Assembly (NCBI GenBank): GCA_026418455.1
Contig: JAOABH010000003.1
Span: 124,001-188,000 of the forward strand
Reading direction: 5' to 3'
DNA: 64,000 nt
Source: Hydrogenothermaceae bacterium
Lineage (GTDB): Bacteria; Aquificota; Aquificia; Aquificales; Hydrogenothermaceae
Position 1 is the stretch's first letter. Each line of letters opens with the position of its first letter. The position numbers were made by a program, and so were the translations under genes. The notes beneath the pieces were generated by a model. That model saw only the letters and a program-made list of their open reading frames with translations. It did not search any database and had not been told where the DNA came from. Shown here one piece after another: positions 1 to 64,000 of this stretch.

Positions 1-122
1 TTCATAACCATAGAGATGAAGTTCATCTTCTGAGGATCGCACTTTATAACTACATTTACACTTTTCCTGGGAAACTCAGATAACCTACTGACTAAATAAT
101 TAGATAAAGGTAAATTATCCAA
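1..122 (-). CDS. 5' end of an unidentified gene running off the left edge
   Basis: An open frame on the minus strand begins at a TTG (122-120), preceded 7 nt upstream by an AGAGG ribosome-binding site (plus 131-135), and stays open to the window edge (about 40 codons). It reads like real protein, starting MDNLPLSNYLVSRL. It lies just beyond the hairpin that ends the upstream cfi operon, so it would be a separate unit; a TATAAT-like box is at 163-158. I do not recognise the product. The opposite strand also has a short open frame here, which I take as its shadow. Confidence 0.4.
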   Translation of the reverse strand, partial: MDNLPLSNYLVSRLSEFPRKSVNVVIKCDPQKMNFISMVM

Positions 123-184
123 ACTTTCTGCCTCTTATTGATTATTTAGATTTCAGAATTATAACATAAGATCGTTTTAAAGAT

Positions 185-206
185 AAGCCCCCATAGGCGG
201 GGGCTT
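185..206 (-). terminator. Hairpin terminator after cfiA
   Basis: AAGCCCCC and GGGGGCTT form a perfect 8-bp stem with a 6-nt loop, 11 bases after the cfiA stop codon. On the minus strand the stem is followed by ATCTTT, a weak T tract. It probably ends the icd-osmC-cfiB-cfiA transcript. Confidence 0.75.
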
Positions 207-216
207 GATGATATGT

Positions 217-2148
217 TTATTCTATTCTTAAAATTGTTTCATCAGGAGTTACGTTATCCCCTACTTTGGCAAATATCTCTTTAACTGTTCCATCTATCGG
301 AGAGTGTATCTCATTTTCCATCTTCATGGCTTCAACCATCGCTACAACTTGACCTTTCTTAACCTGATCTCCTACGTTTACAAGTATCTTTGATACTTTA
401 CCTGGCATAGGAGCTGTAACGTCTCCAGGTTTTTCAGGTCTTGGTCTTCCTGTTGTAGATTGGGCAGCTGCTCCTGCAGATGCCACAAAGTTACCAGATC
501 TTCCTACCAATGTAACAGCTAAAGGTTGAAGCTGAACTTCTTCTAACTTTCCGTTGACATTTACGTAGAACTTTCTTGGTTTTGATGGGTCTTGCTCTGG
601 AGACACACCTTCTATCTTAACTTTAAACTTATCTCCATGGTAAGTTATCTCAAACTCAACAGGGGCAACATTCTCAAGACCGTCTGGCTTCATCTCCTTA
701 GGTTCAACTGCATCAGGAGGAAGTACAGTTAACTCTCCTTTCTCTCTTGCTATTATAAAGTCTTTGGCTTGGAGAGGGAATAGAACAAAGAGTAAAACTT
801 CCTCATCTGTAGGTTCTCTGTTTAGTAGAGATTTAGCTTCTTCATAAGCTTTATCCCACTCACCTTGATCTGCAAGATCTCCTGCTCTTATGGAGAAGTC
901 AGGCTCTTTTCCTGGACCAAGTATCTTTTCTACAAGCTCTTTTGCTAATGGTCCCGGTGGTCTTCCGTACTTTCCTTCTACGTAATCCCTCGTTTCTTTT
1001 GTGATTATCTTGTATCTCTCTCCAGATATAACGTTGAGAACAGCCTGAACTCCAACTATCTGAGAAGAAGGAGTTAAAAGAGGCGGATATCCAAGATCTC
1101 TTTCAACGTTAGGAACTTCCTCTAAAGCCTCTTCCATTTTATCTAATGCATTTGCTTCCATTAACTGAGCAACCATATTTGATATCATTCCACCAGGTAT
1201 CTTGTGAATGAGAACTTTTGCATTAACTCCGGCGTACTCTGTTTCATACTTTCTGTATTTTCTCTTAATTTCTCTTGTTATTTCAGCAAGTTCGTCTAAA
1301 ACTTTTAGATCTAATCCTGTATCATAAGGTGTATCCTGTAATGCAGCTACAACACTCTCCGTAGCTGGGTGAGATGATCCAAATGCTAAAGGAGAAAGGA
1401 CTGTATCCACCATATCAACTCCAGCAAGTATAGCCATCATATGGTTCATTATAGCCGTTCCGCTCATGTCGTGGTTGTGAAGGACAACCTTAATTCTGTC
1501 TCCTACCTTAGCCTTTATTCCTCTAACGATGTTGTATGTATCTTCAGGCATTAATATACCAGTTGCATCTTTAAAACATATCCAGTCAGGCTCTAAATCT
1601 ATAAGCTCGTCAGCGTAAGACATCCACTTTTCTAATGTATGGACAGGACTTTTTGTATAGCTTATCTCTGCGTGAACCTCACCACCAAACTCTTTTATGG
1701 CTTTAACTGCAACTTCTATATTTCTGTTGTCGTTTAGAGAGTCAAATACTCTAAAAACTGTAATTCCATGTTCTATTGCTTTTTCTACAAATTTTTTAAC
1801 AACTTTGTCTGATTTGGGTTTATATCCAACTATATTTTGACCTCTGAATAGCATCTGTAATTTTGTGTTTGGCATCACAGATTTAATAGTTTTAAGTCTT
1901 TCCCACGGGTCCTCTTTTAGGTATCTTAGACATACGTCAAACGTTGCACCACCCCAAACCTCAACAGCATAAAATCCGGCTTTATCCATCTTTTCACATA
2001 AAGGCAGTAGATCTTCTGTTCTAACCCTTGTTGCAAGTTTACATTGTTGTCCATCTCTTGGAGTCAAATCTGTAATCTTTATAGGTTTTGGAGGAGCAAC
2101 TTCTAATCCTCTTTCTTGGAGCATCTCTCTAAATAGTTTTAAACTCAT
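217..2148 (-). CDS. cfiA: Biotin-dependent carboxylase large subunit (2-oxoglutarate carboxylase CfiA, or pyruvate carboxylase subunit B)
   Basis: This 643-residue protein has a carboxyltransferase TIM barrel (about 20-300; metal-site motifs DLTPRDGQQ and HNHDMSG), a conserved middle domain of the pyruvate/oxaloacetate carboxylase family, a Pro/Ala linker, and a C-terminal biotinyl domain with EAMKMEN, where K609 is the expected biotin site. With CfiB it transfers CO2 from biotin to a 2-oxo acid. The family alone does not separate pyruvate from 2-oxoglutarate carboxylase. Linkage to icd, and the known Hydrogenobacter system in which CFI makes oxalosuccinate for ICDH, favour 2-oxoglutarate. 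The ATG is preceded by AGGAGG. It lies 19 nt after cfiB in the same operon. Confidence 0.88.
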   Translation of the reverse strand: MSLKLFREMLQERGLEVAPPKPIKITDLTPRDGQQCKLATRVRTEDLLPLCEKMDKAGFYAVEVWGGATFDVCLRYLKEDPWERLKTIKSVMPNTKLQMLFRGQNIVGYKPKSDKVVKKFVEKAIEHGITVFRVFDSLNDNRNIEVAVKAIKEFGGEVHAEISYTKSPVHTLEKWMSYADELIDLEPDWICFKDATGILMPEDTYNIVRGIKAKVGDRIKVVLHNHDMSGTAIMNHMMAILAGVDMVDTVLSPLAFGSSHPATESVVAALQDTPYDTGLDLKVLDELAEITREIKRKYRKYETEYAGVNAKVLIHKIPGGMISNMVAQLMEANALDKMEEALEEVPNVERDLGYPPLLTPSSQIVGVQAVLNVISGERYKIITKETRDYVEGKYGRPPGPLAKELVEKILGPGKEPDFSIRAGDLADQGEWDKAYEEAKSLLNREPTDEEVLLFVLFPLQAKDFIIAREKGELTVLPPDAVEPKEMKPDGLENVAPVEFEITYHGDKFKVKIEGVSPEQDPSKPRKFYVNVNGKLEEVQLQPLAVTLVGRSGNFVASAGAAAQSTTGRPRPEKPGDVTAPMPGKVSKILVNVGDQVKKGQVVAMVEAMKMENEIHSPIDGTVKEIFAKVGDNVTPDETILRIE

Positions 2149-2167
2149 ATTTTTAAACCTCCTTTAC

Positions 2168-3586
2168 TTATAATCCATAATGTGCAGCTATAGATGCTGC
2201 TATAAAGGACACTATCTCATCTTTCGTTAGCTCTTCTTTATACTCTAATAGATGAGGGTTCTCTTCGAGATATTTTGTAGTAAACTTACCTTCTGCAAAC
2301 TTAGGATCTTTCATAATCTCTTTCAGTAGAGGAATGGTGGTTTTTATGCCGGCAATTTCAAAGTAATCAAGGGCTGCTTTTGTTGTTCTTATCGCTTCTT
2401 CGTAGGTTTTACCCCAACATATAAGTTTTGCTATCATAGAGTCAAAATAAGGAGTAACTTCAAATCCAACGGAGGCAGCACTTTCTATTCTAACTCCAAA
2501 TCCGCCTGGAGAGTAATATCTCTTTATTGTTCCTATACTTGGAGCATAGTTTTTCTTTGGATCTTCTGCGTTTATTCTACACTCTATAGCAAAACCGTTA
2601 AACCTAACATCTTCTTGCTTTATAGTTAGAGGCTGTCCCGCTGCTATTTTTATCTGTTCTTTAACTATATCTATACCTGTTATCATCTCACTTACCGGAT
2701 GCTCAACCTGTATCCTTGTGTTCATCTCTATGAAATAAATATTTCCTTCTAAATCTGATACGAACTCCATTGTTCCAGCACTGTAGTAACCTATCTGTTT
2801 TGCAGCATTTGCACAAATCTCACCGTAATACTTTCTCTTTTCTTCGTTTAAAACTAAGGAAGGAGCTATTTCTACAAGTTTTTGGTTTCTCCTCTGGATT
2901 GAGCAGTCCCTTTCTCCTAAATGGATAACGTTTCCGTATTTATCACCCAATATCTGAAACTCTATATGTTTTGGATTTTTTATGTATTTCTCAAGGAGTA
3001 GGTCTCCTCTTCCAAAAGCTTTTTCTGCTTCTTTAAATGCCTGTTCGTAGTTTCTCTTTAACTCTTCCTCATTGTTACATATCCTTATACCTCTACCACC
3101 ACCACCGGCAGATGCTTTAAGTAATACTGGATATCCTATCTCTTTTGCAAGTTCGACGGCCTCTTCAACAGATTTCAGTATTCCGTCACTTCCTGGAACA
3201 ATAGGAACTCCAAACTTTTTCATTATCTCTTTTGACCTTGCTTTATCACCCATTAAAGCGATAACTTCAGAGGAAGGTCCTATAAAGGTGATACCGTTAT
3301 CTTCACACATCTTTGCGAACTCTTCATTTTCGGCAAGGAATCCGTATCCTGGATGTATAGCATCTGCTCCTACGGCTTTTGCAAGGTCTATTATCAGCTG
3401 TTTATTTAGATATGTGTCTAATGGATTTGCACCTATCATATAAGCTTCGTCAGCCATTTTAACATGTCTTGCTGTTGACTCAACATCTGAGTATATTGCC
3501 ACTGTCGGGATGTCTAACTCGTGGGCTGCTTTTATTATACGACAGGCTATCTCTCCTCTGTTAGCTACCAATATTTTGTTAAACAT
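2168..3586 (-). CDS. cfiB: Biotin carboxylase subunit (CfiB / pyruvate carboxylase subunit A)
   Basis: The 472-residue protein is a full-length biotin carboxylase. It has an N-terminal MFNKILVANRGEIACR motif, a glycine-rich ATP-grasp loop (KASAGGGGRGIR), the EMNTRIQVEHPVSE catalytic stretch and the C-terminal biotin-carboxylase domain. It uses ATP and bicarbonate to carboxylate the biotin on CfiA. It starts at an ATG with an AGGAGTG ribosome-binding site and sits 19 nt upstream of cfiA. Splitting carboxylase and carboxyltransferase-biotin between two chains is typical of the Aquificales enzymes. Substrate assignment rests on context, as for cfiA. Confidence 0.9.
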   Translation of the reverse strand: MFNKILVANRGEIACRIIKAAHELDIPTVAIYSDVESTARHVKMADEAYMIGANPLDTYLNKQLIIDLAKAVGADAIHPGYGFLAENEEFAKMCEDNGITFIGPSSEVIALMGDKARSKEIMKKFGVPIVPGSDGILKSVEEAVELAKEIGYPVLLKASAGGGGRGIRICNNEEELKRNYEQAFKEAEKAFGRGDLLLEKYIKNPKHIEFQILGDKYGNVIHLGERDCSIQRRNQKLVEIAPSLVLNEEKRKYYGEICANAAKQIGYYSAGTMEFVSDLEGNIYFIEMNTRIQVEHPVSEMITGIDIVKEQIKIAAGQPLTIKQEDVRFNGFAIECRINAEDPKKNYAPSIGTIKRYYSPGGFGVRIESAASVGFEVTPYFDSMIAKLICWGKTYEEAIRTTKAALDYFEIAGIKTTIPLLKEIMKDPKFAEGKFTTKYLEENPHLLEYKEELTKDEIVSFIAASIAAHYGL

Positions 3587-3597
3587 AACTACACTCC

Positions 3598-4008
3598 TTA
3601 CTTTTCTATTTTAAACTCATAAGATATAGGAGCTACTTGATTTATCATATAAGCTATGCTACATGTTTTGTTTAACGAAGTTTCTATTGCATTCTTCACA
3701 TCTTCCTCAGAAACATCACCTTTTACGGTAAATTTCAGATATATTTTTGTGAAAACTTTTGGATACTCTTCCCTTCTCTCTGCATCAGTCTCGACGACGA
3801 TATCTTCCACATGTTTCCCTGCTTTATGGAGAGCTTCATAAACGTGTATTCCCATACATCCAGCTATAGAGTGAAATAATAGCTCTGGAGGTCTTACTCC
3901 CCTTCCTTTACCTCCTACGTAAGCTGCCGCATCTATCGGCAACTCAATACCTGCATCTCCTTTTCCTATAAAATGAAAATCTTCCTTTTGCTTAACAACT
4001 ACCTTCAT
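3598..4008 (-). CDS. OsmC/Ohr-family protein
   Basis: This 136-residue protein has the OsmC-like fold signature, including the helix around GVRPPELLFHSIAGCMGIHVYEAL (shown in part) and a second Cys in LNKTCSIAYMI. Two cysteines, one in the central helix and one in the C-terminal part, are the usual peroxidatic pair of the family. It is probably a thiol-dependent peroxide-handling protein. It is inserted between icd and cfiB with gaps of about 11 nt each side, so it is co-transcribed with reductive TCA genes. The start ATG follows AGAGGTGAG. Its physiological substrate is unknown. Confidence 0.8.
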   Translation of the reverse strand: MKVVVKQKEDFHFIGKGDAGIELPIDAAAYVGGKGRGVRPPELLFHSIAGCMGIHVYEALHKAGKHVEDIVVETDAERREEYPKVFTKIYLKFTVKGDVSEEDVKNAIETSLNKTCSIAYMINQVAPISYEFKIEK

Positions 4009-4019
4009 AGTCTCACCTC

Positions 4020-5285
4020 TTATAGATTTTTTATAGCTTTAGCTATCTCATCTCCAAATTGAGATGTAGATAGTGATGTTGCTTCATATCCTTGTTTTTT
4101 GAAACCGTTTGCTATGTCTGGTGTTCCTTTCCTTGAAGATATAACCTCTTTAACAGCTTTGTATATCAGCTCACTTGCATCTTTCCAGCCTAAATACTCC
4201 AACATCATAGCTCCGGAGAGTATTATTGAAAGTGGATTTGCCACACCTTTACCGGCTATATCGTTTGCTGTTCCATGGGTGCTTTCAAAGAGAGCATATC
4301 CGTCCCCTATGTTTCCACTTGGAACAAATCCTGGCCCACCTACGAGTGCAGATGCAAGGTCTGATATATAGTCACCGTTTAGATTTTGAGTTATTATTAT
4401 ATCATAATATTCAGGTTTTAAAACTAACTGCATAAGCATCTGGTCTGTTATCACTTTGTATATACGTGCTTGGCCTTCTCCTGGCTCCCCTTCTTTTATT
4501 ATCTTTCCTTTAAATTCTTCCTCATCTGCCACTTCAAAAGCCCAGTTTAAGAAAGCTCCCTCGGTAGCTTTCATTATATTTCCTTTTCCGGCTATGGCTA
4601 TGTGTTTTTTACCGTTTTCCAGAGCATATCTAAATGCTTTTCTTACATGTCTTTTTGTTTTAAACTCAGACATAGGTTTTACTGTTATTCCGGCATCTTC
4701 CGGAATTGCATTTTCAGAAACACCCATCTCCTTTATAAAGAACTCCCTTACTTTCTTTGCACCTTCCGTTTTTGGCATATACTCAATAGCCATATAAACA
4801 TCGTCGGAGTTTTCTCTAAAAACAGTCACATTAACTCTTTCAGGATTAGGTATAGGAGAAGGCTGACCCATATAGTAAACAGGTCTTATTGCAGAGTAAA
4901 AGTCCATTGACTGTCTTAAAATTGCGTTTAAGGATTTTCCTCCCTTACCTACCGGAGTTCCCAAAGGTCCTTTTATACTAACTACGCTTTTTTTCAAAAT
5001 TTCTAAAGTCTCAGGAGGCATTCTGTCAAGTCCGTTTTCTTCTGCTTTATCTCCGGCTAAGACTTCAACCCAATATATCTTCTTTGAATTACCATACTGT
5101 TTTTCAACAGCTGCATTAACAACCTTTATCATTTCTGAAGTTATCTCTGGTCCAATACCGTCTCCAACGATAAAAGGTATTACAGGATTGTCTGGAACCG
5201 TAATTGTTTTATCCGGATTTAAAGTTATGAAACTTCCCTCTGAAGGTAACGTTATTTTAGAACTCCACCAAAAAACATTCTCCAT
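4020..5285 (-). CDS. icd: Isocitrate dehydrogenase (reductive direction, oxalosuccinate reductase)
   Basis: The protein is a bacterial-type NADP isocitrate dehydrogenase, with FIVGDGIGPEIT near the N-terminus, VFRENSDDVYMAIEY in the substrate loop, an IAGKGNIMKATEG lysine region and STHGTANDIAGKGVANP in the cofactor site. In a reductive TCA organism it reduces oxalosuccinate or carboxylates 2-oxoglutarate, and the downstream cfi genes fit that role. I start it at the ATG at 5285 (421 aa): an in-frame TTG two codons upstream directly abuts the AGGAG, leaving no spacing, whereas this ATG is 6 nt from it. First gene of the leftward operon. Confidence 0.93.
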   Translation of the reverse strand: MENVFWWSSKITLPSEGSFITLNPDKTITVPDNPVIPFIVGDGIGPEITSEMIKVVNAAVEKQYGNSKKIYWVEVLAGDKAEENGLDRMPPETLEILKKSVVSIKGPLGTPVGKGGKSLNAILRQSMDFYSAIRPVYYMGQPSPIPNPERVNVTVFRENSDDVYMAIEYMPKTEGAKKVREFFIKEMGVSENAIPEDAGITVKPMSEFKTKRHVRKAFRYALENGKKHIAIAGKGNIMKATEGAFLNWAFEVADEEEFKGKIIKEGEPGEGQARIYKVITDQMLMQLVLKPEYYDIIITQNLNGDYISDLASALVGGPGFVPSGNIGDGYALFESTHGTANDIAGKGVANPLSIILSGAMMLEYLGWKDASELIYKAVKEVISSRKGTPDIANGFKKQGYEATSLSTSQFGDEIAKAIKNL

Positions 5286-5304
5286 TTTCAACTCCTTTTA
5301 TTTT

Positions 5305-5323
5305 AATAAAACAGCGTTTTATT
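5305..5323. promoter_or_regulatory. Palindromic operator copy 1 (icd side)
   Basis: AATAAAACAGCGTTTTATT is a perfect inverted repeat with 8-bp arms around a 3-nt centre. It lies just downstream of the predicted icd transcription start (about 5327) and upstream of the icd ribosome-binding site. A near-identical copy is at 5367-5385. A regulator bound here would block icd transcription. The regulator is not identified. Confidence 0.65.
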
Positions 5324-5333
5324 ACTACACAAC

Positions 5334-5363
5334 ATTATAGCATCATAAAAAAATAAAAGTCAA
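5334..5363 (-). promoter_or_regulatory. Sigma-70-type promoter of icd-osmC-cfiBA
   Basis: On the minus strand TTGACT (5363-5358) and TATAAT (5339-5334) are separated by 18 bp. The predicted start is near 5327, giving a leader of about 40 nt before the icd ATG. Palindrome copy 2 ends only 3 bp upstream of the -35 box and copy 1 lies immediately downstream of the start. Confidence 0.7.
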
Positions 5364-5366
5364 TAT

Positions 5367-5385
5367 AATAAAACAGCGTTTGATT
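5367..5385. promoter_or_regulatory. Palindromic operator copy 2 (acl side)
   Basis: AATAAAACAGCGTTTGATT matches copy 1 at 18 of 19 positions, 62 bp away. Its right arm contains the -35 hexamer TTGATT of the aclB promoter. Overlap with -35 fits repression of aclBA, or contact of a bound activator with RNA polymerase. Confidence 0.65.
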
Positions 5386-5409
5386 TTTATAACAGATTGA
5401 TGTTATAAT
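5380..5409 (+). promoter_or_regulatory. Sigma-70-type promoter of aclBA
   Basis: TTGATT (5380-5385) and TATAAT (5404-5409) are spaced by 18 bp. Transcription should start near 5416, followed by an AGAGGTGG ribosome-binding site at 5437-5444 and the aclB ATG at 5452. Confidence 0.7.
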
Positions 5410-5451
5410 TTTTTGCAATTTAGATAAAATTTTTCTAAGAGGTGGAATAAA

Positions 5452-6759
5452 ATGGCACAGCGTGGTATCAGAGAGTATGATGGAAAAAGGATTATAGCTC
5501 AAAACTGGAAAGATTACTTTGGAGATACCTTTGAGTATGACTTTAAGTCTGTGTTGGTTACTCCGGAAACAGATTTTGAAAATCTTCCAAAAGAACATCC
5601 ATGGCTTTTAGAGATGCCGCTTGTTGCAAAACCAGATATGCTTTTTGGAAAAAGAGGTAAATTAGGACTTGTTCTGTTTAAAGTGAATAAACCAGGAGAT
5701 GTAACTTATCAGGATGCTGTCAATTGGATAAAACAAAAGATGCAGGAAGAAGTTGAGATAAACGGCGTAAAGGGACATTTAACACACTTTTTGATAGAGC
5801 CTTTTGTTCCCCACAAACCTGAAGAGGAGTATTATGTTGCATTCTCTATGGGAGATGAGGGAGATACAGTTTATATGTCAGCTTTCGGTGGGATAGATGT
5901 TGAGGAAAACTGGGATAAGGTTTCAGAAGTTTTAATACCTCCAACTGCTACAGATGAAGAAGCTGAGAAACTTATAAAATCTAATATTCCTAAAGAGATA
6001 AAAGATAAAGAGAAATACGGTGATTTTGTAGTAAGAGCCTATAAGATGTTTAGGGATCTCCATTTTGCATATTTTGAGGTTAACCCTCTTGTTATGGTTG
6101 GAAATAAAGTTTATCTACTTGATTTCGTAGGAAAGGTTGATGATACAGCTGCCTTTGTTGTAGGTAAAAAATGGGGAGAACTTGAATTTCCATCTGGATT
6201 TGGTAGAGATTTAACTCCGGAAGAGAAGTATATAAAAGAGTTGGATGAAAAATCCGGTTCTTCTCTAAAGCTTACCATCCTAAATCCTGAAGGTAGGATT
6301 TGGACCCTCGTTGCCGGTGGTGGTGCTTCTGTTGTGTATGCAGATACGGTTGCAGATATGGGATACGTCAATGAGCTCGCAAACTACGGTGAATATTCCG
6401 GAAACCCAACAAGAACAGAGACAAGAGAGTATGTTAAAACAGTTTTAGATTTGATGACAAGAAATAAACATCCTTCTGGAAAACCTAAGATATTACTTAT
6501 CGGTGGAGCTATAGCAAATTTTACAGATGTTGCTAAAACTTTTGACGGAATAATAGATGCATTCAAGGAATACGCTGAAAAGATGAGACAGGTAGGTATA
6601 AGGATATACGTAAGAAGAGGTGGACCTAACTACGAAGTTGGTTTAAAGAAAATAAAACAAGCAGCACAGGAACTTGGACTTCCTATAGAAGTTTATGGTC
6701 CGGAACTTCATATGACAGATATTGTCAGAAAAGCTCTTGAAGAAGAAAAAGCGGTATAA
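5452..6759 (+). CDS. aclB: ATP citrate lyase, small (beta) subunit
   Basis: The 435-residue protein matches the two-subunit type ATP citrate lyase beta chain: an N-terminal ATP-grasp region related to succinyl-CoA synthetase beta, then a CoA-ligase-like part with GGGASVVYADTVADMGY and NYGEYSGNPTRTE. With AclA it cleaves citrate with ATP and CoA to acetyl-CoA and oxaloacetate, the committed step that runs the TCA cycle backwards for CO2 fixation. It starts at an ATG with a strong AGAGGTGG site. aclA follows after 18 nt. It is divergent from icd, sharing the control region with the two palindromes. Confidence 0.93.
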   Translation: MAQRGIREYDGKRIIAQNWKDYFGDTFEYDFKSVLVTPETDFENLPKEHPWLLEMPLVAKPDMLFGKRGKLGLVLFKVNKPGDVTYQDAVNWIKQKMQEEVEINGVKGHLTHFLIEPFVPHKPEEEYYVAFSMGDEGDTVYMSAFGGIDVEENWDKVSEVLIPPTATDEEAEKLIKSNIPKEIKDKEKYGDFVVRAYKMFRDLHFAYFEVNPLVMVGNKVYLLDFVGKVDDTAAFVVGKKWGELEFPSGFGRDLTPEEKYIKELDEKSGSSLKLTILNPEGRIWTLVAGGGASVVYADTVADMGYVNELANYGEYSGNPTRTETREYVKTVLDLMTRNKHPSGKPKILLIGGAIANFTDVAKTFDGIIDAFKEYAEKMRQVGIRIYVRRGGPNYEVGLKKIKQAAQELGLPIEVYGPELHMTDIVRKALEEEKAV

Positions 6760-6777
6760 AACAAGGAGGATGAAGAT

Positions 6778-8628
6778 ATGAGTAGACCTGATTACCTTTT
6801 ATTTGACAAAAACACAAAAGCCATATTTTGGAACTTAAACAATGCTGCAATTCAGAGGATGCTTGATTACGACTATGTTGTAGGAAGATCACCGAGTATA
6901 GCAGCTATAGTTGCTCCAACTTCTGAAAGATCTTTTGAGAAATTTTTCTATGGAACAAAAGAGATAATAATACCTATCTATAAATCAACAAAGGAAGCTG
7001 CTAAATTTCATCCAGAAGCAGATGTATTACTAAACTTTGCATCTTTCAGAACTGCTTACCCTGTAACTTTGGAAGCTTTTGAGATACCCCAGATAAGAAC
7101 TATCATCATAACAGCGGAAGGTATTCCGGAAAGATATGCAAGAGAGATGAGAGTTAAGGCAAAAGAGCTTGGTAAATGGATAATAGGACCAGCTACAGTT
7201 GGTGGTATAGCTCCGGGAGCGTTTAGAATAGCAAACACAGGTGGAACAATAGAGAATATAGTTGCATCTAAACTTCACAGACCTGGATCTGTAGGGCTTG
7301 TTACAAGGTCTGGAGGTCTTTTTAACGAGTTATCAAACATAATTGCGAGAAACGCAGATGGGGTGGCTGAAGGTATAGCAATAGGTGGTGATAGATTTCC
7401 AGGGACAGACTTCTTAGATCATATGCTCAGATTTGAGAAGAATCCTCAGGTTAAATTTATGATACTACTTGGAGAGGTTGGTGGAGAAGCAGAGTATAAG
7501 GTTGTTGAGGCTGTTAAAAACGGTCTGATAACTAAACCTGTTATAGGATGGTGTATCGGAACTATATCTAAGTTTTTTGGTGGAGAAGTTCAGTTTGGAC
7601 ACGCGGGAGCAAAAGCAGGAGCAGACAGAGAAACAGCTGATGCAAAAAATAGAGCCATGAGAGAATCTGGTATACACGTTCCTAATAACTTCAATGAGCT
7701 TCCCCATGTAATCAAAGGTATATATGAAATGTTAAGAGGAGAAGGAAAGATAGCTCCTATTGTGGAGCCGGAAGTTCCACCTATACCAGAGGATTTAAAT
7801 AAAGCTATAAGAGAAGGAAAGGTAAGAAAAGGAACAAACTTTATATGTACCATATCTGATGATAGAGGTGAGGAGGCTACATACTGTGGTGTACCAATAA
7901 GTGAAGTTATAGAGAAAGGTTTATCTATAGCTGATGTTATCGGATTACTCTGGTTTAAACAGAAGTTTCCTACCTGGGCATCTGGATTTATAGATATGGT
8001 CATAAGGGTAGTTGCAGATCACGGACCAGCTGTATCCGGAGCTCACAACACAAAAGTAACCGCAAGAGCCGGAAAAGATCTTATGTCATCACTTGCTACT
8101 GGTATTCTTACAATTGGTCCAAGATTTGGTGGAGCAATTGATGGAGCTGCTAAATACTTTAAGATGGCTTATGAGAAAAAAATGTCTCCAAATGAGTTTG
8201 CTGAGTATATGAAAAATGTTGAAAAGATACCTATTCCAGGTATAGGACATAGGATAAAATCTACTAAGAATCCAGACAAAAGGGTAGAACTTCTAAAAGA
8301 TTATGCAAGAAGGAACTTCCCTAAAATAGAGCTTCTTGATTATGCATTAGAAGTTGAGAAGGTAACTACTTCTAAAAAAGAAAATCTCATACTAAACGTT
8401 GATGGAACGATAGGGGTTTTACTTGTAGATCTATTTAAAGCTCTTGGATACTCTAATGAAGATATAGATAAACTTATAGATGCTGGAGCATTTAACGCAT
8501 TCTTTGTTCTTGGAAGATCTATAGGATTTATAGGTCATTACCTTGATGAAAAACGTCTTGATATGCCACTTTACAGACATCCAACCGATGATATTCTATA
8601 TGATGTAAAGAGACCAGAAGGTTTCTAA
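6778..8628 (+). CDS. aclA: ATP citrate lyase, large (alpha) subunit
   Basis: This 616-residue protein combines a succinyl-CoA-synthetase-alpha-like half (CoA-binding; VGLVTRSGGLFNEL; EVQFGHAGAKAG, where H275 is the likely phosphohistidine) with a C-terminal citrate-synthase-like half (ADHGPAVSGAHNT; IPGIGHRIKS). That architecture is diagnostic of the catalytic AclA subunit. It is co-transcribed with aclB (AAGGAGG before its ATG) and ends at a good hairpin terminator. In this pathway it supplies acetyl-CoA for biosynthesis. Confidence 0.94.
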   Translation: MSRPDYLLFDKNTKAIFWNLNNAAIQRMLDYDYVVGRSPSIAAIVAPTSERSFEKFFYGTKEIIIPIYKSTKEAAKFHPEADVLLNFASFRTAYPVTLEAFEIPQIRTIIITAEGIPERYAREMRVKAKELGKWIIGPATVGGIAPGAFRIANTGGTIENIVASKLHRPGSVGLVTRSGGLFNELSNIIARNADGVAEGIAIGGDRFPGTDFLDHMLRFEKNPQVKFMILLGEVGGEAEYKVVEAVKNGLITKPVIGWCIGTISKFFGGEVQFGHAGAKAGADRETADAKNRAMRESGIHVPNNFNELPHVIKGIYEMLRGEGKIAPIVEPEVPPIPEDLNKAIREGKVRKGTNFICTISDDRGEEATYCGVPISEVIEKGLSIADVIGLLWFKQKFPTWASGFIDMVIRVVADHGPAVSGAHNTKVTARAGKDLMSSLATGILTIGPRFGGAIDGAAKYFKMAYEKKMSPNEFAEYMKNVEKIPIPGIGHRIKSTKNPDKRVELLKDYARRNFPKIELLDYALEVEKVTTSKKENLILNVDGTIGVLLVDLFKALGYSNEDIDKLIDAGAFNAFFVLGRSIGFIGHYLDEKRLDMPLYRHPTDDILYDVKRPEGF

Positions 8629-8636
8629 TATAAAAT

Positions 8637-8655
8637 GGAGGGCTAAATGCCCTCC
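8637..8655. terminator. Terminator between aclA and the convergent rhodanese gene
   Basis: GGAGGGC and GCCCTCC form a perfect 7-bp stem with a TAAAT loop, 9 nt after the aclA stop. A short T-containing tract follows on the plus strand and TTTTATATT follows on the minus strand, so it can serve both converging units. Confidence 0.8.
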
Positions 8656-8688
8656 TCTAATTTAACTATTTTGACACTTAGAATAATA

Positions 8689-9615
8689 CTAATTCCTATA
8701 CTTTTCCTTTTCGATAGGTAGATTCTCGTCGTTTCCCCACTCATACCAACTTCCGGTGTATATTCTTACATCTTTGGCACCCAAAGCTTTTAATGGTATA
8801 AAAACAAAGGAAGATCTGTTCCCTATGGTACAGTATAGTATTATTTTTTTATTTAAATCTAAATTTATCTTTTTAATTTCCTCTGCTAATTTATCTAAAG
8901 GTTTGTATGTTGTTCCTTTTCCTTCAAACCATCTCCAATATACGAATTTTGCCCCAGGAATATGTCCGCTTCTTTTTATTCCTTCCATCTCTTGTCTTCC
9001 AGTAAACTCAAGGAATGTTCTTGTATCTACAAGTATTATGCTATCGTCTATTCCATTTTCATAATTTTTTACATGCTTTAAAACGTCTTCTTTTGTTGCT
9101 ACTACTTCATATCTTGGTTTAACTTTGTATTTTGATTTTTTTACTGGTCTTTCATTATCAGACTCTGTTGGTAATCCTTCCTTTATCCATCTATCTAAAC
9201 CACCATCTAAAATTTTTAACTTCTTATCATCATGTCCCATTGAGTAAAGTAAAAACCAGAGGTAAGTTGCCTTGTTTGGCGGATCTTTTGATGAATAGAT
9301 AATTATAGTATTATCATTTTTTATACCTTTTTCAGAGAATATTTTTGATGCTGTCTCCGGACAGAGAGGAAGATATCTACATTTTTGTTTCTCATTATTT
9401 TTTATTGCAATATCCTGTAAAGACAAAGAATCTATATTGATAGCAGAAGGTATATGGGCTTTTTGATAAGTTTGGCTGTCTTCACTATCTATAAATATGA
9501 TGTTTTCTTTATTTAAAAATTCAGAAGCTTCTTTTACAGATATCATATAAGGATTAGCAAAGGTGAATTTTACAAATATCATAATTGCTAAAAAAAATGG
9601 CAAAATTTTTCTCAT
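8689..9615 (-). CDS. Exported two-domain rhodanese (thiosulfate sulfurtransferase)
   Basis: The 308-residue protein has a hydrophobic signal peptide (about 1-20, ending near FTFA) and two rhodanese domains (about 24-150 and 170-300). The second carries the CTIGNR active-site loop with C262. In the first the corresponding loop reads YSSKDPP, with Ser where the catalytic Cys would be, as is usual for the inactive N-terminal domain of tandem rhodaneses. It likely acts on thiosulfate or another sulfane donor in the periplasm, which suits a sulfur-oxidising organism. Monocistronic, converging on aclA. Confidence 0.85.
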   Translation of the reverse strand: MRKILPFFLAIMIFVKFTFANPYMISVKEASEFLNKENIIFIDSEDSQTYQKAHIPSAINIDSLSLQDIAIKNNEKQKCRYLPLCPETASKIFSEKGIKNDNTIIIYSSKDPPNKATYLWFLLYSMGHDDKKLKILDGGLDRWIKEGLPTESDNERPVKKSKYKVKPRYEVVATKEDVLKHVKNYENGIDDSIILVDTRTFLEFTGRQEMEGIKRSGHIPGAKFVYWRWFEGKGTTYKPLDKLAEEIKKINLDLNKKIILYCTIGNRSSFVFIPLKALGAKDVRIYTGSWYEWGNDENLPIEKEKYRN

Positions 9616-9740
9616 TTCTCTAACCTCGAAAATTAAAGTTTTACATTTTAAATTTTATACCCAAAAACAAATTTTTATAGTTGATATAATCCATATGAAC
9701 CTTTATATTTAAATTTCAAAAATTATGAGAGGTGTTTGCT

Positions 9741-10421
9741 ATGAAGATAAGAATCCGTAAAGATGGTCCTTACTTAGTGGAGGGAAATATACCTTTAAAC
9801 AGGTTGGATGTAAAAGGGGAAGGAGAGATACCTACAGAGTATATAGAAGTTGAGAAGTTTGAAGTTGGCAGTCAGTATGCCCTTTGTAGATGTAGTTTAT
9901 CTAAAAAGAAGCCTTTCTGTGATGGATCCCATAGGGAAAAATTTGATGGAACTCTTACTTACGTAGATAAAGATTACTATGAAGAGGCCGAAGTGATAGA
10001 AAGTCGGGAATTTACTCTCTATGATAATAAGAAACTGTGTAGTGGTGCAAGATTCTGTATGGAAGATAAAGGGACTTGGATTTTGATTTTCAGTAAAAAT
10101 CAAGATAAGAAAGAAAAAGCAAAAATACAGGTTGCAAACTGTCCTTCCGGAAGATTGGTTTTAAAAGATAGAGAAGGTAATCTAATTGAGCCAAAGTTTG
10201 AACCAGCTATATCAATTTTGGAAGATAGCATTATAGGAGTAAGTGGCCCTGTATGGATTAAAGGGGAAATACCTATCGAAACAGACTCCGGAGAAGTTTA
10301 CAAAGTTAGAAATAGAGTAACTTTATGTAGATGTGGAAAATCAAAAAATAAGCCTCTGTGTGATAAATCACATTTTGGTGTAAAATTTAGAGATGAAACA
10401 TATTTCAAGAAGGAGGTTTAA
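9741..10421 (+). CDS. CDGSH iron-sulfur protein with a central 4Fe-4S-like domain
   Basis: This 226-residue protein carries two CDGSH-type motifs, CRCSLSKKKPFCDGSH near residue 50 and CRCGKSKNKPLCDKSH near the C-terminus. Each is a 3Cys-1His ligand set for a 2Fe-2S cluster, although the second has DKSH instead of DGSH. Between them lies a divergent ferredoxin-like segment (CSGARFC, then NCPSG). A redox or cluster-transfer role is likely. I start at the ATG at 9741, which follows GAGAGGTG; an in-frame GTG at 9732 lies inside that ribosome-binding site. It is translationally close to the next gene, a flavodoxin-fold reductase. Confidence 0.82.
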   Translation: MKIRIRKDGPYLVEGNIPLNRLDVKGEGEIPTEYIEVEKFEVGSQYALCRCSLSKKKPFCDGSHREKFDGTLTYVDKDYYEEAEVIESREFTLYDNKKLCSGARFCMEDKGTWILIFSKNQDKKEKAKIQVANCPSGRLVLKDREGNLIEPKFEPAISILEDSIIGVSGPVWIKGEIPIETDSGEVYKVRNRVTLCRCGKSKNKPLCDKSHFGVKFRDETYFKKEV

Positions 10422-10422
10422 T

Positions 10423-11004
10423 ATGGAAGTAGTTATACTTTATGCACATCCTAATCCAGCAAGCTTTAACAACGCCATAAAAGATAAAGTAATAGATACA
10501 CTTAAAAGTAAAGGGATATCCTACTCTCTTAGAGACCTGTATGATATGAACTTTAATCCTGTTTTGACAGGTAGGCAGTTATACGATATTTTTGTAAATT
10601 CAAAAGTAGATGAAGATGTAAAGCAAGAGCAGGAGATAATATCTCAAGCTAAGACATTGATAGTTATCCATCCTATCTGGTGGTCTGGAATGCCTGCTAT
10701 TTTGAAAGGTTACATAGACAGGGTTTTTACATACGGATTTGCTTACAAGGAAGAAAACGGGGAGATTGTTGGACTTCTTAAAGGTAAAAAAGTAGTTATA
10801 ATAAATACATTTGGTGCCGATGAAAGAGAGTTGGCTCAATTTGGAATAAAGGAATGTTTTGGAAAGATTTATTACTCAATATATGGTTTCTGTGGAATAG
10901 AACAGATTAAAACAAAGTTTTTGTTTGCTGTTCCTTATGTTTCCGATGAAGACAGAAAGAAAATGCTTAAAGAGGTACAAACTTTTATAGAGGAGAACAT
11001 TTGA
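10423..11004 (+). CDS. Flavodoxin-fold NAD(P)H quinone oxidoreductase
   Basis: The 193-residue protein belongs to the NQO1/MdaB/KefF family: VVILYAHPNPASFN forms the FMN phosphate loop, and IHPIWWSGMPAILKGYIDRVF is the conserved isoalloxazine-binding segment. It should reduce quinones or similar acceptors by two electrons. The start is the ATG at 10423 after AGGAGG (10411-10416), one base after the previous stop; an upstream in-frame start at 10393 would overlap the CDGSH gene and adds no family sequence. The pairing with the CDGSH protein suggests a shared electron-transfer role, but that is inference. Confidence 0.85.
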   Translation: MEVVILYAHPNPASFNNAIKDKVIDTLKSKGISYSLRDLYDMNFNPVLTGRQLYDIFVNSKVDEDVKQEQEIISQAKTLIVIHPIWWSGMPAILKGYIDRVFTYGFAYKEENGEIVGLLKGKKVVIINTFGADERELAQFGIKECFGKIYYSIYGFCGIEQIKTKFLFAVPYVSDEDRKKMLKEVQTFIEENI

Positions 11005-12113
11005 GTTTAGAAGATATAAAGTTTATGAATATGGCTTTAAAACTTGCAGAGAAAAGGAAAGGTTATACACACCCAAATCCAACGGTAGGAGCTGTTATAG
11101 TAAAAGACGGTAAAGTTATAGGAAAAGGATATCATTTAAAAGCTGGAATGCCCCATGGGGAGAGAGAGGCAATTAGAGATGCAAAGTCCAAAGGTTATGA
11201 GCTTACAGGCTCAACCATGTATGTAACATTAGAGCCATGTTGCCATTACGGAAGAACACCTCCTTGCACGGAAGCTATAATAGAAGAGGGAATAAGTAGG
11301 GTAGTAGTTGCCACTTTAGATCCTAATCCCCTCGTAGCCGGAAAAGGTATAGAGATTCTTAAAAATAAGGGAATAGAAGTTGAAGTAGGGGTTTTAGAAA
11401 GAGAGGCGAAAAGATTAAACGAAGACTTTTTTACATACATAACACAGAATAGACCTTTTATCCATCTTAAAATAGCACAGACATTGGATGGGAAAATAGC
11501 CACAAAAACCGGAAGTTCTAAATGGATAACATCAGAAAAATCTCGTAAATATGTTCATCTTCTCAGAAGAGAAGCAACGGCTATTCTTGTAGGGAAAAAT
11601 ACAGTCCTGTGTGATAATCCTTCTCTGACGGTTAGGGATATCAAAACAGAAAAACAACCAATAAGGGTAATAATAGATAAAAATCTTGATATACCTACTT
11701 CTTTTAATATTTTTTATCCAGATGCTCCGGTTTTTCTAATTGCAGAAGAAACAGTAGATAAAAATAAAATAAAAGAGAGAGAGAAGCTTAAAAATGTTAA
11801 AGTTATAACTTTACCATTAAATAAAGAAGGAAAATTTTCTTTAAGAGATATTCAGCAAGTCCTATATAATGAAGGAGTAGTTCATCTTCTTGTGGAAGGT
11901 GGAAAAGGAGTCTTTACAGAATTTATAAAAGAAAACCTCTGGGATAAAATATCTCTATTTGTTGCTCCAAAATTTATCGGAGAAGACGGAATAGATGTAA
12001 TTGGAAATCTTGGAGTTTTAGATATAAATGATGCAAAAACTTTCAGTATAACCAGATTTAAAAAAATAGGTGATGATATCCTTTTTGAGATTTATAGAGA
12101 AAGTGATGTATAA
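11001..12113 (+). CDS. ribD: Riboflavin biosynthesis deaminase/reductase RibD
   Basis: The 370-residue protein has an N-terminal zinc deaminase domain (H52, E54 in HGERE; C80 and C89 in the PCCHYGRTPPC motif) and a C-terminal dihydrofolate-reductase-like domain (about 148-368; IAQTLDGKIAT, LVEGG). It deaminates and then reduces the pyrimidine product of GTP cyclohydrolase II. It uses a TTG start whose last two bases are part of the previous stop codon (TTGA overlap), with AGGAG at 10991-10995. A flavin enzyme gene upstream makes the linkage sensible. Confidence 0.92.
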   Translation: MSLEDIKFMNMALKLAEKRKGYTHPNPTVGAVIVKDGKVIGKGYHLKAGMPHGEREAIRDAKSKGYELTGSTMYVTLEPCCHYGRTPPCTEAIIEEGISRVVVATLDPNPLVAGKGIEILKNKGIEVEVGVLEREAKRLNEDFFTYITQNRPFIHLKIAQTLDGKIATKTGSSKWITSEKSRKYVHLLRREATAILVGKNTVLCDNPSLTVRDIKTEKQPIRVIIDKNLDIPTSFNIFYPDAPVFLIAEETVDKNKIKEREKLKNVKVITLPLNKEGKFSLRDIQQVLYNEGVVHLLVEGGKGVFTEFIKENLWDKISLFVAPKFIGEDGIDVIGNLGVLDINDAKTFSITRFKKIGDDILFEIYRESDV

Positions 12114-12141
12114 TAGTTAAAATTTGAAGATTGGATAAGTC

Positions 12142-13677
12142 ATGACGGAAAGAAATCAACTTTTAGCCCTCTATGAGATTACAAAAACTTTAACTTCTTC
12201 TATGAACTATGGTAAAAATTTACGATATGTTGTTAATCTACTCCAATCATATACAGATTTTGAAAATATATTGATAGTTCTAAATAGTATAGATAATAAT
12301 GAGATTGTAGAGATTTCTACTTATAAAGATTTAACTTATAAAAAAGGTGAGGGAATTATAGGGAAAGTTTGGAAACACGGTATTCCAATTGTAATTCCAG
12401 ATGTTTCCGAAGAGAAAGAATTCTTAAATAAAATAAAGAGAGATTTAAAGATATATAAAAATGGAAAATTGGCATTTATAGCTGTTCCCATTAAAACAGA
12501 AAGTGATATATTGGGAGTATTAGCAGCAGATAAATTTCATAGAGATGATGAATCATTGGATTATAGCTTAAGATTCTTGACAATGGTAGCTAATCTGTTG
12601 GGAAGTTCTATTAAGTTATTTTTAGAATTACAAAAAGAAAAATTAAAATTAGAAGAAGAAAAAAACTACTGAGAAATAGGTTAGAAGGATTAACATCTAA
12701 AACTGGTTTAGAAGGAGTTATTGGGAAAAGTAAGCAGATTATAGATATAGTAGATACTATAAAAACTGTTGCTCCTACTACTGCTACTGTCTTACTGACT
12801 GGAGAGAGTGGTGTTGGGAAAGAAGTTTTTGCCAAAGCAATTCATGAGCTCTCCGATAGGAAAGATAAGCCTTTTATAAAGTTAAACTGTGCAGCTATTC
12901 CAGAAGAGCTTCTTGAAAGTGAGCTTTTTGGCTATGAGAAGGGAGCTTTTACTGGTGCAAATTCTACAAAAAAAGGGAAGTTTGAACTTGCCGATGGAGG
13001 AACGATATTCTTAGATGAAATAGGTGATATGCCTTTACTCTTACAGTCTAAAATTCTTAGAGTTCTGCAGGAAAAAGAAATAGAAAGATTAGGTAGTTCA
13101 AAACCTATAAAGATAGATGTGAGGATTATAGCAGCTACAAATAAAAACCTTGAAAAGATGGTTTATGAGGGAACTTTTAGGGAAGATCTTTTCTATAGAT
13201 TGAATGTGGTATCTATCTATATACCACCTTTAAGAGAAAGAAAAGAAGATATACAGTTGTTAATTATTTATTTCTTAGAGAAATTTAATAAAATCTATGG
13301 AAAAAGACATAACTATATCTTATCAACTATTAAATGCCTTAGTTGATTTTGATTGGCCCGGGAATGTAAGACAACTTCAAAACACTATTGAAAGGATGGT
13401 TATTCTTGCCAAATCTTCAAGGTTAGATTTAGATGATCTGCCAATTGATATTAAAAACAAATTGAAGGAAAGTAAAGCTTCTATAACTAAAACCGAGATA
13501 GAATATTCCGATAATGTTATTTTACCAAAGACTGTTGAAGAGTTAGAGATAAATGCTATCAAAAGAGCATTGGAAGAATCAGGATTCATAATAAAAAAGG
13601 CAGCTCAGATTCTTGGTATAACTCCACGACAGTTAAGATATAGAATGGATAAATATAAAATTCCTTTTAGAAAATAA
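12142..13677 (+). pseudogene. Frameshifted sigma-54 activator (GAF-AAA+-Fis), probable nitrate-assimilation regulator
   Basis: Three reading frames together encode one NifA-like protein of about 510 residues: an N-terminal GAF domain (12142-12660), an AAA+ domain (GESGVGKE Walker A, GAFTGA sigma-54 contact loop, FDWPGNVRQLQN) and a C-terminal Fis helix-turn-helix (AAQILGITPRQLRYR). Frame 1 stops at 12670-12672; a -1 shift at the A7 run (12659-12665) restores a continuous linker, and frame 1 positions 12660-12666 read A_AAA_AAC, a textbook -1 slippery heptamer. A second shift, cured by removing one A from the A5 run at 13301-13305, restores the sequence into the Fis domain. It could be a real pseudogene, a recoded gene or a sequence with two homopolymer errors. 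Next to the sigma-54-type nitrate operon, it is the obvious activator. Confidence 0.8.
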
Positions 13678-14685
13678 TTTTTCTATTTTTCGTCACAGAT
13701 TTGTATATCTCAAAACATTCATAAGCTGCCCCGGAATTTAAACTCTCTTCGGCAAGAGTTATAGATTTTTTGATATCATTTTCAATATTATAGGCACTTA
13801 TTATTATTGCGGAAGTAAGTAATGCCCATTCTCTGAATGGATTATCTTTGTTTTTAAGAATATCTATACATAAATTGGCATTCTCTTTAACTGTAGTTTT
13901 TTCAGTTATTTTTAAGGTTTCAGTTTTTTTTGGGAAAATAGATATTGAAAAAATTCTGTTTGTAGTTACTTTTGTTTCCCTATTAGTGTATGGCTCTATA
14001 CCACCTTCTAAACCATTTACAAGAAATATATCTTTAAATCCAACATGTGTTCCTATTTGGATATACTTAGTAATAAACTGTTGGTGAGTTACTCCAATTA
14101 AAACCTTTGTAGTTTTGAAAGGGTTTAACATTTTTTCTATCGTGTTAAGAAAGTTCCTTAAGCCAAATTCTTGTCTCTTAGGTAAAAGAGATGCCAACTT
14201 TGGATTTAAATATCTTTGGTGATAGAAACCAAATCCGGAAAGTTCAACGGTTTTAAGTATATCATCTGGATCTGATTGATATGAACATCCCATTGCATTT
14301 ATTACTTCATGATAGGTTACTCCGAATTTTGATGGGACATTTTCATTTCCGTGACCTACTATTTTCACTCCAGTTCCAGCTGCTATAAATATTGCTGCAG
14401 GAAGAATATGAACTGTTTTATTTTTTCCGTCATATCCTACTGCTAAATCTATAGGTTTTATTTCATCACTATCAATATAGTTGGTTTCATCTCTTAATGC
14501 ATCTATGAACCCATTAAGCTCTTCAGCAGTAGCGTATTTTATTCTCATAGCAGACCAAAATGCACCTATCTGTATATCTGTCGCTTCTTTATTTAGAATT
14601 TTTTTATGAGCATCGTAAGCTTCATTGTATGATAAATCTTTCCATCTTTCTTTTCCAGCACCGACTTTTTTAAGTATATCAACAT
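13667..14685 (-). pseudogene. TrpD-like phosphoribosyltransferase (TrpD2 type) with a frameshift at its start
   Basis: The open part (13667-14548 onward) matches anthranilate-phosphoribosyltransferase-like proteins: DLAVGYDGKNKT, AAGTGVKIVGHGNEN and an AxxYP-less active site. Upstream the same frame continues through family-like sequence (DILKKVGAGKERWKDL, then IGAFWSAMRIKYA) but has no start codon before a TAA. A properly spaced ATG (14685; GAGGA 7 nt upstream) is one frame off; restoring one G (ATGGTT instead of ATGTT) would join them. True TrpD function is doubtful, since no tryptophan genes are nearby. From memory, Aquifex has a trpD2 near its nitrate genes. The 3' end overlaps the convergent activator gene by 11 bp. 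Confidence 0.72.
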
Positions 14686-14716
14686 CTTAGTTTCCTCAAA
14701 TTTATGAATATAAAGT

Positions 14717-14725
14717 ATTATACCA
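14717..14725 (-). promoter_or_regulatory. Extended -10 promoter of the TrpD-like gene
   Basis: The minus strand reads TGGTATAAT, an extended -10 element, about 32 nt upstream of the ATG at 14685. No good -35 box is visible at the expected distance, which is common with extended -10 promoters. Confidence 0.5.
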
Positions 14726-14757
14726 GTTAGTTTTATAGAGATAATTTTTATTTTTAG

Positions 14758-14785
14758 TTACAAATTTGTAATTACATTTTTGTCA
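14758..14785. promoter_or_regulatory. Two tandem 14-bp dyads, candidate enhancer of the nitrate operon
   Basis: TTACAAATTTGTAA (14758-14771, a perfect palindrome) is directly followed by TTACATTTTTGTCA (14772-14785), the same half-site pattern TTACA-N4-TGTNA. The first centre lies 97 bp upstream of the GG of the -24/-12 promoter, the usual place for sigma-54 activator binding. The adjacent Fis-type activator gene is the likely source of the binding protein. Confidence 0.55.
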
Positions 14786-14859
14786 TTTATGGCTTTAAAG
14801 TATTTTCCTAAATATGAATAAATCAAAATAATACCTATATATCAGATATTTATATGAAT

Positions 14860-14875
14860 TGGCATGTTCTTTGTA
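14860..14875 (+). promoter_or_regulatory. Sigma-54 (-24/-12) promoter of cobA-nirA-narK-nasA
   Basis: TGGCAT-N5-TTGTA matches the -24/-12 consensus TGGCAC-N5-TTGCW; the distance from the first G of GG to the G of the -12 element is exactly 12. The -12 element is imperfect (GT for GC). Transcription is expected near 14886, 24 nt before the cobA ATG. Confidence 0.7.
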
Positions 14876-14909
14876 TTATCTTAGCAGAGAGTAATTTGAG
14901 GTGATTACA

Positions 14910-15680
14910 ATGGGAAAAGTTTTCTTGATAGGTTGTGGACCTGGAGATTATGAACTTTTAACTATTAAGGCATATAAAACTTTACAAAATTTAGATATAG
15001 CTCTTGTAGATCATCTAATAACTGATGAGATATTAGAGACTTTACCATCAAAAACCAAGATTTTGTATGTAGGTAAGCAAAAAGGAAGGTTATCGGTAAA
15101 GCAAGAGGATATAAACAAAATTTTGTTAGAGTTTGCAAAATCCGGATTAAGAATAGGAAGATTAAAAAGTGGGGATCCTTATATCTTTGGGAGAGGGGGA
15201 GAAGAGTATTTATTTTTATTACAAAATGGGATTGAGGTAGAAGTTATACCTGGAGTGTCTTCTTCAACTGCTGGACCTTTATATGCAGATATTCCAATAG
15301 TAATGAGAGATTACTCTTCCGGATTTTCTGTTGTATCTGCTCATCTTTCCGGAGATAGATTCAATAAAGACTGGATACCTCTGTTGAAGCTAAGAAATCA
15401 CACAGTTGTAGTATTGATGGGATTAAGTAGAGTAAAAGATATTTTAGAAGAGGCAAAATATCAAGGTATAGATCTTAGGATTCCAACTGCCATAGTTAGC
15501 AATGTTTCACGATCTGATCAGAAGGTTGTAACTGGAACTCTGGAAGAGATAGAAAAACTTGCATCTGTCTCTCAAAAACCTGCGGTAATTATATTTGGAG
15601 AAGTTGTTAATCTACATAAAAAAATCAGAAGTTACAAAAATGTAACATTGAACATGGGAGAGTTAATATGGAAAAAATAG
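14910..15680 (+). CDS. cobA: Uroporphyrinogen-III C-methyltransferase (nitrate-operon copy)
   Basis: The 256-residue protein is a SUMT/CobA enzyme: VFLIGCGPGDYELLTIKA at the N-terminus, GRLKSGDPYIFGRGGEE in the SAM site, VLMGLSR and PTAIVSN further on. It makes precorrin-2 from uroporphyrinogen III, the first step to siroheme for the nitrite reductase downstream. The start is the ATG at 14910, because the alternative GTG at 14901 is part of the GAGGTG ribosome-binding site. The family usually has GGDP where this copy has SGDP. A paralogue sits in the sulfate operon at 55883. Its end overlaps nirA by 13 bp. Confidence 0.9.
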   Translation: MGKVFLIGCGPGDYELLTIKAYKTLQNLDIALVDHLITDEILETLPSKTKILYVGKQKGRLSVKQEDINKILLEFAKSGLRIGRLKSGDPYIFGRGGEEYLFLLQNGIEVEVIPGVSSSTAGPLYADIPIVMRDYSSGFSVVSAHLSGDRFNKDWIPLLKLRNHTVVVLMGLSRVKDILEEAKYQGIDLRIPTAIVSNVSRSDQKVVTGTLEEIEKLASVSQKPAVIIFGEVVNLHKKIRSYKNVTLNMGELIWKK

Positions 15681-17596
15681 TAAAAGTATCCCAGGAAAAG
15701 AATAAAAAATTAAATCAGATAGAACTATTAAAACTCCAGTATTCACCACAAGAAACATGGGAGAAATTGTCCTACTATGCTGTGAAGGGATTTTCTTCAA
15801 TATCAGAAGAGGATCTAAATTTCTTTCTTAAATGTTTCGGTATTTTTTACAGACCGGCTACTGGAGATAGATTTATGCTAAGGATAAGAATTCCAGGAGG
15901 TAAGTTAAACTACGATCAAGCTAAGAAGATAGGAGAGTTAGCTAAGGTATTTGGAAATGATTATATAGATATTACGACGAGAATGCAGGTAGAACTTAGA
16001 TATCTAAGGATAGAGGATATTCCTATAGTATTAAGGGAGTTAGAAGATGTTGGAATAACAACATTTCAAACAGGAGTGGACAATTTTAGAAACATAGTTC
16101 AAGATCCTTTAGATGGGGTAGCTTTTGATAATGTTATAGAAACTTGGGATACACTTTTAAAGATACAAGAAATTTTTTTAAAGAAAGAAGAATGGATATG
16201 TAAATTACCAAGAAAGTTTAATATAGGCATATTAGGATCATACTCTAATCGTTGTAATATTTACGGGCATGATCTTTGTTTTGTTTTGGCTGAGAAAAAT
16301 GGATTTTATGGATTTAATGTTTATCTTGGTGGAAAAGTTGGGAATGTAGCAAAATCTGCAGATGTTTTCCTTTTAAAAGAAGATGTTCCTGTATTTTTTA
16401 AAGCTTTAGCACAGTTATTTAAAGAATATGGTTTTAAAGATAGTAGGAATAAAAATAGGCTTAAATACTTAATAGATGCTGTAGGTATTGGTTATATAGT
16501 CGATGGAGTTAGTAAATTAGCAAATAGAGATTTTGATAAAGCAGGTAAAACATTAACAAATCTGGAAGGAGGGGAAAAAACAGGAAAAGTTTTTTTGAAA
16601 GATGGAACTTTTGCCATTCATATGGTTATTCCAGCAGGAATATTTTCTGGAAGTGATATGTTAGAAATTGCTGAACTTTCTAAAATATTCGGAAATGGGG
16701 AAATTAGATTAACAGTATCTCAAAACTTATATATTTTAGGAGTACCAAAAGATAATATAAGTAAACTTTTATCACACCCTATATTCCAAAAATATAAAAA
16801 TATACACTCCCCTTACTTCAATGATCTTATTGCTTGTGCAGGAACAGAACATTGTCCTTTCGGTGTAATACCAAATAAGCCAGATGCTATTAAATTAGCA
16901 GATTATTTAACTTCTAACTATCCATTAGATTCATCTCAAGCAAAAATCCGTATGTATTGGTCTGGTTGTGGAAAAGGTTGTGGACTTCATGGGTTGGGAG
17001 ATATCGGATTTGTAGGAGTAAAATTTAAAAAAGGAGAAGATACTCTATTAGGTGTTGATATCTATTATGGGGGAATTGTAACAAATGAATCGGAAGAAGG
17101 TAAACTTTTATTAAAGTCTGTAAGTTTAGATGAAGTTCAGTTTTATGTTGAAGAGTTAATAAAAGAGTATATCCGTTTAAAGGAAAGAGATGAAAGTTTT
17201 GAAAATTTCTATAAAAGAGTTCTATCAAGGTTATCAAAAGATGCTCTTAGGTTTTTTCTTATTTTTAATAATTTTGTAAAAGTAAAGTTTCCATATATAA
17301 GATTAGAGTTAGATGAATTAGTGTTAGATAAATCTTGTGAAGAAGAGGAGATATTTGGATTTGGGTTTCAGCTGTATAAAAAATTAACAGGAAAAAATCC
17401 TTACTCAAGACCGTACATCTTAGAAATTTACTCTGAACCTTTACCTTTGAAACCTTCAGAAATTAACCCTACACTACCAAAATTTTTCGATAGTTTTCTG
17501 TTAAAGATGATCCATAAGAATCCATCAAATAGATACAAAGTTTTCACAGAAATAGTTTCTGATTTAGAAAAAATTAATTTTTTCCAGGAGGTTTGA
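15668..17596 (+). CDS. nirA: Siroheme nitrite reductase with a kinase-C-lobe-like tail
   Basis: The 642-residue protein is a siroheme/4Fe-4S nitrite/sulfite reductase with two ferredoxin-like half domains and the cluster ligands C390, C396 (CAGTEHC), C434 and C438 (CGKGC). In an operon with nitrate reductase and CobA it should reduce nitrite to ammonium with ferredoxin. It is longer than typical NirA. Residues about 558-638 resemble the end of a Ser/Thr protein kinase: EIFGFGFQLYKKLTGKNPY looks like subdomain IX, and FLLKMIHKNPSNRY with R622 like subdomain XI. The kinase N-lobe, catalytic loop and APE are absent, so the tail cannot be an active kinase. No transmembrane segment seen. Confidence 0.87.
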   Translation: MEKIVKVSQEKNKKLNQIELLKLQYSPQETWEKLSYYAVKGFSSISEEDLNFFLKCFGIFYRPATGDRFMLRIRIPGGKLNYDQAKKIGELAKVFGNDYIDITTRMQVELRYLRIEDIPIVLRELEDVGITTFQTGVDNFRNIVQDPLDGVAFDNVIETWDTLLKIQEIFLKKEEWICKLPRKFNIGILGSYSNRCNIYGHDLCFVLAEKNGFYGFNVYLGGKVGNVAKSADVFLLKEDVPVFFKALAQLFKEYGFKDSRNKNRLKYLIDAVGIGYIVDGVSKLANRDFDKAGKTLTNLEGGEKTGKVFLKDGTFAIHMVIPAGIFSGSDMLEIAELSKIFGNGEIRLTVSQNLYILGVPKDNISKLLSHPIFQKYKNIHSPYFNDLIACAGTEHCPFGVIPNKPDAIKLADYLTSNYPLDSSQAKIRMYWSGCGKGCGLHGLGDIGFVGVKFKKGEDTLLGVDIYYGGIVTNESEEGKLLLKSVSLDEVQFYVEELIKEYIRLKERDESFENFYKRVLSRLSKDALRFFLIFNNFVKVKFPYIRLELDELVLDKSCEEEEIFGFGFQLYKKLTGKNPYSRPYILEIYSEPLPLKPSEINPTLPKFFDSFLLKMIHKNPSNRYKVFTEIVSDLEKINFFQEV

Positions 17597-17597
17597 C

Positions 17598-19034
17598 ATG
17601 GCAACATCAAATCAATCAAGAATTTCAGTAATTGAAGCTCTAAAGAGCGGAAATTGGAAAAGTGTGGTGGCTATGTTCCTTTACTTTGATACCGGTTTTA
17701 CTGTTTGGCTTTTATTTGGACCAGCTTTAGGATTGTTTATCTCTAAGGAACTTGGATTAAAGCCTGCTTATCAGTTTTTTATGGCAGGAGTGCCTCTTAT
17801 AATGGCTGCTGTTCTTCGTATCCCTTTTGGGTATATGTTACAGGCTATAAACGGTAAAGTAATAGCTACTATGGGTATTTTACTTTCCATGATACCTCCC
17901 ATTTATCTTAATTTAAGACCAGGGACACCAACCTTAGAGGAGATTATTATACTCGGTGCATTTTTAGGAATGGGAGGAGCAAGTTTTGCTGTGGCTCTAC
18001 CTGTAGCTGGATCAACTTATCCTAAGAAGTATCAAGGAATAGTCCTTGGGATTGCAGCAGCCGGAAATATTGGTGCTGTTTTAGATGGTTTTCTTTTCCC
18101 ACCGTTAGCTAAGATGTTTGGGTGGAAGTTAGCATCTTTAGCAGCTGTTGCTCTTTTAGTTTTAGCTTTGATTACAGTTTTAGCGTGGGCTGAAGACAGA
18201 ACTCCCAAAAAACCTGAGTTAAAGAAACATGCAGTTATTACTTTTATCTTTACTTTTGTTTTCGGTATATCTGTGATATTTGGACTCTATCTGTTAATTA
18301 ATTGGTTGATAGCTCAAGGTAGTATGTCTCCTATAAAATTAAAAACAATGCTACTGCTTTTACCTATTGTAATTGGTGGCTTTGCTTTGATAATACTTCC
18401 TCCGGTCTATAGATCAGTCCTAAAAGAAAGAGACATGTGGAAATTTATACTGATCTATTCTATAACCTTTGGTGGTTTTGTTGGTATGTCCAGTGGAGTA
18501 GCTTTTATATTGGAATCTACATATAAATTTTCTCCGGTCACATCAGGAATAATAATGTCTTTACTCGCTCTAACAGGAGCAGTGTTAAGACCTATAGGAG
18601 GATTTGTTGCTGATCATATAAGTGGAGTGAAAGTTTTAGTAGGAGTTTTACTGTCTATCTCTTTATTTAATTTTGCTTTAGCTTTTGCTGCTCCTGTTTT
18701 ACCTACAGGTTTAGGTATAGTTCTTCTATTTGGGTTATTTGCCTCTTATGGATTTGGAAATGGAGCTACCTTCCAGTTAGTGCCTCTTAGATGGCCTACT
18801 GCTACCGGTATAACAACAGGAATAATTGGTGCTGCAGGAGGGTTTGGAGGCTTTATCCTTAATCAAACTTTTGGACTTATAAAAGAAGCAACAGGCTCTT
18901 TTAATATGGCTTATTTTATATTTGGAGTGATCTCAATTATGACCTTAGCTGGTCTACTTTTACTTAAAAAAGAGTGGAGTCAGTGGGCTATAGCAGATAG
19001 AAATGACAACAGAGTGATTGGAGAAAGCAATTAG
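17598..19034 (+). CDS. narK: Nitrate/nitrite MFS transporter (NarK family)
   Basis: The 478-residue protein is strongly hydrophobic with about twelve membrane segments and the glycine-rich nitrate signature (GAFLGMGGASFAVALPVAG) of the NNP subfamily, plus a second glycine-rich stretch (SYGFGNGATFQLVPLRWP) in the C-terminal half. It probably imports nitrate across the inner membrane. It starts at an ATG with AGGAGG (17586-17591) inside the end of nirA, one base after its stop, so translation is likely coupled. Some genomes call this gene nasA. Confidence 0.9.
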   Translation: MATSNQSRISVIEALKSGNWKSVVAMFLYFDTGFTVWLLFGPALGLFISKELGLKPAYQFFMAGVPLIMAAVLRIPFGYMLQAINGKVIATMGILLSMIPPIYLNLRPGTPTLEEIIILGAFLGMGGASFAVALPVAGSTYPKKYQGIVLGIAAAGNIGAVLDGFLFPPLAKMFGWKLASLAAVALLVLALITVLAWAEDRTPKKPELKKHAVITFIFTFVFGISVIFGLYLLINWLIAQGSMSPIKLKTMLLLLPIVIGGFALIILPPVYRSVLKERDMWKFILIYSITFGGFVGMSSGVAFILESTYKFSPVTSGIIMSLLALTGAVLRPIGGFVADHISGVKVLVGVLLSISLFNFALAFAAPVLPTGLGIVLLFGLFASYGFGNGATFQLVPLRWPTATGITTGIIGAAGGFGGFILNQTFGLIKEATGSFNMAYFIFGVISIMTLAGLLLLKKEWSQWAIADRNDNRVIGESN

Positions 19035-19045
19035 GAGATTTAATC

Positions 19046-21118
19046 ATGAATATAATGAAAACTCAATGTCCTTACTGTGGTGTTGGTTGTGGGTTGGAAA
19101 TAGAAGAAGTTAATGAAGGTAAATTTAAAGTAAGAGGTGATAAAGACCATTCTGCAACAAAGGGGGATTTATGTTTAAAACCTGTTCTTCTTCCAAAAGT
19201 TTTAGATATAGGAAGGATCCCATATCCTTTATACAGGGAAGATAAAAGAGAGGAGTTTAGATATATAAGTTGGGAAGAAGCCATTAGTATAATTTCAGAT
19301 AAACTGAAAAAAAATCTTCCAGATGAAAATTATTTCTATATATCCGGACAGTTATTTACAGAAGATATCTATGTGATAAATAAGTTTGTTAAAGGTTTTA
19401 TAAAAACAAACAATATTGATGCTAACTCAAGATTATGTATGGCTTCAGCTGTTATGGCTTATAAGATGGCTTTTGGTTCTGATGGACCACCTTGTAGTTA
19501 TGAAGACATTGACGATACGGATACTTTTATCTTTGCAGGTTCTAATGCAGCATGGACACATCCTGTTTTATTTAAAAAAGTATTAAATAGAAAAAAAGAT
19601 AGTCCTCAAACAATAATAATAACGATAGATCCAGTTAAAACTGAGACAGCAGATAAATCTGATATATGGATACCTATTAAACCAGGAACAGATACTGTAT
19701 TTTTTAACAGTGTTTTATATGTTTTACATAAAAATAACTGGATAGATTATGAGTTTGTGTCAGAATTTACAGATAATTTTTCTCAAGCTGTTGAAGAAGC
19801 TAAAAATTATCCTCCAGAGATAGCGTCAAAGATATGTGAAATAGAAGAACAGTCTATTTACCGATTAGCAGAGATATTTAGAGAAAGAAAAAAAATTATA
19901 TCTTTTTGGGCTATGGGATTAAATCAATCTGTAAATGGAACAATGAAAATTCTTTCTCTTATAAATCTTCATCTTGCAACAGGAAGAATAAATGAAAAAG
20001 GATGTCCATTTTCTTTAACAGGGCAACCTAACGCTATGGGAGGTAGAGAAGTCGGATATCTTACTAATGGGTTGCCAGGATACAGAGATGTGAGAAATGA
20101 AGAAGATAGAGAGTTTATTGAAAAGTTTTGGAATATAGAAAAGGGGACTATAAAATCAAAACCAGGTCCAACTATCACAGAAGCTGTAAATAAAATGATA
20201 GATGATGAGATAAAATTTCTTTGGATTGTATGCACTAATCCAGCTGTAACTATGCCGAATTTAACAAAGTTTTGGGAAGCTCTTGAAAAAACTTTTGTAG
20301 TAGTCCAAGATGCATATTTAAACGATACAATGGATTTTGCAAATTTGGTATTACCTGCTACACAATGGGGAGAAAAAGAGGGAGTAATGACAGGGTCTGA
20401 TAGAACGATTACTTACTGTAAACCATTTAAAGAACCTCCATTACAATGTAAACATGACTGGCAAATCTTTTGTGAAGTTGCCAAAAAGTTGGGATTTGAA
20501 CTTCAATTTTCTTATAAAAATAGCAGAGAGATATTTGATGAATATAAAAGTACAACAAAAGGAAGGATATGTGATATATCTGATTTTAGCTATGAAGATT
20601 TACCAAAAAGATGGGGTGAGAGATGGCTTTATCCTGATAAACAGTTTAAAACAGACAATGGAAAAGCAAAATTTACTCCAGCAGTTTTTGAAGCACCTAA
20701 AGACAGTTTATCATCTAAATTAATCCTTGTCACAGGAAGAACAAAAAAACAATGGCATACAATGACTAGAACTGGAAAATCTTTAGAACTTGTAAAAGGT
20801 GAAGAAGAACCACTTTTAATATTAAATCCAGAAGATGCTGCTTTATATCACGTAATAGAAGAAGAATATATTACTGTTCAATCACCAAGAGGGTTAATCA
20901 GAATAAAAGTAAAGTTTGGAAATATTAAAAAAGGAGTGGCTTTTGCTCCTTTTGGATATGGATTAATGTATCACTTCCCCGTAAATATTTTAACTTCTGA
21001 CGAAGTTGATCCAATTTCAAAAGAACCAGATTTAAAATTTAGCAGTATAAAAATAGTAAAAGTAAAAAGTAAATTCATAAATTCTCTTGGAGGTGAAAGC
21101 CATGCAGTCCACTCTTAA
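19046..21118 (+). CDS. nasA: Assimilatory nitrate reductase, molybdopterin catalytic subunit
   Basis: The 690-residue protein is a NarB/NasA-type nitrate reductase. It begins with the 4Fe-4S ligands C8, C11, C15 and C43 (CPYCGVGC then GDLCLKP), contains SRLCMASAV with the likely molybdenum-ligating Cys, and ends with the molybdopterin-dinucleotide domain (TGRTKKQWHTMTRTG). It is cytoplasmic, with no Tat signal and no C-terminal 2Fe-2S or flavin module, so ferredoxin is the probable donor. Start ATG follows AGGAG 12 nt after narK. Its last 17 bases overlap the porin gene. Confidence 0.92.
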   Translation: MNIMKTQCPYCGVGCGLEIEEVNEGKFKVRGDKDHSATKGDLCLKPVLLPKVLDIGRIPYPLYREDKREEFRYISWEEAISIISDKLKKNLPDENYFYISGQLFTEDIYVINKFVKGFIKTNNIDANSRLCMASAVMAYKMAFGSDGPPCSYEDIDDTDTFIFAGSNAAWTHPVLFKKVLNRKKDSPQTIIITIDPVKTETADKSDIWIPIKPGTDTVFFNSVLYVLHKNNWIDYEFVSEFTDNFSQAVEEAKNYPPEIASKICEIEEQSIYRLAEIFRERKKIISFWAMGLNQSVNGTMKILSLINLHLATGRINEKGCPFSLTGQPNAMGGREVGYLTNGLPGYRDVRNEEDREFIEKFWNIEKGTIKSKPGPTITEAVNKMIDDEIKFLWIVCTNPAVTMPNLTKFWEALEKTFVVVQDAYLNDTMDFANLVLPATQWGEKEGVMTGSDRTITYCKPFKEPPLQCKHDWQIFCEVAKKLGFELQFSYKNSREIFDEYKSTTKGRICDISDFSYEDLPKRWGERWLYPDKQFKTDNGKAKFTPAVFEAPKDSLSSKLILVTGRTKKQWHTMTRTGKSLELVKGEEEPLLILNPEDAALYHVIEEEYITVQSPRGLIRIKVKFGNIKKGVAFAPFGYGLMYHFPVNILTSDEVDPISKEPDLKFSSIKIVKVKSKFINSLGGESHAVHS

Positions 21119-22394
21119 AAAAATAACGTTACTTTCAGCATTAATTAGTCTCTCTGTTCCTTTCTATGCTCCTCAGCAAGCTATGGGGTTAGAAATCAAT
21201 GCTCCTACTTTTATTGATGATGTTAAAGTAAACCTACTGTTTAGACCTAGGTATGAGTATGTTGATGATCATCAACCTAACACAAAACCTGCAAACGCAC
21301 TTACAGTTAGAACTTCCCTTGGAGTTCAGATTAACAAGATATTCCAAGTAAATGGTTTAAAGGCATACATAGAAGCAACAGATGTAGGAGCTTTGGTAGA
21401 TGATTACTCTCCTCAAAAAACAGGATATGCACAGGTAAATGATCCTGATATAGCAAGAATTACAGAAGCATATATAAGTTATACATATAATAAAACTACT
21501 TTTATGGCTGGTAGGATGAGAGTAAATATAGATGATGAAAGATTTATAGGTTCTGTAGATTGGAGACAGATGCCTCAAACTTTTGGAGTAATAGGAATAA
21601 AAGATAACACGATCAGCAATCTTGATTTACTTATAGCCGGAATTTATGAGAGAAAAGGTGTTAGTGATAATTTAAATAAGCATTGGAGACTTGACAAAAT
21701 GCCGATTATACTACATGGAAGTTATAAATTTATACCGCAGTTTAAGATAACAGCTTACGGGTATCTTCTCACAGATTTAAGTAACACTTATGGTATAAAT
21801 ATTACCGGAGATATACCATTATCAAAAGATGTAAAATTCGGTTATCTTGGAGAGTATGCAATTCAGAAAGATCCATATGCTAAAGATAATGTTACAAAAA
21901 AACCTAAAGTAGATGCTGACTTCTATAGAGTAGAGGCAAAACTTAGCGGTTATGGATTTTTTGGTATTGCGGGTTACGAGAGATTTCAAGGAGCAGATAA
22001 AGGAGAAGACAAAGGATTTACAACACCACTTGCTACACTTCACAAATGGGAAGGATGGGCTGATAACTTTTTGGGTTATATAGCAAATACAGACACTTTT
22101 GGATTAAAAGATGCTTACATCACTTTAGGGTATGGACATAAAGATTATGGTACAGCTTTAATCACTTACCATAAGTTTGATGCAGATAAAAACACAGGTT
22201 ATGTAGGGAATACATTAAAAACAATAAGTAGCAAAAACTTTGGATCAGAGATAGATCTATCTTATACAGTAAATCTTACAAAAAGATTAAATTTCTTAGC
22301 AAAAGCTGCTTTCTATGATGGTAAAAAGATAGCAGGTTCTCCATCTGTCAATGATTTAACAAAATACTGGCTTCAGCTTACATATAAGTATTGA
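21102..22394 (+). CDS. Outer-membrane beta-barrel protein (putative nitrate-operon porin)
   Basis: The 430-residue protein has a signal peptide (charged MQSTLKK, hydrophobic stretch to about residue 30) and then alternating polar/aromatic beta-strand sequence rich in Tyr, Gly and Asp. It ends in LTKYWLQLTYKY, an aromatic C-terminus typical of outer-membrane barrels. It resembles porins in general design, but I cannot place it in a named family. GGAGGTG (21089-21095) precedes the ATG at 21102, and the gene overlaps nasA by 17 bp, so it is translationally coupled. A role in passing nitrate or nitrite through the outer membrane is inferred from position only. Confidence 0.78.
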   Translation: MQSTLKKITLLSALISLSVPFYAPQQAMGLEINAPTFIDDVKVNLLFRPRYEYVDDHQPNTKPANALTVRTSLGVQINKIFQVNGLKAYIEATDVGALVDDYSPQKTGYAQVNDPDIARITEAYISYTYNKTTFMAGRMRVNIDDERFIGSVDWRQMPQTFGVIGIKDNTISNLDLLIAGIYERKGVSDNLNKHWRLDKMPIILHGSYKFIPQFKITAYGYLLTDLSNTYGINITGDIPLSKDVKFGYLGEYAIQKDPYAKDNVTKKPKVDADFYRVEAKLSGYGFFGIAGYERFQGADKGEDKGFTTPLATLHKWEGWADNFLGYIANTDTFGLKDAYITLGYGHKDYGTALITYHKFDADKNTGYVGNTLKTISSKNFGSEIDLSYTVNLTKRLNFLAKAAFYDGKKIAGSPSVNDLTKYWLQLTYKY

Positions 22395-22397
22395 TAG

Positions 22398-22426
22398 TTG
22401 TTAATATAAGATTGTTAGTTTATAAT
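22398..22426 (+). promoter_or_regulatory. Sigma-70-type promoter of the siroheme synthase gene
   Basis: TTGTTA (22398-22403) and TATAAT (22421-22426) are separated by 17 bp just after the porin stop codon. The predicted start, about 22433, falls within the left arm of the hairpin at 22428-22456. Confidence 0.55.
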
Positions 22427-22427
22427 G

Positions 22428-22456
22428 CTCTACATATTAGTGGTAAATATGTAGAG
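22428..22456 (+). promoter_or_regulatory. Inverted repeat overlapping the ribosome-binding site of siroheme synthase
   Basis: CTCTACATATT and AATATGTAGAG are perfect 11-bp arms around a 7-nt loop. The right arm covers the first bases of the AGAGGT ribosome-binding site (22453-22458), and TTTTT follows at 22461-22465. In read-through mRNA from the nitrate operon it would fold and hide the ribosome-binding site, or act as a weak terminator; as DNA it is placed like an operator over the start site. Confidence 0.55.
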
Positions 22457-22465
22457 GTAATTTTT

Positions 22466-23041
22466 ATGAGTTATATGCCTATATTTTTAGAAGTGAAAGA
22501 TAAAAAATTTTTAATAGTAGGGGGAGGGAGGGTTGCTACAGAGAAGATAAAGAGAATTCTCAAATTTAGCTATAATATCACTGTTATTTCTCCTGAGATA
22601 ACGGAAGAGTTAGAAAGTATCATAAAGGAGAACTCCCTAAATTATATAAAGAGTCCTTATACTTCTGATATCATAAAAGATTATGACATTATTATCGTGG
22701 CAGTTTCTGATACAAACTTACAGAAAGTAATTTATAATGATGCAAAAAGAGAAAATAAACTATGTAACACCGTTGATGTTATAGGAGAATCAGACTTTAT
22801 CTTTCCTTCTGTTGTCAAAAAGGGCAACCTTATAGTTGCATTTTCAACATCAGGAAGTTCTCCGGCTTTGGCAAAGTATCTTAGAGTATACTTTGAACAG
22901 GTAATTCCTGGAGAGGTTGAACAGTTTTTAAAAGAAATGGAGGATCTTAGAAACTCTCTACCTAAAGGCAAAGAGAGACAAGAGCTTTTTGATAAAAAAG
23001 CTAAGGAGTTTTTTGAAAAGATTTTTATGAAAAATCTATAA
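22466..23041 (+). CDS. Precorrin-2 dehydrogenase / sirohydrochlorin ferrochelatase
   Basis: The 191-residue protein matches the N-terminal half of CysG (Met8p family): FLEVKDKKFLIVGGGRVA is the NAD-binding loop, and GNLIVAFSTSGSSPALAKYLR is the conserved dimer/active-site segment. It oxidises precorrin-2 and inserts iron to give siroheme, completing the pathway begun by either CobA in this window. I start at the ATG at 22466 with GAGGT 7 nt upstream; an in-frame start at 22391 would add a leader with no family match. Its 3' end overlaps the convergent pdxA by 6 bp. Confidence 0.9.
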   Translation: MSYMPIFLEVKDKKFLIVGGGRVATEKIKRILKFSYNITVISPEITEELESIIKENSLNYIKSPYTSDIIKDYDIIIVAVSDTNLQKVIYNDAKRENKLCNTVDVIGESDFIFPSVVKKGNLIVAFSTSGSSPALAKYLRVYFEQVIPGEVEQFLKEMEDLRNSLPKGKERQELFDKKAKEFFEKIFMKNL

Positions 23042-23989
23042 TTTAACGGCTACTTTAACAGCTTCTATTAAAGATGAAGGGTCTGCTATGTTTTTACCGG
23101 CTATATCATAGCCGGTTCCGTGATCTACAGAAGTTCTTATAAAACTCAATCCTAAGGTTATATTTACTGCTTTTCTAAAACAGATCATCTTTAATGGTAT
23201 AAGTCCTTGATCGTGATACATTGCTATATAACCATCATAATTTTTGTAATTTACAAAAGCGGTATCTGGAGATAAAGGATCTGTAATATCTACTCCAGAT
23301 TTCTTAAGATCAGCAACAGCTGGAATAATTATTTTCTCTTCCTCATCTCCTATGTTTCCGTTGTCAGAAGCATGGGGATTTAATCCAAGAATTGCTATTT
23401 TGGGATTATCTTTTTTGAGATATGATTTTAAAAATTCATTAAACAGTTTAGTTTTTGAAATTATAGATTCCTTTTTTATTTTTGAAGGGACATCTCTCAA
23501 CGGTATATGGGTAGTTATTAATCCTACTATCAATTTTGGGCACATTAAAACCATCATATACTCTTTTGATTTTGAGACTTCTGCTAAGTAGTCTGTATGT
23601 CCGGCATACATAAATCCGGATTCTATAATCCACCTTTTTGATATTGGAAGTGTTACCAATGCCTGTGTTTTTTTCTTTAATACATCATCTACGGCTTTTT
23701 TAAGGTAATTTACAGATGCTTCACCTGATAAAACAGACGGCTTTCCAAACTCAAAATCATAATCATCAACACTTAAAAGGTAAAATCCGGATTTTTTAAC
23801 CTCTTCTGAACTGTCTATAAGATTGTATTTAAAGTCAGAACCTGTAAGAATTTTTGCTTTCTCTATTACTTTTTTATTACCGTATATTATGTAAGCTACA
23901 TTTTTGGGAAAATTTTTATATCCTTTTACCAGAATTTCTCCGGATATTCCTGTTGGGTCTCCAAAAGATATACCTATCTTTTTTACCAT
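23036..23989 (-). CDS. pdxA: 4-hydroxythreonine-4-phosphate dehydrogenase
   Basis: The 317-residue protein has the PdxA hallmarks: ISFGDPTGISGEI at the N-terminus, TLPISK and the metal-site histidines in YAGHTDYLAE, LGLNPHASDNG and MYHDQGLIPLK, then RTSVDHGTGYDIAG. It oxidises 4-phosphohydroxy-threonine in the pyridoxal-phosphate pathway. It is the last gene of the moeB-tusA-dsrEFH operon; its start overlaps the dsrH-like gene by 7 bp. Pyridoxal phosphate is a cofactor of cysteine desulfurases, a possible reason for the linkage, though this is inference. Confidence 0.92.
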   Translation of the reverse strand: MVKKIGISFGDPTGISGEILVKGYKNFPKNVAYIIYGNKKVIEKAKILTGSDFKYNLIDSSEEVKKSGFYLLSVDDYDFEFGKPSVLSGEASVNYLKKAVDDVLKKKTQALVTLPISKRWIIESGFMYAGHTDYLAEVSKSKEYMMVLMCPKLIVGLITTHIPLRDVPSKIKKESIISKTKLFNEFLKSYLKKDNPKIAILGLNPHASDNGNIGDEEEKIIIPAVADLKKSGVDITDPLSPDTAFVNYKNYDGYIAMYHDQGLIPLKMICFRKAVNITLGLSFIRTSVDHGTGYDIAGKNIADPSSLIEAVKVAVKL

Positions 23990-24225
23990 ACAACTACTTT
24001 ATTTGCTTTGTCTATCAGATTGAGAATTTCTCCGTAATCTATCAGTCTATTTTCCTGTATCTTTATACCTCTTGCAACAGCATCTTCTTTACATGCATAC
24101 CAATTTTCTGTTGCCGGCTGTCTTATCACCGCATCCTGTATAAGTATCAATACGTCATCTTCTTCTATTATCTCTGAGAAAGGAAAATCTGCCGTTTTTT
24201 TTATGAGATAAACAGTATTTACCAT
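23983..24225 (-). CDS. DsrH/TusB-like sulfur-relay protein
   Basis: This 80-residue protein resembles the small DsrH/TusB subunit: a beta strand start (TVYLIKK), a central DDVLILIQDAV segment typical of the family, and a C-terminal strand KVVVW. The position after DsrE- and DsrF-like genes supports it. The family cysteine (Cys20 in DsrH, absent from TusB of some species) is not at that position; the only Cys is in WYACKED. It would form a hexamer-type complex with the two preceding products. Confidence 0.72.
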   Translation of the reverse strand: MVNTVYLIKKTADFPFSEIIEEDDVLILIQDAVIRQPATENWYACKEDAVARGIKIQENRLIDYGEILNLIDKANKVVVW

Positions 24226-24572
24226 GTAATAACTACCTCTGCCTCTTTGATGAGATTACATATCTCATCTTTGGATTTCTGCTGAACTTCTTTATATTTT
24301 ATAGATTTTATAAGTCCCCTTTCACTTATAGATTCTTTCTCTGCATAAATCTTTCCACCGAGCATACTTAAAGCTTCTATTGATTTATCAGACAGAGGGA
24401 CACCTATAAGTTGGGGTCTCCAATCTGTTAGAGTATATACTCCATCTTTTAGAAATACAACTGTGACATCATGATCCATAGCCATCCCGACAGCCTGTCT
24501 GAGGGCTTCAAACGTTTTCCACCCAAAGGGATTTGATTTTATAACAACAACAACTTTTTTCTTGCTCATCAT
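24219..24572 (-). CDS. DsrF/TusC-like sulfur-relay protein
   Basis: The 117-residue protein has the DsrE/DsrF fold: KKVVVVIKSNPFGWKTFEALRQA at the start (shown in part), AMDHDVTVVFLKDGVY, and a C-terminal strand AEVVITW. It fits the TusC/DsrF position between DsrE- and DsrH-like genes. It contains only one Cys (EICNLIKE), not an obvious active-site residue. It overlaps the next gene by 7 bp and follows the DsrE-like gene by 4 nt, so it is tightly co-translated. Confidence 0.75.
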   Translation of the reverse strand: MMSKKKVVVVIKSNPFGWKTFEALRQAVGMAMDHDVTVVFLKDGVYTLTDWRPQLIGVPLSDKSIEALSMLGGKIYAEKESISERGLIKSIKYKEVQQKSKDEICNLIKEAEVVITW

Positions 24573-24576
24573 TCAC

Positions 24577-24879
24577 CTATGTAAGTGCTATCACTTTATC
24601 AGCTTGAGCTATAAGCTTTGAAAGTCCATACATACTGCTACTCTCTGCAAAACTCTCCGGCTGTATATTTCTCTGGTGAGCATTGTGGGCACAGTAGTAA
24701 ATGGAGGCACCTTTTTTAGCAAGCTCTTTTATCTCAGGTTGTAATAGACAGTACTCTCCGTTTGCCATAAAGAATATTGACAGTTTATCTCCTCTCTCTA
24801 AAGATGCTTCCGATAACTTTACAAGAGTGTTATAGTCAGCCGAGTATGGATTACTTGCCATAATTATAAGTAGTTTCAT
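24577..24879 (-). CDS. DsrE/TusD-like sulfur carrier subunit
   Basis: The 100-residue protein belongs to the DsrE family: LLIIMASNPYSADYNTLVKL at the N-terminus, SIFFMANGEYCLL, and the active-site region YYCAHNAHQR, where C63 aligns with the persulfide-carrying Cys of DsrE/TusD. A second Cys is at 44. It should receive sulfur from the TusA-like protein encoded immediately upstream, whose stop overlaps its start by 4 bp. Either tRNA thiolation or a sulfur-oxidation relay is possible; the sequence does not decide. Confidence 0.8.
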   Translation of the reverse strand: MKLLIIMASNPYSADYNTLVKLSEASLERGDKLSIFFMANGEYCLLQPEIKELAKKGASIYYCAHNAHQRNIQPESFAESSSMYGLSKLIAQADKVIALT

Positions 24880-25109
24880 CTTACCTTTCTCACTAAAACT
24901 TCCCAGAGATTATCACCTATCTGATTAATAGCTACAACTTCCTGTCCTTCCATCTGAAAACTTTTAGGGACATTTTCTACAGAAGGTTTATAGTCAAGTA
25001 TCACTTTTAAGACTTCTCCCACATTCATCTGTTCCATAATTAATTTACTTTTAACAAATGTGAAAGGACAGACCTCACCTTTTAAATCAAGCTCTCTGTT
25101 TATATCCAT
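24876..25109 (-). CDS. tusA: TusA/SirA-family sulfur-transfer protein
   Basis: This 77-residue protein has the TusA signature: LDLKGEVCPFTFVKSKL with C14 as the persulfide carrier, then MNVGEVLKV and a two-strand C-terminus. It transfers sulfane sulfur between rhodanese or desulfurase and DsrE-type proteins. It is closely related in sequence to the TusA domain fused to the sulfite reductase at 59560 (both have CPF and VGxxL). It lies 9 nt after the moeB-like gene and overlaps dsrE by 4 bp. Confidence 0.88.
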   Translation of the reverse strand: MDINRELDLKGEVCPFTFVKSKLIMEQMNVGEVLKVILDYKPSVENVPKSFQMEGQEVVAINQIGDNLWEVLVRKVR

Positions 25110-25118
25110 TATTCACCT

Positions 25119-25937
25119 CTAAAAATAAACTTCACAAGCTTGCTCATACTCTATTAAATCGTGTATCTTAGGTTCTTCACCACATAAATTACACTTTTTA
25201 TCTTTTCTGAGTTTTACCGTTCTAAACTCTGTATAAAGAGCATCAAATACAAGTAGTTTTCCGACTAACGGCTCCCCTATATCGAGAATTAACTTTAATG
25301 CTTCGTTAGCTTGGAGGGTTCCCATTATTCCCCCGACTACACCAAGTAACCCTGCTTCTTGGCAACTTGGAACCATACCGGGAGGTGGTGGTTCTGGAAA
25401 TAAGCATCTATAACAAGGAGATGATTCTTTATTTCTGTAATCAAATACAGTAAGCTGGCCTTCAAATCTGAGGATAGCGGCTGATACAAGTGGCTTACCG
25501 AGGAAATAACAGGCATCATTTACTAAAAATCTTGTAGGGAAGTTGTCTGAGCCATCAAGGACTATATCGTAATCTTTAATTATATCTAAAATATTACTTT
25601 TTTGAATTTTTTCGTTGTATGTTATAACTTTAACATCTGGATTAAGAGCTTCAACTGTCATTTTGGCAGATTCAACCTTTGGAATACCAACTCTTGAAGT
25701 GTTATGAAGTATCTGTCTCTGTAAGTTTGAAAAATCAACAACGTCAAAATCAACTATACCTATTGTTCCAACACCTGCTGCTGCTAAATAGTATATAGAA
25801 GGAGATCCTAATCCTCCGGCTCCAATAACTAAAACTTTTGCATTAAGTAATTTCTTCTGACCTACGCCACCTACTTCCGGAAGTATTATATGTCTACTGT
25901 ATCTCTTTATCTGCTCTTCTGTAAAGTCAAAAGCCAT
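25119..25937 (-). CDS. moeB: ThiF/MoeB-family adenylyltransferase
   Basis: The 272-residue protein is an E1-like sulfur-carrier activating enzyme: RYSRHIILPEVGG, the ATP loop VIGAGGLGSPS, LQRQILH, the GSDNFPTR motif, and paired CYRC/CNLC zinc ligands. It adenylates the C-terminus of a ThiS/MoaD-like carrier before sulfur transfer. No carrier gene is in the operon, so the partner (thiamine, molybdopterin or other) is open. I start at the ATG at 25937 after GAGGTG; an in-frame TTG at 25949 lies at the edge of that site. First gene of the sulfur-relay operon. Confidence 0.88.
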   Translation of the reverse strand: MAFDFTEEQIKRYSRHIILPEVGGVGQKKLLNAKVLVIGAGGLGSPSIYYLAAAGVGTIGIVDFDVVDFSNLQRQILHNTSRVGIPKVESAKMTVEALNPDVKVITYNEKIQKSNILDIIKDYDIVLDGSDNFPTRFLVNDACYFLGKPLVSAAILRFEGQLTVFDYRNKESSPCYRCLFPEPPPPGMVPSCQEAGLLGVVGGIMGTLQANEALKLILDIGEPLVGKLLVFDALYTEFRTVKLRKDKKCNLCGEEPKIHDLIEYEQACEVYF

Positions 25938-25967
25938 TGCACACCTCAAAATTTTAGTTAAAATATA

Positions 25968-25995
25968 ATTATATCATTTTTGTATTTTAGTTCAA
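25968..25995 (-). promoter_or_regulatory. Promoter of the moeB-tusA-dsrEFH-pdxA operon
   Basis: On the minus strand TTGAAC (25995-25990) and TATAAT (25973-25968) are separated by 16 bp, 31 nt upstream of the moeB ATG. The rest of this 200-base gap is AT-rich with no other clear signal. Confidence 0.5.
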
Positions 25996-26140
25996 TGAGT
26001 GATAAAATCATTATAATTAACTACAATTACAAAGAAAAAATAAGATTTTGAAAAGTTGTAAACTAAATCATAGAAGATTTAGAAAGTTGATATGATAGAA
26101 TATATTAAACAATGAAGGAGAAAGTAGCTTAACAGAAAAA

Positions 26141-27088
26141 ATGGATAGTAGTAGTAGTCCTTTACTGAGAATTAGGAAATTAACTAAAAAGTATCCAATA
26201 AAGAAGAGTTTCTTCAAAAAAGAGTTTTTTTATGCAGTTTCTGACGTTTCCTTTGACATTTATAGAGGAGAAATTGTTGGATTAGTTGGAGAATCTGGAA
26301 GTGGAAAATCTACCATAGGTAGACTTATCTTAGGACTTATAAAGCCAGATTCAGGGCAGATTGTATTTGAAAATCAAGATATATCTGAAAAGTTTCCAAA
26401 AAACCTGAGAAAAGAGATATCAATAGTTTTTCAAGATCCAAGAACTTCACTTAACCCAAGATTTAAGATCTTCGACATATTGGCGGAACCTTTGATAGTA
26501 AATGGTTATAGTAAGGATGTTATAAGAGAGAAAGTTCTGGAAACATTGAAGTTGGTTGAACTTGATGAAAGTTTTATAGATAGATATCCCCATGAGTTAT
26601 CAGGAGGTCAGAGACAGAGAGTAGCAATAGGAAGGTCAATAGTCTTAAATCCAAAACTGATAATTGCAGATGAGCCTACTTCTGCGTTAGATGTCTCTAT
26701 TCAGTTACAGATTGTAAATCTTATCAAGAATTTAAATAGAGAAAAAGGTGTAACATTCATATTTATATCCCACGATATAAACGTGGTTGCAAATCTTTCC
26801 AATAGGATTATAGTTTTGTATAAAGGCAAAGTTATGGAATACGGAGAGACAGACTGTGTTATAAATAATCCACAGCATCCATACACAAAAATATTACTTG
26901 ACAGTCTTCCTCCAGAAAGTCCAAGACACAGAAAAATTTTTCCTGATATTCCCGAAGAAGATTTTAATAATTCTAACTTTGAAGGTTGTGAATTTTATTT
27001 CAGATGTCCTGTAAAAACTGATGTATGTAAAACAAAACCACAGATGAAAAAAACTCAATCTGGAGAGGTTTACTGCCACCTTGTTTGA
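26141..27088 (+). CDS. ABC transporter ATPase, oligopeptide/dipeptide (OppF/DppF) type
   Basis: The 315-residue protein is an ABC ATPase with Walker A GESGSGKST, Q-loop FQDPRTSLNPR, signature LSGGQRQR, Walker B LIIADEPTSALD and the C-terminal oligopeptide-transporter extension with four cysteines (CEFYFRCP, VCKTKP, VYCHL), which may bind an Fe-S cluster or metal. It normally energises peptide or nickel import together with DppBC, DppD and a binding protein, none of which is in this window. The ATG has no good ribosome-binding site (nearest AAGGAG is 20 nt upstream), but an in-frame TAA just upstream excludes an earlier start. Confidence 0.87.
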   Translation: MDSSSSPLLRIRKLTKKYPIKKSFFKKEFFYAVSDVSFDIYRGEIVGLVGESGSGKSTIGRLILGLIKPDSGQIVFENQDISEKFPKNLRKEISIVFQDPRTSLNPRFKIFDILAEPLIVNGYSKDVIREKVLETLKLVELDESFIDRYPHELSGGQRQRVAIGRSIVLNPKLIIADEPTSALDVSIQLQIVNLIKNLNREKGVTFIFISHDINVVANLSNRIIVLYKGKVMEYGETDCVINNPQHPYTKILLDSLPPESPRHRKIFPDIPEEDFNNSNFEGCEFYFRCPVKTDVCKTKPQMKKTQSGEVYCHLV

Positions 27089-28346
27089 ACAGCTCATTTT
27101 TGATTTTATTATAACTTTTGTAATTGTGCTTATAGCTGCATTTTTTGCAGGAGTGGAGGCATCATTTTTCTCAATAGATAAGATAAAGATAAGAAAAAGC
27201 CCTAACTTTGATGAAAAAAAATCAAAATTAGTTCAATTTTTCTTATCACATCCTAAGGAACTTGTGATAACATTCCTTATAGGAAACGAGCTTGCAAATA
27301 TCACAGCTACATCTTTTATCACAACGGCAGTTATAAATTACTTAGGTAAAGAGTATATAGTTTTAGCCGTCGTAATAAGCTCACTTTTACTTTTAAGTTT
27401 TGGAGATATCACACCGAAGATTATCGGTTCATACTATCCTGAAAAGTATGCTTCCTTAGTGGTTAAACCATTCTATCTTTTCTATGTAGCTGTAACACCT
27501 TTTAGATTTGTTTTTTTAATGGCTACTGAGTATTTCCTTAGGAAGTTTGGTATAGAGATAGTTTCTGAAAAACATGTAATAACAAAAGATGACCTTCAAT
27601 CTCTTATACATAATGCTGTTGACCAAGGACAGTTAAATGAAGAAGAAAGAAAATTGATAGATAATACTTTTCTACTGAAAGAAACTACAGTTGTAGAAAT
27701 AATGGTCCCAAGGAGAGATATTTTTGCTGTAGAGAAAGAGATTACGATAGGTGAGTTGATAGACCTTTTAAAGGAGAAAGATTACAGTAGGGTTCCGGTT
27801 TATGAAGAAAATTTAGATAACATTATAGGTATTGTTTATCTTAAAGATATTCTGTTTTTAAAACTTGAAGGTAAAGATGAGAAGATAGGAAAGTTTGTTA
27901 AGCCTGTTGTGTTTTTTCCAGAATTTACAACCCTATTAGATGCCATAAAAAAGTTTAACGAAGAGAATAAGCATTTTGCGATAGTAGTAGATGAACATGG
28001 AACAACAGTAGGGCTGATAACTTACAATGATATTATTGAGTATATTGTGGGAGAAATTCCAGAAGAGTATGAGGTAGAAGAACCAGATTTCCGTAAAATA
28101 GGAGAGGATAACTGGATAGTTTCCGGAAAACTTGATGTAGAGTTTTTAAGTGAGATAGGTATCAGACTTCCGGAAGATTATGAATATGATACGGTTGCAG
28201 GTTTTATACTTGATGTCTTAAAGAGATTTCCAAGAGAAGGGGAAGAGTTTGAGTATGAAGGTTATATATTTAAAGTATTACTTATGGATAAAAACAGGAT
28301 AGTAAAGGTTCAGATAACAAAGATTTCTCAAGAGGAAGAAAGTTGA
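27081..28346 (+). CDS. CorC/HlyC-type membrane CBS protein, copy 1
   Basis: The 421-residue protein has a DUF21 membrane domain (several hydrophobic segments, about 1-170; GVEASFFSIDKIK), a pair of CBS domains (about 195-325; VPRRDIFAVEKE, DEHGTTVGLITYND) and a C-terminal CorC_HlyC domain. Such proteins are linked to Mg2+/Co2+ efflux or membrane divalent-cation balance. It begins at TTG 27081, overlapping the stop of the ABC gene by 8 bp; GAGAGG is 12 nt upstream. It is followed by a paralogue. Confidence 0.85.
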   Translation: MFEQLIFDFIITFVIVLIAAFFAGVEASFFSIDKIKIRKSPNFDEKKSKLVQFFLSHPKELVITFLIGNELANITATSFITTAVINYLGKEYIVLAVVISSLLLLSFGDITPKIIGSYYPEKYASLVVKPFYLFYVAVTPFRFVFLMATEYFLRKFGIEIVSEKHVITKDDLQSLIHNAVDQGQLNEEERKLIDNTFLLKETTVVEIMVPRRDIFAVEKEITIGELIDLLKEKDYSRVPVYEENLDNIIGIVYLKDILFLKLEGKDEKIGKFVKPVVFFPEFTTLLDAIKKFNEENKHFAIVVDEHGTTVGLITYNDIIEYIVGEIPEEYEVEEPDFRKIGEDNWIVSGKLDVEFLSEIGIRLPEDYEYDTVAGFILDVLKRFPREGEEFEYEGYIFKVLLMDKNRIVKVQITKISQEEES

Positions 28347-29584
28347 TAAGTTATATAGTAACTATACTGTTTTTTATATTTATGGAAGGACTTTTTTCCG
28401 GTTCTGAGATAGCCTTATTTTCCGTAAACAGATCAAAACTAAAATATATTGCAAAAAAAGGTGATAAAAGGGCATTAAAAACATACACATTACTTCAAAA
28501 ACATTACTCTGAATATATATCTGTAGGATTAATAGGCACTATTTTAAGTATAGTTATAGCTACTGCTACCTATGTAACCCTTTTACATGAACTATCCTAC
28601 TTTATTCCTATTATGAAAGGAAAAGAGGAGATTTTTGCAGAAAGCTTGGTTATTTTAACACTTCTCTTTGGAGAGATAATACCAAAAAGTATATTTCAAC
28701 ATTACGCTGATAAAGTTATCATCTATGTAGTCCCATTTTTGGAATTTTTTAGGAAAGTTTTTTACCCAATTTTAATTTTTTCAAACATTGTAAATAAGAT
28801 AGTATTTTTCCTATTTAGAATAAAACCAACATCTGAGAATTTATACACAAGAGAGGAAATACTTCACCTTTTAGCTTCAGAGAATATAGAAGATTTAGAT
28901 GAGCTGGAAAAGAGAATTATTTCAAATATTCTGATATTTAATGAAAGGAGAATATCAGAGATAGTCTTACCTTTATCAGAGGTTATTGCTGTTTCTGATG
29001 ATAAAAAAGTGTGTGATATCATTCCGGTTTTCAAAGAAACAGGATTTTCAAGGCTTCCTGTTTATAGAAAGAGAGTTGACCAGATAGTTGGATTTGTTAG
29101 AGCTTACGATCTGATAAATGCGGAGATAGATGAACCTATAACTATGTATATGAAAGGAATTAGATATATTCCTGAGTTTACAAGTTTACCTAATGTATTA
29201 AAAGGATTTAAAACATACAAAGACCATATTGCTGTTGTTGTTGATGAGAGAGGATCTACAATGGGAATAATAACACTTAGAGATGTGTTAGAAGAGATAG
29301 TAGGTCAGATTAGAGATGATTTTACAAAAAAAGAGAGACAGATGATAAAGATTCAAACCTTAGATAAGTTTATAGTTGATGGAAGAATGGAAATAAAAGA
29401 GATAGAATCTATACTTGATATAAAACTTCCAGAAGGTCCATTTGAAACTGTAAATGGAATGATAGTTTATATACTTGGTAGAATGCCAAGAAGAGGAGAA
29501 ACTGTAACAGTTGATGGTTATGACTTCCAAGTTCTTAAAGTAGAGAAAAGAAGAATTATGGAAGTTATGATAAGTAAGAGATAA
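28343..29584 (+). CDS. CorC/HlyC-type membrane CBS protein, copy 2
   Basis: The 413-residue protein shares the architecture of its upstream neighbour: DUF21 membrane part (GLFSGSEIALFSVNRSKLK), CBS pair (about 195-320; VDERGSTMGIITLRD) and CorC_HlyC C-terminal domain. It is divergent enough to be an old duplication, and the pair may form a heterodimer. The start is TTG at 28343, overlapping the previous stop (TTGA). Function is as for copy 1, a probable divalent-cation transport or resistance protein. Confidence 0.85.
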   Translation: MISYIVTILFFIFMEGLFSGSEIALFSVNRSKLKYIAKKGDKRALKTYTLLQKHYSEYISVGLIGTILSIVIATATYVTLLHELSYFIPIMKGKEEIFAESLVILTLLFGEIIPKSIFQHYADKVIIYVVPFLEFFRKVFYPILIFSNIVNKIVFFLFRIKPTSENLYTREEILHLLASENIEDLDELEKRIISNILIFNERRISEIVLPLSEVIAVSDDKKVCDIIPVFKETGFSRLPVYRKRVDQIVGFVRAYDLINAEIDEPITMYMKGIRYIPEFTSLPNVLKGFKTYKDHIAVVVDERGSTMGIITLRDVLEEIVGQIRDDFTKKERQMIKIQTLDKFIVDGRMEIKEIESILDIKLPEGPFETVNGMIVYILGRMPRRGETVTVDGYDFQVLKVEKRRIMEVMISKR

Positions 29585-29585
29585 G

Positions 29586-29658
29586 AGCGAGAGACGGGAC
29601 TCGAACCCGCGACCCCAACCTTGGCAAGGTTGTGCTCTACCAACTGAGCTACTCTCGC
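29586..29658 (-). tRNA. tRNA-Gly (GCC)
   Basis: The minus strand folds as a full cloverleaf: acceptor GCGAGAG/CTCTCGC, D-loop AGCTCAGTTGGTAGAGC, anticodon stem CAACC/GGTTG with loop TTGCCAA (anticodon GCC), T-arm GCGGGTTCGAGTCCCGT. Discriminator U fits Gly. CCA is not encoded. Confidence 0.95.
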
Positions 29659-29750
29659 ATATTCAGGATAAATATTATATAAAGGTAATCTGAAAAAATC
29701 AAGTGCTTTATGGTAAAATTATAGATAATCCAATATTTACGGAGGTTTTT

Positions 29751-30506
29751 ATGGCTGGACATAGTAGATGGCATAATATTAAAAATAAGAAAGCTAAAGC
29801 TGATGCTCAGAGAGGAAAGATATTTACAAAGATAATAAGAGAGATAACTGTTGCAGCAAGACTGGGTGGTGGTGATCCGGAAGCAAACCCAAGATTGAGA
29901 ATGGCTATAGAGAAAGCAAGAGAAGTTAATATGCCTTCTGAAAATATAGAGAGAGCTATAAAGAGAGGAACAGGAGAGTTAGAAGGTGTAAATTATGAGG
30001 AAATTCAGTATGAAGGATATGGTCCGGAAGGAGTTGCAATCATAGTTGAAGCTATGACAGATAACAGAAATAGAACAACAGCAGAAGTGAGACATATATT
30101 CTCAAAATACGGTGGTAATCTCGGGACATCTGGTTGTGTATCTTTCTTATTTGAAGATAAAGGTATTATAAATGTTGAAAAATCTGCTATATCGGAAGAA
30201 GAGATATTTGAAAAGGCAATAGAAGCTGGGGCAGAAGATGTGATAACAGAAGACCAAGATTACTATGAGATAAGAACATCTCCATCTGAGCTATACACAG
30301 TTAAAGAAAATCTTGAAAAGATGGGTGTACCAATATCAAAGGCTGAAATCACGAAAATTCCTACAACCACTGTCCAGATAACAAATGAAGAGACAGCTAC
30401 TAAACTTATGAAACTTCTTGATGCTCTTGAAGATAATGATGATGTTCAGAAGGTTTATGCAAACTTTGATATTCCGGAAAAAATACTTGAAAAAGTTGAG
30501 GGATAG
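29751..30506 (+). CDS. yebC: YebC/PmpR-family protein
   Basis: The 251-residue protein begins [20 protein letters not shown] (family signature), followed by [19 protein letters not shown] and three typical domains. YebC proteins act as transcription regulators (PmpR type) or, as shown recently for some members, help ribosomes through proline stretches. The ATG at 29751 follows GGAGG; an upstream in-frame start at 29703 would add non-family residues. It directly precedes ruvC, the common bacterial arrangement. Confidence 0.92.
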
Positions 30507-30965
30507 TTGAGACTTTTATCTTTTGATCCATCAAGTAGTAAAACCGGTTATGCAGTTGCTGACCTTGAAGATGATAGATTATCTATATTAGAAACTGGTA
30601 TTTTAGATTTAAAAAAGAAAAGAGAACCACTCCTTTATTTATATAAAGAGTTAAATAGACTTTTAGAGAAGTTTAAACCTGATAAAGTTTTATTAGAAAC
30701 ACCATTTTACAGTATCAATGCTCAGACACTTATAAAACTCGGAGAAGTGAGAGGTGTTGTACTACTTGCCTGTCAGACATTTAATATAGAAGTAGAAGAG
30801 TTTACACCGGCAGAAGTTAAGATATGTATAACCGGATATGGAAGAGCATCGAAAGAAGAAGTTCTTAATATGGTAAATAGTTTATATAAACTAAATTTAG
30901 ACAGCTACGATATAGCCGATGCTGTTGCTATACTACATACATACATTATGCAGGTTAAAGTATGA
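30507..30965 (+). CDS. ruvC: Holliday junction resolvase RuvC
   Basis: The 152-residue protein has the RuvC retroviral-integrase fold: LLSFDPSSSKTGYA with D7, LLETPFYS with the catalytic Glu, and YDIADAVAILH with the C-terminal acidic pair. It cleaves Holliday junctions during recombination. It starts at TTG immediately after the yebC stop, with GAGGGA just upstream, so the two are coupled. The family usually has GxxPG near the first Asp; here it is DPSSSKTGYA, a normal thermophile variant. Confidence 0.9.
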   Translation: MRLLSFDPSSSKTGYAVADLEDDRLSILETGILDLKKKREPLLYLYKELNRLLEKFKPDKVLLETPFYSINAQTLIKLGEVRGVVLLACQTFNIEVEEFTPAEVKICITGYGRASKEEVLNMVNSLYKLNLDSYDIADAVAILHTYIMQVKV

Positions 30966-31279
30966 AGCGAATATTTTTAATGTTAATGTTTTTATACGGA
31001 TATAGTTTCTCTCAAACCTGTGAAGGTATGTTTAATGTTTATGATAGCTGTTATGATATAAACAACTGTGATGATGGATACAATGCTATGGATTCTCTTA
31101 TAACGTCCGTAGGATTAAAAAGTAATAAAAAATTGGCTTCTATATGTAAAAGTTCCTGTGAGAATAAAAAAGCCGGGATAAAGAAGATGTCAAAAGATGA
31201 GTTTATGGCTGTTGTATGTCCAACAGAACTAAAAAAAGAGGAAAGTAAAAATGCAGCTCCTACTGGCAACAACAAATGA
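30962..31279 (+). CDS. Small secreted cysteine-rich protein of unknown function
   Basis: This 105-residue protein has a classical signal peptide ([18 protein letters not shown]) and then six cysteines (about residues 20, 30, 36, 62, 66 and 86) in a lysine/serine-rich mature part. I do not recognise a family. There is no lipobox. Its ATG overlaps the ruvC stop (ATGA), and its 3' end overlaps rdgB by 29 bp, so it is locked in the operon by overlaps on both sides. The cysteines suggest three disulfides or a metal site in the periplasm. Confidence 0.68.
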
Positions 31280-31868
31280 TGGGAAGATAAGAGAGTTAAG
31301 AAAACTATTTGAAGGATTAGATATAGAGGTTTTATCTTTAAAAGATTTAGAAGATAAGATAGAAGTAGAAGAAGATAGACAGACTTTTCTGGAAAATGCC
31401 ATAAAGAAAGCAAAAGAGTATGCTCTATACTACAATATGCCAGTTATAGCTGAAGATAGTGGTCTTGTAATAGATGCTTTAAATGGTTATCCAGGTGTGT
31501 ATTCAGCAAGATTCTATAATATAGAGTTTGGTGGCAAGTTTGATATAGAGGGATTAAGTAAAGATGAAAAGAATATTCAGAAAGTTTTAAAGCTTATGGA
31601 AAATGAAAGAAATAGGTCTGCAAGATATGTTAGTGTGGTTGTATTTTACTCTCCAGAAGGATTTGGAATATTTTCTGAGGGAGTGTGTGAAGGAGAGATT
31701 ACAGATAAACCAATAGGTAATATGGGCTTTGGATACGATCCTATTTTTAAACCTTTAGGTTTTGATAGAACAATGGCTCAATTGACAGTAGAGGAAAAAA
31801 ATAAGATAAGTCATAGAGGCAAAGCTTTTTACAAATTAAAGGAAAAGCTTACTAAACTATTTTCATAA
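31251..31868 (+). CDS. rdgB: XTP/dITP pyrophosphatase
   Basis: The 205-residue protein is a Ham1/RdgB enzyme: [18 protein letters not shown] at the N-terminus, [22 protein letters not shown] and GFGYDPIF further on, all signature motifs. It hydrolyses deaminated purine triphosphates to keep them out of DNA and RNA. The start ATG overlaps the 3' end of the preceding small secreted protein gene; GAGGA is 10 nt upstream. Confidence 0.94.
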
Positions 31869-31919
31869 GAACAGCAATGTAATGTTGCTAAATAATCTAA
31901 CTTTTTGGTCTCTTGTCTA

Positions 31920-32405
31920 TTACTTTATAATCTCCTTAATATTTTTCTCTACCTGATTTAAATCTCTTGCTGTTTTCATTATGTTAACTACTTTACCATC
32001 TTTGGATATAAAAACTATGTATGGAACATCTACTTTTTCTATACTGTAAGCTTTTATTGAATCTGTTCCAGCAAGCCATACAGGTAATTTTAAAGGTATC
32101 ATTTTTTTAGCTTCTTTGACCTCTTTGTCATCAGATTTACTTAGTAAAGGTGCTACAAAAACAACCTTATCTTTATATTTATCATATATGCTGTTTATCT
32201 GAGGTAAAACTTTGTATGTATCCACATCACCTATAGCCCAAAATACCACAACAACAGGTTTTCCTTTACCGGCTATATCGGATAACTTTAGTATCTTTCC
32301 GGATTCGTCTTTACCATAGAAATCTTTAAACTTCTCTCCAACTAAATCTGACGCAAAAACAATGGAAGATATAGAAAGAATTAAAGCAAATATAAAATTT
32401 ATCAT
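31920..32405 (-). CDS. Exported thioredoxin-fold protein lacking the CXXC
   Basis: The 161-residue protein has a signal peptide (MINFIFALILSISSIVFA) and a TlpA/peroxiredoxin-like fold: GEKFKDFYGKDESGKILKLSDI, VVVVFWAIGDVDT and VPYIVFISKDGKVV. In active TlpA proteins the FWA motif is followed by WCxxC; here it reads IGDVD, with no Cys, so it cannot do thiol-disulfide exchange by the usual mechanism. A structural or binding role is more likely. I start at the ATG at 32405 after GGAGT; the in-frame TTG at 32417 overlaps that site. Confidence 0.78.
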   Translation of the reverse strand: MINFIFALILSISSIVFASDLVGEKFKDFYGKDESGKILKLSDIAGKGKPVVVVFWAIGDVDTYKVLPQINSIYDKYKDKVVFVAPLLSKSDDKEVKEAKKMIPLKLPVWLAGTDSIKAYSIEKVDVPYIVFISKDGKVVNIMKTARDLNQVEKNIKEIIK

Positions 32406-32463
32406 CTTAAACTCCAATTTTTAAATTAGTTATCCTAAATATTAGGAAAATTTAGTTAAAGCA

Positions 32464-33363
32464 TCAATAAACTTTATCATAAAAACAGCCAAAGTTCATA
32501 ATTTCAATAATTTCTGATGCTTGTTTTAAAGAATATGCACCTTGAGATATAAGAGCTTTCACAAACTCCGCATTTAATCTATGACCACCTTTGAATGAGA
32601 AAATCTCCCCTATTATTGGGTAACCTAATAGGTATAAATCTCCTATTAAATCCAATGTTTTATGTCTTATAGGTTCATCTTCAAATCTTAAACCTTCTTC
32701 ATTTAAAACTTTATCTTTATCAAAAACTACTGCATTTTCTAAGGAACCACCTTTTGCAAGTCCCTTGCTTCTGAGGTATTCGACTTCTTCTAAGAAACAG
32801 TAAGTTCTGGCTGTATATATTCCTTTAAAAGAGTCTATATTCTCCGGAATATACTCAAATTTTTTATTTCCTATGATACTGTTATTGTAGTTTGCCTGAT
32901 AGATTACTTTAAACCTGTTTGAAGGGGTAGCTTTTATAAATTTATCTTCCTGAAATATCTCTATTGGTTCTTCTATTACTGCATATATTTTTTCTTGAGG
33001 AAGGGAAACAATACCTGCTTCTTTTATTTTTTCTACAAAAACTTTACTACTACCATCAAGTATAGGTAACTCTTCTCCTTGTGCTATTTCAATTGTTATG
33101 TTGTCTATTCCTGTAAAGTAGAGTGCTGCCATTAGATGTTCAACTGTTCTGATAGTTTTACCTTCTTTATAAAGTGTAGTTGAGTATTCAAAACTGTGGG
33201 CGTTATCTATGTGAGCAGGTATAACAACTCCATCTTTTATAAACTTGATTCCTTCATTTTCTTTTGCTGGTATCAGATATAAAGTTGTATTTTCTCCGGA
33301 GTGTAATCCAACTCCTTCTATCTTAATTGGATTCTTTATAGTCCTTTGAAATTGACATATCAT
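32464..33363 (-). CDS. lpxC: UDP-3-O-acyl-N-acetylglucosamine deacetylase
   Basis: The 299-residue protein is LpxC: GVGLHSGENTTL, TVEHLMAALY with the first zinc His, IRHKTLDLIGDLYLLG with the HKxxD zinc motif, and GGHRLNAEFV with the catalytic His. It performs the committed step of lipid A synthesis, so the cell has a lipopolysaccharide outer membrane. ATG start with GGAGAT upstream. Apparently monocistronic, divergent from argG. Confidence 0.94.
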   Translation of the reverse strand: MICQFQRTIKNPIKIEGVGLHSGENTTLYLIPAKENEGIKFIKDGVVIPAHIDNAHSFEYSTTLYKEGKTIRTVEHLMAALYFTGIDNITIEIAQGEELPILDGSSKVFVEKIKEAGIVSLPQEKIYAVIEEPIEIFQEDKFIKATPSNRFKVIYQANYNNSIIGNKKFEYIPENIDSFKGIYTARTYCFLEEVEYLRSKGLAKGGSLENAVVFDKDKVLNEEGLRFEDEPIRHKTLDLIGDLYLLGYPIIGEIFSFKGGHRLNAEFVKALISQGAYSLKQASEIIEIMNFGCFYDKVY

Positions 33364-33561
33364 CTTTAATCTCCTTCAAAAAGGGTTAAATTTTAGCAAG
33401 CAATATTTATGCCAAAGATATTTTAACCTAAAATCTAAAGATTTCAGAGGTTATCTGTTTTATTTTTGCAAATTTGACAAAACTATAATTTCTATGAAAC
33501 TCTACCATCAATTCAAGCTATAATATTTTTTTGAAAATTTTATAATTTTACCGGAGGTATT

Positions 33562-34761
33562 ATGAAGAAGAGAGTTGTTCTTGCATATTCTGGTGGACTT
33601 GACACATCTGTTATAGTTAGATGGCTGACAGATAGGGGGTTTGAAGTTATAACCTATACAGCAGATGTAGGTCAGGGAGAGGAGTTAGGTGAGATTGAAG
33701 AAAAAGCAAAAAAAGCCGGGGCTGTTAAAGCTATTATAGATGATATAAAAGAAGAGTTTGCAAGAGAATACTGTACTCCTTTAATGAGAGCAACGGCTTT
33801 ATATGAAGGTAAATACCCACTTTTATCATCTTTATCAAGACCACTAATTGCAAAAAAACTTGTTGAGGTAGCCCATAGAGAAGGAGCTCACTATGTAGCT
33901 CACGGTTCTACAGGAAAAGGAAATGACCAAGTTAGATTTGAGGCTTCAGTTTGGGCTTTGGATCCTGATATAGAAGTTTTGGCACCTGTTAGGGAGTGGG
34001 AGTTTAAATCAAGGGAAGAGGAGATTGATTATGCATTAAAACATGGTATTCCTGTAAAGGCTACTAAGGAAAAACCTTACTCTTACGATAGAAATCTCTG
34101 GGGTGTTGCAATAGAGGCAGGTCCGTTAGAAGATCCATGGACAGAGCCACCAGAAGATGCTTTTGAGATAACTGTATCTCCAGATAAAGCACCTGATACT
34201 GGGGAGTATATAGAGATAGAGTTTAAAGAGGGAACTCCAGTAAAACTTAATGGAAAAGAGTATAACCAGCTTTGGCAACTTATCTGGGATTTAAATGAGA
34301 TTGCTGGAAAACATGGAGTTGGCAGAATAGATATGGTAGAAAATAGATTAGTAGGTATAAAGACAAGGGAAGTTTATGAATCTCCTGCTGGGCTTATACT
34401 TATATCAGCCTATGATGAGATAGAGAGTATAGTTTTAGATAGATTTACATATCACTACAAAAAAGATCACATATCACACCCTTATGCAGAAATAGTTTAT
34501 GAGGGTCTTTGGTTTTCAAAACTGAGAGAATCTTTAGATGCATTTAATAACGAGATAGCAAAAGTGGTAAATGGAACTGTTAGAGTCAAACTATTTAAAG
34601 GTAAATTTAGTATAGTAGGAAGAAAATCTCCGAACTCTCTATACAGTGAAGACCTTGCAACATACTCACCAAAAGACTCTTTTGACCATAAAGCCGGAGG
34701 AGCCTTTACAAAAGTTTGGGCTCTACCTCTTAAAGTATTTGCAAGAGCAAACAAGAGGTAA
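33562..34761 (+). CDS. argG: Argininosuccinate synthase
   Basis: The 399-residue protein carries the pyrophosphatase P-loop LAYSGGLDTSV, HGSTGKGNDQVRFE and the conserved YSYDRNLWG region. It joins citrulline and aspartate in arginine biosynthesis. ATG start after GGAGG. valS begins 3 nt after its stop, so the two are co-transcribed. The 198-base gap upstream (33364-33561) contains TTGACA and several TATAAT-like boxes, but no single well-spaced promoter stands out. Confidence 0.95.
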   Translation: MKKRVVLAYSGGLDTSVIVRWLTDRGFEVITYTADVGQGEELGEIEEKAKKAGAVKAIIDDIKEEFAREYCTPLMRATALYEGKYPLLSSLSRPLIAKKLVEVAHREGAHYVAHGSTGKGNDQVRFEASVWALDPDIEVLAPVREWEFKSREEEIDYALKHGIPVKATKEKPYSYDRNLWGVAIEAGPLEDPWTEPPEDAFEITVSPDKAPDTGEYIEIEFKEGTPVKLNGKEYNQLWQLIWDLNEIAGKHGVGRIDMVENRLVGIKTREVYESPAGLILISAYDEIESIVLDRFTYHYKKDHISHPYAEIVYEGLWFSKLRESLDAFNNEIAKVVNGTVRVKLFKGKFSIVGRKSPNSLYSEDLATYSPKDSFDHKAGGAFTKVWALPLKVFARANKR

Positions 34762-34764
34762 GAG

Positions 34765-37695
34765 ATGTTAAAAGAGTATAATCACATAGAGATAGAAGAA
34801 AAGTGGAGTAAAGAGTATTTAAAAACTGCTATTTTTAGCCCAAAGGAAGAAGATGGAGAGTATTTCTCTGTTGTAATACCTCCTCCAAACGTTACGGGAA
34901 GCTTACATATAGGACACTCTCTCAATATGACATTACAAGACATAATAGTAAGATACAAAAGAATGAAAGGTTATAATGTACTATGGCTTCCGGGTTTTGA
35001 CCATGCAGGTATAGCTACTCAGTGGGTAGTAGTCCGTCAGTTATCAGAAAAAGGTATAAGTAGATTTGACCTTGGAAGAGAGAAATTTATCCAGAAAGTT
35101 TGGGAGTGGGTTCCCCAGTCAAGAAATTCAATAAAGAATCAGCTTGTTAGACTTGGAGCTTCCTGTGATTGGTCTCGCCAGAGATTTACACTTGATGAAG
35201 GATTTTCAAGGGCTGTAAGAGAGGCTTTTGTAAAGTTATACAAGGAAGGTCTTATATTTAAAGCTCCTTACATAGTAAACTGGGATCCAAAAGAGAGAAC
35301 AGCAATATCAGATCTTGAAGTGGAGTATGAGGAGAAAAAAGGTAATATATGGTATATAAAATATCCAATAAAAGACAGTGATGAGTATATAACAGTTGCA
35401 ACAACAAGACCCGAAACGATACTTGGGGATACAGCAGTTGCAGTTAATCCGGAAGATGATAGATATAAACATCTCATAGGTGAGTTTGTAGTTTTACCTC
35501 TGGCACCAGAGAAGAGATACGATATTAACGGTAAGGAAGTCTCAAACCTTATTCCTATAATAGCAGATGAGTATGTTGATCCAGCTTTTGGAACTGGAGC
35601 CGTTAAAATAACACCAGCTCATGACCCAAACGACTTTGAAGTTGGAAAGAGACACAATTTACCTATGATAGTTGTTATGGATGAATCTGCGGTTATGAAT
35701 AAAAATGCAGGAGAGTTTGAAGGTTTATACAGATACGATGCAAGGAAAAAAATTATAGAAAGATTGAAAGAGTTAGGACTTCTTGAAAAAGTGGAAGAAC
35801 ACATACATAATGTAGGACACTCTCAAAGGTCAAAAGAAGTGATAGAGCCTTATCTATCTACCCAGTGGTTTGTTGATACAAAAAAGTTAGCAGATAAAGC
35901 CATTGAGGTTGTAGAGAAAGGTAAGATAAGATTTATCCCAGAAAACTGGCAGAAAACATACCTTAACTGGATGTATAACATCAGAGAGTGGTGTATATCA
36001 AGGCAGATATGGTGGGGACACAGAATACCGGTTTGGTACTGTTCTGATTGTGGACACAGTAATGCTTTCAACGATGATATATTTGAGGAAGATTTTGAGA
36101 AGGTTATATTTAACCTTTATGCAGATAGTAAAATAGGAAAAATTTTCTGTGTTGATGAGATTTTAGATCTACTTGAAAGTCAAAACTTTACACAGGAAGA
36201 CAAGACAAACCTTGAGTTTTACGAAAAAGTGGTTTTTGGTAGGGAAATTCCCCAGTTAAAAGAAAAAAAATCTCTTATAAAAGCCCTTGAAAACTCAAAA
36301 TATATAAAACAGCTCTATCCAGAGAGATACGAGATAGTTTTAGAGTGTGAGAAATGTAAAAGTAGAAACTTAAAACAGGATGAAGACGTCCTTGATACTT
36401 GGTTTTCTTCAGCTTTATGGCCCTTTGGAACCCTCGGCTGGCCACAAAATTCCAAAGATTTACAAAGATTTTACCCTACATCTTTACTGGTAACAGGATT
36501 TGACATTATCTTTTTCTGGGTTGCCCGTATGATAATGATGGGTATGAAATTTATGGAGAAAGAGCCTTTTAGAGATGTATATATCCATGCCCTTGTCAGA
36601 GATGAGAAGGGAGAGAAGATGTCAAAGACAAAGGGTAATGTTATAGACCCTTTAGAGATGACTGAAAAATACGGAGCTGATGCTTTAAGATTTACACTAA
36701 CAGCCTTAGCAGCTCAAGGTAGAGATATAAGACTATCTGAAAAGAGAATAGAAGGTTATAAACATTTCTCAAATAAAATATTTAACGCATCAAAATTTGT
36801 CCTATCAAACATTGAGAAAGGTAAAGATTATAAATTTGATTTACAAAAATTAAACTTATCGGTAGAAGACAGATGGATACTGTCAAAATTACAGAAAACA
36901 ATTGAGAAGTCCTCTTCAGAACTTGAGTCTTACAGATACAATGAGTATGCATCTACATTGTATGACTTTTTCTGGCATGATTACTGTGACTGGTATATAG
37001 AGTTTACAAAAGAGAGAATATACAAAGGTTCCCCAGAAGAGAAAGATACAGCTCTTACTGTGTTAATATATGTCCTTGAAAACTCAATGAAACTTCTCCA
37101 TCCTATAATGCCTTTTATAACAGAAGAGATTTATAATCATATCCCAACAAAAGATAAAGAATTCTTAGCAATCTCAAAATATCCAGAGATAGATAACAGT
37201 TTAATATTTGAAAAAGAAGAGAGATTTATTGAGAACCTTAAAGATTTAATATCAAAGATAAGAGCTGTAAGGTCAGATTTTAATATAGAGCCAACCAGAA
37301 AACTCAAAATCCGTATAAAACCATCTGACAAGGAAACAGAAAGCTTATTAATGTCTCTAAAACAGCAGATTTCAAATCTTGTAAAAGCAGAAAGTTTGGA
37401 GTTATCAAATATCCCTAAAAAAGATACAGAAGTAGCTGTTATATCTGATATAGGAGAAGGTTTTATAGATATAGAAGGAGTTATAGACATACAGAAAGAG
37501 ATAGAAAGACAACAGAAGATACTTTCAGATATAGAAAAGTCTTTAAAAATTGCAGAAAACAAACTAAATAATCCATCTTTTGTAGAAAAAGCTCCTTCTA
37601 ATGTAGTGGAAAAAGAGAGACAGCTCTACCAAGAACTAACAGAAAAAAGAGAAAAAGTCCTTTCTATATTAAAGCTATTGCATTTTGAAAAATGA
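34765..37695 (+). CDS. valS: Valyl-tRNA synthetase
   Basis: The 976-residue protein is a class I synthetase with PPPNVTGSLHIGHSLNMT (HIGH motif), an editing domain (TTRPETILGDTAVAVNP), a zinc-knuckle insertion (CSDCGH; CEKCKS), KMSKTKGN as the KMSKS loop, and a C-terminal valine-specific coiled coil (about 910-975). It charges tRNA-Val. Its start follows argG by 3 nt with AAGAGG just upstream. Length is slightly above the usual 880-950. Confidence 0.96.
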   Translation: MLKEYNHIEIEEKWSKEYLKTAIFSPKEEDGEYFSVVIPPPNVTGSLHIGHSLNMTLQDIIVRYKRMKGYNVLWLPGFDHAGIATQWVVVRQLSEKGISRFDLGREKFIQKVWEWVPQSRNSIKNQLVRLGASCDWSRQRFTLDEGFSRAVREAFVKLYKEGLIFKAPYIVNWDPKERTAISDLEVEYEEKKGNIWYIKYPIKDSDEYITVATTRPETILGDTAVAVNPEDDRYKHLIGEFVVLPLAPEKRYDINGKEVSNLIPIIADEYVDPAFGTGAVKITPAHDPNDFEVGKRHNLPMIVVMDESAVMNKNAGEFEGLYRYDARKKIIERLKELGLLEKVEEHIHNVGHSQRSKEVIEPYLSTQWFVDTKKLADKAIEVVEKGKIRFIPENWQKTYLNWMYNIREWCISRQIWWGHRIPVWYCSDCGHSNAFNDDIFEEDFEKVIFNLYADSKIGKIFCVDEILDLLESQNFTQEDKTNLEFYEKVVFGREIPQLKEKKSLIKALENSKYIKQLYPERYEIVLECEKCKSRNLKQDEDVLDTWFSSALWPFGTLGWPQNSKDLQRFYPTSLLVTGFDIIFFWVARMIMMGMKFMEKEPFRDVYIHALVRDEKGEKMSKTKGNVIDPLEMTEKYGADALRFTLTALAAQGRDIRLSEKRIEGYKHFSNKIFNASKFVLSNIEKGKDYKFDLQKLNLSVEDRWILSKLQKTIEKSSSELESYRYNEYASTLYDFFWHDYCDWYIEFTKERIYKGSPEEKDTALTVLIYVLENSMKLLHPIMPFITEEIYNHIPTKDKEFLAISKYPEIDNSLIFEKEERFIENLKDLISKIRAVRSDFNIEPTRKLKIRIKPSDKETESLLMSLKQQISNLVKAESLELSNIPKKDTEVAVISDIGEGFIDIEGVIDIQKEIERQQKILSDIEKSLKIAENKLNNPSFVEKAPSNVVEKERQLYQELTEKREKVLSILKLLHFEK

Positions 37696-37706
37696 CTGTG
37701 TATAAT
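37678..37706 (+). promoter_or_regulatory. Promoter of tRNA-Asn (and ppa)
   Basis: TTGCAT (37678-37683) and TATAAT (37701-37706) are spaced by 17 bp. The -35 box overlaps the end of valS; transcription would start about 10 nt before the tRNA. Confidence 0.6.
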
Positions 37707-37722
37707 ATATAGTACCATTTGT

Positions 37723-37795
37723 TCCCGAGTAGCTCAGCAGGCAGAGCGGTCGGCTGTTAACCGACTGGTCGGGGGTTCGAATCCCTCCTCGGGAG
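37723..37795 (+). tRNA. tRNA-Asn (GTT)
   Basis: Cloverleaf with acceptor TCCCGAG/CTCGGGA, D-arm AGCTCAGCAGGCAGAGC, anticodon stem GTCGG/CCGAC with loop CTGTTAA (anticodon GTT) and T-arm GGGGGTTCGAATCCCTC. Discriminator G fits Asn. CCA is not encoded. Confidence 0.95.
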
Positions 37796-37829
37796 CTTCT
37801 TATTTAAAATATCACAAGAGAGGTAAAGG

Positions 37830-38357
37830 ATGGACTTAAAAAGAATCCCAGCAGGTAAAAATCCTCCGGAAGATATCTATGTTGTAATTGAGATACCGCA
37901 AGGTAGTAGTATAAAATATGAAGTTGATAAAGAAAGTGGAGCAGTTTTTGTAGATAGATTTCTATTTACAGCTATGTATTACCCTTTTAATTACGGATTT
38001 ATACCGAATACATTGGCAGATGATGGAGATCCAACAGATGTGTTAGTTATATCAAGGGAGCCTGTAGTACCTGGAAGTGTTATAAGAGCAAGACCAATTG
38101 GTATGCTTGAAATGGAAGATGAAGAAGGAATAGATACAAAGATAATAGCAGTTCCAGTGTCTAAGCTTGACAATAGTTATGATTCGATAAAAGAAATAAC
38201 AGACTTACCACAAGCTACATTAAACAAAATAAAACATTTCTTTGAACATTACAAAGAACTTGAATCCGGAAAGTGGGTTAAAGTTAAATCATTTAAGGAT
38301 TCAAATTCTGCCAAAGAAGATATCTTAAAGTCTATTGAAAATTTCAAAAAGTCTTGA
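37830..38357 (+). CDS. ppa: Inorganic pyrophosphatase (class I)
   Basis: The 175-residue protein is a family I soluble pyrophosphatase: [40 protein letters not shown] (the DxDPxD metal centre, shown in part) and [15 protein letters not shown]. It hydrolyses pyrophosphate from biosynthesis, including the ATP sulfurylase reaction of the sulfate module. ATG start with AGAGAGGT upstream, 35 nt after tRNA-Asn; it probably shares that promoter. Confidence 0.94.
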
Positions 38358-38382
38358 AAATTTTTTGAATACGTAATATAAT
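38354..38382 (+). promoter_or_regulatory. Promoter of the tRNA-Pro/Arg/fMet cluster
   Basis: TTGAAA (38354-38359) and TATAAT (38377-38382) are spaced by 17 bp, 17 nt upstream of tRNA-Pro. The three tRNA genes downstream are close enough to be one transcript. Confidence 0.65.
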
Positions 38383-38399
38383 ATTTACCTGTTTTGAAT

Positions 38400-38472
38400 C
38401 GGAGTGTAGCTCAGGTGGGAGAGCACGTGCCTTGGGAGCACGGGGTCGCAGGTTCAAGTCCTGCCACTCCGA
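38400..38472 (+). tRNA. tRNA-Pro (TGG)
   Basis: Cloverleaf with acceptor CGGAGTG/CACTCCG, D-arm AGCTCAGGTGGGAGAGC, anticodon stem CGTGC/GCACG with loop CTTGGGA (anticodon TGG) and T-arm GCAGGTTCAAGTCCTGC. Discriminator A fits Pro. CCA is not encoded. Confidence 0.95.
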
Positions 38473-38483
38473 CTAAATAACGT

Positions 38484-38557
<74 letters not shown>

Positions 38558-38564
38558 TAGACAT

Positions 38565-38641
38565 CGCGGGGTGGAGCAGCTTGGTAGCTCGCCGGGCTCA
38601 TAACCCGGAGGTCGGAGGTTCAAATCCTCCCTCCGCAACCA
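38565..38641 (+). tRNA. Initiator tRNA-fMet (CAT)
   Basis: The acceptor CGCGGGG pairs with CTCCGCA except at C1-A72, the initiator mismatch. The anticodon stem has the three G-C pairs of initiators (CCGGG/CCCGG) around loop CTCATAA. T-arm GGAGGTTCAAATCCTCC. CCA appears to be encoded (38639-38641), unlike the other tRNAs here. Confidence 0.93.
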
Positions 38642-38715
38642 AAAATAAATTTTCTATTGACTCTCATCTCCTTTTCTCTTAAATTTATCCTAAAAAGAAA
38701 TTAAAAAGGTGGATT

Positions 38716-39864
38716 ATGATATTTTTTATATCTATCTTAGTTGTCCTTCTATCTCTTAAACCTGTATACGCAGAGACAGTTGAAGAGATTATAAATCTGG
38801 CAAAACTTTATAATCCGGATATAAAGAGAATAGAAAAAGAAGTGGAAGTTTTAAAACAGAAATCAAAAACAGCAGGAAGGTTACCTAACCCATCTTTTTC
38901 ATTTTCTATTAAAGATAGTGGAAATTTTACAGTATTTCAATACATACCTTGGTATGAAAAATTACAACTTCAAAAGGAAATAGAAGAAAAGAGATACGAA
39001 TCACAGATGATATTATTGAAACAAGAAAAGAGTAAAATACTTCGGCAGATAATTGAAAACGCTCTCTACATCCAGTTTTATAGAGAAAAAATAGCAATAA
39101 ATAACCAGGCTTTAGAGTTAATAGATAATATCCTACATGGAAGTATAACTGAAACAGATAAAAGTAAACTTTTAATCTTTAAAACAGGTCTAGTCTTAGA
39201 AAATCAAGATTTGAAACTTTTGGTGTCTAAACTAATTTCTGATATAAGAGTCCTTGTGAATTATGATATCAAGGATGTAGAGATAAAGCCCTTTAACTTA
39301 CAGGAGATAGATCAGGAAGAACTAAGAGAGAAGGTAAAAAAATTCAGTCTTTCAGTTAAATATATAGAGAAACAGATAGAGAGGGATAGGTTATCCTATA
39401 AATTGGCTAAAGAGATATTTATGCCCGATTTTGGGATCTCGGTAACCTATAAAAGTAAAGATAGATTTCAGGATGCATTTTCAATGGGAGTTAACCTCTA
39501 TGTGAATGTGCCTGTATGGAAAAGATTAAATCAGGAACAGATAGTTTTAGAGCAAAAATTACAGCTTATTGCATCTGAAGAAAAAAGGGTAAATGTTATA
39601 AATCAAACTATCTGGTCATTAGATAAACTTATCCAAGAGTATAACTACTCAAAAGAAAAACTAAAATTAGTGGAAAGTTCTATTAAAACTTATGAAACAG
39701 ATCTTAATTTAACAGTCCATAATTTTTTAAACGGTAAGGAAACAATAAACAATCTACTATATACAATATCAGAAAATATAAGCATAAAAAATAGAAAAAA
39801 CCAAGAGATACTGTCTGCAACCCTTTCATTTTTCAAAATTCTTGAGATATTTGGAGAGATTTAA
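38716..39864 (+). CDS. TolC-family outer-membrane efflux protein
   Basis: The 382-residue protein has a signal peptide (MIFFISILVVLLSLKPVYA) and the long alpha-helical, Lys/Glu-rich body of TolC/OEP proteins, with AGRLPNPSFSFSI and PDFGISVTYKSKD as the conserved beta-strand segments. It probably forms an outer-membrane exit duct. No inner-membrane pump or adaptor is adjacent, so the substrate is unknown. At 382 residues it is shorter than the usual 420-480, similar to minimal CzcC-type members. AAAGGTGG precedes the ATG. Confidence 0.8.
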   Translation: MIFFISILVVLLSLKPVYAETVEEIINLAKLYNPDIKRIEKEVEVLKQKSKTAGRLPNPSFSFSIKDSGNFTVFQYIPWYEKLQLQKEIEEKRYESQMILLKQEKSKILRQIIENALYIQFYREKIAINNQALELIDNILHGSITETDKSKLLIFKTGLVLENQDLKLLVSKLISDIRVLVNYDIKDVEIKPFNLQEIDQEELREKVKKFSLSVKYIEKQIERDRLSYKLAKEIFMPDFGISVTYKSKDRFQDAFSMGVNLYVNVPVWKRLNQEQIVLEQKLQLIASEEKRVNVINQTIWSLDKLIQEYNYSKEKLKLVESSIKTYETDLNLTVHNFLNGKETINNLLYTISENISIKNRKNQEILSATLSFFKILEIFGEI

Positions 39865-39954
39865 ATATTTCTCTTTAAACTCTGTTAACAAAAATTTCTA
39901 AGATGGTAGTGTATAATGTTTTTGTATGATTAAAAAGTTAGAGGTTAGGATAAG

Positions 39955-40419
39955 GTGAATTTAACTGAAAGTTTCTTAAAGATAGCTCTTATTGGTGGAG
40001 ACCCTGTTCTGTATGTTCTTGTACTTATGAGTGTTGTTATGGTTGCTATTATCGTTGAGAGATTTATAACAATAAAACATATAGAGTCAAATTTAATGTC
40101 TTATGACCCTCTTACACTGAAACTTCTTCTTGAAAAAAGGCTTGGCATACTTGCTACTTTTGGGAACAATGCTCCTTTTATAGGACTTTTTGGAACAGTT
40201 TTAGGTGTTATAAAGGCTTTTCACAGCTTGGGGACTTCTACAGAGTTTGGAGTTAGAGTAGTTATGACTGGAATATCAGAGGCTTTGGTTGCAACAGCTA
40301 TGGGACTTTTTGTGGCTATACCTTCCGTTATTGCATACAACTACTTTGTCCGGAAGATAAAAACATTACTACTTATATACGAAGCTAAAAAAGGTTTACC
40401 ACTCCAAACAGAGGAGTAA
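39955..40419 (+). CDS. exbB: ExbB/TolQ-type proton channel subunit
   Basis: The 154-residue protein is a compact ExbB/TolQ: an N-terminal membrane helix (VLYVLVLMSVVMVAIIVERF), then GNNAPFIGLFGTVLGVIKAFHSLG and ISEALVATAMGLFVAIPSVIAYN, the conserved core of the family. With ExbD it uses the proton gradient to drive TonB. It appears to start at a GTG after GAGGTTAGGA. A TATAAT at 39912-39917 lies upstream without a clear -35. First gene of exbB-exbD-tonB. Confidence 0.88.
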   Translation: MNLTESFLKIALIGGDPVLYVLVLMSVVMVAIIVERFITIKHIESNLMSYDPLTLKLLLEKRLGILATFGNNAPFIGLFGTVLGVIKAFHSLGTSTEFGVRVVMTGISEALVATAMGLFVAIPSVIAYNYFVRKIKTLLLIYEAKKGLPLQTEE

Positions 40420-40422
40420 AAG

Positions 40423-40821
40423 ATGAAGTTAATTGATAAAGATGAGAGAGAGATATCTGAAATAAATATGACCCCTTTTGTGGATATTATATTAGTTATT
40501 TTAATCATCTTCTTGGCTACGGCTACATTTATAGTAGAAGGAAAAATTCCCTTGGATCTTCCGAAAGCAAAAACCTCAGAGCCGGCAAAACAGCTTCAAA
40601 ATAAAATAGAGATTGTTATCAAGAAAGACGGTATTTTCTTTGAGGGAAATAAAGTTGATATACCTACTCTTGAGGCAAAGCTAAAACAGATAGCTGATCC
40701 AGAGAAAGTGGTAGTTTTAAAATCTGAGAAAGATGTTATATTTCAGGATGTTGTATCAGTTATAGATGTTTGTAGACAGGTAGGATTATCTAAGTATGTA
40801 GTTGAAACTAAGAAAGAGTAG
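40423..40821 (+). CDS. exbD: ExbD/TolR-type subunit
   Basis: The 132-residue protein has one membrane helix near the N-terminus beginning INMTPFVDIILVILIIFL, with D21 as the proton-carrying Asp, and a periplasmic ExbD/TolR domain (IVIKKDGIFFEGNKVD, VVLKSEKDVIFQDVV). It works with ExbB to energise TonB. It follows exbB by 3 nt. Confidence 0.9.
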   Translation: MKLIDKDEREISEINMTPFVDIILVILIIFLATATFIVEGKIPLDLPKAKTSEPAKQLQNKIEIVIKKDGIFFEGNKVDIPTLEAKLKQIADPEKVVVLKSEKDVIFQDVVSVIDVCRQVGLSKYVVETKKE

Positions 40822-40823
40822 TA

Positions 40824-41609
40824 ATGTTTAAAGATGAAAAAAGGATTTTATGGTTTTCATTTTTAGTTTCTTTAATTTTCCATATATCTATATTTTCTAT
40901 TCTTTACTTTGTAAATCTTAAACCTCAACCTGAAAAAGAAAAGATAATAACAATATCCCTTGATACAGAAAATTTAACACAGAAACCTTTTATCAATCCT
41001 GAAAAAGTAGAAAAAAAAGAAGAAAAACCAGTTGTTAGGGAAACTCAAAAGCCGGCTCCACAGCCTCAACCAACTCCAAAACCACAACCTCAGGTTCAAC
41101 CTCAACCTGAGCCTCATCCTGCTTCTACAATTCCGGAATCGAAACCTCCTGTTAAATCAGAAACTACTGAATCTGTAAATCCACAACCCCAACCTCCGGC
41201 AATCCCAAAATCTGAAGATTCTATTACACCGCAACCTCAAACTCCTCCACAGAAAGTTGATTTATCTGCTGGAAGGCCTGACCAGTTTAAAACCCCTCCC
41301 AAGAAAGATGAGGACATAAATGGATATCTAAAAGATCTAATAAGATGGTTAAATCAACAGGCAAGAGAGAGAGACCTGTATCCTCCTATAGCTAAAAGAT
41401 TAAAGATAGAGGGAGAAGTTATTGTTCGTGTTACTATAAATGAAGATGGGACAATTGATGAAAACTCAATAGTTATAGTGGAAGGAAGTGGTTATAATGT
41501 CCTTGATAAAGGAGCTATAGATATACTTAAAAAACTCCAACCTTTGAAAAAACCTCCGAAGAGAATTACCGTTGAAATTCCGATTGTTTTCCAGATAATA
41601 TACATGTGA
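40824..41609 (+). CDS. tonB: TonB protein
   Basis: The 261-residue protein has an N-terminal membrane anchor (FSFLVSLIFHISIFSILYFV), a long Pro/Gln/Lys-rich spanner with many PQP repeats (about 65-160) and a C-terminal TonB domain (about 175-261; YPPIAKRLKIEGEVIVRVTI, VEIPIVFQI). It transmits energy to outer-membrane receptors. It starts 3 nt after exbD. No TonB-dependent receptor is in the window. Confidence 0.9.
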   Translation: MFKDEKRILWFSFLVSLIFHISIFSILYFVNLKPQPEKEKIITISLDTENLTQKPFINPEKVEKKEEKPVVRETQKPAPQPQPTPKPQPQVQPQPEPHPASTIPESKPPVKSETTESVNPQPQPPAIPKSEDSITPQPQTPPQKVDLSAGRPDQFKTPPKKDEDINGYLKDLIRWLNQQARERDLYPPIAKRLKIEGEVIVRVTINEDGTIDENSIVIVEGSGYNVLDKGAIDILKKLQPLKKPPKRITVEIPIVFQIIYM

Positions 41610-41634
41610 TATATAACTTCTAAGGGAGCAACAG

Positions 41635-42119
41635 ATGATAACAAAGCAGATAGATAAAGAAAGTTTAAAAAAGCTATACGATAGAGACTTTCCACTATGG
41701 GCTGAAATTAACTTACAGCTTTTGAGAGAAAAGGCTTATGAGTTAGTAGATTGGGATAATCTACTTGAGGAGATTGAGGATATGTCAAGGTCTGATTTAA
41801 AAGCCTGTATAAGTTATTTAGCTGTGATTTTGGAGTACCTGTATAAAATTGACAACTTTAAAGATTTAGCCGGAGGAGAAACTGCTGGAGATTCTTGGAA
41901 AAGGAGTATAAAGGTTGCAAGAATAGAAATAGAGTCAATGTTTGAAAAATATCCAAGTCTAAAAACAAAGTTACCTGAAGAGTTAGACTATGCATGGATA
42001 GAAGCAAAAAAAGATTAAAAATATGGCTTATTAAAAATGGTTATAATCCAGATAAATTTAGTATTCCGGAAAATTGTCCATACACATACGAAGAGGCTTT
42101 TTCAAGAGATGTAAGCTAA
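41635..42119 (+). pseudogene. DUF29 protein, interrupted by a -1 frameshift in an A7 run
   Basis: The first frame gives 127 residues of a DUF29 protein (LYDRDFPLWAEINLQLLRE, LLEEIEDMSRSDLKA, SWKRSIKVARIEIE) and stops at 42016-42018. After one added A in the A7 run at 42006-42012, the sequence continues for 34 codons with a typical DUF29 end (WLIKNGYNPDKFSIPENCP) to a TAA at 42117. The site reads A_AAA_AAA in frame, a possible slippery sequence. The full protein would be about 161 residues. Function of DUF29 is unknown. A truncated second copy lies beyond rnhA. Confidence 0.78.
41665..41765 (+). repeat. Direct repeat copy A (DUF29 N-terminal coding segment)
   Basis: This 101-bp segment recurs at 42576-42676 in the same orientation with only 4 mismatches that I can count. 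It encodes the conserved LKKLYxxDFPLWAEINLQ stretch. The pair flanks the end of the DUF29 gene and all of rnhA. Confidence 0.9.
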
Positions 42120-42120
42120 T

Positions 42121-42555
42121 ATGAAAAAGGTTATAATATATGCTGATGGTTCATCTATCGGAAATCCCGGTCCTGGAGGCTGGTGTGGGATACTCATGTA
42201 CAACGGAAAGAAAAAAATAATATCCGGAGGAGAACCATATTCAACAAATAACCAAATGGAGTTAACTGCTGTAATAAAATCACTTGAAGCTTTAAAGGAA
42301 CCTTGTGAAGTAGATCTTTACACAGATTCAGAGCATGTAGTTAAAGGATTAAAGGAGTGGTTAGATAACTGGGCTAAAAATGGATGGAAAACTTCTAAAA
42401 AGAAGGAGTTAAAAAACGTAGAACTGTGGCAGAAACTTGACAGATTAAGGAAGGTTCATAAGATAAATCCTATATGGATCAAAGGTCACAGTGGTGATCC
42501 ACTAAATGAAGAGTGTGACAAAATAGCTAAAAAAGAGGCGGAAAAATGGAAGTAA
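42121..42555 (+). CDS. rnhA: Ribonuclease HI
   Basis: The 144-residue protein is a bacterial RNase HI with the four catalytic acids visible: D9 (YADGSS), E47 (NQMELTAV), D69 (YTDSEH) and D133 (ECDKIAK), plus the basic-protrusion region WAKNGWKTSKKKELKN. It degrades RNA in RNA-DNA hybrids. It begins one base after the re-framed DUF29 stop and lies between the two copies of a 101-bp direct repeat. Its last 10 bases overlap the DUF29 remnant. Confidence 0.93.
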   Translation: MKKVIIYADGSSIGNPGPGGWCGILMYNGKKKIISGGEPYSTNNQMELTAVIKSLEALKEPCEVDLYTDSEHVVKGLKEWLDNWAKNGWKTSKKKELKNVELWQKLDRLRKVHKINPIWIKGHSGDPLNEECDKIAKKEAEKWK

Positions 42556-42701
42556 GAGATTTAACAAAAGAGGATTTAAAAAAGCTATACGAGAAAGACT
42601 TTCCACTATGGGCTGAAATTAACTTACAGCTTTTAAGAGAAAAGGCTTATGAGTTAGTAGATTGGGACAATCTACTAAACAAGCTATGGAGATGTGTTTA
42701 G
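42546..42701 (+). pseudogene. Truncated DUF29 copy
   Basis: This 51-codon frame starts at an ATG inside the end of rnhA and encodes the first half-domain of DUF29 (LKKLYEKDFPLWAEINLQ, LVDWDNLL), then ends abruptly after NKLWRCV at 42701. It is near identical at the DNA level to the 5' part of the DUF29 gene at 41635, so it looks like a fragment left by a tandem duplication or recombination. Whether it is translated is unknown; it could couple rnhA to radA. Confidence 0.8.
42576..42676 (+). repeat. Direct repeat copy B (DUF29 fragment)
   Basis: Second copy of the 101-bp segment at 41665-41765, offset by 911 bp, with 4 mismatches. Homology ends at the point where this copy loses the DUF29 reading frame's further sequence. 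Confidence 0.9.
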
Positions 42702-42702
42702 A

Positions 42703-44052
42703 TTGAAGAAAGTAAAGCAGAGAACAGTATTTATATGTAATGAGTGTGGGTCAAAATTTCCAGCATGGTCTGGAAGATGTTCCAACTGTGGTACATACAA
42801 CACAATAACCGAAGAAATAGAGACAGTTATACCAAAATCAGAAAATTTTTATTCTAAGTCTCAACCTACACCAATTACACAGATAAAAACAAGAGAAAAT
42901 TTCCAAAGATTATCAACAGGTTATAAAAATCTTGATGAAGCTTTTGGTGGAGGATTTGTTGAAGGTCAGGTTGTACTTGTTTCCGGAGAGCCTGGAATAG
43001 GTAAATCTACATTACTACTTAAGGTTTCCTCAAATATAGCAAATGATAAGAAAGTTTTATATGTATCCGGTGAGGAGTCAGAACATCAGATAAGTATAAG
43101 GGCAAAAAGAATAGGTGTATCACAACAGAATCTATATATCCTATCTGATGTATCTTTGGAAAATATCCTTGAAGTTATTGATAATCTAAAACCTGACTTT
43201 GTAGTTTTTGACTCAATACAGACTATATATTCTCAATCTTTAGAATCTGTAGCTGGTTCTGTTTCTCAAGTTAAGTATGTATGTAGTAAGATTACTGAAT
43301 TTTCAAAGTCAAAAGGTGTGATATCTGTGATAGTAGGTCAGGTTAATAAAGAGGGAGCAATAGCAGGACCAAAAGTCCTTGAGCATCTCGTTGACACAGT
43401 TGCCCAGTTTGAAGGTGAAAAAGGATATGGATACAGGATATTGAAAATTATAAAGAATAGATTTGGGTCTTCTGGAGAGATGGCTGTCTTTAATATGACA
43501 GACAGAGGAATGGAAGAAGTCTTAGACCCATCTTCATTTTTCTTGTCAGAAAAGCCAGAAGGAAAATCAGGAAGTGTAATTTTCCCTTATACAGAAGGCT
43601 CAAAACCAGTTCTTGTAGAGATACAGGCTCTTGTTTCAAAAACTTTTTATCCTGTCCCACAGAGAAGATCTCAGGGAATAGATATAAACAAACTTTCCAT
43701 CATAACAGCTGTTGTTGAAAGGGAGCTTAAGATAAATCTGAAAGACAAGGATATATTTATCAATGTAGTAGGTGGTATTGAAATAGATGATCCGGCAGTT
43801 GATTTGCCGTTAGCAGTTGCTATATACTCTTCTTATAGAGATATTTCAGTTCCTTCTGATACTGCATTTTTTGGAGAGATAGGACTTACCGGTGAAGTTA
43901 GAGGAGTTTATTTCTCTGATTTAAGGATAAAAGAGTGTAAAAAAATGGGATTAAAGAGGGTCTTTGCTTCAGTTAAAAGTTTGGATCAAGAAAATATTAA
44001 AGTAGAGAATATAAGAAGTTTATCTCAGATAAAGGAAATTTTTAGGAGTTAG
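42703..44052 (+). CDS. radA: DNA repair protein RadA
   Basis: The protein (449 residues from this start) has the N-terminal zinc finger CNECGSKFPAWSGRCSNCG, the RecA-like ATPase with Walker A SGEPGIGKST, the RadA motif VNKEGAIAGPKVLEHLVD and a C-terminal Lon-protease-like domain. It processes recombination intermediates. Start choice is uncertain: TTG at 42703 gives the usual MKKVKQRTVF beginning and good spacing to GGAG (42688-42691), while GTG at 42694 is only 2 nt from it. The start overlaps the DUF29 remnant region. Confidence 0.92.
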   Translation: MKKVKQRTVFICNECGSKFPAWSGRCSNCGTYNTITEEIETVIPKSENFYSKSQPTPITQIKTRENFQRLSTGYKNLDEAFGGGFVEGQVVLVSGEPGIGKSTLLLKVSSNIANDKKVLYVSGEESEHQISIRAKRIGVSQQNLYILSDVSLENILEVIDNLKPDFVVFDSIQTIYSQSLESVAGSVSQVKYVCSKITEFSKSKGVISVIVGQVNKEGAIAGPKVLEHLVDTVAQFEGEKGYGYRILKIIKNRFGSSGEMAVFNMTDRGMEEVLDPSSFFLSEKPEGKSGSVIFPYTEGSKPVLVEIQALVSKTFYPVPQRRSQGIDINKLSIITAVVERELKINLKDKDIFINVVGGIEIDDPAVDLPLAVAIYSSYRDISVPSDTAFFGEIGLTGEVRGVYFSDLRIKECKKMGLKRVFASVKSLDQENIKVENIRSLSQIKEIFRS

Positions 44053-44055
44053 TAG

Positions 44056-44586
44056 ATGGTAAAAAATTATAAGATATACCAAAATCAAAGAGTGGCTGTC
44101 TTTATGGATGTCCAAAATCTATACTACTCTGCAAGAGATACCTTTAACAGAAAAGTGGATTTTGAAAAAACTTTGGAAAAGCTTATTAATGGTAGAGTAC
44201 TTGTAAGAGCAATAGCATATCTTGTGAAACTTCAAGGAGTTGATCAAAAGGGTTTTATACACACATTAAAACAGATTGGATATCAGGTAAGAGAAAAAGA
44301 GCCGAAGATATTTAAGAGAGTAGATGAAAATGGAGTGATTTGGAGCACTGTCAAAGCAGACTGGGATATGGGGATAGCGATGGATGCTATCTCTATGGCT
44401 GAAAAAGTAGATGTAGCAATTCTTGTTAGTGGAGATGGAGATTTTAAAGATTTAGTGAGATATTTACAAACAAAAGGGGTAAAGGTAGAGGTTGCAGCAT
44501 TTAGACAAACAGCTGCGAAAGAGCTTGTAGAATCTGCAGATGAGTTTATAGATTTATCAACTTTCGGAGAAGAGATATTTTTATAA
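44056..44586 (+). CDS. NYN-domain (LabA/DUF88) protein, putative nuclease
   Basis: The 176-residue protein has the NYN fold signature: VAVFMDVQNLYYSARD with the first acidic residues, KADWDMGIAMDAISMA, VAILVSGDGDFKDLVRYLQ and VEVAAFRQTAAKELVESADEFIDL. The conserved aspartates form a PIN-like metal site, so RNase activity is likely, but the target is unknown. It follows radA by 3 nt. Confidence 0.85.
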   Translation: MVKNYKIYQNQRVAVFMDVQNLYYSARDTFNRKVDFEKTLEKLINGRVLVRAIAYLVKLQGVDQKGFIHTLKQIGYQVREKEPKIFKRVDENGVIWSTVKADWDMGIAMDAISMAEKVDVAILVSGDGDFKDLVRYLQTKGVKVEVAAFRQTAAKELVESADEFIDLSTFGEEIFL

Positions 44587-44633
44587 ATAAATGAGATATA
44601 ATAGTTTTTATATTTATAGTGGAGGTGAGTTTG

Positions 44634-45290
44634 ATGAAAATTGGAGTTATTCTTGCAGGATGTGGAGTTTTTGATGGAGCAGAGATACATGAGGCAACTT
44701 TAACACTTTACTTCCTTGATAAAGCTGGAGTAGAAACTGTTATCATGGCTCCAGATATTCAACAGAAAGATGTTATCAATCACTTAACCGGAGAACCTAT
44801 GAATGAAACGAGAAATGTTTTAGTAGAAGCAGCAAGGATAGCAAGGGGAAACATTAAAAACATAGATGATGTTAAAGCGGAAGATATTGATGGCTTAATT
44901 ATGCCTGGTGGTTATGGAGTGGCTAAAAATTTCTCCAACTTCCTTGAGAAAGGTGCAGAAGCAGAAGTTATACCACAGGTAAAGAGATTACTTGTAGATA
45001 TGTTTAAAGCAGGAAAGCCGATAGGTGCTATATGTATATCTCCGGTTATAGTGGCATCAGCTTTGAGAGAAGCTCATCCTACTGTTACAATTGGAACAGA
45101 TATAGATGTAGCTAAGGCAATAGAAGATATGGGAGCAAAACATCTATCCTGTCCTGTCAATGAGATGGTGGTAGATGAAGAAAATAAGATAGTGACAACT
45201 CCTGCATATATGCTTGGAAAATCTATAAAAGATGTTGCAGAAGGGATTGAAAAACTTGTTAATGAAGTTATAAGACTTGCAAAACAATGA
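44634..45290 (+). CDS. elbB: ElbB-type DJ-1/PfpI-family glyoxalase
   Basis: The 218-residue protein matches ElbB (isoprenoid biosynthesis glyoxalase-like): MKIGVILAGCGVFDGAEIHEA, LIMPGGYGVAKNFSNF, IGAICISPVI with the nucleophile Cys of the DJ-1 elbow, and CPVNEMVVDEENKIVTTPAYM. It may detoxify glyoxals; the exact role is debated. The ATG at 44634 follows GGAGGTG (44621-44627); the in-frame GTG at 44619 lies upstream of that site. It overlaps the next gene by ATGA. Confidence 0.88.
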   Translation: MKIGVILAGCGVFDGAEIHEATLTLYFLDKAGVETVIMAPDIQQKDVINHLTGEPMNETRNVLVEAARIARGNIKNIDDVKAEDIDGLIMPGGYGVAKNFSNFLEKGAEAEVIPQVKRLLVDMFKAGKPIGAICISPVIVASALREAHPTVTIGTDIDVAKAIEDMGAKHLSCPVNEMVVDEENKIVTTPAYMLGKSIKDVAEGIEKLVNEVIRLAKQ

Positions 45291-46807
45291 GATTACTAAA
45301 AAGTAGTGAAATATCTCGGGTAGATAAGAAAACAATAGAAGAAACAGGTATACCTTCCCTTGTCCTTATGGAAAATGCGGGAAGGTGTGCCTTTGAGGTT
45401 ATAAAAGAGAGATTTTTTGATAAGGATAATTTTACAGTAATTTGCGGAAGTGGAAATAATGGTGGAGATGGTCTTGTAGTCTCGAGATATCTTTATAGAT
45501 ACTCTAAAAGTGTAGATGTTTTTATTCTATCTGACTCTTTTGATAAGTTATCACAAGATAACAGAAAAAATATAGAGATACTAAGAAATTTTGGCTTAAA
45601 TCCGATTTTTATAACTGCGGATAATTTAGATATTTTACGGGAAAGCTTATTAAAAGCTGATGTTATTATAGATGCCATCTTTGGAACTGGTTTCAAACCC
45701 CCTATCTCTGGATACAGGACAGAAGTTATTAGTTTAATAAATCAATCAGGGAAAAGGGTTATAAGTATAGATATCCCATCAGGATTAGATGCAGATTCTC
45801 ATAAAATTTATGAACCTTCTATTAAAGCTGATATTACTGTCACTTTTGGTTATAAAAAGCCCTGTCATATTCTCTATCCAGCAGCAGAAATGTGCGGAGA
45901 GGTTGTTTTATGTGATATAGGTTTAAACGATAAATATGCATCAGATATAAATAGATTTATAATTACTCCAGAAAATTTAATTTTTCCAAAGAGAGAAAAA
46001 ACTGGACATAAATACACATTTGGACATGTGGCTGTAATTGGTGGAAGTGTTGGAAAATCTGGAGCCGTTATAATGGCTTGTAAATCTGCAAGCAGATCAG
46101 GAAGTGGATTGGTAACTGCAATAATACCGGATATCATCAATCCAGTGATAGAGACAAACTTAATAGAAGAGATGAGTTATCCTGTAAAATCAAAAGATGG
46201 TTTTTTTGATTTGGATATACCTATATTAGATATATTAAAAAAGTTAAAAATTTCTTCTGTTGCCGTAGGTATGGGAATGGGAGTATCGGAAGGGTGTAAG
46301 GATTTATTAGAGAAATTAATTACGGTAGAAAAGCCTATTGTTATAGATGCAGATGGTATAAATAATTTGGTGAGTATCAATAACTGGAAAGAAAAGTTAA
46401 AAAGTAGAGATTTCCCTACTGTGTTAACTCCCCACATAGGAGAGTTTTCAAGGCTTACTGGATATAGTTCAGAACAGATTTTTGACAATATGGAGGATAT
46501 AGCGACACAGTTTTGTAAGGATACAGGTAGCTATCTTATAGTTAAATTTTCAAGGATGATGGTAGTAACTCCTGAAGGAAAGATACTTTACAATATAACC
46601 GGAAACCCAGGAATGGCAACAGCTGGCACTGGTGATATACTTGCAGGTATAGTAGCATCTTTAATTAGCAGACTTCCCATAGAGGATGCTTTAAAGCTTG
46701 CTGTCTATACCCACGGAAAAGCCGGTGATTTAGCATCTTTAAAATATGGACAGGAAGGATTAAAAGCCACAGATTTATTAGAGTTTATAAATGTTGAAGG
46801 ACCATAA
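45287..46807 (+). CDS. nnr: Bifunctional NAD(P)H-hydrate epimerase / dehydratase
   Basis: The 506-residue protein fuses a YjeF_N epimerase (about 1-215; MENAGRCAFEVI, CGSGNNGGDGLVVSRYL, IDIPSGLDAD) to a ribokinase-like carbohydrate-kinase dehydratase (about 225-500; GHVAVIGGSVGKSGAV, LTPHIGEFSRL, NPGMATAGTGDILAG). It repairs hydrated NAD(P)H, which forms faster at high temperature. ATGA overlap with elbB; tadA starts 17 bp before its end. Confidence 0.94.
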   Translation: MRLLKSSEISRVDKKTIEETGIPSLVLMENAGRCAFEVIKERFFDKDNFTVICGSGNNGGDGLVVSRYLYRYSKSVDVFILSDSFDKLSQDNRKNIEILRNFGLNPIFITADNLDILRESLLKADVIIDAIFGTGFKPPISGYRTEVISLINQSGKRVISIDIPSGLDADSHKIYEPSIKADITVTFGYKKPCHILYPAAEMCGEVVLCDIGLNDKYASDINRFIITPENLIFPKREKTGHKYTFGHVAVIGGSVGKSGAVIMACKSASRSGSGLVTAIIPDIINPVIETNLIEEMSYPVKSKDGFFDLDIPILDILKKLKISSVAVGMGMGVSEGCKDLLEKLITVEKPIVIDADGINNLVSINNWKEKLKSRDFPTVLTPHIGEFSRLTGYSSEQIFDNMEDIATQFCKDTGSYLIVKFSRMMVVTPEGKILYNITGNPGMATAGTGDILAGIVASLISRLPIEDALKLAVYTHGKAGDLASLKYGQEGLKATDLLEFINVEGP

Positions 46808-47258
46808 AAAGTTTTTTGATTTAGCATATAAAGAAGCTGTCAAAGCCTTTGAAAAAGATGAAGTACCTGTAGGAGCTGTTATAGTCAAAGATGGTGAAGT
46901 TATCTCAAAAGCCTATAATCAGAGAATAACGAGAAATAACGCAGTCTATCATGCAGAGATTTTAGCAATAGAAAAAGCTTGTAAAAGATTAAACAGTTAT
47001 AGACTTGATGGATGTAGTATATACATAACATTGGAGCCTTGTCTTATGTGTAGTGGTGCAATAATTCAAGCACGTATAAAAGAAGTGTATTTTGGATCAA
47101 AAAATGAGAAAGAGGGGGCAGTTATAACAAAGTATACAGTGTTTGATGATAAAAAGTTTCCCCATAAACCAAAATACTTCTATATGCCAGATGACAGATT
47201 TTCTCAGCTACTTAAAGAGTTTTTTAAAACCAAGAGAAATATCAATCGTGATAGATAG
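46791..47258 (+). CDS. tadA: tRNA-specific adenosine deaminase
   Basis: The 155-residue protein is a cytidine-deaminase-fold zinc enzyme: H54 and E56 in YHAEILAIEKA, C84 and C87 in EPCLMCSGA. It converts A34 to inosine in tRNA-Arg(ACG). ATG start inside the end of the nnr gene. Its 3' end overlaps the convergent tsaB by 17 bp. The Asn in RITRNN and the length are normal for the family. Confidence 0.92.
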   Translation: MLKDHKKFFDLAYKEAVKAFEKDEVPVGAVIVKDGEVISKAYNQRITRNNAVYHAEILAIEKACKRLNSYRLDGCSIYITLEPCLMCSGAIIQARIKEVYFGSKNEKEGAVITKYTVFDDKKFPHKPKYFYMPDDRFSQLLKEFFKTKRNINRDR

Positions 47259-47844
47259 GCTCAAGCCACATAATATCAGCTTTTAAATCTTTATCTAAAC
47301 TGTAAATAGCCCCTGGAATAGAGAGAGGATAAAGGAGAGTTTGGGAGTTTGAAAAGTTAAGGTTAAGGTTTTTCTCCACTATAAGATGGCTATCCTTATC
47401 TTTGAATTTTGATATAAAGTTATCCAACTCTTCTACTGTTAAATTTTGGATTAAAGTATCATTTTCAAAAATTTTGTATGCTACTCTTTTCTTTCCTATA
47501 TTTATAGCTGGAACAACTTTACCACAGAAATATCTGTATATATAAGCCATTACGTCGAGGCTTTCGTATGCGTATATTGGAATGTTTAAAGAGTATGCAA
47601 TAGTTTTAGCAGTGATAACACCAACCCTTAAACCTGTGTTTGAGCCTGGTCCTTTATTTACCACAACAGCAGTTATCTGATTTTTATTAACAGACCCATT
47701 CTTTAAAACTTCATCTATCTTGCCTATCAGAATCTCAGAAAAAGGTTTTGGTTTAAGACTACTAACTGAAGATAACACTTTTTTATCCGGTGTAATAACG
47801 GCTACCGAGAAGTTATCTGAGAATGTATCTATACTTAAAATCAT
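47242..47844 (-). CDS. tsaB: tRNA threonylcarbamoyladenosine protein TsaB
   Basis: The 200-residue protein has the ASKHA fold of TsaB: MILSIDTFSDNFSVAVIT at the start and VVVNKGPGSNTGLRVGVITAK, the diagnostic GPGSxTGLRxG motif. It supports TsaD in t6A37 synthesis. I start at the ATG at 47844, with GAGGTG just upstream; the in-frame GTG at 47850 lies in that site. The C-terminal half is short relative to E. coli TsaB, as in many thermophiles. Confidence 0.88.
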   Translation of the reverse strand: MILSIDTFSDNFSVAVITPDKKVLSSVSSLKPKPFSEILIGKIDEVLKNGSVNKNQITAVVVNKGPGSNTGLRVGVITAKTIAYSLNIPIYAYESLDVMAYIYRYFCGKVVPAINIGKKRVAYKIFENDTLIQNLTVEELDNFISKFKDKDSHLIVEKNLNLNFSNSQTLLYPLSIPGAIYSLDKDLKADIMWLEPIYHD

Positions 47845-47913
47845 GTACACCTCACTAAATTTTTAAAAAATTATACCGAAAAATAGTTAACAGTTTAAGA
47901 AGAGTTGAGTTTT

Positions 47914-48099
47914 ATGGATGATATTTATGATAAGTTGAGGAATAAAAGTTTGGAAGATATTTTAAAAATTCTTCAAGAGGAGTATAACTTGAGACAGGAG
48001 AAATTGGAAAAGATTAAGGAGATGATAGAGAAAGGAGAGTATAATATACCTGTTGAGGATGTTGTTGAGAAGATATTAAAAATTTTAAAAGAACGTTGA
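47914..48099 (+). CDS. Small FlgM-like protein (possible anti-sigma-28 factor)
   Basis: This 61-residue helical protein ends with a stretch (LEKIKEMIEKGEYNIPVEDVV, shown in part) that resembles the C-terminal sigma-28-binding segment of FlgM (IKxxIxxGxYxVxxxxVA). The N-terminal half of FlgM is shorter than usual. I start at ATG 47914; an in-frame TTG at 47905 is an alternative, and neither has a strong ribosome-binding site. Its last 15 bases overlap the convergent desulfurase gene. No flagellar genes are in the window, so this is a similarity-based suggestion. Confidence 0.5.
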   Translation: MDDIYDKLRNKSLEDILKILQEEYNLRQEKLEKIKEMIEKGEYNIPVEDVVEKILKILKER

Positions 48100-49215
48100 A
48101 AGTTGTAAATAAATTTCCCTTATCTTCTCTGTGGCAAAATCTACTTCTTCCAAAGTGTTATAAACACCAAAGGAAAATCTCACAGAGGAGAGGGCTTCCT
48201 TTTCGGAATATCCCATTGAAAGTAACACATGGGAAGGTGTAGGTGTCCCAGAAGAACAGGCGGAACCAGAAGACACACAGATTCCTTCACTATCAAGAGC
48301 CATTATTAAAGATTGAGCATCTACCTTCTGGAATATGATATTTGATATATGAGGTAATCTTTCTACCTTCTCTCCTACTATATGGATTTGAGGGATTCTT
48401 TCTTTAATTAGAGCTTCAAATCTTTTTCTTATCTCTTTTAACTTTTTTATAAATTCTGGACTGTTTTGTTTCCAAATTCTAACAGCATCTGAGATTGCAC
48501 CTATAAGCTGGACATTTTCAGTACCTGACCTTAATCCCTTTTCTTGACCTCCTCCATAGATAAGAGGAGGAATATCTATATCTTTTCTTTTGTATAGAAT
48601 TCCTATTCCTTTTGGAGCATTGAATTTATGTCCGGAGATAGATAGAAAATCTATATACTCTATGTTTATCTCCTCTTTTAAAAAAGACTGAACTACATCT
48701 GTAAAAAATAGAACTTCCTTTTCTCTACATATCTTACCTATACTCTCAATATCCTGTAAAACTCCAGTTTCATTATTTCCGTGTAAGACAGCAACAAGAG
48801 CTGTTTTTTCATCTATTACATTTTTTAGATAATCAATATCAACCTTACCATCTTTGTCCACTTTTAAAAACTCTACTTTAAATCCTCTTTTTACAAGTTG
48901 TTTTAAAGGCATTAACACAGATTTGTGCTCAACAGGAGACACAACTATTTTATTTTTATTGGGAAACCTTTCTGCAACACCAAATATAATCGTGTTATTA
49001 CTTTCTGTGGCACAGGAGGTAAAAAATATCTCTTCATCACTGCAACCTATTACTTCAGATATATAAAACCTTGATTTTTCTACTAACTGCCGAGCTTTCT
49101 GTCCTTCTCTATGAATAGAGCTTGGATTTGCAAAATAATCTGTATAGTATTTATTTAAATTTTTTAAAACTTCTTCAAAAACCACAGTTGTAGCAGCATT
49201 ATCAAAATAAATCAT
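48085..49215 (-). CDS. Cysteine desulfurase (NifS/IscS type)
   Basis: The 376-residue PLP enzyme has H97 (SPVEHKSV), K197 for PLP (SISGHKFNAPKG), GGGQEKGLRSGTEN and the catalytic loop SSGSACSSGTPTPSH with C320. It releases sulfur from cysteine for Fe-S clusters and tRNA thiolation. Loop length and sequence place it in class I (NifS/IscS-like). The family's DAAQ reads DVVQ here. ATG follows directly on the 3' end of the transporter gene's region; it is downstream of the AEC gene with a 2-nt gap. Confidence 0.92.
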   Translation of the reverse strand: MIYFDNAATTVVFEEVLKNLNKYYTDYFANPSSIHREGQKARQLVEKSRFYISEVIGCSDEEIFFTSCATESNNTIIFGVAERFPNKNKIVVSPVEHKSVLMPLKQLVKRGFKVEFLKVDKDGKVDIDYLKNVIDEKTALVAVLHGNNETGVLQDIESIGKICREKEVLFFTDVVQSFLKEEINIEYIDFLSISGHKFNAPKGIGILYKRKDIDIPPLIYGGGQEKGLRSGTENVQLIGAISDAVRIWKQNSPEFIKKLKEIRKRFEALIKERIPQIHIVGEKVERLPHISNIIFQKVDAQSLIMALDSEGICVSSGSACSSGTPTPSHVLLSMGYSEKEALSSVRFSFGVYNTLEEVDFATEKIREIYLQLSTFF

Positions 49216-49217
49216 AA

Positions 49218-50138
49218 CTATAATTTACCACAGATATTCACCAGAAAATATATAAAAGGAACAGAAAAGAAACTTACCAAAATTCCAGCTGCAACAGATG
49301 AAACAGCAAGATCTTTATCAAGGTCTGCATCTATAACAAATATTGAGGCAAGAACCATAGGAGGCATAGCTGTCTCTATAACTGCAACTTTCCAAGGTAA
49401 AGATACACTACCGACAGCAACACAGATAAAACCCAAAAGAATAAATGGCAGTATGAAATTTTTTATAGTTATAACAAAAGATATATCTCTTAATCTTTCT
49501 TTTAGATGATAGAATCTCAGATTAATACCAACAGAAAATAGAATTAAAGGTATAACTGTTTTTCCAAGAGTTTGAGATATGTTTAAGATGATACTTGGAA
49601 CTGTAAAAGGTTTTAAGATGAAGGCTATAAACAAAGCTATAAAAGGAGGAAAAAGTAAAATTTTTTTGATATCTATACTGAATTTCTTATCCTCTTTTCC
49701 ATAAGCAACTATAAGAGGAGCTAAAAGATATATAGGCAAAAACATGGCAAGTTGGTCAAAAATTACAGCATACCTTAAACCTTCCTCACCGTATAATGAT
49801 AACACAAAAGGATATCCTAAAAATCCTGTATTCCCAAAGGAAGATACAAGCATAAAAGAACTTAAAGTTTTCCGGTCAAATTTAAGCCACTTACCTATAT
49901 AGAAAGAGATTAAAAGAGAGATAAAGATAATCAAATATCCGGCAAGTAGTATAAGTATAACATCTGAACCGGGCTTTAAGTTATAGATGTTATAAAATAC
50001 AAGTCCTGGAAATCCTACCTTTATGATAAAGTCTGTAAATGCTTTAGAGTATTCAGTAGGAAATATTCTAAACCTAACAAAAATATATCCCAAAGAAAAG
50101 AAAAACAGTATAGCTGCTAAATTTTCGTATAAATCCAT
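49218..50138 (-). CDS. AEC-family permease (auxin efflux carrier type)
   Basis: The 306-residue protein has about ten hydrophobic segments in the two-bundle pattern of AEC carriers, with SFGNTGFLGYPFVLSLYG and TAMPPMVLASIFVIDADLD as conserved glycine/proline-broken helices. It is a probable secondary transporter of organic anions; the substrate is unknown. It ends 2 nt before the desulfurase gene, so the two share a transcript. Confidence 0.85.
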   Translation of the reverse strand: MDLYENLAAILFFFSLGYIFVRFRIFPTEYSKAFTDFIIKVGFPGLVFYNIYNLKPGSDVILILLAGYLIIFISLLISFYIGKWLKFDRKTLSSFMLVSSFGNTGFLGYPFVLSLYGEEGLRYAVIFDQLAMFLPIYLLAPLIVAYGKEDKKFSIDIKKILLFPPFIALFIAFILKPFTVPSIILNISQTLGKTVIPLILFSVGINLRFYHLKERLRDISFVITIKNFILPFILLGFICVAVGSVSLPWKVAVIETAMPPMVLASIFVIDADLDKDLAVSSVAAGILVSFFSVPFIYFLVNICGKL

Positions 50139-50195
50139 CCTAATATTATAATATAAGGGTTTTGTGATAAAATAATATTTTTATCAGGAGGAATA

Positions 50196-50447
50196 ATGGA
50201 GAAGGTTTTAGAATTTGTCAATAAATTAAGCTCTGATAAGGATTTTATCCTTTTTACACATAGAAATGAGATATGGCTAAGTGGTTACAAAGATGGTAAA
50301 AAAGTTGATATATTTATAAGATTTTTAAAAGATGGGAAGATCAAATTCATATATGAACTTCCGGAAGAAAGGAAAGTTGCACTATTTTTAAATGAGGATA
50401 ATTTAGTTAGCCGATTAAAAACTTTAACAAATTATGAGGTGGTATAG
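50196..50447 (+). CDS. Small hypothetical protein upstream of ychF
   Basis: This 83-residue protein starts at an ATG with a strong AGGAGG. It has mixed alpha/beta composition (KDFILFTHRNEIWLSGYKDG, then KVDIFIRFLKDGKIKFIYEL), no signal peptide or membrane segment, and no family I recognise. It ends 6 nt before ychF and is probably co-transcribed with it. Confidence 0.7.
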   Translation: MEKVLEFVNKLSSDKDFILFTHRNEIWLSGYKDGKKVDIFIRFLKDGKIKFIYELPEERKVALFLNEDNLVSRLKTLTNYEVV

Positions 50448-50453
50448 TAAAAG

Positions 50454-51566
50454 ATGAAGATGAACATAGGCATAGTTGGACTTCCTAATGTTGGTAAATC
50501 TACGATATTTAACGCCTTAACAGAAACAGGAAAGGCATCTGTTGCAAATTATCCTTTTTGCACAATTGATCCTAATGTTGGTATAGTTAATGTTCCAGAT
50601 GAGAGACTATATAAGATAGCAGAGCTTGAAAAAAGTAAAAGTATAGTCCCAGCAACTATTGAATTTGTTGATATTGCTGGACTTGTTAGAGGTGCAAGTA
50701 AGGGAGAAGGATTAGGAAATCAATTTTTAGCAAATATCAGAAATGTGTCTGCTATAGCTCATGTAGTAAGATGTTTCGATGATGAAGATATAATACACGT
50801 TGAAGGTTCTGTAAATCCTGTAAGAGATGCGGAAATTATAGAAACAGAACTTATACTTGCAGATCTCCAATCTATAGAAAAAAGATACGAAAGATCTTCA
50901 AAAGCAGCAAAAACAGGAAGTAAAGAGGCAAAGTTTGAAGTTCAAGTTCTTGAGAAAGCTAAATCTATCCTTGAAGACTTACAACCTCTTAGACTTCACC
51001 TTGATAAATTTGAAGAAGAGGAGATAAACTGGCTTACAAAGACATTGTATCCGTTGACTATAAAACCTATAATGTATGTGGCAAATATTCCCGAAGAAGA
51101 CCTTCCTGATGGTGAAGGAAATGTATATTTACAACAGATAAAAGAAAAAGCAAAAAAAGAAGGTGCTCCGGTTGTTGCTCTCTGTGGTAAGGTAGAGCAG
51201 GAGATAATAGAACTTCCAAAAGAAGAGAGAAATGAATTTTTAAATGCATTAGGATTAGAAGAACCTGGATTAAACAGAATGATAAAAACCGGCTATGCAC
51301 TTTTAGATCTGATAACTTACTTTACAGCTGGTGAAAAAGAAGCACGAGCATGGACTATAAAGAGAGGCACAAAAGCACCTCAGGCAGCAGGAGAGATACA
51401 TTCAGACATAGAGAGAGGTTTCATTGCTGCAGAAGTTATAAATTACGAAGATTTTATAAAGATAGGTTCTATGCAAAAAGCTAAAGAAGTTGGAATGGTA
51501 AGGATAGAGGGAAAAGATTACATAGTGAAAGACGGAGATATAATGTACTTTAGATTTAATGTGTAA
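50454..51566 (+). CDS. ychF: Ribosome-binding GTPase/ATPase YchF
   Basis: The 370-residue protein is YchF/OLA1: GIVGLPNVGKST (G1), FVDIAGLVRGASKGEGLGNQFL (G3 region, shown in part), an ANIPEE motif in place of NKxD, a coiled coil (about 125-165), and a C-terminal TGS domain (AWTIKRGTKAPQAAGEIH). It prefers ATP over GTP and binds ribosomes. Two ATGs (50454 and 50460) are possible; spacing to GAGGTGG does not settle it. Confidence 0.94.
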   Translation: MKMNIGIVGLPNVGKSTIFNALTETGKASVANYPFCTIDPNVGIVNVPDERLYKIAELEKSKSIVPATIEFVDIAGLVRGASKGEGLGNQFLANIRNVSAIAHVVRCFDDEDIIHVEGSVNPVRDAEIIETELILADLQSIEKRYERSSKAAKTGSKEAKFEVQVLEKAKSILEDLQPLRLHLDKFEEEEINWLTKTLYPLTIKPIMYVANIPEEDLPDGEGNVYLQQIKEKAKKEGAPVVALCGKVEQEIIELPKEERNEFLNALGLEEPGLNRMIKTGYALLDLITYFTAGEKEARAWTIKRGTKAPQAAGEIHSDIERGFIAAEVINYEDFIKIGSMQKAKEVGMVRIEGKDYIVKDGDIMYFRFNV

Positions 51567-51570
51567 AATA

Positions 51571-53301
51571 TCAGATAGTATTTTTAACCACCTCTTCTAC
51601 GGTGGTTATTCCTTTTAATACCTTTAGAAGTCCATCCTGTCTTAAGGTTTTCATGCCATGGGATAATGCATACTTTTTCATCTCTTCGGTTGAAACTTGA
51701 TCTATTATCATAGATTTAATATTGTCATCTACACTTAAAATCTCATGTATTCCAGTCCTACCTTTGTAACCTGTAAAGTTACAAACTTTACAACCTAAAC
51801 CTTTATATAATCTTTCTTCCTCTATTTCTAAACCAGAATCTTCAAATATTTTCACTTCATTTTTGGAAGGTTTATACTCTTCTTTACAGTTATTACATAT
51901 TTTTTTAATAAGTCTTTGAGCACATATAAGTAATAATGAGTCAGCAAGTAGATACGTCTCTATTCCCATCTCTTCTAATCTTGTTATAGTGGATGCAGAA
52001 TCATTGGTATGGAGTGTAGAGAAAACCAGATGTCCAGTCAAAGATGCTTCAACAGCTGTTTTTGCAGTCTCTATATCTCTTATCTCGCCTACAAGTATAA
52101 CGTCTGGGTCGTGTCTCAAGAAAGACCTAATAGCTTTGGCAAAAGTGTATCCAGCCTGTGGATTTATATTTGTTTGAACTATGGAACCACCAAGCATATA
52201 CTCTACAGGATCTTCAACAGTTAAAATTTTAATATCTGGCTTATCTATTTCTTTTAAAGCTGAATAGAGAGTTGTAGTCTTTCCAGATCCGGTTGGACCA
52301 ACATGTAAAATAATACCGTATGGTTTCTGTATGGTTTCCCTATAAAGTTGAAGGTAATCTTCTGAAAATCCAAGTTTCGTTATATCGAGAATTACAGAAG
52401 ATTTATCCAGTATCCTCATAACCAAATCTTCACCATAAACAGAAGGAACAGTAGAGACCCTTAAATCTATATTTATAGATGGATTGTATCTTGCAAAATT
52501 TATCCTTGAGTCCTGAGGTAACCTCTTTTCATCTATCTTCATGTTAGCCATTATCTTGTATCTCGTGACAAGAGGTTCTATCATATACTTTGGTAGGATA
52601 AGATAATCTGTTAGATCTCCATCAACACGAAATCTAATCCTTAATGTATTTTCAGTAGGCTGAAGATGTATATCACTTGCTCCTTTTCTATAAGCATCCT
52701 CTATTATCTGATTGGCTAAAGCTATAACTGGTGAGCTTGTTTCAGATACATCCTTTAATTCACCTTCAAAAGATTTATAGATTACTTTTTCTTCATTTTT
52801 GTTTAAGATATCAAGAATCTTTGATATCTTTACCTTTTCTTCATAAAGACTATCTATCTTTTCAAGTATCTGTTGTTTTGTGGTTACTATTATAGAAACT
52901 TCCGAAACAGTATAACCATTGTTTGTTAATATCTCTACAACCTCGTTTATTGTTAGTACATCGGATGGTTCTACCATAGCTATAATGAGAACATTGTTTG
53001 AGTAACTTAGAGGTAAAACAAGTCTATTTTTGAGATAATTTTTATCAAAAATGTTCAGTAGATAATCTTCTGGAATATAGTTTGTCAATCTATCAAATGT
53101 AAAACCAAAATACTCAGCTTTTATTTTCGCTATCTCTTCTTCAGAATATCCTACATCTACTAAAACTTGGAGTAGATTTTTTCTCTCCTGAGCAGCTTTC
53201 TCTTGGTAAACTTTCAGTTCATCTAAAGTTAGTCCCAGTTTTTTTATTATCAGATCTGTAAAACTTTCCGTAGAAATCTTTTTCCTTATTATGTATCCCA
53301 T
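51571..53301 (-). CDS. pilB: Type IV pilus assembly / type II secretion ATPase (PilB/GspE)
   Basis: The 576-residue protein has an N-terminal MshEN/T2SSE_N domain (about 20-160), a linker domain with ASDIHLQP, Walker A GPTGSGKTTTLYSALK, an Asp box, Walker B DVILVGEIRD, His box FSTLHTNDSAST, and a CxxC-CxxC zinc knuckle (CNNCKEE, CKVCNFTG). It powers pilus extension or secretion. It begins 1 nt after the GAF-PAS gene, so they are co-translated. No other pilus genes are in the window. Confidence 0.92.
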   Translation of the reverse strand: MGYIIRKKISTESFTDLIIKKLGLTLDELKVYQEKAAQERKNLLQVLVDVGYSEEEIAKIKAEYFGFTFDRLTNYIPEDYLLNIFDKNYLKNRLVLPLSYSNNVLIIAMVEPSDVLTINEVVEILTNNGYTVSEVSIIVTTKQQILEKIDSLYEEKVKISKILDILNKNEEKVIYKSFEGELKDVSETSSPVIALANQIIEDAYRKGASDIHLQPTENTLRIRFRVDGDLTDYLILPKYMIEPLVTRYKIMANMKIDEKRLPQDSRINFARYNPSINIDLRVSTVPSVYGEDLVMRILDKSSVILDITKLGFSEDYLQLYRETIQKPYGIILHVGPTGSGKTTTLYSALKEIDKPDIKILTVEDPVEYMLGGSIVQTNINPQAGYTFAKAIRSFLRHDPDVILVGEIRDIETAKTAVEASLTGHLVFSTLHTNDSASTITRLEEMGIETYLLADSLLLICAQRLIKKICNNCKEEYKPSKNEVKIFEDSGLEIEEERLYKGLGCKVCNFTGYKGRTGIHEILSVDDNIKSMIIDQVSTEEMKKYALSHGMKTLRQDGLLKVLKGITTVEEVVKNTI

Positions 53302-53302
53302 C

Positions 53303-54154
53303 TTAAAACTCTATTATGTAGATTATGTATTTAATTTTAGGTTCAAACAGGTAATTTGATAAAACCGGAATAACTTTAATTTTTAAGATACCTATAACAA
53401 AATCTTTAATTATGTTATTTTTTATAGCTTGCAGGATATCTACTTTTTTCTTTTCTAAAAATGGGAAAGTTTGAAATATATTACCACCTATAGTGGAATC
53501 TTTTGTATATCTAAAACCTGCCATCTGAAGTAATGTCTCATTTACATATTTTATATTGTTATTGCTATCTGTAACTATAATACCATCAGATATACTATCT
53601 ATAATTTTACAGTTTAGTTGGTGAATTTGATGTAATTCTAACTGTTTTTCTAAATTTTTAAAGGCGATTGCTATTATCTTTACCATACTCTCAACATACT
53701 CTAAATCTTCTTTAGTAAATGATGGAAACTTATTTACTGCAATAAATACCCCAACAGGAGTTTCTTTGAAGAATATTGGAACGGAGAGCATTGTTTTTGT
53801 AGGTGATATATTATCTACATTTTTCCAACATTCATGGTATTTTAAAGTTTTATCTATAGAATCTAAAAGTTGCCTATCATTGATATCATCTATTATCAAG
53901 GATTTTCTGTTTTTAAATGTATAACCGGCAATGCTGGGTATGTCTAAAGGTATTGTTAACTTTTCTCCAATTTTTGCCTGAAAAACTATAGATTTTAAGG
54001 AGTTGTCTTCTTTATCATAGATAAATAAAGTGGCTCTTTCTGCTTTTAGCTTTTCTCTTATATGTGAAGATACATTGTGTAAAAAATCCTCTACTGATTC
54101 TTGCGAGAATAACTCCTCTACTAAGTTATAAAAATCTTCATTTAAATTTATCAT
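53303..54154 (-). CDS. GAF-PAS sensory protein without an output domain
   Basis: The 283-residue protein has a GAF domain (about 15-165; KAERATLFIYDKEDNSL, TMLSVPIFFKETPVGVFIAVNK) and a PAS domain (about 185-283; SISDGIIVTDSNNNIKYVNE). There is no kinase, GGDEF or helix-turn-helix part. It probably senses a small ligand or redox state and acts by protein contact. It overlaps the proS stop by 4 bp and is 1 nt from pilB, so a link to pilus control is plausible but unproven. Confidence 0.82.
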   Translation of the reverse strand: MINLNEDFYNLVEELFSQESVEDFLHNVSSHIREKLKAERATLFIYDKEDNSLKSIVFQAKIGEKLTIPLDIPSIAGYTFKNRKSLIIDDINDRQLLDSIDKTLKYHECWKNVDNISPTKTMLSVPIFFKETPVGVFIAVNKFPSFTKEDLEYVESMVKIIAIAFKNLEKQLELHQIHQLNCKIIDSISDGIIVTDSNNNIKYVNETLLQMAGFRYTKDSTIGGNIFQTFPFLEKKKVDILQAIKNNIIKDFVIGILKIKVIPVLSNYLFEPKIKYIIYIIEF

Positions 54155-55839
54155 AATAATCCCTTTAATAAGCTATCCATATCCTCTAAATTAACAAGAT
54201 CTTTTATGGATCCATCTCGTTTTTGGTATTCTACTTTTCCTTCTTGTAGTGATTTTCCTATAACTATTCTGTGTGGAATGCCTAAAAGGTCAGCATCTTT
54301 AAATTTCATTCCTGCCGATATATCTCTCTCATCAAGTAAGACCTCTACTCCTTTCTCTTTTAATTTTCTGTATATATCAAATCCAACCTCCATGGCTTTT
54401 TCATCTTTTGTATTTAAAATCAAAATGTGTATTTTAAACGGAGCTACATTATCAGGCCATATGATACCTTTATCATCGTGGTACTGTTCAACGATAGCTG
54501 ATATAAGTCTGCTTACACCTATACCGTAACATCCCATTATTATTGGTTTTTCTTTTCCGTCTTTATCAACAAAGTTTGCATTCATAGCTTTTGAGTATTT
54601 TGTACCAAGGAGGAAGATATGTCCTACTTCTAATCCTGTGGTTTCCTTCAATGGTGAGTGACATACAGGACAAGGGTCTCCTTCCTTTGCAGTTCCAAAA
54701 TCATAAAATCCTTCTATTTTAAAATCTCTTGGGATATTTACATTTATGTAGTGGTAATCTTTTTCATTTGCACCAACAACAAAGTTGTGTAAATCCTCAA
54801 CTGATTTATCTGCTAGTATAGGTATATTTAAGCCTATAGGTCCGGCAAAACCTTCTGGAATACCTAAACTTTCAAGTTCTTCTGGATTTGCAAGTCTAAC
54901 TTCAATGGCTTTTAAATGGTTTGTAAGTTTTGTTTCATTTAACTCTATGTCTCCTCTTATTAAAACTGCTACATAATCTTTTTCATCTGCTTTGTATATA
55001 AGTGTTTTTACTATCTTTGTTATAGGAACTTTTAAGAAGTTAGCTACTTCTTCTACTGATTTTATTGATGGAGTATATACTTTTTCTTTTTCAAGTAGTG
55101 GTTCTGGGGGTAATTTATGACGATGGAATTTGGCAGCTTCCACATTAGCTGCATATCCACATTTTTCACAGTATACTATATGGGCTTCTCCGCTTGGAAC
55201 CTTCACCACAAACTCATGGGAGAATTTTCCACCAATAGCACCAACATCTGCTTCCACCATTAGGTAGTCAAGTCCAAGCTCTTTAAATATCTTATGGTAA
55301 GCATCTTTCATCACTTCATAAGTTTTTATGGCATCTTCTTCAGATACATCAAAAGAGTAGCCATCTTTCATAATAAACTCTCTACCTCTTATGAGTCCGT
55401 ATCTTGGTCTTGCCTCATCTCTAAATTTTGTCTGTATCTGATAAAAGTTCAGAGGTAAGTCTTTGTATGATCTTACATTTTTTCTAACTAGATCTGTTAT
55501 CGTTTCTTCATGGGTAGGTCCAAGGGCAAAGTCTGTGTCTTTTCTGTCCTTTAATCTAAACAGCTCTTTACCGTAAACATCCCATCTTCCTGTTTCTTTC
55601 CACAGTGATGCTGGAGTAAGTATAGGAAGAAGTAATTCCAAAGCTCCAGCATTATCCATATGTTTTCTTATTATATTTTCTATCTTTTTTAAAACTCTAA
55701 AGCCAAGAGGTAAGTATTCATAAATTCCGGCTGCTAACGGTCTTATAAATCCAGCTCTCACTAAATATATATGACTTGGAACTATAGCATCGGCAGGATT
55801 CTCTTTTAAAGTAGGCATAAAAAATTTACTTGCTAACAA
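54151..55839 (-). CDS. proS: Prolyl-tRNA synthetase (bacterial type with editing insert)
   Basis: The 562-residue protein is a class II synthetase: motif 1 around LPLGFRVLKKIENIIR, LGPTHEETITDLVR, RYGLIRGREFIMKDGYSFD (motif 2), the YbaK-like editing insert (about 235-380, VEEVANFLKVPITKIVKTL), motif 3 GIGVSRLISA and a C-terminal anticodon-binding domain. It charges tRNA-Pro. It lies 43 nt after the cobA copy of the sulfate operon, with GGAGG upstream of the ATG. Confidence 0.95.
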   Translation of the reverse strand: MLASKFFMPTLKENPADAIVPSHIYLVRAGFIRPLAAGIYEYLPLGFRVLKKIENIIRKHMDNAGALELLLPILTPASLWKETGRWDVYGKELFRLKDRKDTDFALGPTHEETITDLVRKNVRSYKDLPLNFYQIQTKFRDEARPRYGLIRGREFIMKDGYSFDVSEEDAIKTYEVMKDAYHKIFKELGLDYLMVEADVGAIGGKFSHEFVVKVPSGEAHIVYCEKCGYAANVEAAKFHRHKLPPEPLLEKEKVYTPSIKSVEEVANFLKVPITKIVKTLIYKADEKDYVAVLIRGDIELNETKLTNHLKAIEVRLANPEELESLGIPEGFAGPIGLNIPILADKSVEDLHNFVVGANEKDYHYINVNIPRDFKIEGFYDFGTAKEGDPCPVCHSPLKETTGLEVGHIFLLGTKYSKAMNANFVDKDGKEKPIIMGCYGIGVSRLISAIVEQYHDDKGIIWPDNVAPFKIHILILNTKDEKAMEVGFDIYRKLKEKGVEVLLDERDISAGMKFKDADLLGIPHRIVIGKSLQEGKVEYQKRDGSIKDLVNLEDMDSLLKGLL

Positions 55840-55882
55840 CTTAAAACCTCCGGAGGATTTTATAACAAGATATTTTACTAAA

Positions 55883-56647
55883 CTAATGATTTAAATTCAT
55901 CAGGATATAGGGTTGATTTCTTATTAAATCCTCTATGTCTGCAAATTTATGACAAAGTTTTACTACTTCGCCAAACATGATTATGGCTGGAGTTTCAACA
56001 AGTTGTGCTATTTTTTCAATATCTCTTAATGTCCCTGTAACAACCTTTTGGTTTTTCCTTGAGATATTGCTTATAATTGCTGTAGGTATTTCAAGGTCTA
56101 TATTTTGCCTTATAGCTTCTTCTTTAATTTCTTTTACTCTACTTAAGCCCATTAATACAATAGTTGTATGATTGGGGATCTTTAATAATTCTATCCAGTT
56201 TTTATTAAATTTATTTCCCTTGATATGAGCTGATACCACAGAAAAACTTGATGAAAATTCTCTAAATGTTACCGGTATACCGGTGGATAGAGCAGAAGTT
56301 ATACCCGGAATAATTTCCACATCAATTCCTTTACTTTTTAGATATATTAACTCTTCTCCTCCTCTTCCAAAAACGTAAGGGTCTCCACCTTTTAACCTTC
56401 CAACAACTAAATTTTCTTTAGCAAACTCATACATAAATCTATTTATCTCTTCTTGTTTTACACTGTGTTTACCTTTTTGTTTCCCAACATAAATAATTTT
56501 TACACCTGGCGGAATAAGTTCCAGTATCTCCTCAGATATTAAATGATCTACCAACGCTATATCTAAATTTTTGATAGCTCTTACAGCCTTAACAGTTAAC
56601 AGATCTGGATCACCAGGTCCACAACCTATTATATAAACTTTTCCCAT
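55883..56647 (-). CDS. cobA: Uroporphyrinogen-III C-methyltransferase (sulfate-operon copy)
   Basis: The 254-residue SUMT has VYIIGCGPGDPDLLTVKA, GRLKGGDPYVFGRGGEEL and VLMGLSRVKEI. It is a paralogue of the copy at 14910, sharing long identical blocks such as NLDIALVDHLI and YVGKQKG. It makes precorrin-2 for the siroheme of sulfite reductase. Here the SAM-site motif is the canonical GGDP, unlike SGDP in the nitrate copy. It follows sat by 15 nt in the cysH-TSUP-sat-cobA operon. Confidence 0.91.
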   Translation of the reverse strand: MGKVYIIGCGPGDPDLLTVKAVRAIKNLDIALVDHLISEEILELIPPGVKIIYVGKQKGKHSVKQEEINRFMYEFAKENLVVGRLKGGDPYVFGRGGEELIYLKSKGIDVEIIPGITSALSTGIPVTFREFSSSFSVVSAHIKGNKFNKNWIELLKIPNHTTIVLMGLSRVKEIKEEAIRQNIDLEIPTAIISNISRKNQKVVTGTLRDIEKIAQLVETPAIIMFGEVVKLCHKFADIEDLIRNQPYILMNLNH

Positions 56648-56662
56648 TTTTTTGCTCCCTTT

Positions 56663-57817
56663 TCATCTGTTAATAGCCCATTTTATTAATACATCAGCAA
56701 CTTCCAGTCTAGAGAATTCCTTAGGAGGTCTCTTTCCTTCCCTTAGCATTGCTCTCACTTTTGTTCCGCTTAAATGAAGGTGATCTTCTTTAGAATGTGG
56801 ACAAGTTTTCGAGAATGCCATATTTTCACATTTTGTGCAGTAAAAAGAGTGTTCAAACTTTAAAGGCTGTATTCCAAGCTCATCTTTAAGCTGTTCCACA
56901 AATTCCTGGGCTTCATAGGTCCCATAGTAATTTCCTACTCCTGCATGGTCTCTGCCTATTATCATATGAGTTGCACCGTAATTTTTTCTTATTAGCATAT
57001 GGTGGACCGCCTCTCTTGGACCAGCATAATGCATTGATGCAGGTAGTACCGATAAGTGAACTTTTTCTTTGTTAAAATAATTATCTATCAGTACTTCATA
57101 GCATTTCATTCTTACATTTGCCGGTATATCATCTGGCTTTGTTTCTCCAACAAGAGGATGTATCAATACTCCATCCATAAGTTCAAGAGCTACTTTTATA
57201 ATATACTCGTGGGCTCTGTGTATTGGATTTCTTGTTTGAAAAGCTACTATATTTTTCCAGTTTCTTTTCTTTATATTTTCTCTAACCTGTGCAGGGTCTA
57301 AATAATATTTTTCATCTATACCTTCTCTTACAGGTCTGTTTAGAAGTCTTATTATTTCACCACCTATAAAGTTGCTTCCTGAGCTTTTTACAACTTTTAC
57401 CCCCGGATGTTCTATATCTGTTGTGTTGAAAATATTTCTGCAGTAATTTTCAATATCTAATTTAAATTTATCTTCTATAAGCATAATGGCTATTGGTCTA
57501 TTGTTTTTATCATATAGAGCTACTTCATCAGCTATTTTCACGTCTTTAAATATATCCTCGGGAATTGGTAAAACTATAGGAATAGACCATAAAAGTCCAT
57601 TTTTAAGATGTATATTATTGATAACTTCTTCTGCATCTTCTTTTGTCAAAAATCCATTTAGTGGGGAAAATCCACCGTTTGCTATCATCTCGCAATCACT
57701 TACATATCTGTCAGCTATTACAATTTTTTTAAGTTTTTCTGCTTTTTCTATTAAATCTTTTCTCTCTTCTTCAGTAGCTATCTTGTTTATTAATTTACCT
57801 CCATGAGGATTGAGCAT
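56663..57817 (-). CDS. sat: Sulfate adenylyltransferase (ATP sulfurylase)
   Basis: The 384-residue single-domain enzyme has FQTRNPIHRAHEYIIKVAL (the QTRNPxHRAHE site, shown in part), LVGETKPDDIP and GRDHAGVGNYYG. A C-terminal zinc site (CTKCENMAF, CPHSKEDHLHLSGT) is as in thermophilic bacterial enzymes. There is no APS kinase domain. It makes APS from sulfate and ATP. Within an operon with APS reductase and CobA, and with sulfite reductase across the promoter, the direction is assimilatory. Confidence 0.95.
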   Translation of the reverse strand: MLNPHGGKLINKIATEEERKDLIEKAEKLKKIVIADRYVSDCEMIANGGFSPLNGFLTKEDAEEVINNIHLKNGLLWSIPIVLPIPEDIFKDVKIADEVALYDKNNRPIAIMLIEDKFKLDIENYCRNIFNTTDIEHPGVKVVKSSGSNFIGGEIIRLLNRPVREGIDEKYYLDPAQVRENIKKRNWKNIVAFQTRNPIHRAHEYIIKVALELMDGVLIHPLVGETKPDDIPANVRMKCYEVLIDNYFNKEKVHLSVLPASMHYAGPREAVHHMLIRKNYGATHMIIGRDHAGVGNYYGTYEAQEFVEQLKDELGIQPLKFEHSFYCTKCENMAFSKTCPHSKEDHLHLSGTKVRAMLREGKRPPKEFSRLEVADVLIKWAINR

Positions 57818-57836
57818 TTTTTAACCTCCTTCTACT

Positions 57837-58598
57837 TTAAATTTTTTTTAATAAAAACCCAAAAGATAAAAATATAATGAAGAAATAAAGTGCTATCTTG
57901 AGCTTGTCTTGAGATACCTTAGGAGATATAAAAGCTCCAACAAAAGCTCCAATAACTCCACTTAATATCAGTTTAGTTGCAATCACTTCATCTACATTTC
58001 CTAAGGAATAATGTACAGAACCGGCAACTAACGATAGTATCAGACCATGAACTATATCGCTTCCGACTATTTTCGAAGGAACCAACGGACAAACTGCCAT
58101 TAATATGGCAGTTACTAGAACACCTGAGCCAATAGATGTTAATCCTATCTCAAACCCTATAATAAATCCAAGTAAAGATATAAGATAAGGTCTGTTTCTT
58201 ATATCTATATCTATTAAATCTTTTTTAATATATGATTTATAAAATGAGAAAATTACAGAGATAAATATAAGTAAAACAACTAAGATAGGTAGTAGTTTAT
58301 TAACTAAGATAGGATATTTTTCATTGAGTAGATGTAAACTGTAACTACCCAGAATTGTCCCTGGAACACTTCCGAAAGCCAAAAAAGATATTAGCTTTGT
58401 ACAGATCGACCTTCTATATACATAAACAGAAGCAGCAGCTATTTTTGTAATACCTGCAAAAAGAAGACTAGTTCCAATAGCAGTAGTAATAGGAACATTG
58501 AAGAATAAAACCAATGTTGGGGTGGTTAACATACCTCCCCCAAGTCCAGTTATTCCTATAACAAATCCTAATATAGCTCCTATTATCAGTATTTCCAT
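57837..58598 (-). CDS. TSUP (TauE/SafE) family membrane permease
   Basis: The 253-residue protein has about eight membrane segments and the TSUP signature in both halves: GFVIGITGLGGGMLTTPTLV and EIGLTSIGSGVLVTAILM. TSUP proteins move sulfite, sulfate or organosulfonates; between cysH and sat the likely cargo is sulfate import, although export of excess sulfite cannot be excluded. The true start is ATG 58598, overlapping the cysH stop (TAATG), with GGAGAAAG upstream; the longer in-frame start at 58631 lies within cysH. Confidence 0.87.
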   Translation of the reverse strand: MEILIIGAILGFVIGITGLGGGMLTTPTLVLFFNVPITTAIGTSLLFAGITKIAAASVYVYRRSICTKLISFLAFGSVPGTILGSYSLHLLNEKYPILVNKLLPILVVLLIFISVIFSFYKSYIKKDLIDIDIRNRPYLISLLGFIIGFEIGLTSIGSGVLVTAILMAVCPLVPSKIVGSDIVHGLILSLVAGSVHYSLGNVDEVIATKLILSGVIGAFVGAFISPKVSQDKLKIALYFFIIFLSFGFLLKKI

Positions 58599-59311
58599 TA
58601 TTCTTTCTCCGTAAATGTATGTAAACCACATTCTAATTTCCCTTTACCAGCCCATCTACCAGCCCTTTCGTCATCTCCTTCAAGGACAGGTTTTGTACAA
58701 GGAGCACACCCTATACTTAGATAGTTTTTATCGTAAAGAGGATTGTATGGTAGTTTATTTTCTATAACATAAGTCCATACATCCTTTCTTTTCCAATCTG
58801 CTATTGGATTAACTTTAAGAATATGCTTTCCTGAAGGAATAGGAATCTTATGGATTTCTAATTTCCCTATATTTGCCCTGGTAGGAGATTGATCTCTTCT
58901 CATTCCCGTAATCCATACATCAAGATCTTCCAAAGCTCTTTTCAAAGGCTCTACTTTTCTTATTTCACAGCATTTGTCAGGATTTTTTTCATAAAGTTTC
59001 TCTCCGTATAGTTTATCCTGTTCTTCTATAGATATAAGAGGTTTAATGACTTTTAAATTTAGTTTCCACTCTTCTCTTAACCTCTCAACTAACTGATAGG
59101 TTTCAGCAAAATGAAAATCTGTGTCTATAAAAATTATTAAAGCATCTGTTTTTATTTGTTTTATCATATGGATAATAGCAATATCATCAGCACTAAAAGA
59201 AGATGTAAATCCGACATTCTCAAAATTTTCATAGACCCATTTTAAAAGTTCTTTTGCAGTTAGATTTTCAAAATACTCGCTTTTTTCCTTTGCAAACTTT
59301 TCTGTAAACAT
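58598..59311 (-). CDS. cysH: Adenylylsulfate (APS) reductase, thioredoxin-dependent
   Basis: The 237-residue PAPS/APS reductase has SFSADDIAIIHM (phosphate loop), KCCEIRKVEPL and IGCAPCTKPV. The CC...CxxC pairs bind a 4Fe-4S cluster and mark the APS-using type. The C-terminal ECGLHTF holds the catalytic Cys that forms the S-sulfo intermediate. It reduces APS to sulfite. First gene of the leftward operon behind a near-perfect -24/-12 promoter; ATG after GAGAGGTGG. Confidence 0.94.
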   Translation of the reverse strand: MFTEKFAKEKSEYFENLTAKELLKWVYENFENVGFTSSFSADDIAIIHMIKQIKTDALIIFIDTDFHFAETYQLVERLREEWKLNLKVIKPLISIEEQDKLYGEKLYEKNPDKCCEIRKVEPLKRALEDLDVWITGMRRDQSPTRANIGKLEIHKIPIPSGKHILKVNPIADWKRKDVWTYVIENKLPYNPLYDKNYLSIGCAPCTKPVLEGDDERAGRWAGKGKLECGLHTFTEKE

Positions 59312-59346
59312 CTATCCACCTCTCTACTTTAGTTTTCAAGATATAT

Positions 59347-59362
59347 AGCAAAAGATGTGCCA
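59347..59362 (-). promoter_or_regulatory. Sigma-54 promoter of cysH-TSUP-sat-cobA
   Basis: On the minus strand TGGCAC (59362-59357), 5 nt, then TTGCT (59351-59347): a full match to TGGCAC-N5-TTGCW. The start is expected near 59336, 25 nt before the cysH ATG. Confidence 0.82.
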
Positions 59363-59415
59363 ATTTTTTCAGACAGGAATATCAACACTTCATAACTTTT
59401 ACAATTCACTGTGAT

Positions 59416-59450
59416 GGCTAAAAAATGTTCAAGTTGGCGATTTTTTAACC
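59416..59450. promoter_or_regulatory. Inverted repeat midway between two sigma-54 promoters (candidate shared enhancer)
   Basis: GGCTAAAAAAT (59416-59426) and ATTTTTTAACC (59440-59450) are inverted 11-nt arms with one mismatch and a 13-nt spacer. The centre (59433) is exactly halfway between the GG pairs of the cysH and sulfite reductase -24/-12 promoters, about 72 bp from each. Probably bound by the activator encoded at 61870. Confidence 0.65.
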
Positions 59451-59503
59451 AATCTTACATTTGTTACATACTTTAAAAACTTGAAGATAGTTAGATATAA
59501 ATA

Positions 59504-59519
59504 TGGCATAGATATTGCT
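59504..59519 (+). promoter_or_regulatory. Sigma-54 promoter of the sulfite reductase-activator operon
   Basis: TGGCAT (59504-59509), AGATA, TTGCT (59515-59519) fits the -24/-12 consensus with one deviation and exact 12-bp GG-to-GC distance. Start expected near 59530; the ATG at 59560 follows GGAGGA. Confidence 0.82.
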
Positions 59520-59559
59520 TATAAGAATACAAATTCTAATTTGAAGGAGGAAATTCCAG

Positions 59560-61848
59560 ATGGAGATCTTATATGAGAATTACAAAGAAGATGTTAAAGA
59601 GTTTATAAATATGTATAAAAGATACAAAGAAGGGGAAATATTTGAAAGTGATTTTAAAAATTTTAGACTTAAAAATGGTATATACGGACAACGTCAGCCT
59701 GGTTTTCAGATGGTAAGGATAAAGATACCTGGAGGACTTTTATCAACTAAGCAGATGAGAGAAATTGCAGATATTGGAGATGAATTCTCAAATGGAGTGG
59801 CTCATATAACCACAAGACAAGATATACAGTATCATTGGATAAAGATAGAGGATGTTCCACAGATAATAGAGAGAGTAAATAAAGTAGGACTTACAACTAA
59901 GGATGCTTGTGGAAACACTGTGAGAAATATAGTTGTAAGTTATTTAGCCGGTGTCTGTCCTAATGAACCATTTGACGTCCTATCCGTTTCAAGACAGATA
60001 GGAAAAAATTTTCTTGGATTGTTTGGGGATCTTCCAAGAAAATTCAAAATTGCTTTCTCTTGCTGTGAGAAACATAGTTACTTAATTCTATTCAACGATA
60101 TTGGTTTTGTTCCTGCTATAAATAATGGAAAGGCTGGTTTCTATGTCTATTTAGGAGGAGGATTGGGAGATAGACCAAAATTGGCTTATAAATATTCTGA
60201 TTTTGTAGAAATAGATAAACTTTCTGCTTTTATTAAAAGTGTCCTTACTGTATTCGATAAATATGGAGATCGAAAAAATAAGAGAAGGAACAGAATGAAG
60301 TTTTTGATTGAAAATTTAGGATTTGAGAAGTTTTTGGATTTAGTAAAGGAAGAATTAGAGCATCAGGAATCTCTATTTGAAATAAAAACGCAAATTTATT
60401 ATAACGATGACAACTTTATAGAAAGTTGTCTTCCTGTTTCCGAACATAAAGATTTTAATATATGGATATCTACCAATGTTATACCTCAAAAACAACAAGA
60501 TCTTTTCACAGTGGTTATAAAAGTAAACTTAGGAAATATAACTACAGTTAATTTAAGATATTTAGCAGACATAGCTGAGAAATACTCCTTGATTACCAAA
60601 ACAACCCAAGAACAGAATATAGCTTTCTTGAATGTTAAAAAAAGTGATCTGTATAACATATATAATGATCTAAAATTAAAGGGTCTCAATCACTTTGGAT
60701 CGAACACATATCTTGATATAACTGCTTGTCCAGGAAGTGAAACATGTGCTTTGGGTATAACTTCTTCCAGAGATTTAGCTCGAGCTATATATGAAAATCT
60801 ACCAAAAGATGAGGATAGTTTAAACAGGCTAAAAAATGTTAAAATAAAAATAAGTGGTTGCCCAAATTCTTGTGCCCATCATCATGTAGCTTCTATTGGA
60901 CTTCATGGAGTTGCAGAAAAAATTGATAACACTTTAATTCCTTCATATTTCTTACATATAGGAGGAATTGGAGATTTAAATAATGCAAAAATAGGGGCAA
61001 GTATAATTAAGATTCCAGCAAAAAATGTTCCAGATGTTATAAATTTATTACTGAATAAGTATTTAGAAGAATCCAATGGAGAAAGTTTTGAAGAATTTTA
61101 TGAAAAATTTGATAGAGATGAACTTAAAACCATGTTAGAAAAGTTCAGAAAATTTCACAAAGAGGATTTAGAATATAATAAAGATTGGGGTTCTGACAAA
61201 GAGTTTTTATTAGAAGATTTAGGTGTTGGAGAGTGTGCTGGAATCATAGCGGATAAAGTTGAAGAAAACTTAAGAGAAGCGGAGAGAATGATAAAGCAAG
61301 CTTATACGCATATTAGTAAAGGCTTCCCTGATGATGCACTATTACATCTGAAAAAAGCTATTGATTTGATAACGACGGGGCTTTTGATTCCTTTTGGAAT
61401 TAAAGCAGAAGGTGAGAAAGCTGTGGAGAAATTTGTAGAAAATATCATAGGAAGGAAGCTTATTAAAGAAGAATATATAGATATCCTTACAGATTTAGAA
61501 ATCTATAAAGATGTAAAATTGCTATATAATAAGGTTAATAGCTTCTATGAAGATTCAAAAAGGGTTTATTTGGATTTAAGGAAAAAAACCGAAGAAAAAT
61601 TTGAAAAGGGAGAAGTAGAAAATAAAAGAAAAGAAATTTTAAATTTAAAAGGTGTGGAATGTCCATTTAACTATGTCCAAGCAAAGTTAAAAATTAGAGA
61701 GATGCCTGTGGGAGCTATTTTGGTAATCAATATAGATAACCAAGAAAACGCTGTAAGTGTTGCAAATAGTTTAAAGGATGACGGTCATGAAATTGTAGAC
61801 TTTTACCAAGATGATAAAGAATATACAATTATTGTAAGAAAGAGATAA
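59560..61848 (+). CDS. Siroheme sulfite reductase fused to a helical domain and a C-terminal TusA domain
   Basis: The 762-residue protein starts with a siroheme/4Fe-4S reductase (about 1-540; ligands C390, C396 in CPGSETC and C434, C438 in CPNSC). A helical segment follows (about 575-690; IKQAYTHISKGFPDDALLHL) that resembles HEPN-like bundles, then a TusA domain (about 691-762; LKGVECPF with C701). By operon context it reduces sulfite with ferredoxin. The TusA part could carry the product sulfur as a persulfide; this is inference. It is paralogous to NirA at 15668. ATG start with GGAGGA upstream; the activator gene follows by 21 nt. Confidence 0.88.
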   Translation: MEILYENYKEDVKEFINMYKRYKEGEIFESDFKNFRLKNGIYGQRQPGFQMVRIKIPGGLLSTKQMREIADIGDEFSNGVAHITTRQDIQYHWIKIEDVPQIIERVNKVGLTTKDACGNTVRNIVVSYLAGVCPNEPFDVLSVSRQIGKNFLGLFGDLPRKFKIAFSCCEKHSYLILFNDIGFVPAINNGKAGFYVYLGGGLGDRPKLAYKYSDFVEIDKLSAFIKSVLTVFDKYGDRKNKRRNRMKFLIENLGFEKFLDLVKEELEHQESLFEIKTQIYYNDDNFIESCLPVSEHKDFNIWISTNVIPQKQQDLFTVVIKVNLGNITTVNLRYLADIAEKYSLITKTTQEQNIAFLNVKKSDLYNIYNDLKLKGLNHFGSNTYLDITACPGSETCALGITSSRDLARAIYENLPKDEDSLNRLKNVKIKISGCPNSCAHHHVASIGLHGVAEKIDNTLIPSYFLHIGGIGDLNNAKIGASIIKIPAKNVPDVINLLLNKYLEESNGESFEEFYEKFDRDELKTMLEKFRKFHKEDLEYNKDWGSDKEFLLEDLGVGECAGIIADKVEENLREAERMIKQAYTHISKGFPDDALLHLKKAIDLITTGLLIPFGIKAEGEKAVEKFVENIIGRKLIKEEYIDILTDLEIYKDVKLLYNKVNSFYEDSKRVYLDLRKKTEEKFEKGEVENKRKEILNLKGVECPFNYVQAKLKIREMPVGAILVINIDNQENAVSVANSLKDDGHEIVDFYQDDKEYTIIVRKR

Positions 61849-61869
61849 ATTTTTATATGGTGAAGTTGC

Positions 61870-63258
61870 ATGGTTGACAAAATAACTTTGGTAACAAAGG
61901 ATGAAAATATCTTAAGAGACATAAAAAAATATTTTAAGAAAGTTAATCTTATAGAAGGTAACATAAAGGATCGAAATTTAAATGGTATAGTGTTTGTTAA
62001 TATCCATGATTTTGGAATTCTTCCCTTCTCTCCTTCGACCGGAACATATCCAATTGCAATAATAAATAAGAAGATTGCTAAATCTAATTCTGCAGCATTG
62101 ATAATGAAGATAATGTCCAATAACTATTTTGATTTTATAGAATACCCATTAAAAGGAGAAGATATAAAAAATTTGTTAGAAAAAATACAGAAAAAGGAAA
62201 AAGATGAGGAAGAAACTTACTACATAAATAATAAGGAATCTGATGAAACTATTCTTTGTCAATATCTCTGCTCTATAATAGGTTCATCTCAGTATATGAA
62301 AAACATATGTAAAGTTGCTGGAGAGGCGGCACCAACAGATCTTCCTATATTGATAACTGGTGAAACAGGAACAGGAAAAGAACTTTTTGCTAAAGGTATA
62401 TGGAAGCTTAGTAAGAGAAAAGATAAGCCATTTATTGCAATAAACTGTGCAGCAATACCAGAAAATTTAATAGAGAGTGAACTCTTTGGTTATGAAAAAG
62501 GAGCTTTTACAGGAGCGGAGGGTCAAAAAAAAGGGAAATTTGAGATCGCTGATGGAGGGACAATATTTTTAGATGAAATTGGAGAGATGTCTTTAGAAGT
62601 TCAGTCAAAATTACTAAGGGTGTTACAGGAAGGAACTTTCTATAGAGTTGGAGGAGAAAAAGAAATAAGAGTAAATGTAAGAGTAATTGCAGCAACTAAT
62701 AGAGATCTAAAACAGATGGTAGCAGAGGGTAAGTTTAGAGAAGATCTCTATTATAGACTTAACGTTATAAGCATAGAGCTTCCACCACTAAGAGATAGAA
62801 AAGAGGATATTCCTTACATAGTTGAGTGTATTATAAATAAAAACAATGTGAGAATAAATAAAAATATTGAAGGATTTACAAAAGAGTATATAGAAAAACT
62901 AAAATCAAGACAATGGAAAGGAAACATAAGAGAACTGGAAAATGTTGTGGTTCGTTCTATGGTGTTTTGCAGAGATAATGTTTTAAGCTTATCAGATTTA
63001 GAATTTTTGGAAGAGGAAGAAGAAAAGGTAGGTATTATAGATGAAAATTTAGATAAGAATTTAGAAGACACAATCAAAGCATATATAAAAAAAGGAGATA
63101 TTGAACAGTTAAAATATAAAGTTGAGTCAATAATGATAAAAGCTGTTTTAGAGAAAACAAATTTTAACCTCTCTAAATCTGCAGAAATATTAAATATCAA
63201 TAGGTCTACTCTAAGAAAAAAAATTAAAGAGTTTAAATTGTTGTCAGAGCAGTTATAA
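61870..63258 (+). CDS. Sigma-54-dependent activator of the sulfate-assimilation genes
   Basis: The 462-residue protein has an N-terminal receiver-like domain (1-105), an AAA+ domain (Walker A GETGTGKE at about 164-171, GAFTGA loop at 211-216, [13 protein letters not shown]) and a C-terminal Fis helix-turn-helix (SKSAEILNINRSTLRKKI). The receiver looks degenerate: VFVNIHDFG has Asn near where the phospho-Asp would be, so it may sense a ligand or be constitutive. It lies in the same operon as sulfite reductase behind a -24/-12 promoter, implying autoregulation and control of cysH-TSUP-sat-cobA. That link is inference from position. Confidence 0.88.
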   Translation: MVDKITLVTKDENILRDIKKYFKKVNLIEGNIKDRNLNGIVFVNIHDFGILPFSPSTGTYPIAIINKKIAKSNSAALIMKIMSNNYFDFIEYPLKGEDIKNLLEKIQKKEKDEEETYYINNKESDETILCQYLCSIIGSSQYMKNICKVAGEAAPTDLPILITGETGTGKELFAKGIWKLSKRKDKPFIAINCAAIPENLIESELFGYEKGAFTGAEGQKKGKFEIADGGTIFLDEIGEMSLEVQSKLLRVLQEGTFYRVGGEKEIRVNVRVIAATNRDLKQMVAEGKFREDLYYRLNVISIELPPLRDRKEDIPYIVECIINKNNVRINKNIEGFTKEYIEKLKSRQWKGNIRELENVVVRSMVFCRDNVLSLSDLEFLEEEEEKVGIIDENLDKNLEDTIKAYIKKGDIEQLKYKVESIMIKAVLEKTNFNLSKSAEILNINRSTLRKKIKEFKLLSEQL

Positions 63259-63363
63259 ATAATCAACAATTGGATTATCAAAGTGGAAAAACATAATGTT
63301 TTATCTTTAAAATAGTTTTTATGATAGAATTTTTGTTTGGATTTTAAATTTTGGAGGAGATTT

Positions 63364-64000
63364 TTGCGTCCAGATGGAAGAAAGCCGGGTCAACTGAGAG
63401 ATGTCAGAATTACAAGAGATTTTAACATCTATGCAGAAGGCTCAGTCCTGATAGAGATGGGGAACACAAAAGTTATAGTGACAGCATCTATCGAAGAAAA
63501 AGTACCTCCTTTTTTAAAAGGAACAGGCCAAGGTTGGATAACAGCAGAGTATTCAATGATACCAAGAGCTTCGGAAACGAGAAGTTTAAGGGAAGTTGTA
63601 AGGGGATCTCCTTCTGGAAGAACCCATGAGATACAGAGATTGATAGGTAGAAGTTTAAGAGCAGCAGTTGACCTGAAAAAACTTGGTGAGAGGACCATAT
63701 GGGTTGACTGTGATGTTATACAGGCAGATGGAGGGACAAGGGTAGCATCTATAACGGGAGCGTTTATAGCGGTTGCTGATGCCATGATTAAAATTACAAA
63801 AGAAAATAAAGTAAAATCTAATCCATTAAAAGATTATGTTGCAGCAATAAGTCTTGGTAAAGTAAAAAATGAGATAGTAGTTGATCTTAACTATGCAGAG
63901 GATTCAACAGCACAGGTAGATATGAACCTTGTTATGACAGGGAAAGGTGAGTTTGTTGAGATTCAAGCTACCGGAGAAGAAAACACATTTTCGAGAGATG
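63364..64000 (+). CDS. rph: Ribonuclease PH (5' part, continues beyond the window)
   Basis: The frame from TTG 63364 is open to the window end (212 codons) and encodes RNase [70 protein letters not shown] and [16 protein letters not shown]. It trims tRNA 3' ends. GGAGGAG (63354-63360 region) lies upstream of the TTG; no ATG is available earlier in frame. About 40 C-terminal residues are missing. Confidence 0.93.

Follow-up and report, generated by a model that had tools for sequence, protein, structure and literature searches.

A probable paired-dyad enhancer and sigma-54 promoter of a nitrate assimilation operon beside a frameshifted GAF-type activator gene in Hydrogenothermaceae

The window analysed here, a stretch of 64,000 nucleotides from a heat-loving Hydrogenothermaceae bacterium whose assembly comprises 1.535 Mb in 8 contigs, carries on its plus strand an operon with the order cobA-nirA-narK-nasA-porin-cysG behind a sigma-54-type promoter. 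The operon opens with cobA/sumT (14910–15680; Pfam and NCBIfam), coding for a uroporphyrinogen-III C-methyltransferase that would furnish the siroheme for NirA, which is followed by a nirA-like gene for a ferredoxin nitrite reductase with NIR_SIR domains (15668–17596; NCBIfam match below cut-off), a NarK-type nitrate/nitrite transporter of the MFS class (17598–19034; TIGR00886 match below cut-off) and a molybdopterin oxidoreductase resembling assimilatory nitrate reductases (nasA, 19046–21118; matches to Fdh-alpha, NasC and NasA models, all below cut-off). It closes with an outer-membrane porin-like protein (21087–22394; weak match to PF13372) and an NAD-binding protein of the CysG N-terminal type (22391–23041; PF13241), which we take to be of the precorrin-2 dehydrogenase type. 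This domain content supports the first-pass annotation in seeing nitrate assimilation downstream of the promoter, and the best named relatives of the nitrite reductase come from Hydrogenothermaceae and Persephonella MAGs (Aquificota). Divergent from cobA lies a gene recognised by domain search as a TrpD2/YbiB-like glycosyl-transferase (13667–14548, minus strand). Its homology runs on to about 14686 with a disturbed 5' frame when compared by eye with the relatives' loci L090 and L005, such that its 5' part (14549–14690, minus strand) seems to be out of frame with the listed ORF.

The leader between these divergent genes holds two abutting strandless dyads with a 14-bp period: the distal one, TTACAAATTTGTAA (14758–14771), is a perfect palindrome with half-sites TTACA/TGTAA seen on direct reading and kept in relatives, and the proximal one, TTACATTTTTGTCA (14772–14785), was recovered by both direct reading and pattern search. 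Downstream of them, on the plus strand, is the −24/−12 element TGGCATGTTCTTTGTA (14860–14875), recognised by direct reading, by pattern search and by its conserved place in the leaders of relatives, from which a transcription start near 14885 can be inferred; a likely ribosome-binding site of cobA, GAGGTGAT (14898–14905, plus strand, by eye), precedes the ATG start codon at 14910. The −24 TGG and −12 TTG are correctly spaced and the −12 box reads TTGTA, unlike the canonical TTGCW. Both the TGGCAT-N5-TTGTA promoter and the two abutting copies of TTACA-N4-TGTNA that had been read here earlier are thereby borne out, with only the distance of about 97 bp between them proving loose: the TGG lies 88 bp from where the proximal dyad starts and 102 bp from where the distal one does. 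On the other side of the leader, a possible degenerate divergent sigma-54 element, TGGTATAATACTTTAT (14710–14725, minus strand, by eye and of low confidence), faces trpD2 and has TGGTATA-type counterparts in the relatives' loci L004, L077 and L081. In these three, TGGTATATTTTTTGCN elements face trpD2 across the dyads from the nirA side, and the enhancer may there serve two divergent sigma-54 promoters.

Dyads and promoter were compared with shuffled and reversed controls. The single dyad TTACA-N4-TGTNA has 7 strand-matches in the window (shuffle mean 1.1, largest 5), and the tandem pattern of 20 fixed positions has one match with up to 3 mismatches, as against none in 100 shuffles; it occurs at one place in the whole genome, with 0 for the reversed pattern. 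With up to 2 mismatches, the tandem is present in 12/41 family genomes and 12/112 genomes of the order (reversed control 0/112); since all 12 fall within the family, it is found in none of the 71 order genomes outside it. The sigma-54 pattern TGGCAYNNNNNTTGYW has 13 matches in the genome and 5 for its reversed control, and a stricter form, allowing up to 1 mismatch, does no better in the window than chance would (0.45 matches expected, and at least one in 35 of 100 shuffles). As the match in the window is not significant by itself, the reality of the −24/−12 element rests on conservation: of the 26 readable nirA/cobA leaders, 24 have a sigma-54-like element in a comparable position, with a background of 0.005 per 60-nt slot, and the two leaders outside the pattern hold the near matches TGGCATAAACATTGCC (G017) and TGGCATGAAATTTTCC (G019). 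The sigma factor itself is present, for the genome carries an rpoN (PF04552 at 2.2e-57) in a 448-aa frame with no internal stop, in line with the earlier reading, which a lack of rpoN would have refuted.

A comparison of 26 collected dyads gives the invariant letters T-ACA-N4-TGT-A around a core made only of A/T. A strict 14-bp period does not hold as a rule, for the spacing over 13 leaders is 14 bp in nine (G023 being included by a copy with 2 mismatches), 15 in two, 34 in one and 56 in one. Measured between the TGG and the first base of the proximal dyad, the distance falls, by our own arithmetic on the leaders, into classes of about 62–65, 74–76 and 88–89 bp; helical phasing was considered and rejected, because the differences between classes do not match 10.5 bp and because genomes that are related tend to have the same class. 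A further perfect dyad, TTACAAAAATGTAA (15632–15645), lies within the 3' end of cobA shortly 5' of nirA and recurs at the same place in L032 and L034; it is probably coding, since it encodes Tyr-Lys-x-Val in both genomes read.

Beyond trpD2 lies the activator gene, which now lacks one intact reading frame and is spread by two frameshifts over three frames, all on the plus strand and all identified by domain search. A GAF piece (12142–12672) ends at the first frameshift; an AAA+ piece with the Sigma54_activat domain and its GAFTGA motif (12675–13345) continues in another frame, which offers no ATG, GTG or TTG before the domain; and a piece with the AAA lid and a Fis-type HTH_8 domain (13297–13677) follows the second frameshift. 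The breaks lie near 12.66–12.67 kb and at about 13.30 kb, both in A-rich stretches, and in the orthologue L035 the GAF, Sigma54_activat (with GAFTGA) and HTH_8 domains are all in one frame. The first-pass annotation had seen in promoter, dyads and neighbour a complete local sigma-54 circuit, and this does not hold in the genome at hand: its activator ORF is split, and among the matches listed no intact orthologue is found elsewhere in the genome. The pieces are 46–59% (GAF), 78–86% (AAA+) and 56–64% (HTH) identical to their orthologues, a level like that found among the intact orthologues themselves, and it is the third positions that are the most variable. These patterns speak against old decay and suggest that the lesions are either recent or errors. 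As a check, 464 kb of the assembly were compared with the ORFs on 800 kb of a relative assembled in one contig. Among the 150 conserved genes aligned (47,587 residues), a sample that favours well conserved sequence, none is frameshifted, and the same script recovers both breaks of the activator; thus, the general error rate of the assembly is unlikely to yield two within 1.5 kb. A second gene, a nifA-like GAF-EBP beside nifW (L049, 953–2577, minus strand, contig C3 of this assembly, near 321.2–322.3 kb), is also frameshifted, near an A/G run.

The association of the dyads with this activator can be followed across the family. Of its 41 genomes, 29 have nirA; leaving out G018, whose contig begins within cobA, G044, where the gene is partial, and G008, whose gene is a different one at 46% identity, and reading G019 through L098, 26 leaders remain. 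The activator orthologues are 61% or more identical (those of G000, G002, G011 and G041 being partial or interrupted), and at least two dyads with up to 1 mismatch occur in the nirA/cobA leaders of 13/13 genomes with the orthologue and 0/13 without it (Fisher's test, 1.9e-7), although the orthologue-negative leaders belong nearly all to one clade (genus g7 plus G003), so that few independent events underlie the contrast. Two of these leaders have a lone 1-mismatch dyad about 240 nt upstream. Counted across the 41 genomes, abutting tandems occur in 10/14 with the orthologue as against 2/27 without, and the four orthologue genomes that lack it hold paired dyads at 15, 15, 34 and 56 bp. G018 and G009, which have tandem dyads and no orthologue among those listed, are counter-evidence; both assemblies are fragmented (G009 being 97% complete), and partial genes at contig ends could fall under the search cut-off. 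A dyad with up to 1 mismatch also stands 8–21 nt (own arithmetic) before the activator start codon at 10 of 13 readable loci, that of G002 not being readable; the exceptions are G004, G022 and the window itself, where none is found upstream of the start within 3 mismatches. The comparative association thus supports the earlier view that the NifA-like neighbour is probably the activator belonging to these sites, and the tandem-dyad site is, as judged by comparative genomics, a regulatory site. TrpD2/YbiB was also considered as the dyad-binding protein and rejected, for trpD2 adjoins nirA in genomes without dyads too.

In part of the family the same sites reach other nitrogen genes. The loci L074, L075 and L076 have the tandem between glnB and glnA, and L082, L083 and L087 have dyads before glnB, adjoining amtB or glnA (single in L082 and L087), these gene names being presumed from the ORFs; among glnA leaders, 5/30 carry dyads with A/T cores (G018, G041, G023, G009 and G022). 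The role in these lineages accordingly extends beyond nitrate to nitrogen assimilation at large. In the genome at hand the search that had been proposed near other nitrogen genes yields no other tandem. Its glnB-glnA locus (L072) has no dyad, and a sigma-54 element, TGGCATAGTTTTTGTA, is found there before glnB, preceded by TGCAA/TTGCA-type repeats, so that the gln genes of this genome may answer to another EBP. Each of the five perfect single dyads outside the window has G or C within its core, and an evident nitrogen gene follows none of them; one lies inside an ORF that is presumably carA-like. The genome keeps nifH with a sigma-54 element of its own, and a 1-mismatch dyad 75 bp before its −24 box is not significant, with about 0.3 such matches to be expected among the other 12 promoters.

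Other sigma-54-like elements lie elsewhere in the window. One, TGGCATAAATATTGCT (33399–33414, minus strand), is 51 nt before a minus-strand ORF (32464–33363) whose start resembles, we assume, lpxC. A sulfate assimilation cluster at 55883–63258, with a second cobA (62% identical), holds the divergent elements TGGCACATCTTTTGCT (59362, minus strand) and TGGCATAGATATTGCT (59504, plus strand) together with an intact EBP (61870–63258), and constitutes a second local sigma-54 unit. An enrichment of sigma-54 at sulfite reductase has been reported in Aquificia (PMC12316311).

The identity of the nitrate-side activator can be narrowed from its relatives. The GAF domain of L035 is best matched by that of Nlh1 (4g3k, 1.7e-38, residues 2–173), and the AAA+ piece of the window groups with the orthologues in one clade, separately from the EBP beside nifW. 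The adjoining activator is therefore best read, on comparative genomics, as an Nlh1/NifA-like activator of nitrogen assimilation and not as NifA: the dyads track it, and the same sites front glnB/glnA in some relatives.

Taken together, the locus is very probably the promoter-enhancer of the nitrate assimilation operon, with the adjoining GAF-AAA+-HTH_8 activator binding the dyads and being broken in this genome. What is observed here is that the elements exist, are conserved and co-occur with the activator gene, and that rpoN is present; binding and activation would follow from the EBP class. A closed sigma-54 RNA polymerase would sit at the TGGCAT-N5-TTGTA element, and two dimers of the activator would bind the abutting TTACA-N4-TGTAA dyads some 90 bp upstream. 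The GAF domain would signal nitrogen need, perhaps through 2-oxoglutarate or another nitrogen-status ligand, leading to assembly of the AAA+ ring, DNA looping and ATP-driven opening of the promoter, whereby siroheme synthesis, nitrite reductase, transporter and nitrate reductase would be made together. In relatives, the lone dyad close to where the activator gene starts would be suited to autoregulation, as autorepression. Relatives keep intact copies of the activator; in the genome at hand the two frameshifts probably leave the switch with no activator of its own, so that it is either silent or driven by another EBP.

How far the frameshifts are real bears directly on this last point. That they are local sequencing or assembly errors, and that the strain has a complete working circuit, is a serious though somewhat doubtful possibility: both breaks lie in A-rich runs, the pieces remain orthologue-like with the third-position bias kept and no old decay, and promoter and dyads are preserved, but the same assembly shows no frameshift in the 150 conserved genes and the nifA-like gene is broken as well. 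Two nitrogen EBP genes have their breaks in or close to A-rich runs, with promoter and operators still conserved, and this also admits a slender chance that both breaks are reversible by changes in run length, giving a population with cells in which nitrate assimilation is off or on; this might operate by slipped-strand phase variation, or transcriptional slippage might allow low-level expression.

Other readings turn on which protein, if any, uses the dyads. They might be operators of an unrelated repressor, with the sigma-54 promoter using some other EBP, as the repressor-like position of the single dyad before the activator start codon, the suitability of paired sites for any dimeric HTH protein and the presence of 8 other strong EBP genes in the genome would allow; against this, the dyads track the activator gene while trpD2 adjoins nirA in genomes lacking them too, and the pairs stand as far off as an enhancer would and do not overlap the promoter, which makes this account unlikely. 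It is quite improbable that the activator is a NifA whose nif-type UAS has spread to the nas genes. L035 does pass the NCBIfam NifA cut-off, just (532.2 vs 528.85 bits), and its best PDB match is a NifA (9qq6), but the nas leader has no TGT-N10-ACA, the EBP beside nifW is another gene and falls outside the clade, a nifH promoter is present in the genome, and the linkage of the activator is to cobA, nirA and gln genes. Finally, the leader is AT-rich and its −24/−12 match is not significant alone, so chance palindromes beside a chance TGGCA match, with an ordinary promoter driving cobA, might be entertained; the shuffled and reversed controls and the similar position across genera leave this barely credible, and no sigma-70-type promoter was found on the plus strand of the leader.

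The promoter-enhancer reading, with the neighbouring activator as cognate EBP, offers a defined operator, TTACA-N4-TGTAA and usually paired, together with a candidate regulon that an Aquificota sigma-54 activator of the GAF type would control; our literature searches found no operator mapped for such an activator. It also offers a testable target and, by way of the gln and nas context, a likely ligand class for the Nlh1-type GAF domain. The NifA score of L035 is a warning that automatic annotation can call such an activator NifA. The broken activator beside an intact, conserved enhancer is the surprising part, and constitutes a natural test of a sigma-54 promoter without its own EBP.

Among known systems, the Nlh1 of Aquifex aeolicus is the closest in its sensory domain: its GAF aligns over its length, and that of Nlh2 more weakly (1.3e-23), this likeness being drawn among solved GAF domains. 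In PMC9866876, Nlh1 is speculated to control nitrogen assimilation and not fixation, and the ligand of its GAF is called unknown; the literature text covered describes no operator for it. In the 71 genomes of the order outside Hydrogenothermaceae, the tandem is not found. With NtrC and the nas genes of Proteobacteria the locus shares a sigma-54 promoter with an upstream enhancer on nitrate assimilation, extending in some relatives to glnB/glnA; in contrast, the activator here has a GAF in place of an N-terminal receiver domain and is thus not NtrC, and the nas leader contains none of the TGC-N9/10-GCA sites that form the NtrC consensus. NifA has the same domain order and a GAFTGA-type AAA+, but site, gene linkage and clade all differ: the NifA UAS, TGT-N10-ACA, has no match in 14691–14860, and the activator here is without nif linkage, its neighbours being trpD2, cobA and nirA, with the nifW-adjacent EBP another gene. 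NorR, too, combines GAF, AAA+ and HTH and acts through several neighbouring sites that precede a sigma-54 promoter, a layout shared here; the leader has no GT-N7-AC sites of its type, and the target is nitrate assimilation, not NO reductase. Control by an EBP with sigma-54 is a textbook class of mechanism, and the dyad-activator pair is a new, family-restricted case of it.

Follow-up and report, generated by a model that had tools for sequence, protein, structure and literature searches.

Divergent sigma-54 operons sharing a single activator have been described in other bacteria. In Escherichia coli and Salmonella, zraP and zraSR are transcribed from divergent sigma-54 promoters, and one activator, encoded in one of the two operons, serves both (PMC4987338, PMC3844500); about 168 bp separate the mapped sites in Salmonella (PMC3844500). 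ZraR, however, responds to zinc and envelope stress as a response regulator activated by a kinase. In Desulfovibrio vulgaris, the divergent sigma-54 operons for type III secretion that form the DVUA0100 regulon also share a motif, and one of them encodes the activator (PMC4641369). This regulon differs from the Aquificales locus described here in pathway, activator and motif, and the precise midpoint geometry is absent from the available parts of its description. With respect to sulfur, the available account of SfnR of Pseudomonas putida presents it as a sigma-54 activator for sulfur scavenging under sulfate scarcity (Endoh 2003, 2005, Habe 2007, cited in PMC8234197), controlling organosulfur (dimethyl sulfone) genes and itself under CysB, whereas at the present locus control would fall on sulfate reduction itself, and the activator gene is part of its own predicted target operon. 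In the part of a 2025 in-silico survey available to us, sulfite reductase (COG0155) was enriched among the genes predicted to be sigma-54 targets in Aquificia (PMC12316311); nitrite reductases also fall under COG0155, and that part names neither an activator, an enhancer, a divergent geometry nor the pathway.

The 64-kb window analysed here (the whole stretch of DNA) belongs to a 1.54-Mb Hydrogenothermaceae genome with a single rpoN, the relatives of which include Persephonella, a Hydrogenothermus MAG and Aquificaceae. Its sequence features point, with a probability of roughly 85%, to a dedicated sigma-54 regulon for assimilatory sulfate reduction in which one central enhancer serves two divergent promoters. 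The open-access literature yielded no account of sigma-54 governing sulfate assimilation as an entire pathway, in the way that it is tied to nitrogen, nor any report of cysH with sigma-54 and an enhancer-binding protein. The original prediction regarded the arrangement as undescribed; this holds for the link between pathway and regulator, apart from the one in-silico note, but not for the layout, which has precedents in DVUA0100 and zraP/zraSR.

Genes and divergent promoters of the locus

The features of the two operons and of the gap between them are as follows.

55883 to 56647, minus strand: cobA/cysG-C, uroporphyrinogen-III methyltransferase (siroheme synthesis); PF00590, TIGR01469 above cut-off
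56663 to 57817, minus strand: sat, ATP sulfurylase; PF01747 and PF14306, TIGR00339 above cut-off
57837 to 58631, minus strand: TauE/SafE-family transporter; PF01925
58598 to 59311, minus strand: cysH, assimilatory (P)APS reductase; PF01507, NCBIfam cysH and PRK02090 above cut-off
59348 to 59362, minus strand: predicted sigma-54 -24/-12 promoter of the cysH-tauE-sat-cobA operon, TGGCACATCTTTTGC; position and orientation kept in seven related loci
59415 to 59431, no strand assigned: predicted activator site 1, TGGCTAAAAAATGTTCA, centre 59423; homologous site in seven related loci
59435 to 59451, no strand assigned: predicted activator site 2, TGGCGATTTTTTAACCA, centre 59443
59504 to 59518, plus strand: predicted sigma-54 -24/-12 promoter of the sir-tusA/activator operon, TGGCATAGATATTGC
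59560 to 61848, plus strand: sir-tusA, siroheme sulfite reductase with a fused C-terminal TusA domain; PF03460, PF01077, PF01206
61870 to 63258, plus strand: sigma-54 activator; PF00158 and PF02954, CX3C, structure model

ATP sulfurylase, (P)APS reductase, siroheme sulfite reductase and siroheme methyltransferase are thus encoded together, as in an assimilatory sulfate reduction operon, and most of this gene set recurs in relatives. The likelier start of the TauE/SafE gene is the internal ATG at 58598. The sir-tusA product is a divergent sulfite reductase identified by its domains and context, its best score against the sir (TIGR02042), CysI and NirA equivalogs being 251 bits with a curated cut-off of 594. 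The activator gene begins 21 nt after sir-tusA, and its product belongs to a single clade co-occurring with sir-tusA, in line with the proposal of a dedicated activator within the regulated operon.

The gap between the starts of cysH (59311, minus strand) and sir-tusA (59560, plus strand) is 248 bp long, and the interval originally given for it, 59311-59560, is exact. The two outward-facing promoters originally proposed were located there as strict sites, 36 nt 5' of the cysH start and 41 nt 5' of the sir-tusA start, respectively. Both match TGGCAY-N5-TTGC, carry the invariant GG and GC of the sigma-54 consensus (TGGCAC-N5-TTGC) and are conserved in relatives. Among 2000 versions of the 248-bp gap produced by dinucleotide shuffling, the plus-strand and the minus-strand match each arose once (1/2000) and both together never (0/2000). 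Transcription from sigma-70 promoters would speak against the original prediction; a scan of the region gave one weak sigma-70 match against a shuffle mean of 2.9.

The central site pair and its conservation

The GG pairs of the two promoters lie at 59360-59361 and 59505-59506, spaced by 145 bp, with their midpoint at 59433. The 11-nt inverted repeat originally placed midway between them, with arms GGCTAAAAAAT (59416-59426) and ATTTTTTAACC (59440-59450), is indeed centred at 59433; its arms match at 10 of 11 positions, or at 11 of 12 when lengthened by one base. The repeat is real but by itself weak evidence, as one of equal quality appeared in 17 of 400 shuffles; its significance comes from the conservation of its two-site form. 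The single repeat was therefore rejected as the functional unit, since it is within chance alone and relatives show two 17-bp sites. Its arms are the outer arms of sites 1 and 2, tandem imperfect 17-bp palindromes 20 bp (about two helical turns) apart, of which site 1 is a weak palindrome in the window (8 of 12 consensus positions). The idea of one activator dimer set at the centre accordingly survives in part: a shared central element is conserved, but it consists of two tandem dimer sites, not one. Each GG pair is 62.5 and 82.5 bp from the two sites, so that each site is near to one promoter and far from the other. The midpoint position of the pair follows from this spacing, either promoter having retained the ancestral separations, about 63 and 83 bp, from the shared sites. 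Conserved dyad sites are found about 80-150 bp upstream of the start and linked to an activator gene. The two-site pattern (two TGNNNA-N5-TNNNCA palindromes, 20 bp apart) occurred in 0 of 2000 shuffles and at one place each in the 64-kb window and the 1.54-Mb genome.

Alignment in relatives showed the promoters, their spacing and the central sites to be conserved in eight Hydrogenothermaceae loci including the window, a count that the relatedness of the genomes inflates. The divergent -24/-12 promoters are kept in the seven others (G003, G034, G027, G014, G020, G030 and G036) and are also present in a ninth locus, G111. The GG-GG distance is 141-148 bp across the eight, and two clear sites with the consensus TGGTTA-N5-TAACCA were found in 7/8, their centres at -10/+10, -10/+12 or -11.5/+11.5 bp relative to the midpoint; in G020 only one site is clear. 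The window has cysH-tauE-sat-cobA on the left and sir-tusA-activator on the right, whereas Persephonella-type genomes have a TrpD-like gene, cysH and tauE on the left and sat-sir-tusA on the right. Hence, the promoter-enhancer unit was kept while the surrounding genes were rearranged. In the Persephonella-type genomes and G003, the activator lies about 1.5 kb further on from sir-tusA than in the window, and the gene immediately before the activator has a second -24/-12 box in front of it, together with a further site pair (TGGCTAAAAATTAACCA and TGGTTAAAAAATATACA in G003). In terms of sequence, this is an independent second use of the same motif.

Similar to the Hydrogenothermaceae, the Aquificaceae carry, next to sulfate-assimilation genes, an activator from the same protein family together with sites of the same kind and a -24/-12 box, in line with the original prediction. 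Here and in a fourth lineage (g21), the activator gene and sir-cysH-(tauE-cobA-)sat point away from each other. The Aquificaceae gap holds two sites 20-22 bp apart (consensus TGTTTA-N5-TATACA), the first of which overlaps or abuts the activator start codon, and one -24/-12 box. In 7 of 11 loci, the near site and the GG are separated by 62.5-64.5 bp; the most extreme distances are 52.5 and 84.5 bp. Among nine loci fetched after the pattern was fixed, eight had the site pair in the expected gap; four of these are close relatives (g21), and the independent number is therefore below eight. The g21 genomes G102-G105 have a good -24 and a poor -12 element (ATGC, not TTGC).

Across 61 genomes, the exact two-site pattern was found at 21 places, 9 of them regulatory regions of this system, against 5 for a reversed control. 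A single-site genome scan with two mismatches had yielded about 78 matches in the window's genome and was uninformative; the two-site pattern was used in its place. A NirA-like locus with divergent -24/-12 boxes (G008) was set aside, its siroheme reductase lying beside glnB/amtB and being read as under nitrogen control. Between the enhancer and the -24 element, the best IHF matches reached 8/9 in 18 of 27 promoters (17% expected). An IHF site was nevertheless dropped as a reading, because the matches lie mostly at a fixed distance from the -24 element and belong to a motif that also occurs at other sigma-54-like promoters of the family.

The linked activator and its family

The product of 61870-63258 comprises a degenerate receiver, a helix with C130-x3-C134, an AAA+ domain with GAFTGA and a Fis-type HTH. 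The AAA+ domain (PF00158, 257.6 bits) has invariant Walker A and GAFTGA positions, and the HTH matched PF02954 with 46.6 bits. The AlphaFold model showed a receiver-like fold at the N-terminus and placed C130 and C134 on helix 125-137. In the N-terminal half, G49, A63, S83, P93, C130, L133, C134 and G138 are invariant. NtrC1 and NtrC4 of Aquifex aeolicus are ordinary receiver-type activators. Their structures (1ny5, 4l4u, 3dzd) are the closest solved ones, and they share the receiver, AAA+ and Fis-type HTH with the activator; the degenerate receiver and the CX3C helix set the present family apart.

The family forms one clade (support 100/96). The motif [LI]C[QKE]xLC before the AAA+ domain is present in 28 of 28 members and in none of 19 paralogues with a readable linker. 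A scan with the family's conserved stretches over 84,980 species genomes returned Aquificota only, where true members occur in 30 of 136 genomes. Five matches of Desulfurobacteriaceae type (f5) are excluded from this count: these activators, weak N-terminal matches, lack CX3C, fall outside the clade and had no sulfur genes beside them. Many of the Aquificaceae genomes searched have activators yet no member of the CX3C family.

The activator and sir-tusA are present in exactly the same 10 of 37 Hydrogenothermaceae genomes, a co-occurrence confounded by phylogeny. The third base of the site also changes together with the recognition-helix residue that follows NR (A/S where the site has TGG, mostly I/L where it has TGT), a covariation that is likewise confounded, as the split in base and residue follows two clades.

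Alternative readings and proposed mechanism

The site pair admits other readings. Two back-to-back single-site enhancers, each palindrome serving one promoter only, would account for the outward-pointing best half of each 17-mer and for one site being nearer each promoter; this is nevertheless unlikely, as the one-promoter Aquificaceae also have a tandem pair, spaced by 20-22 bp, and in Persephonella-type genomes the promoter of the activator itself has two sites as well. From both, two sites per promoter appears to be the ancestral unit, and the Aquificaceae arrangement leads us to infer that both promoters of the window use both sites. Several other sigma-54 activators are encoded in the window's genome, and one of them (NtrC- or NifA-like) could bind the sites while the linked activator regulates something else. 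The distribution of the sites makes this very improbable: at 27 other TGGYAY-N5-TTGC matches in that genome, located inside genes or upstream of nifH, glnB, amtB, lpxC and others (by translations), the site pair was never found (0/27), and the best single-site score was 11.4 against 16.6 and 13.8 at this locus. The pair also tracks the linked activator across two families and precedes the activator's own operon in Persephonella-type genomes. Still more remote is an operator for a repressor or other sigma-70-type regulator with -24/-12 matches arising by chance. The A+T-rich region and the shuffled repeats noted above would suit it, but eight loci have strict -24/-12 boxes whose spacing is conserved, and sigma-70 matches are below the shuffle mean; both argue otherwise.

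A further alternative concerns the signal only, namely, that the activator is an ordinary response regulator phosphorylated by an unlinked kinase. The receiver-like fold is consistent with this, as are the Aquificaceae members, which retain Asp (VILDVD), Thr/Ser and Lys at or near the usual receiver positions. However, the window protein gave no Pfam receiver match and lacks an intact phosphorylation site (acidic pair, Asp, Thr/Ser, Lys). No member compared has the acidic pair, the acceptor Asp varies (the window protein has Asn), Hydrogenothermaceae members have lost the Lys, and the activator gene has no linked histidine kinase. Phosphorylation therefore seems rather unlikely, though less so than the alternatives for the site pair.

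Under the preferred reading, a dedicated regulon with a shared central enhancer, we infer that the linked activator binds these sites and acts by DNA looping with positive feedback. Activator dimers would occupy the adjacent palindromes 59415-59431 and 59435-59451 and, once activated, nucleate an AAA+ ring that could reach, via looping, the sigma-54 polymerase waiting at either equidistant promoter; cysH-tauE-sat-cobA and sir-tusA-activator would thereby be turned on together. As the activator gene lies within the right-hand operon, activation would feed back positively, and this is likely to be achieved by two different layouts, that of the window and that of the Persephonella-type genomes and G003. 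The trigger may be a shortage of reduced sulfur, a guess from the nature of the target genes, acting through the degenerate receiver and the CX3C helix, a candidate sensor, instead of through phosphorylation. It is possible, albeit tentative, that the activator represents a new sensory class reading cellular sulfur directly, with Cys130-x3-Cys134 as a thiol, persulfide or metal switch keeping the protein inactive as long as sulfide or cysteine is abundant.

A sigma-54 promoter stays silent in the absence of its activator. Such silence would suit thermophiles that live on sulfide as a rule and have to reduce sulfate only once the sulfide is exhausted. The mirror-image geometry is a natural system in which to ask whether two equidistant promoters can share one activator ring. 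Since the link to sulfate assimilation is conserved across two Aquificales families, with a private activator and a private DNA site, it provides a testable regulon, a motif and, in the CX3C helix, a candidate sulfur sensor.

A conserved element upstream of the -24 box

The sigma-54 promoters of the sulfate-assimilation genes in the related loci L034–L041 (e.g., those of genomes G003, G014, and G030) were found to carry a conserved CAAYAACTTA element ∼5–6 bp 5' of the -24 box, i.e., between the enhancer and -24. A pattern search of 61 genomes for CANNNACTTA-N5-TGGCAY returned 29 occurrences vs. 2 for the reversed control, and the pattern was also present at other sigma-54-like promoters of Hydrogenothermaceae. 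It may extend the -24 box or serve as a binding site for IHF.

Other sigma-54-like promoters and siroheme reductase genes

Three further loci of the window's genome were noted:

33400–33414 of the window, minus strand: strict sigma-54 promoter match TGGCATAAATATTGC, immediately 5' of lpxC (gene identified by translation)
G000:C3:322375–322537, elsewhere in the genome: further divergent sigma-54-like promoter pair, 148 bp apart, flanked by genes for a GAF-domain NifA-like activator and a ferredoxin-like protein
14901–17596 of the window: second cobA and siroheme reductase pair, adjoining a NarK-like transporter and a molybdopterin oxidoreductase

The site pair of the sulfate-assimilation enhancer was absent from both the lpxC promoter and the divergent pair at 322375–322537. 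The lpxC upstream region of A. aeolicus reportedly contains NtrC4 sites, and by analogy the promoter seen here may represent the same control in another family. The second siroheme reductase locus contained no strict -24/-12 site; judging from the translated genes, its neighborhood is probably one of nitrate assimilation.

Gene content of the sir-tusA region

In G003 (L034:4501–5922) and Persephonella-type genomes, sir-tusA is separated from the activator by extra genes: one for a small CXXCH-type protein, one for a HAMP-only membrane protein, and one for a secreted protein containing a PCRC motif. Their products are possible signaling partners. None of these genes was found adjoining the activator in the window's genome. 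The fusion of TusA to sulfite reductase (59560–61848) is retained in Hydrogenothermaceae and in g21, a fourth lineage, in which the activator is divergent from the sulfate-assimilation genes. Assimilatory sulfite reductase has been reported to yield zero-valent sulfur (PMC13188885). The TusA tail of the reductase suggests sulfane-sulfur transfer.
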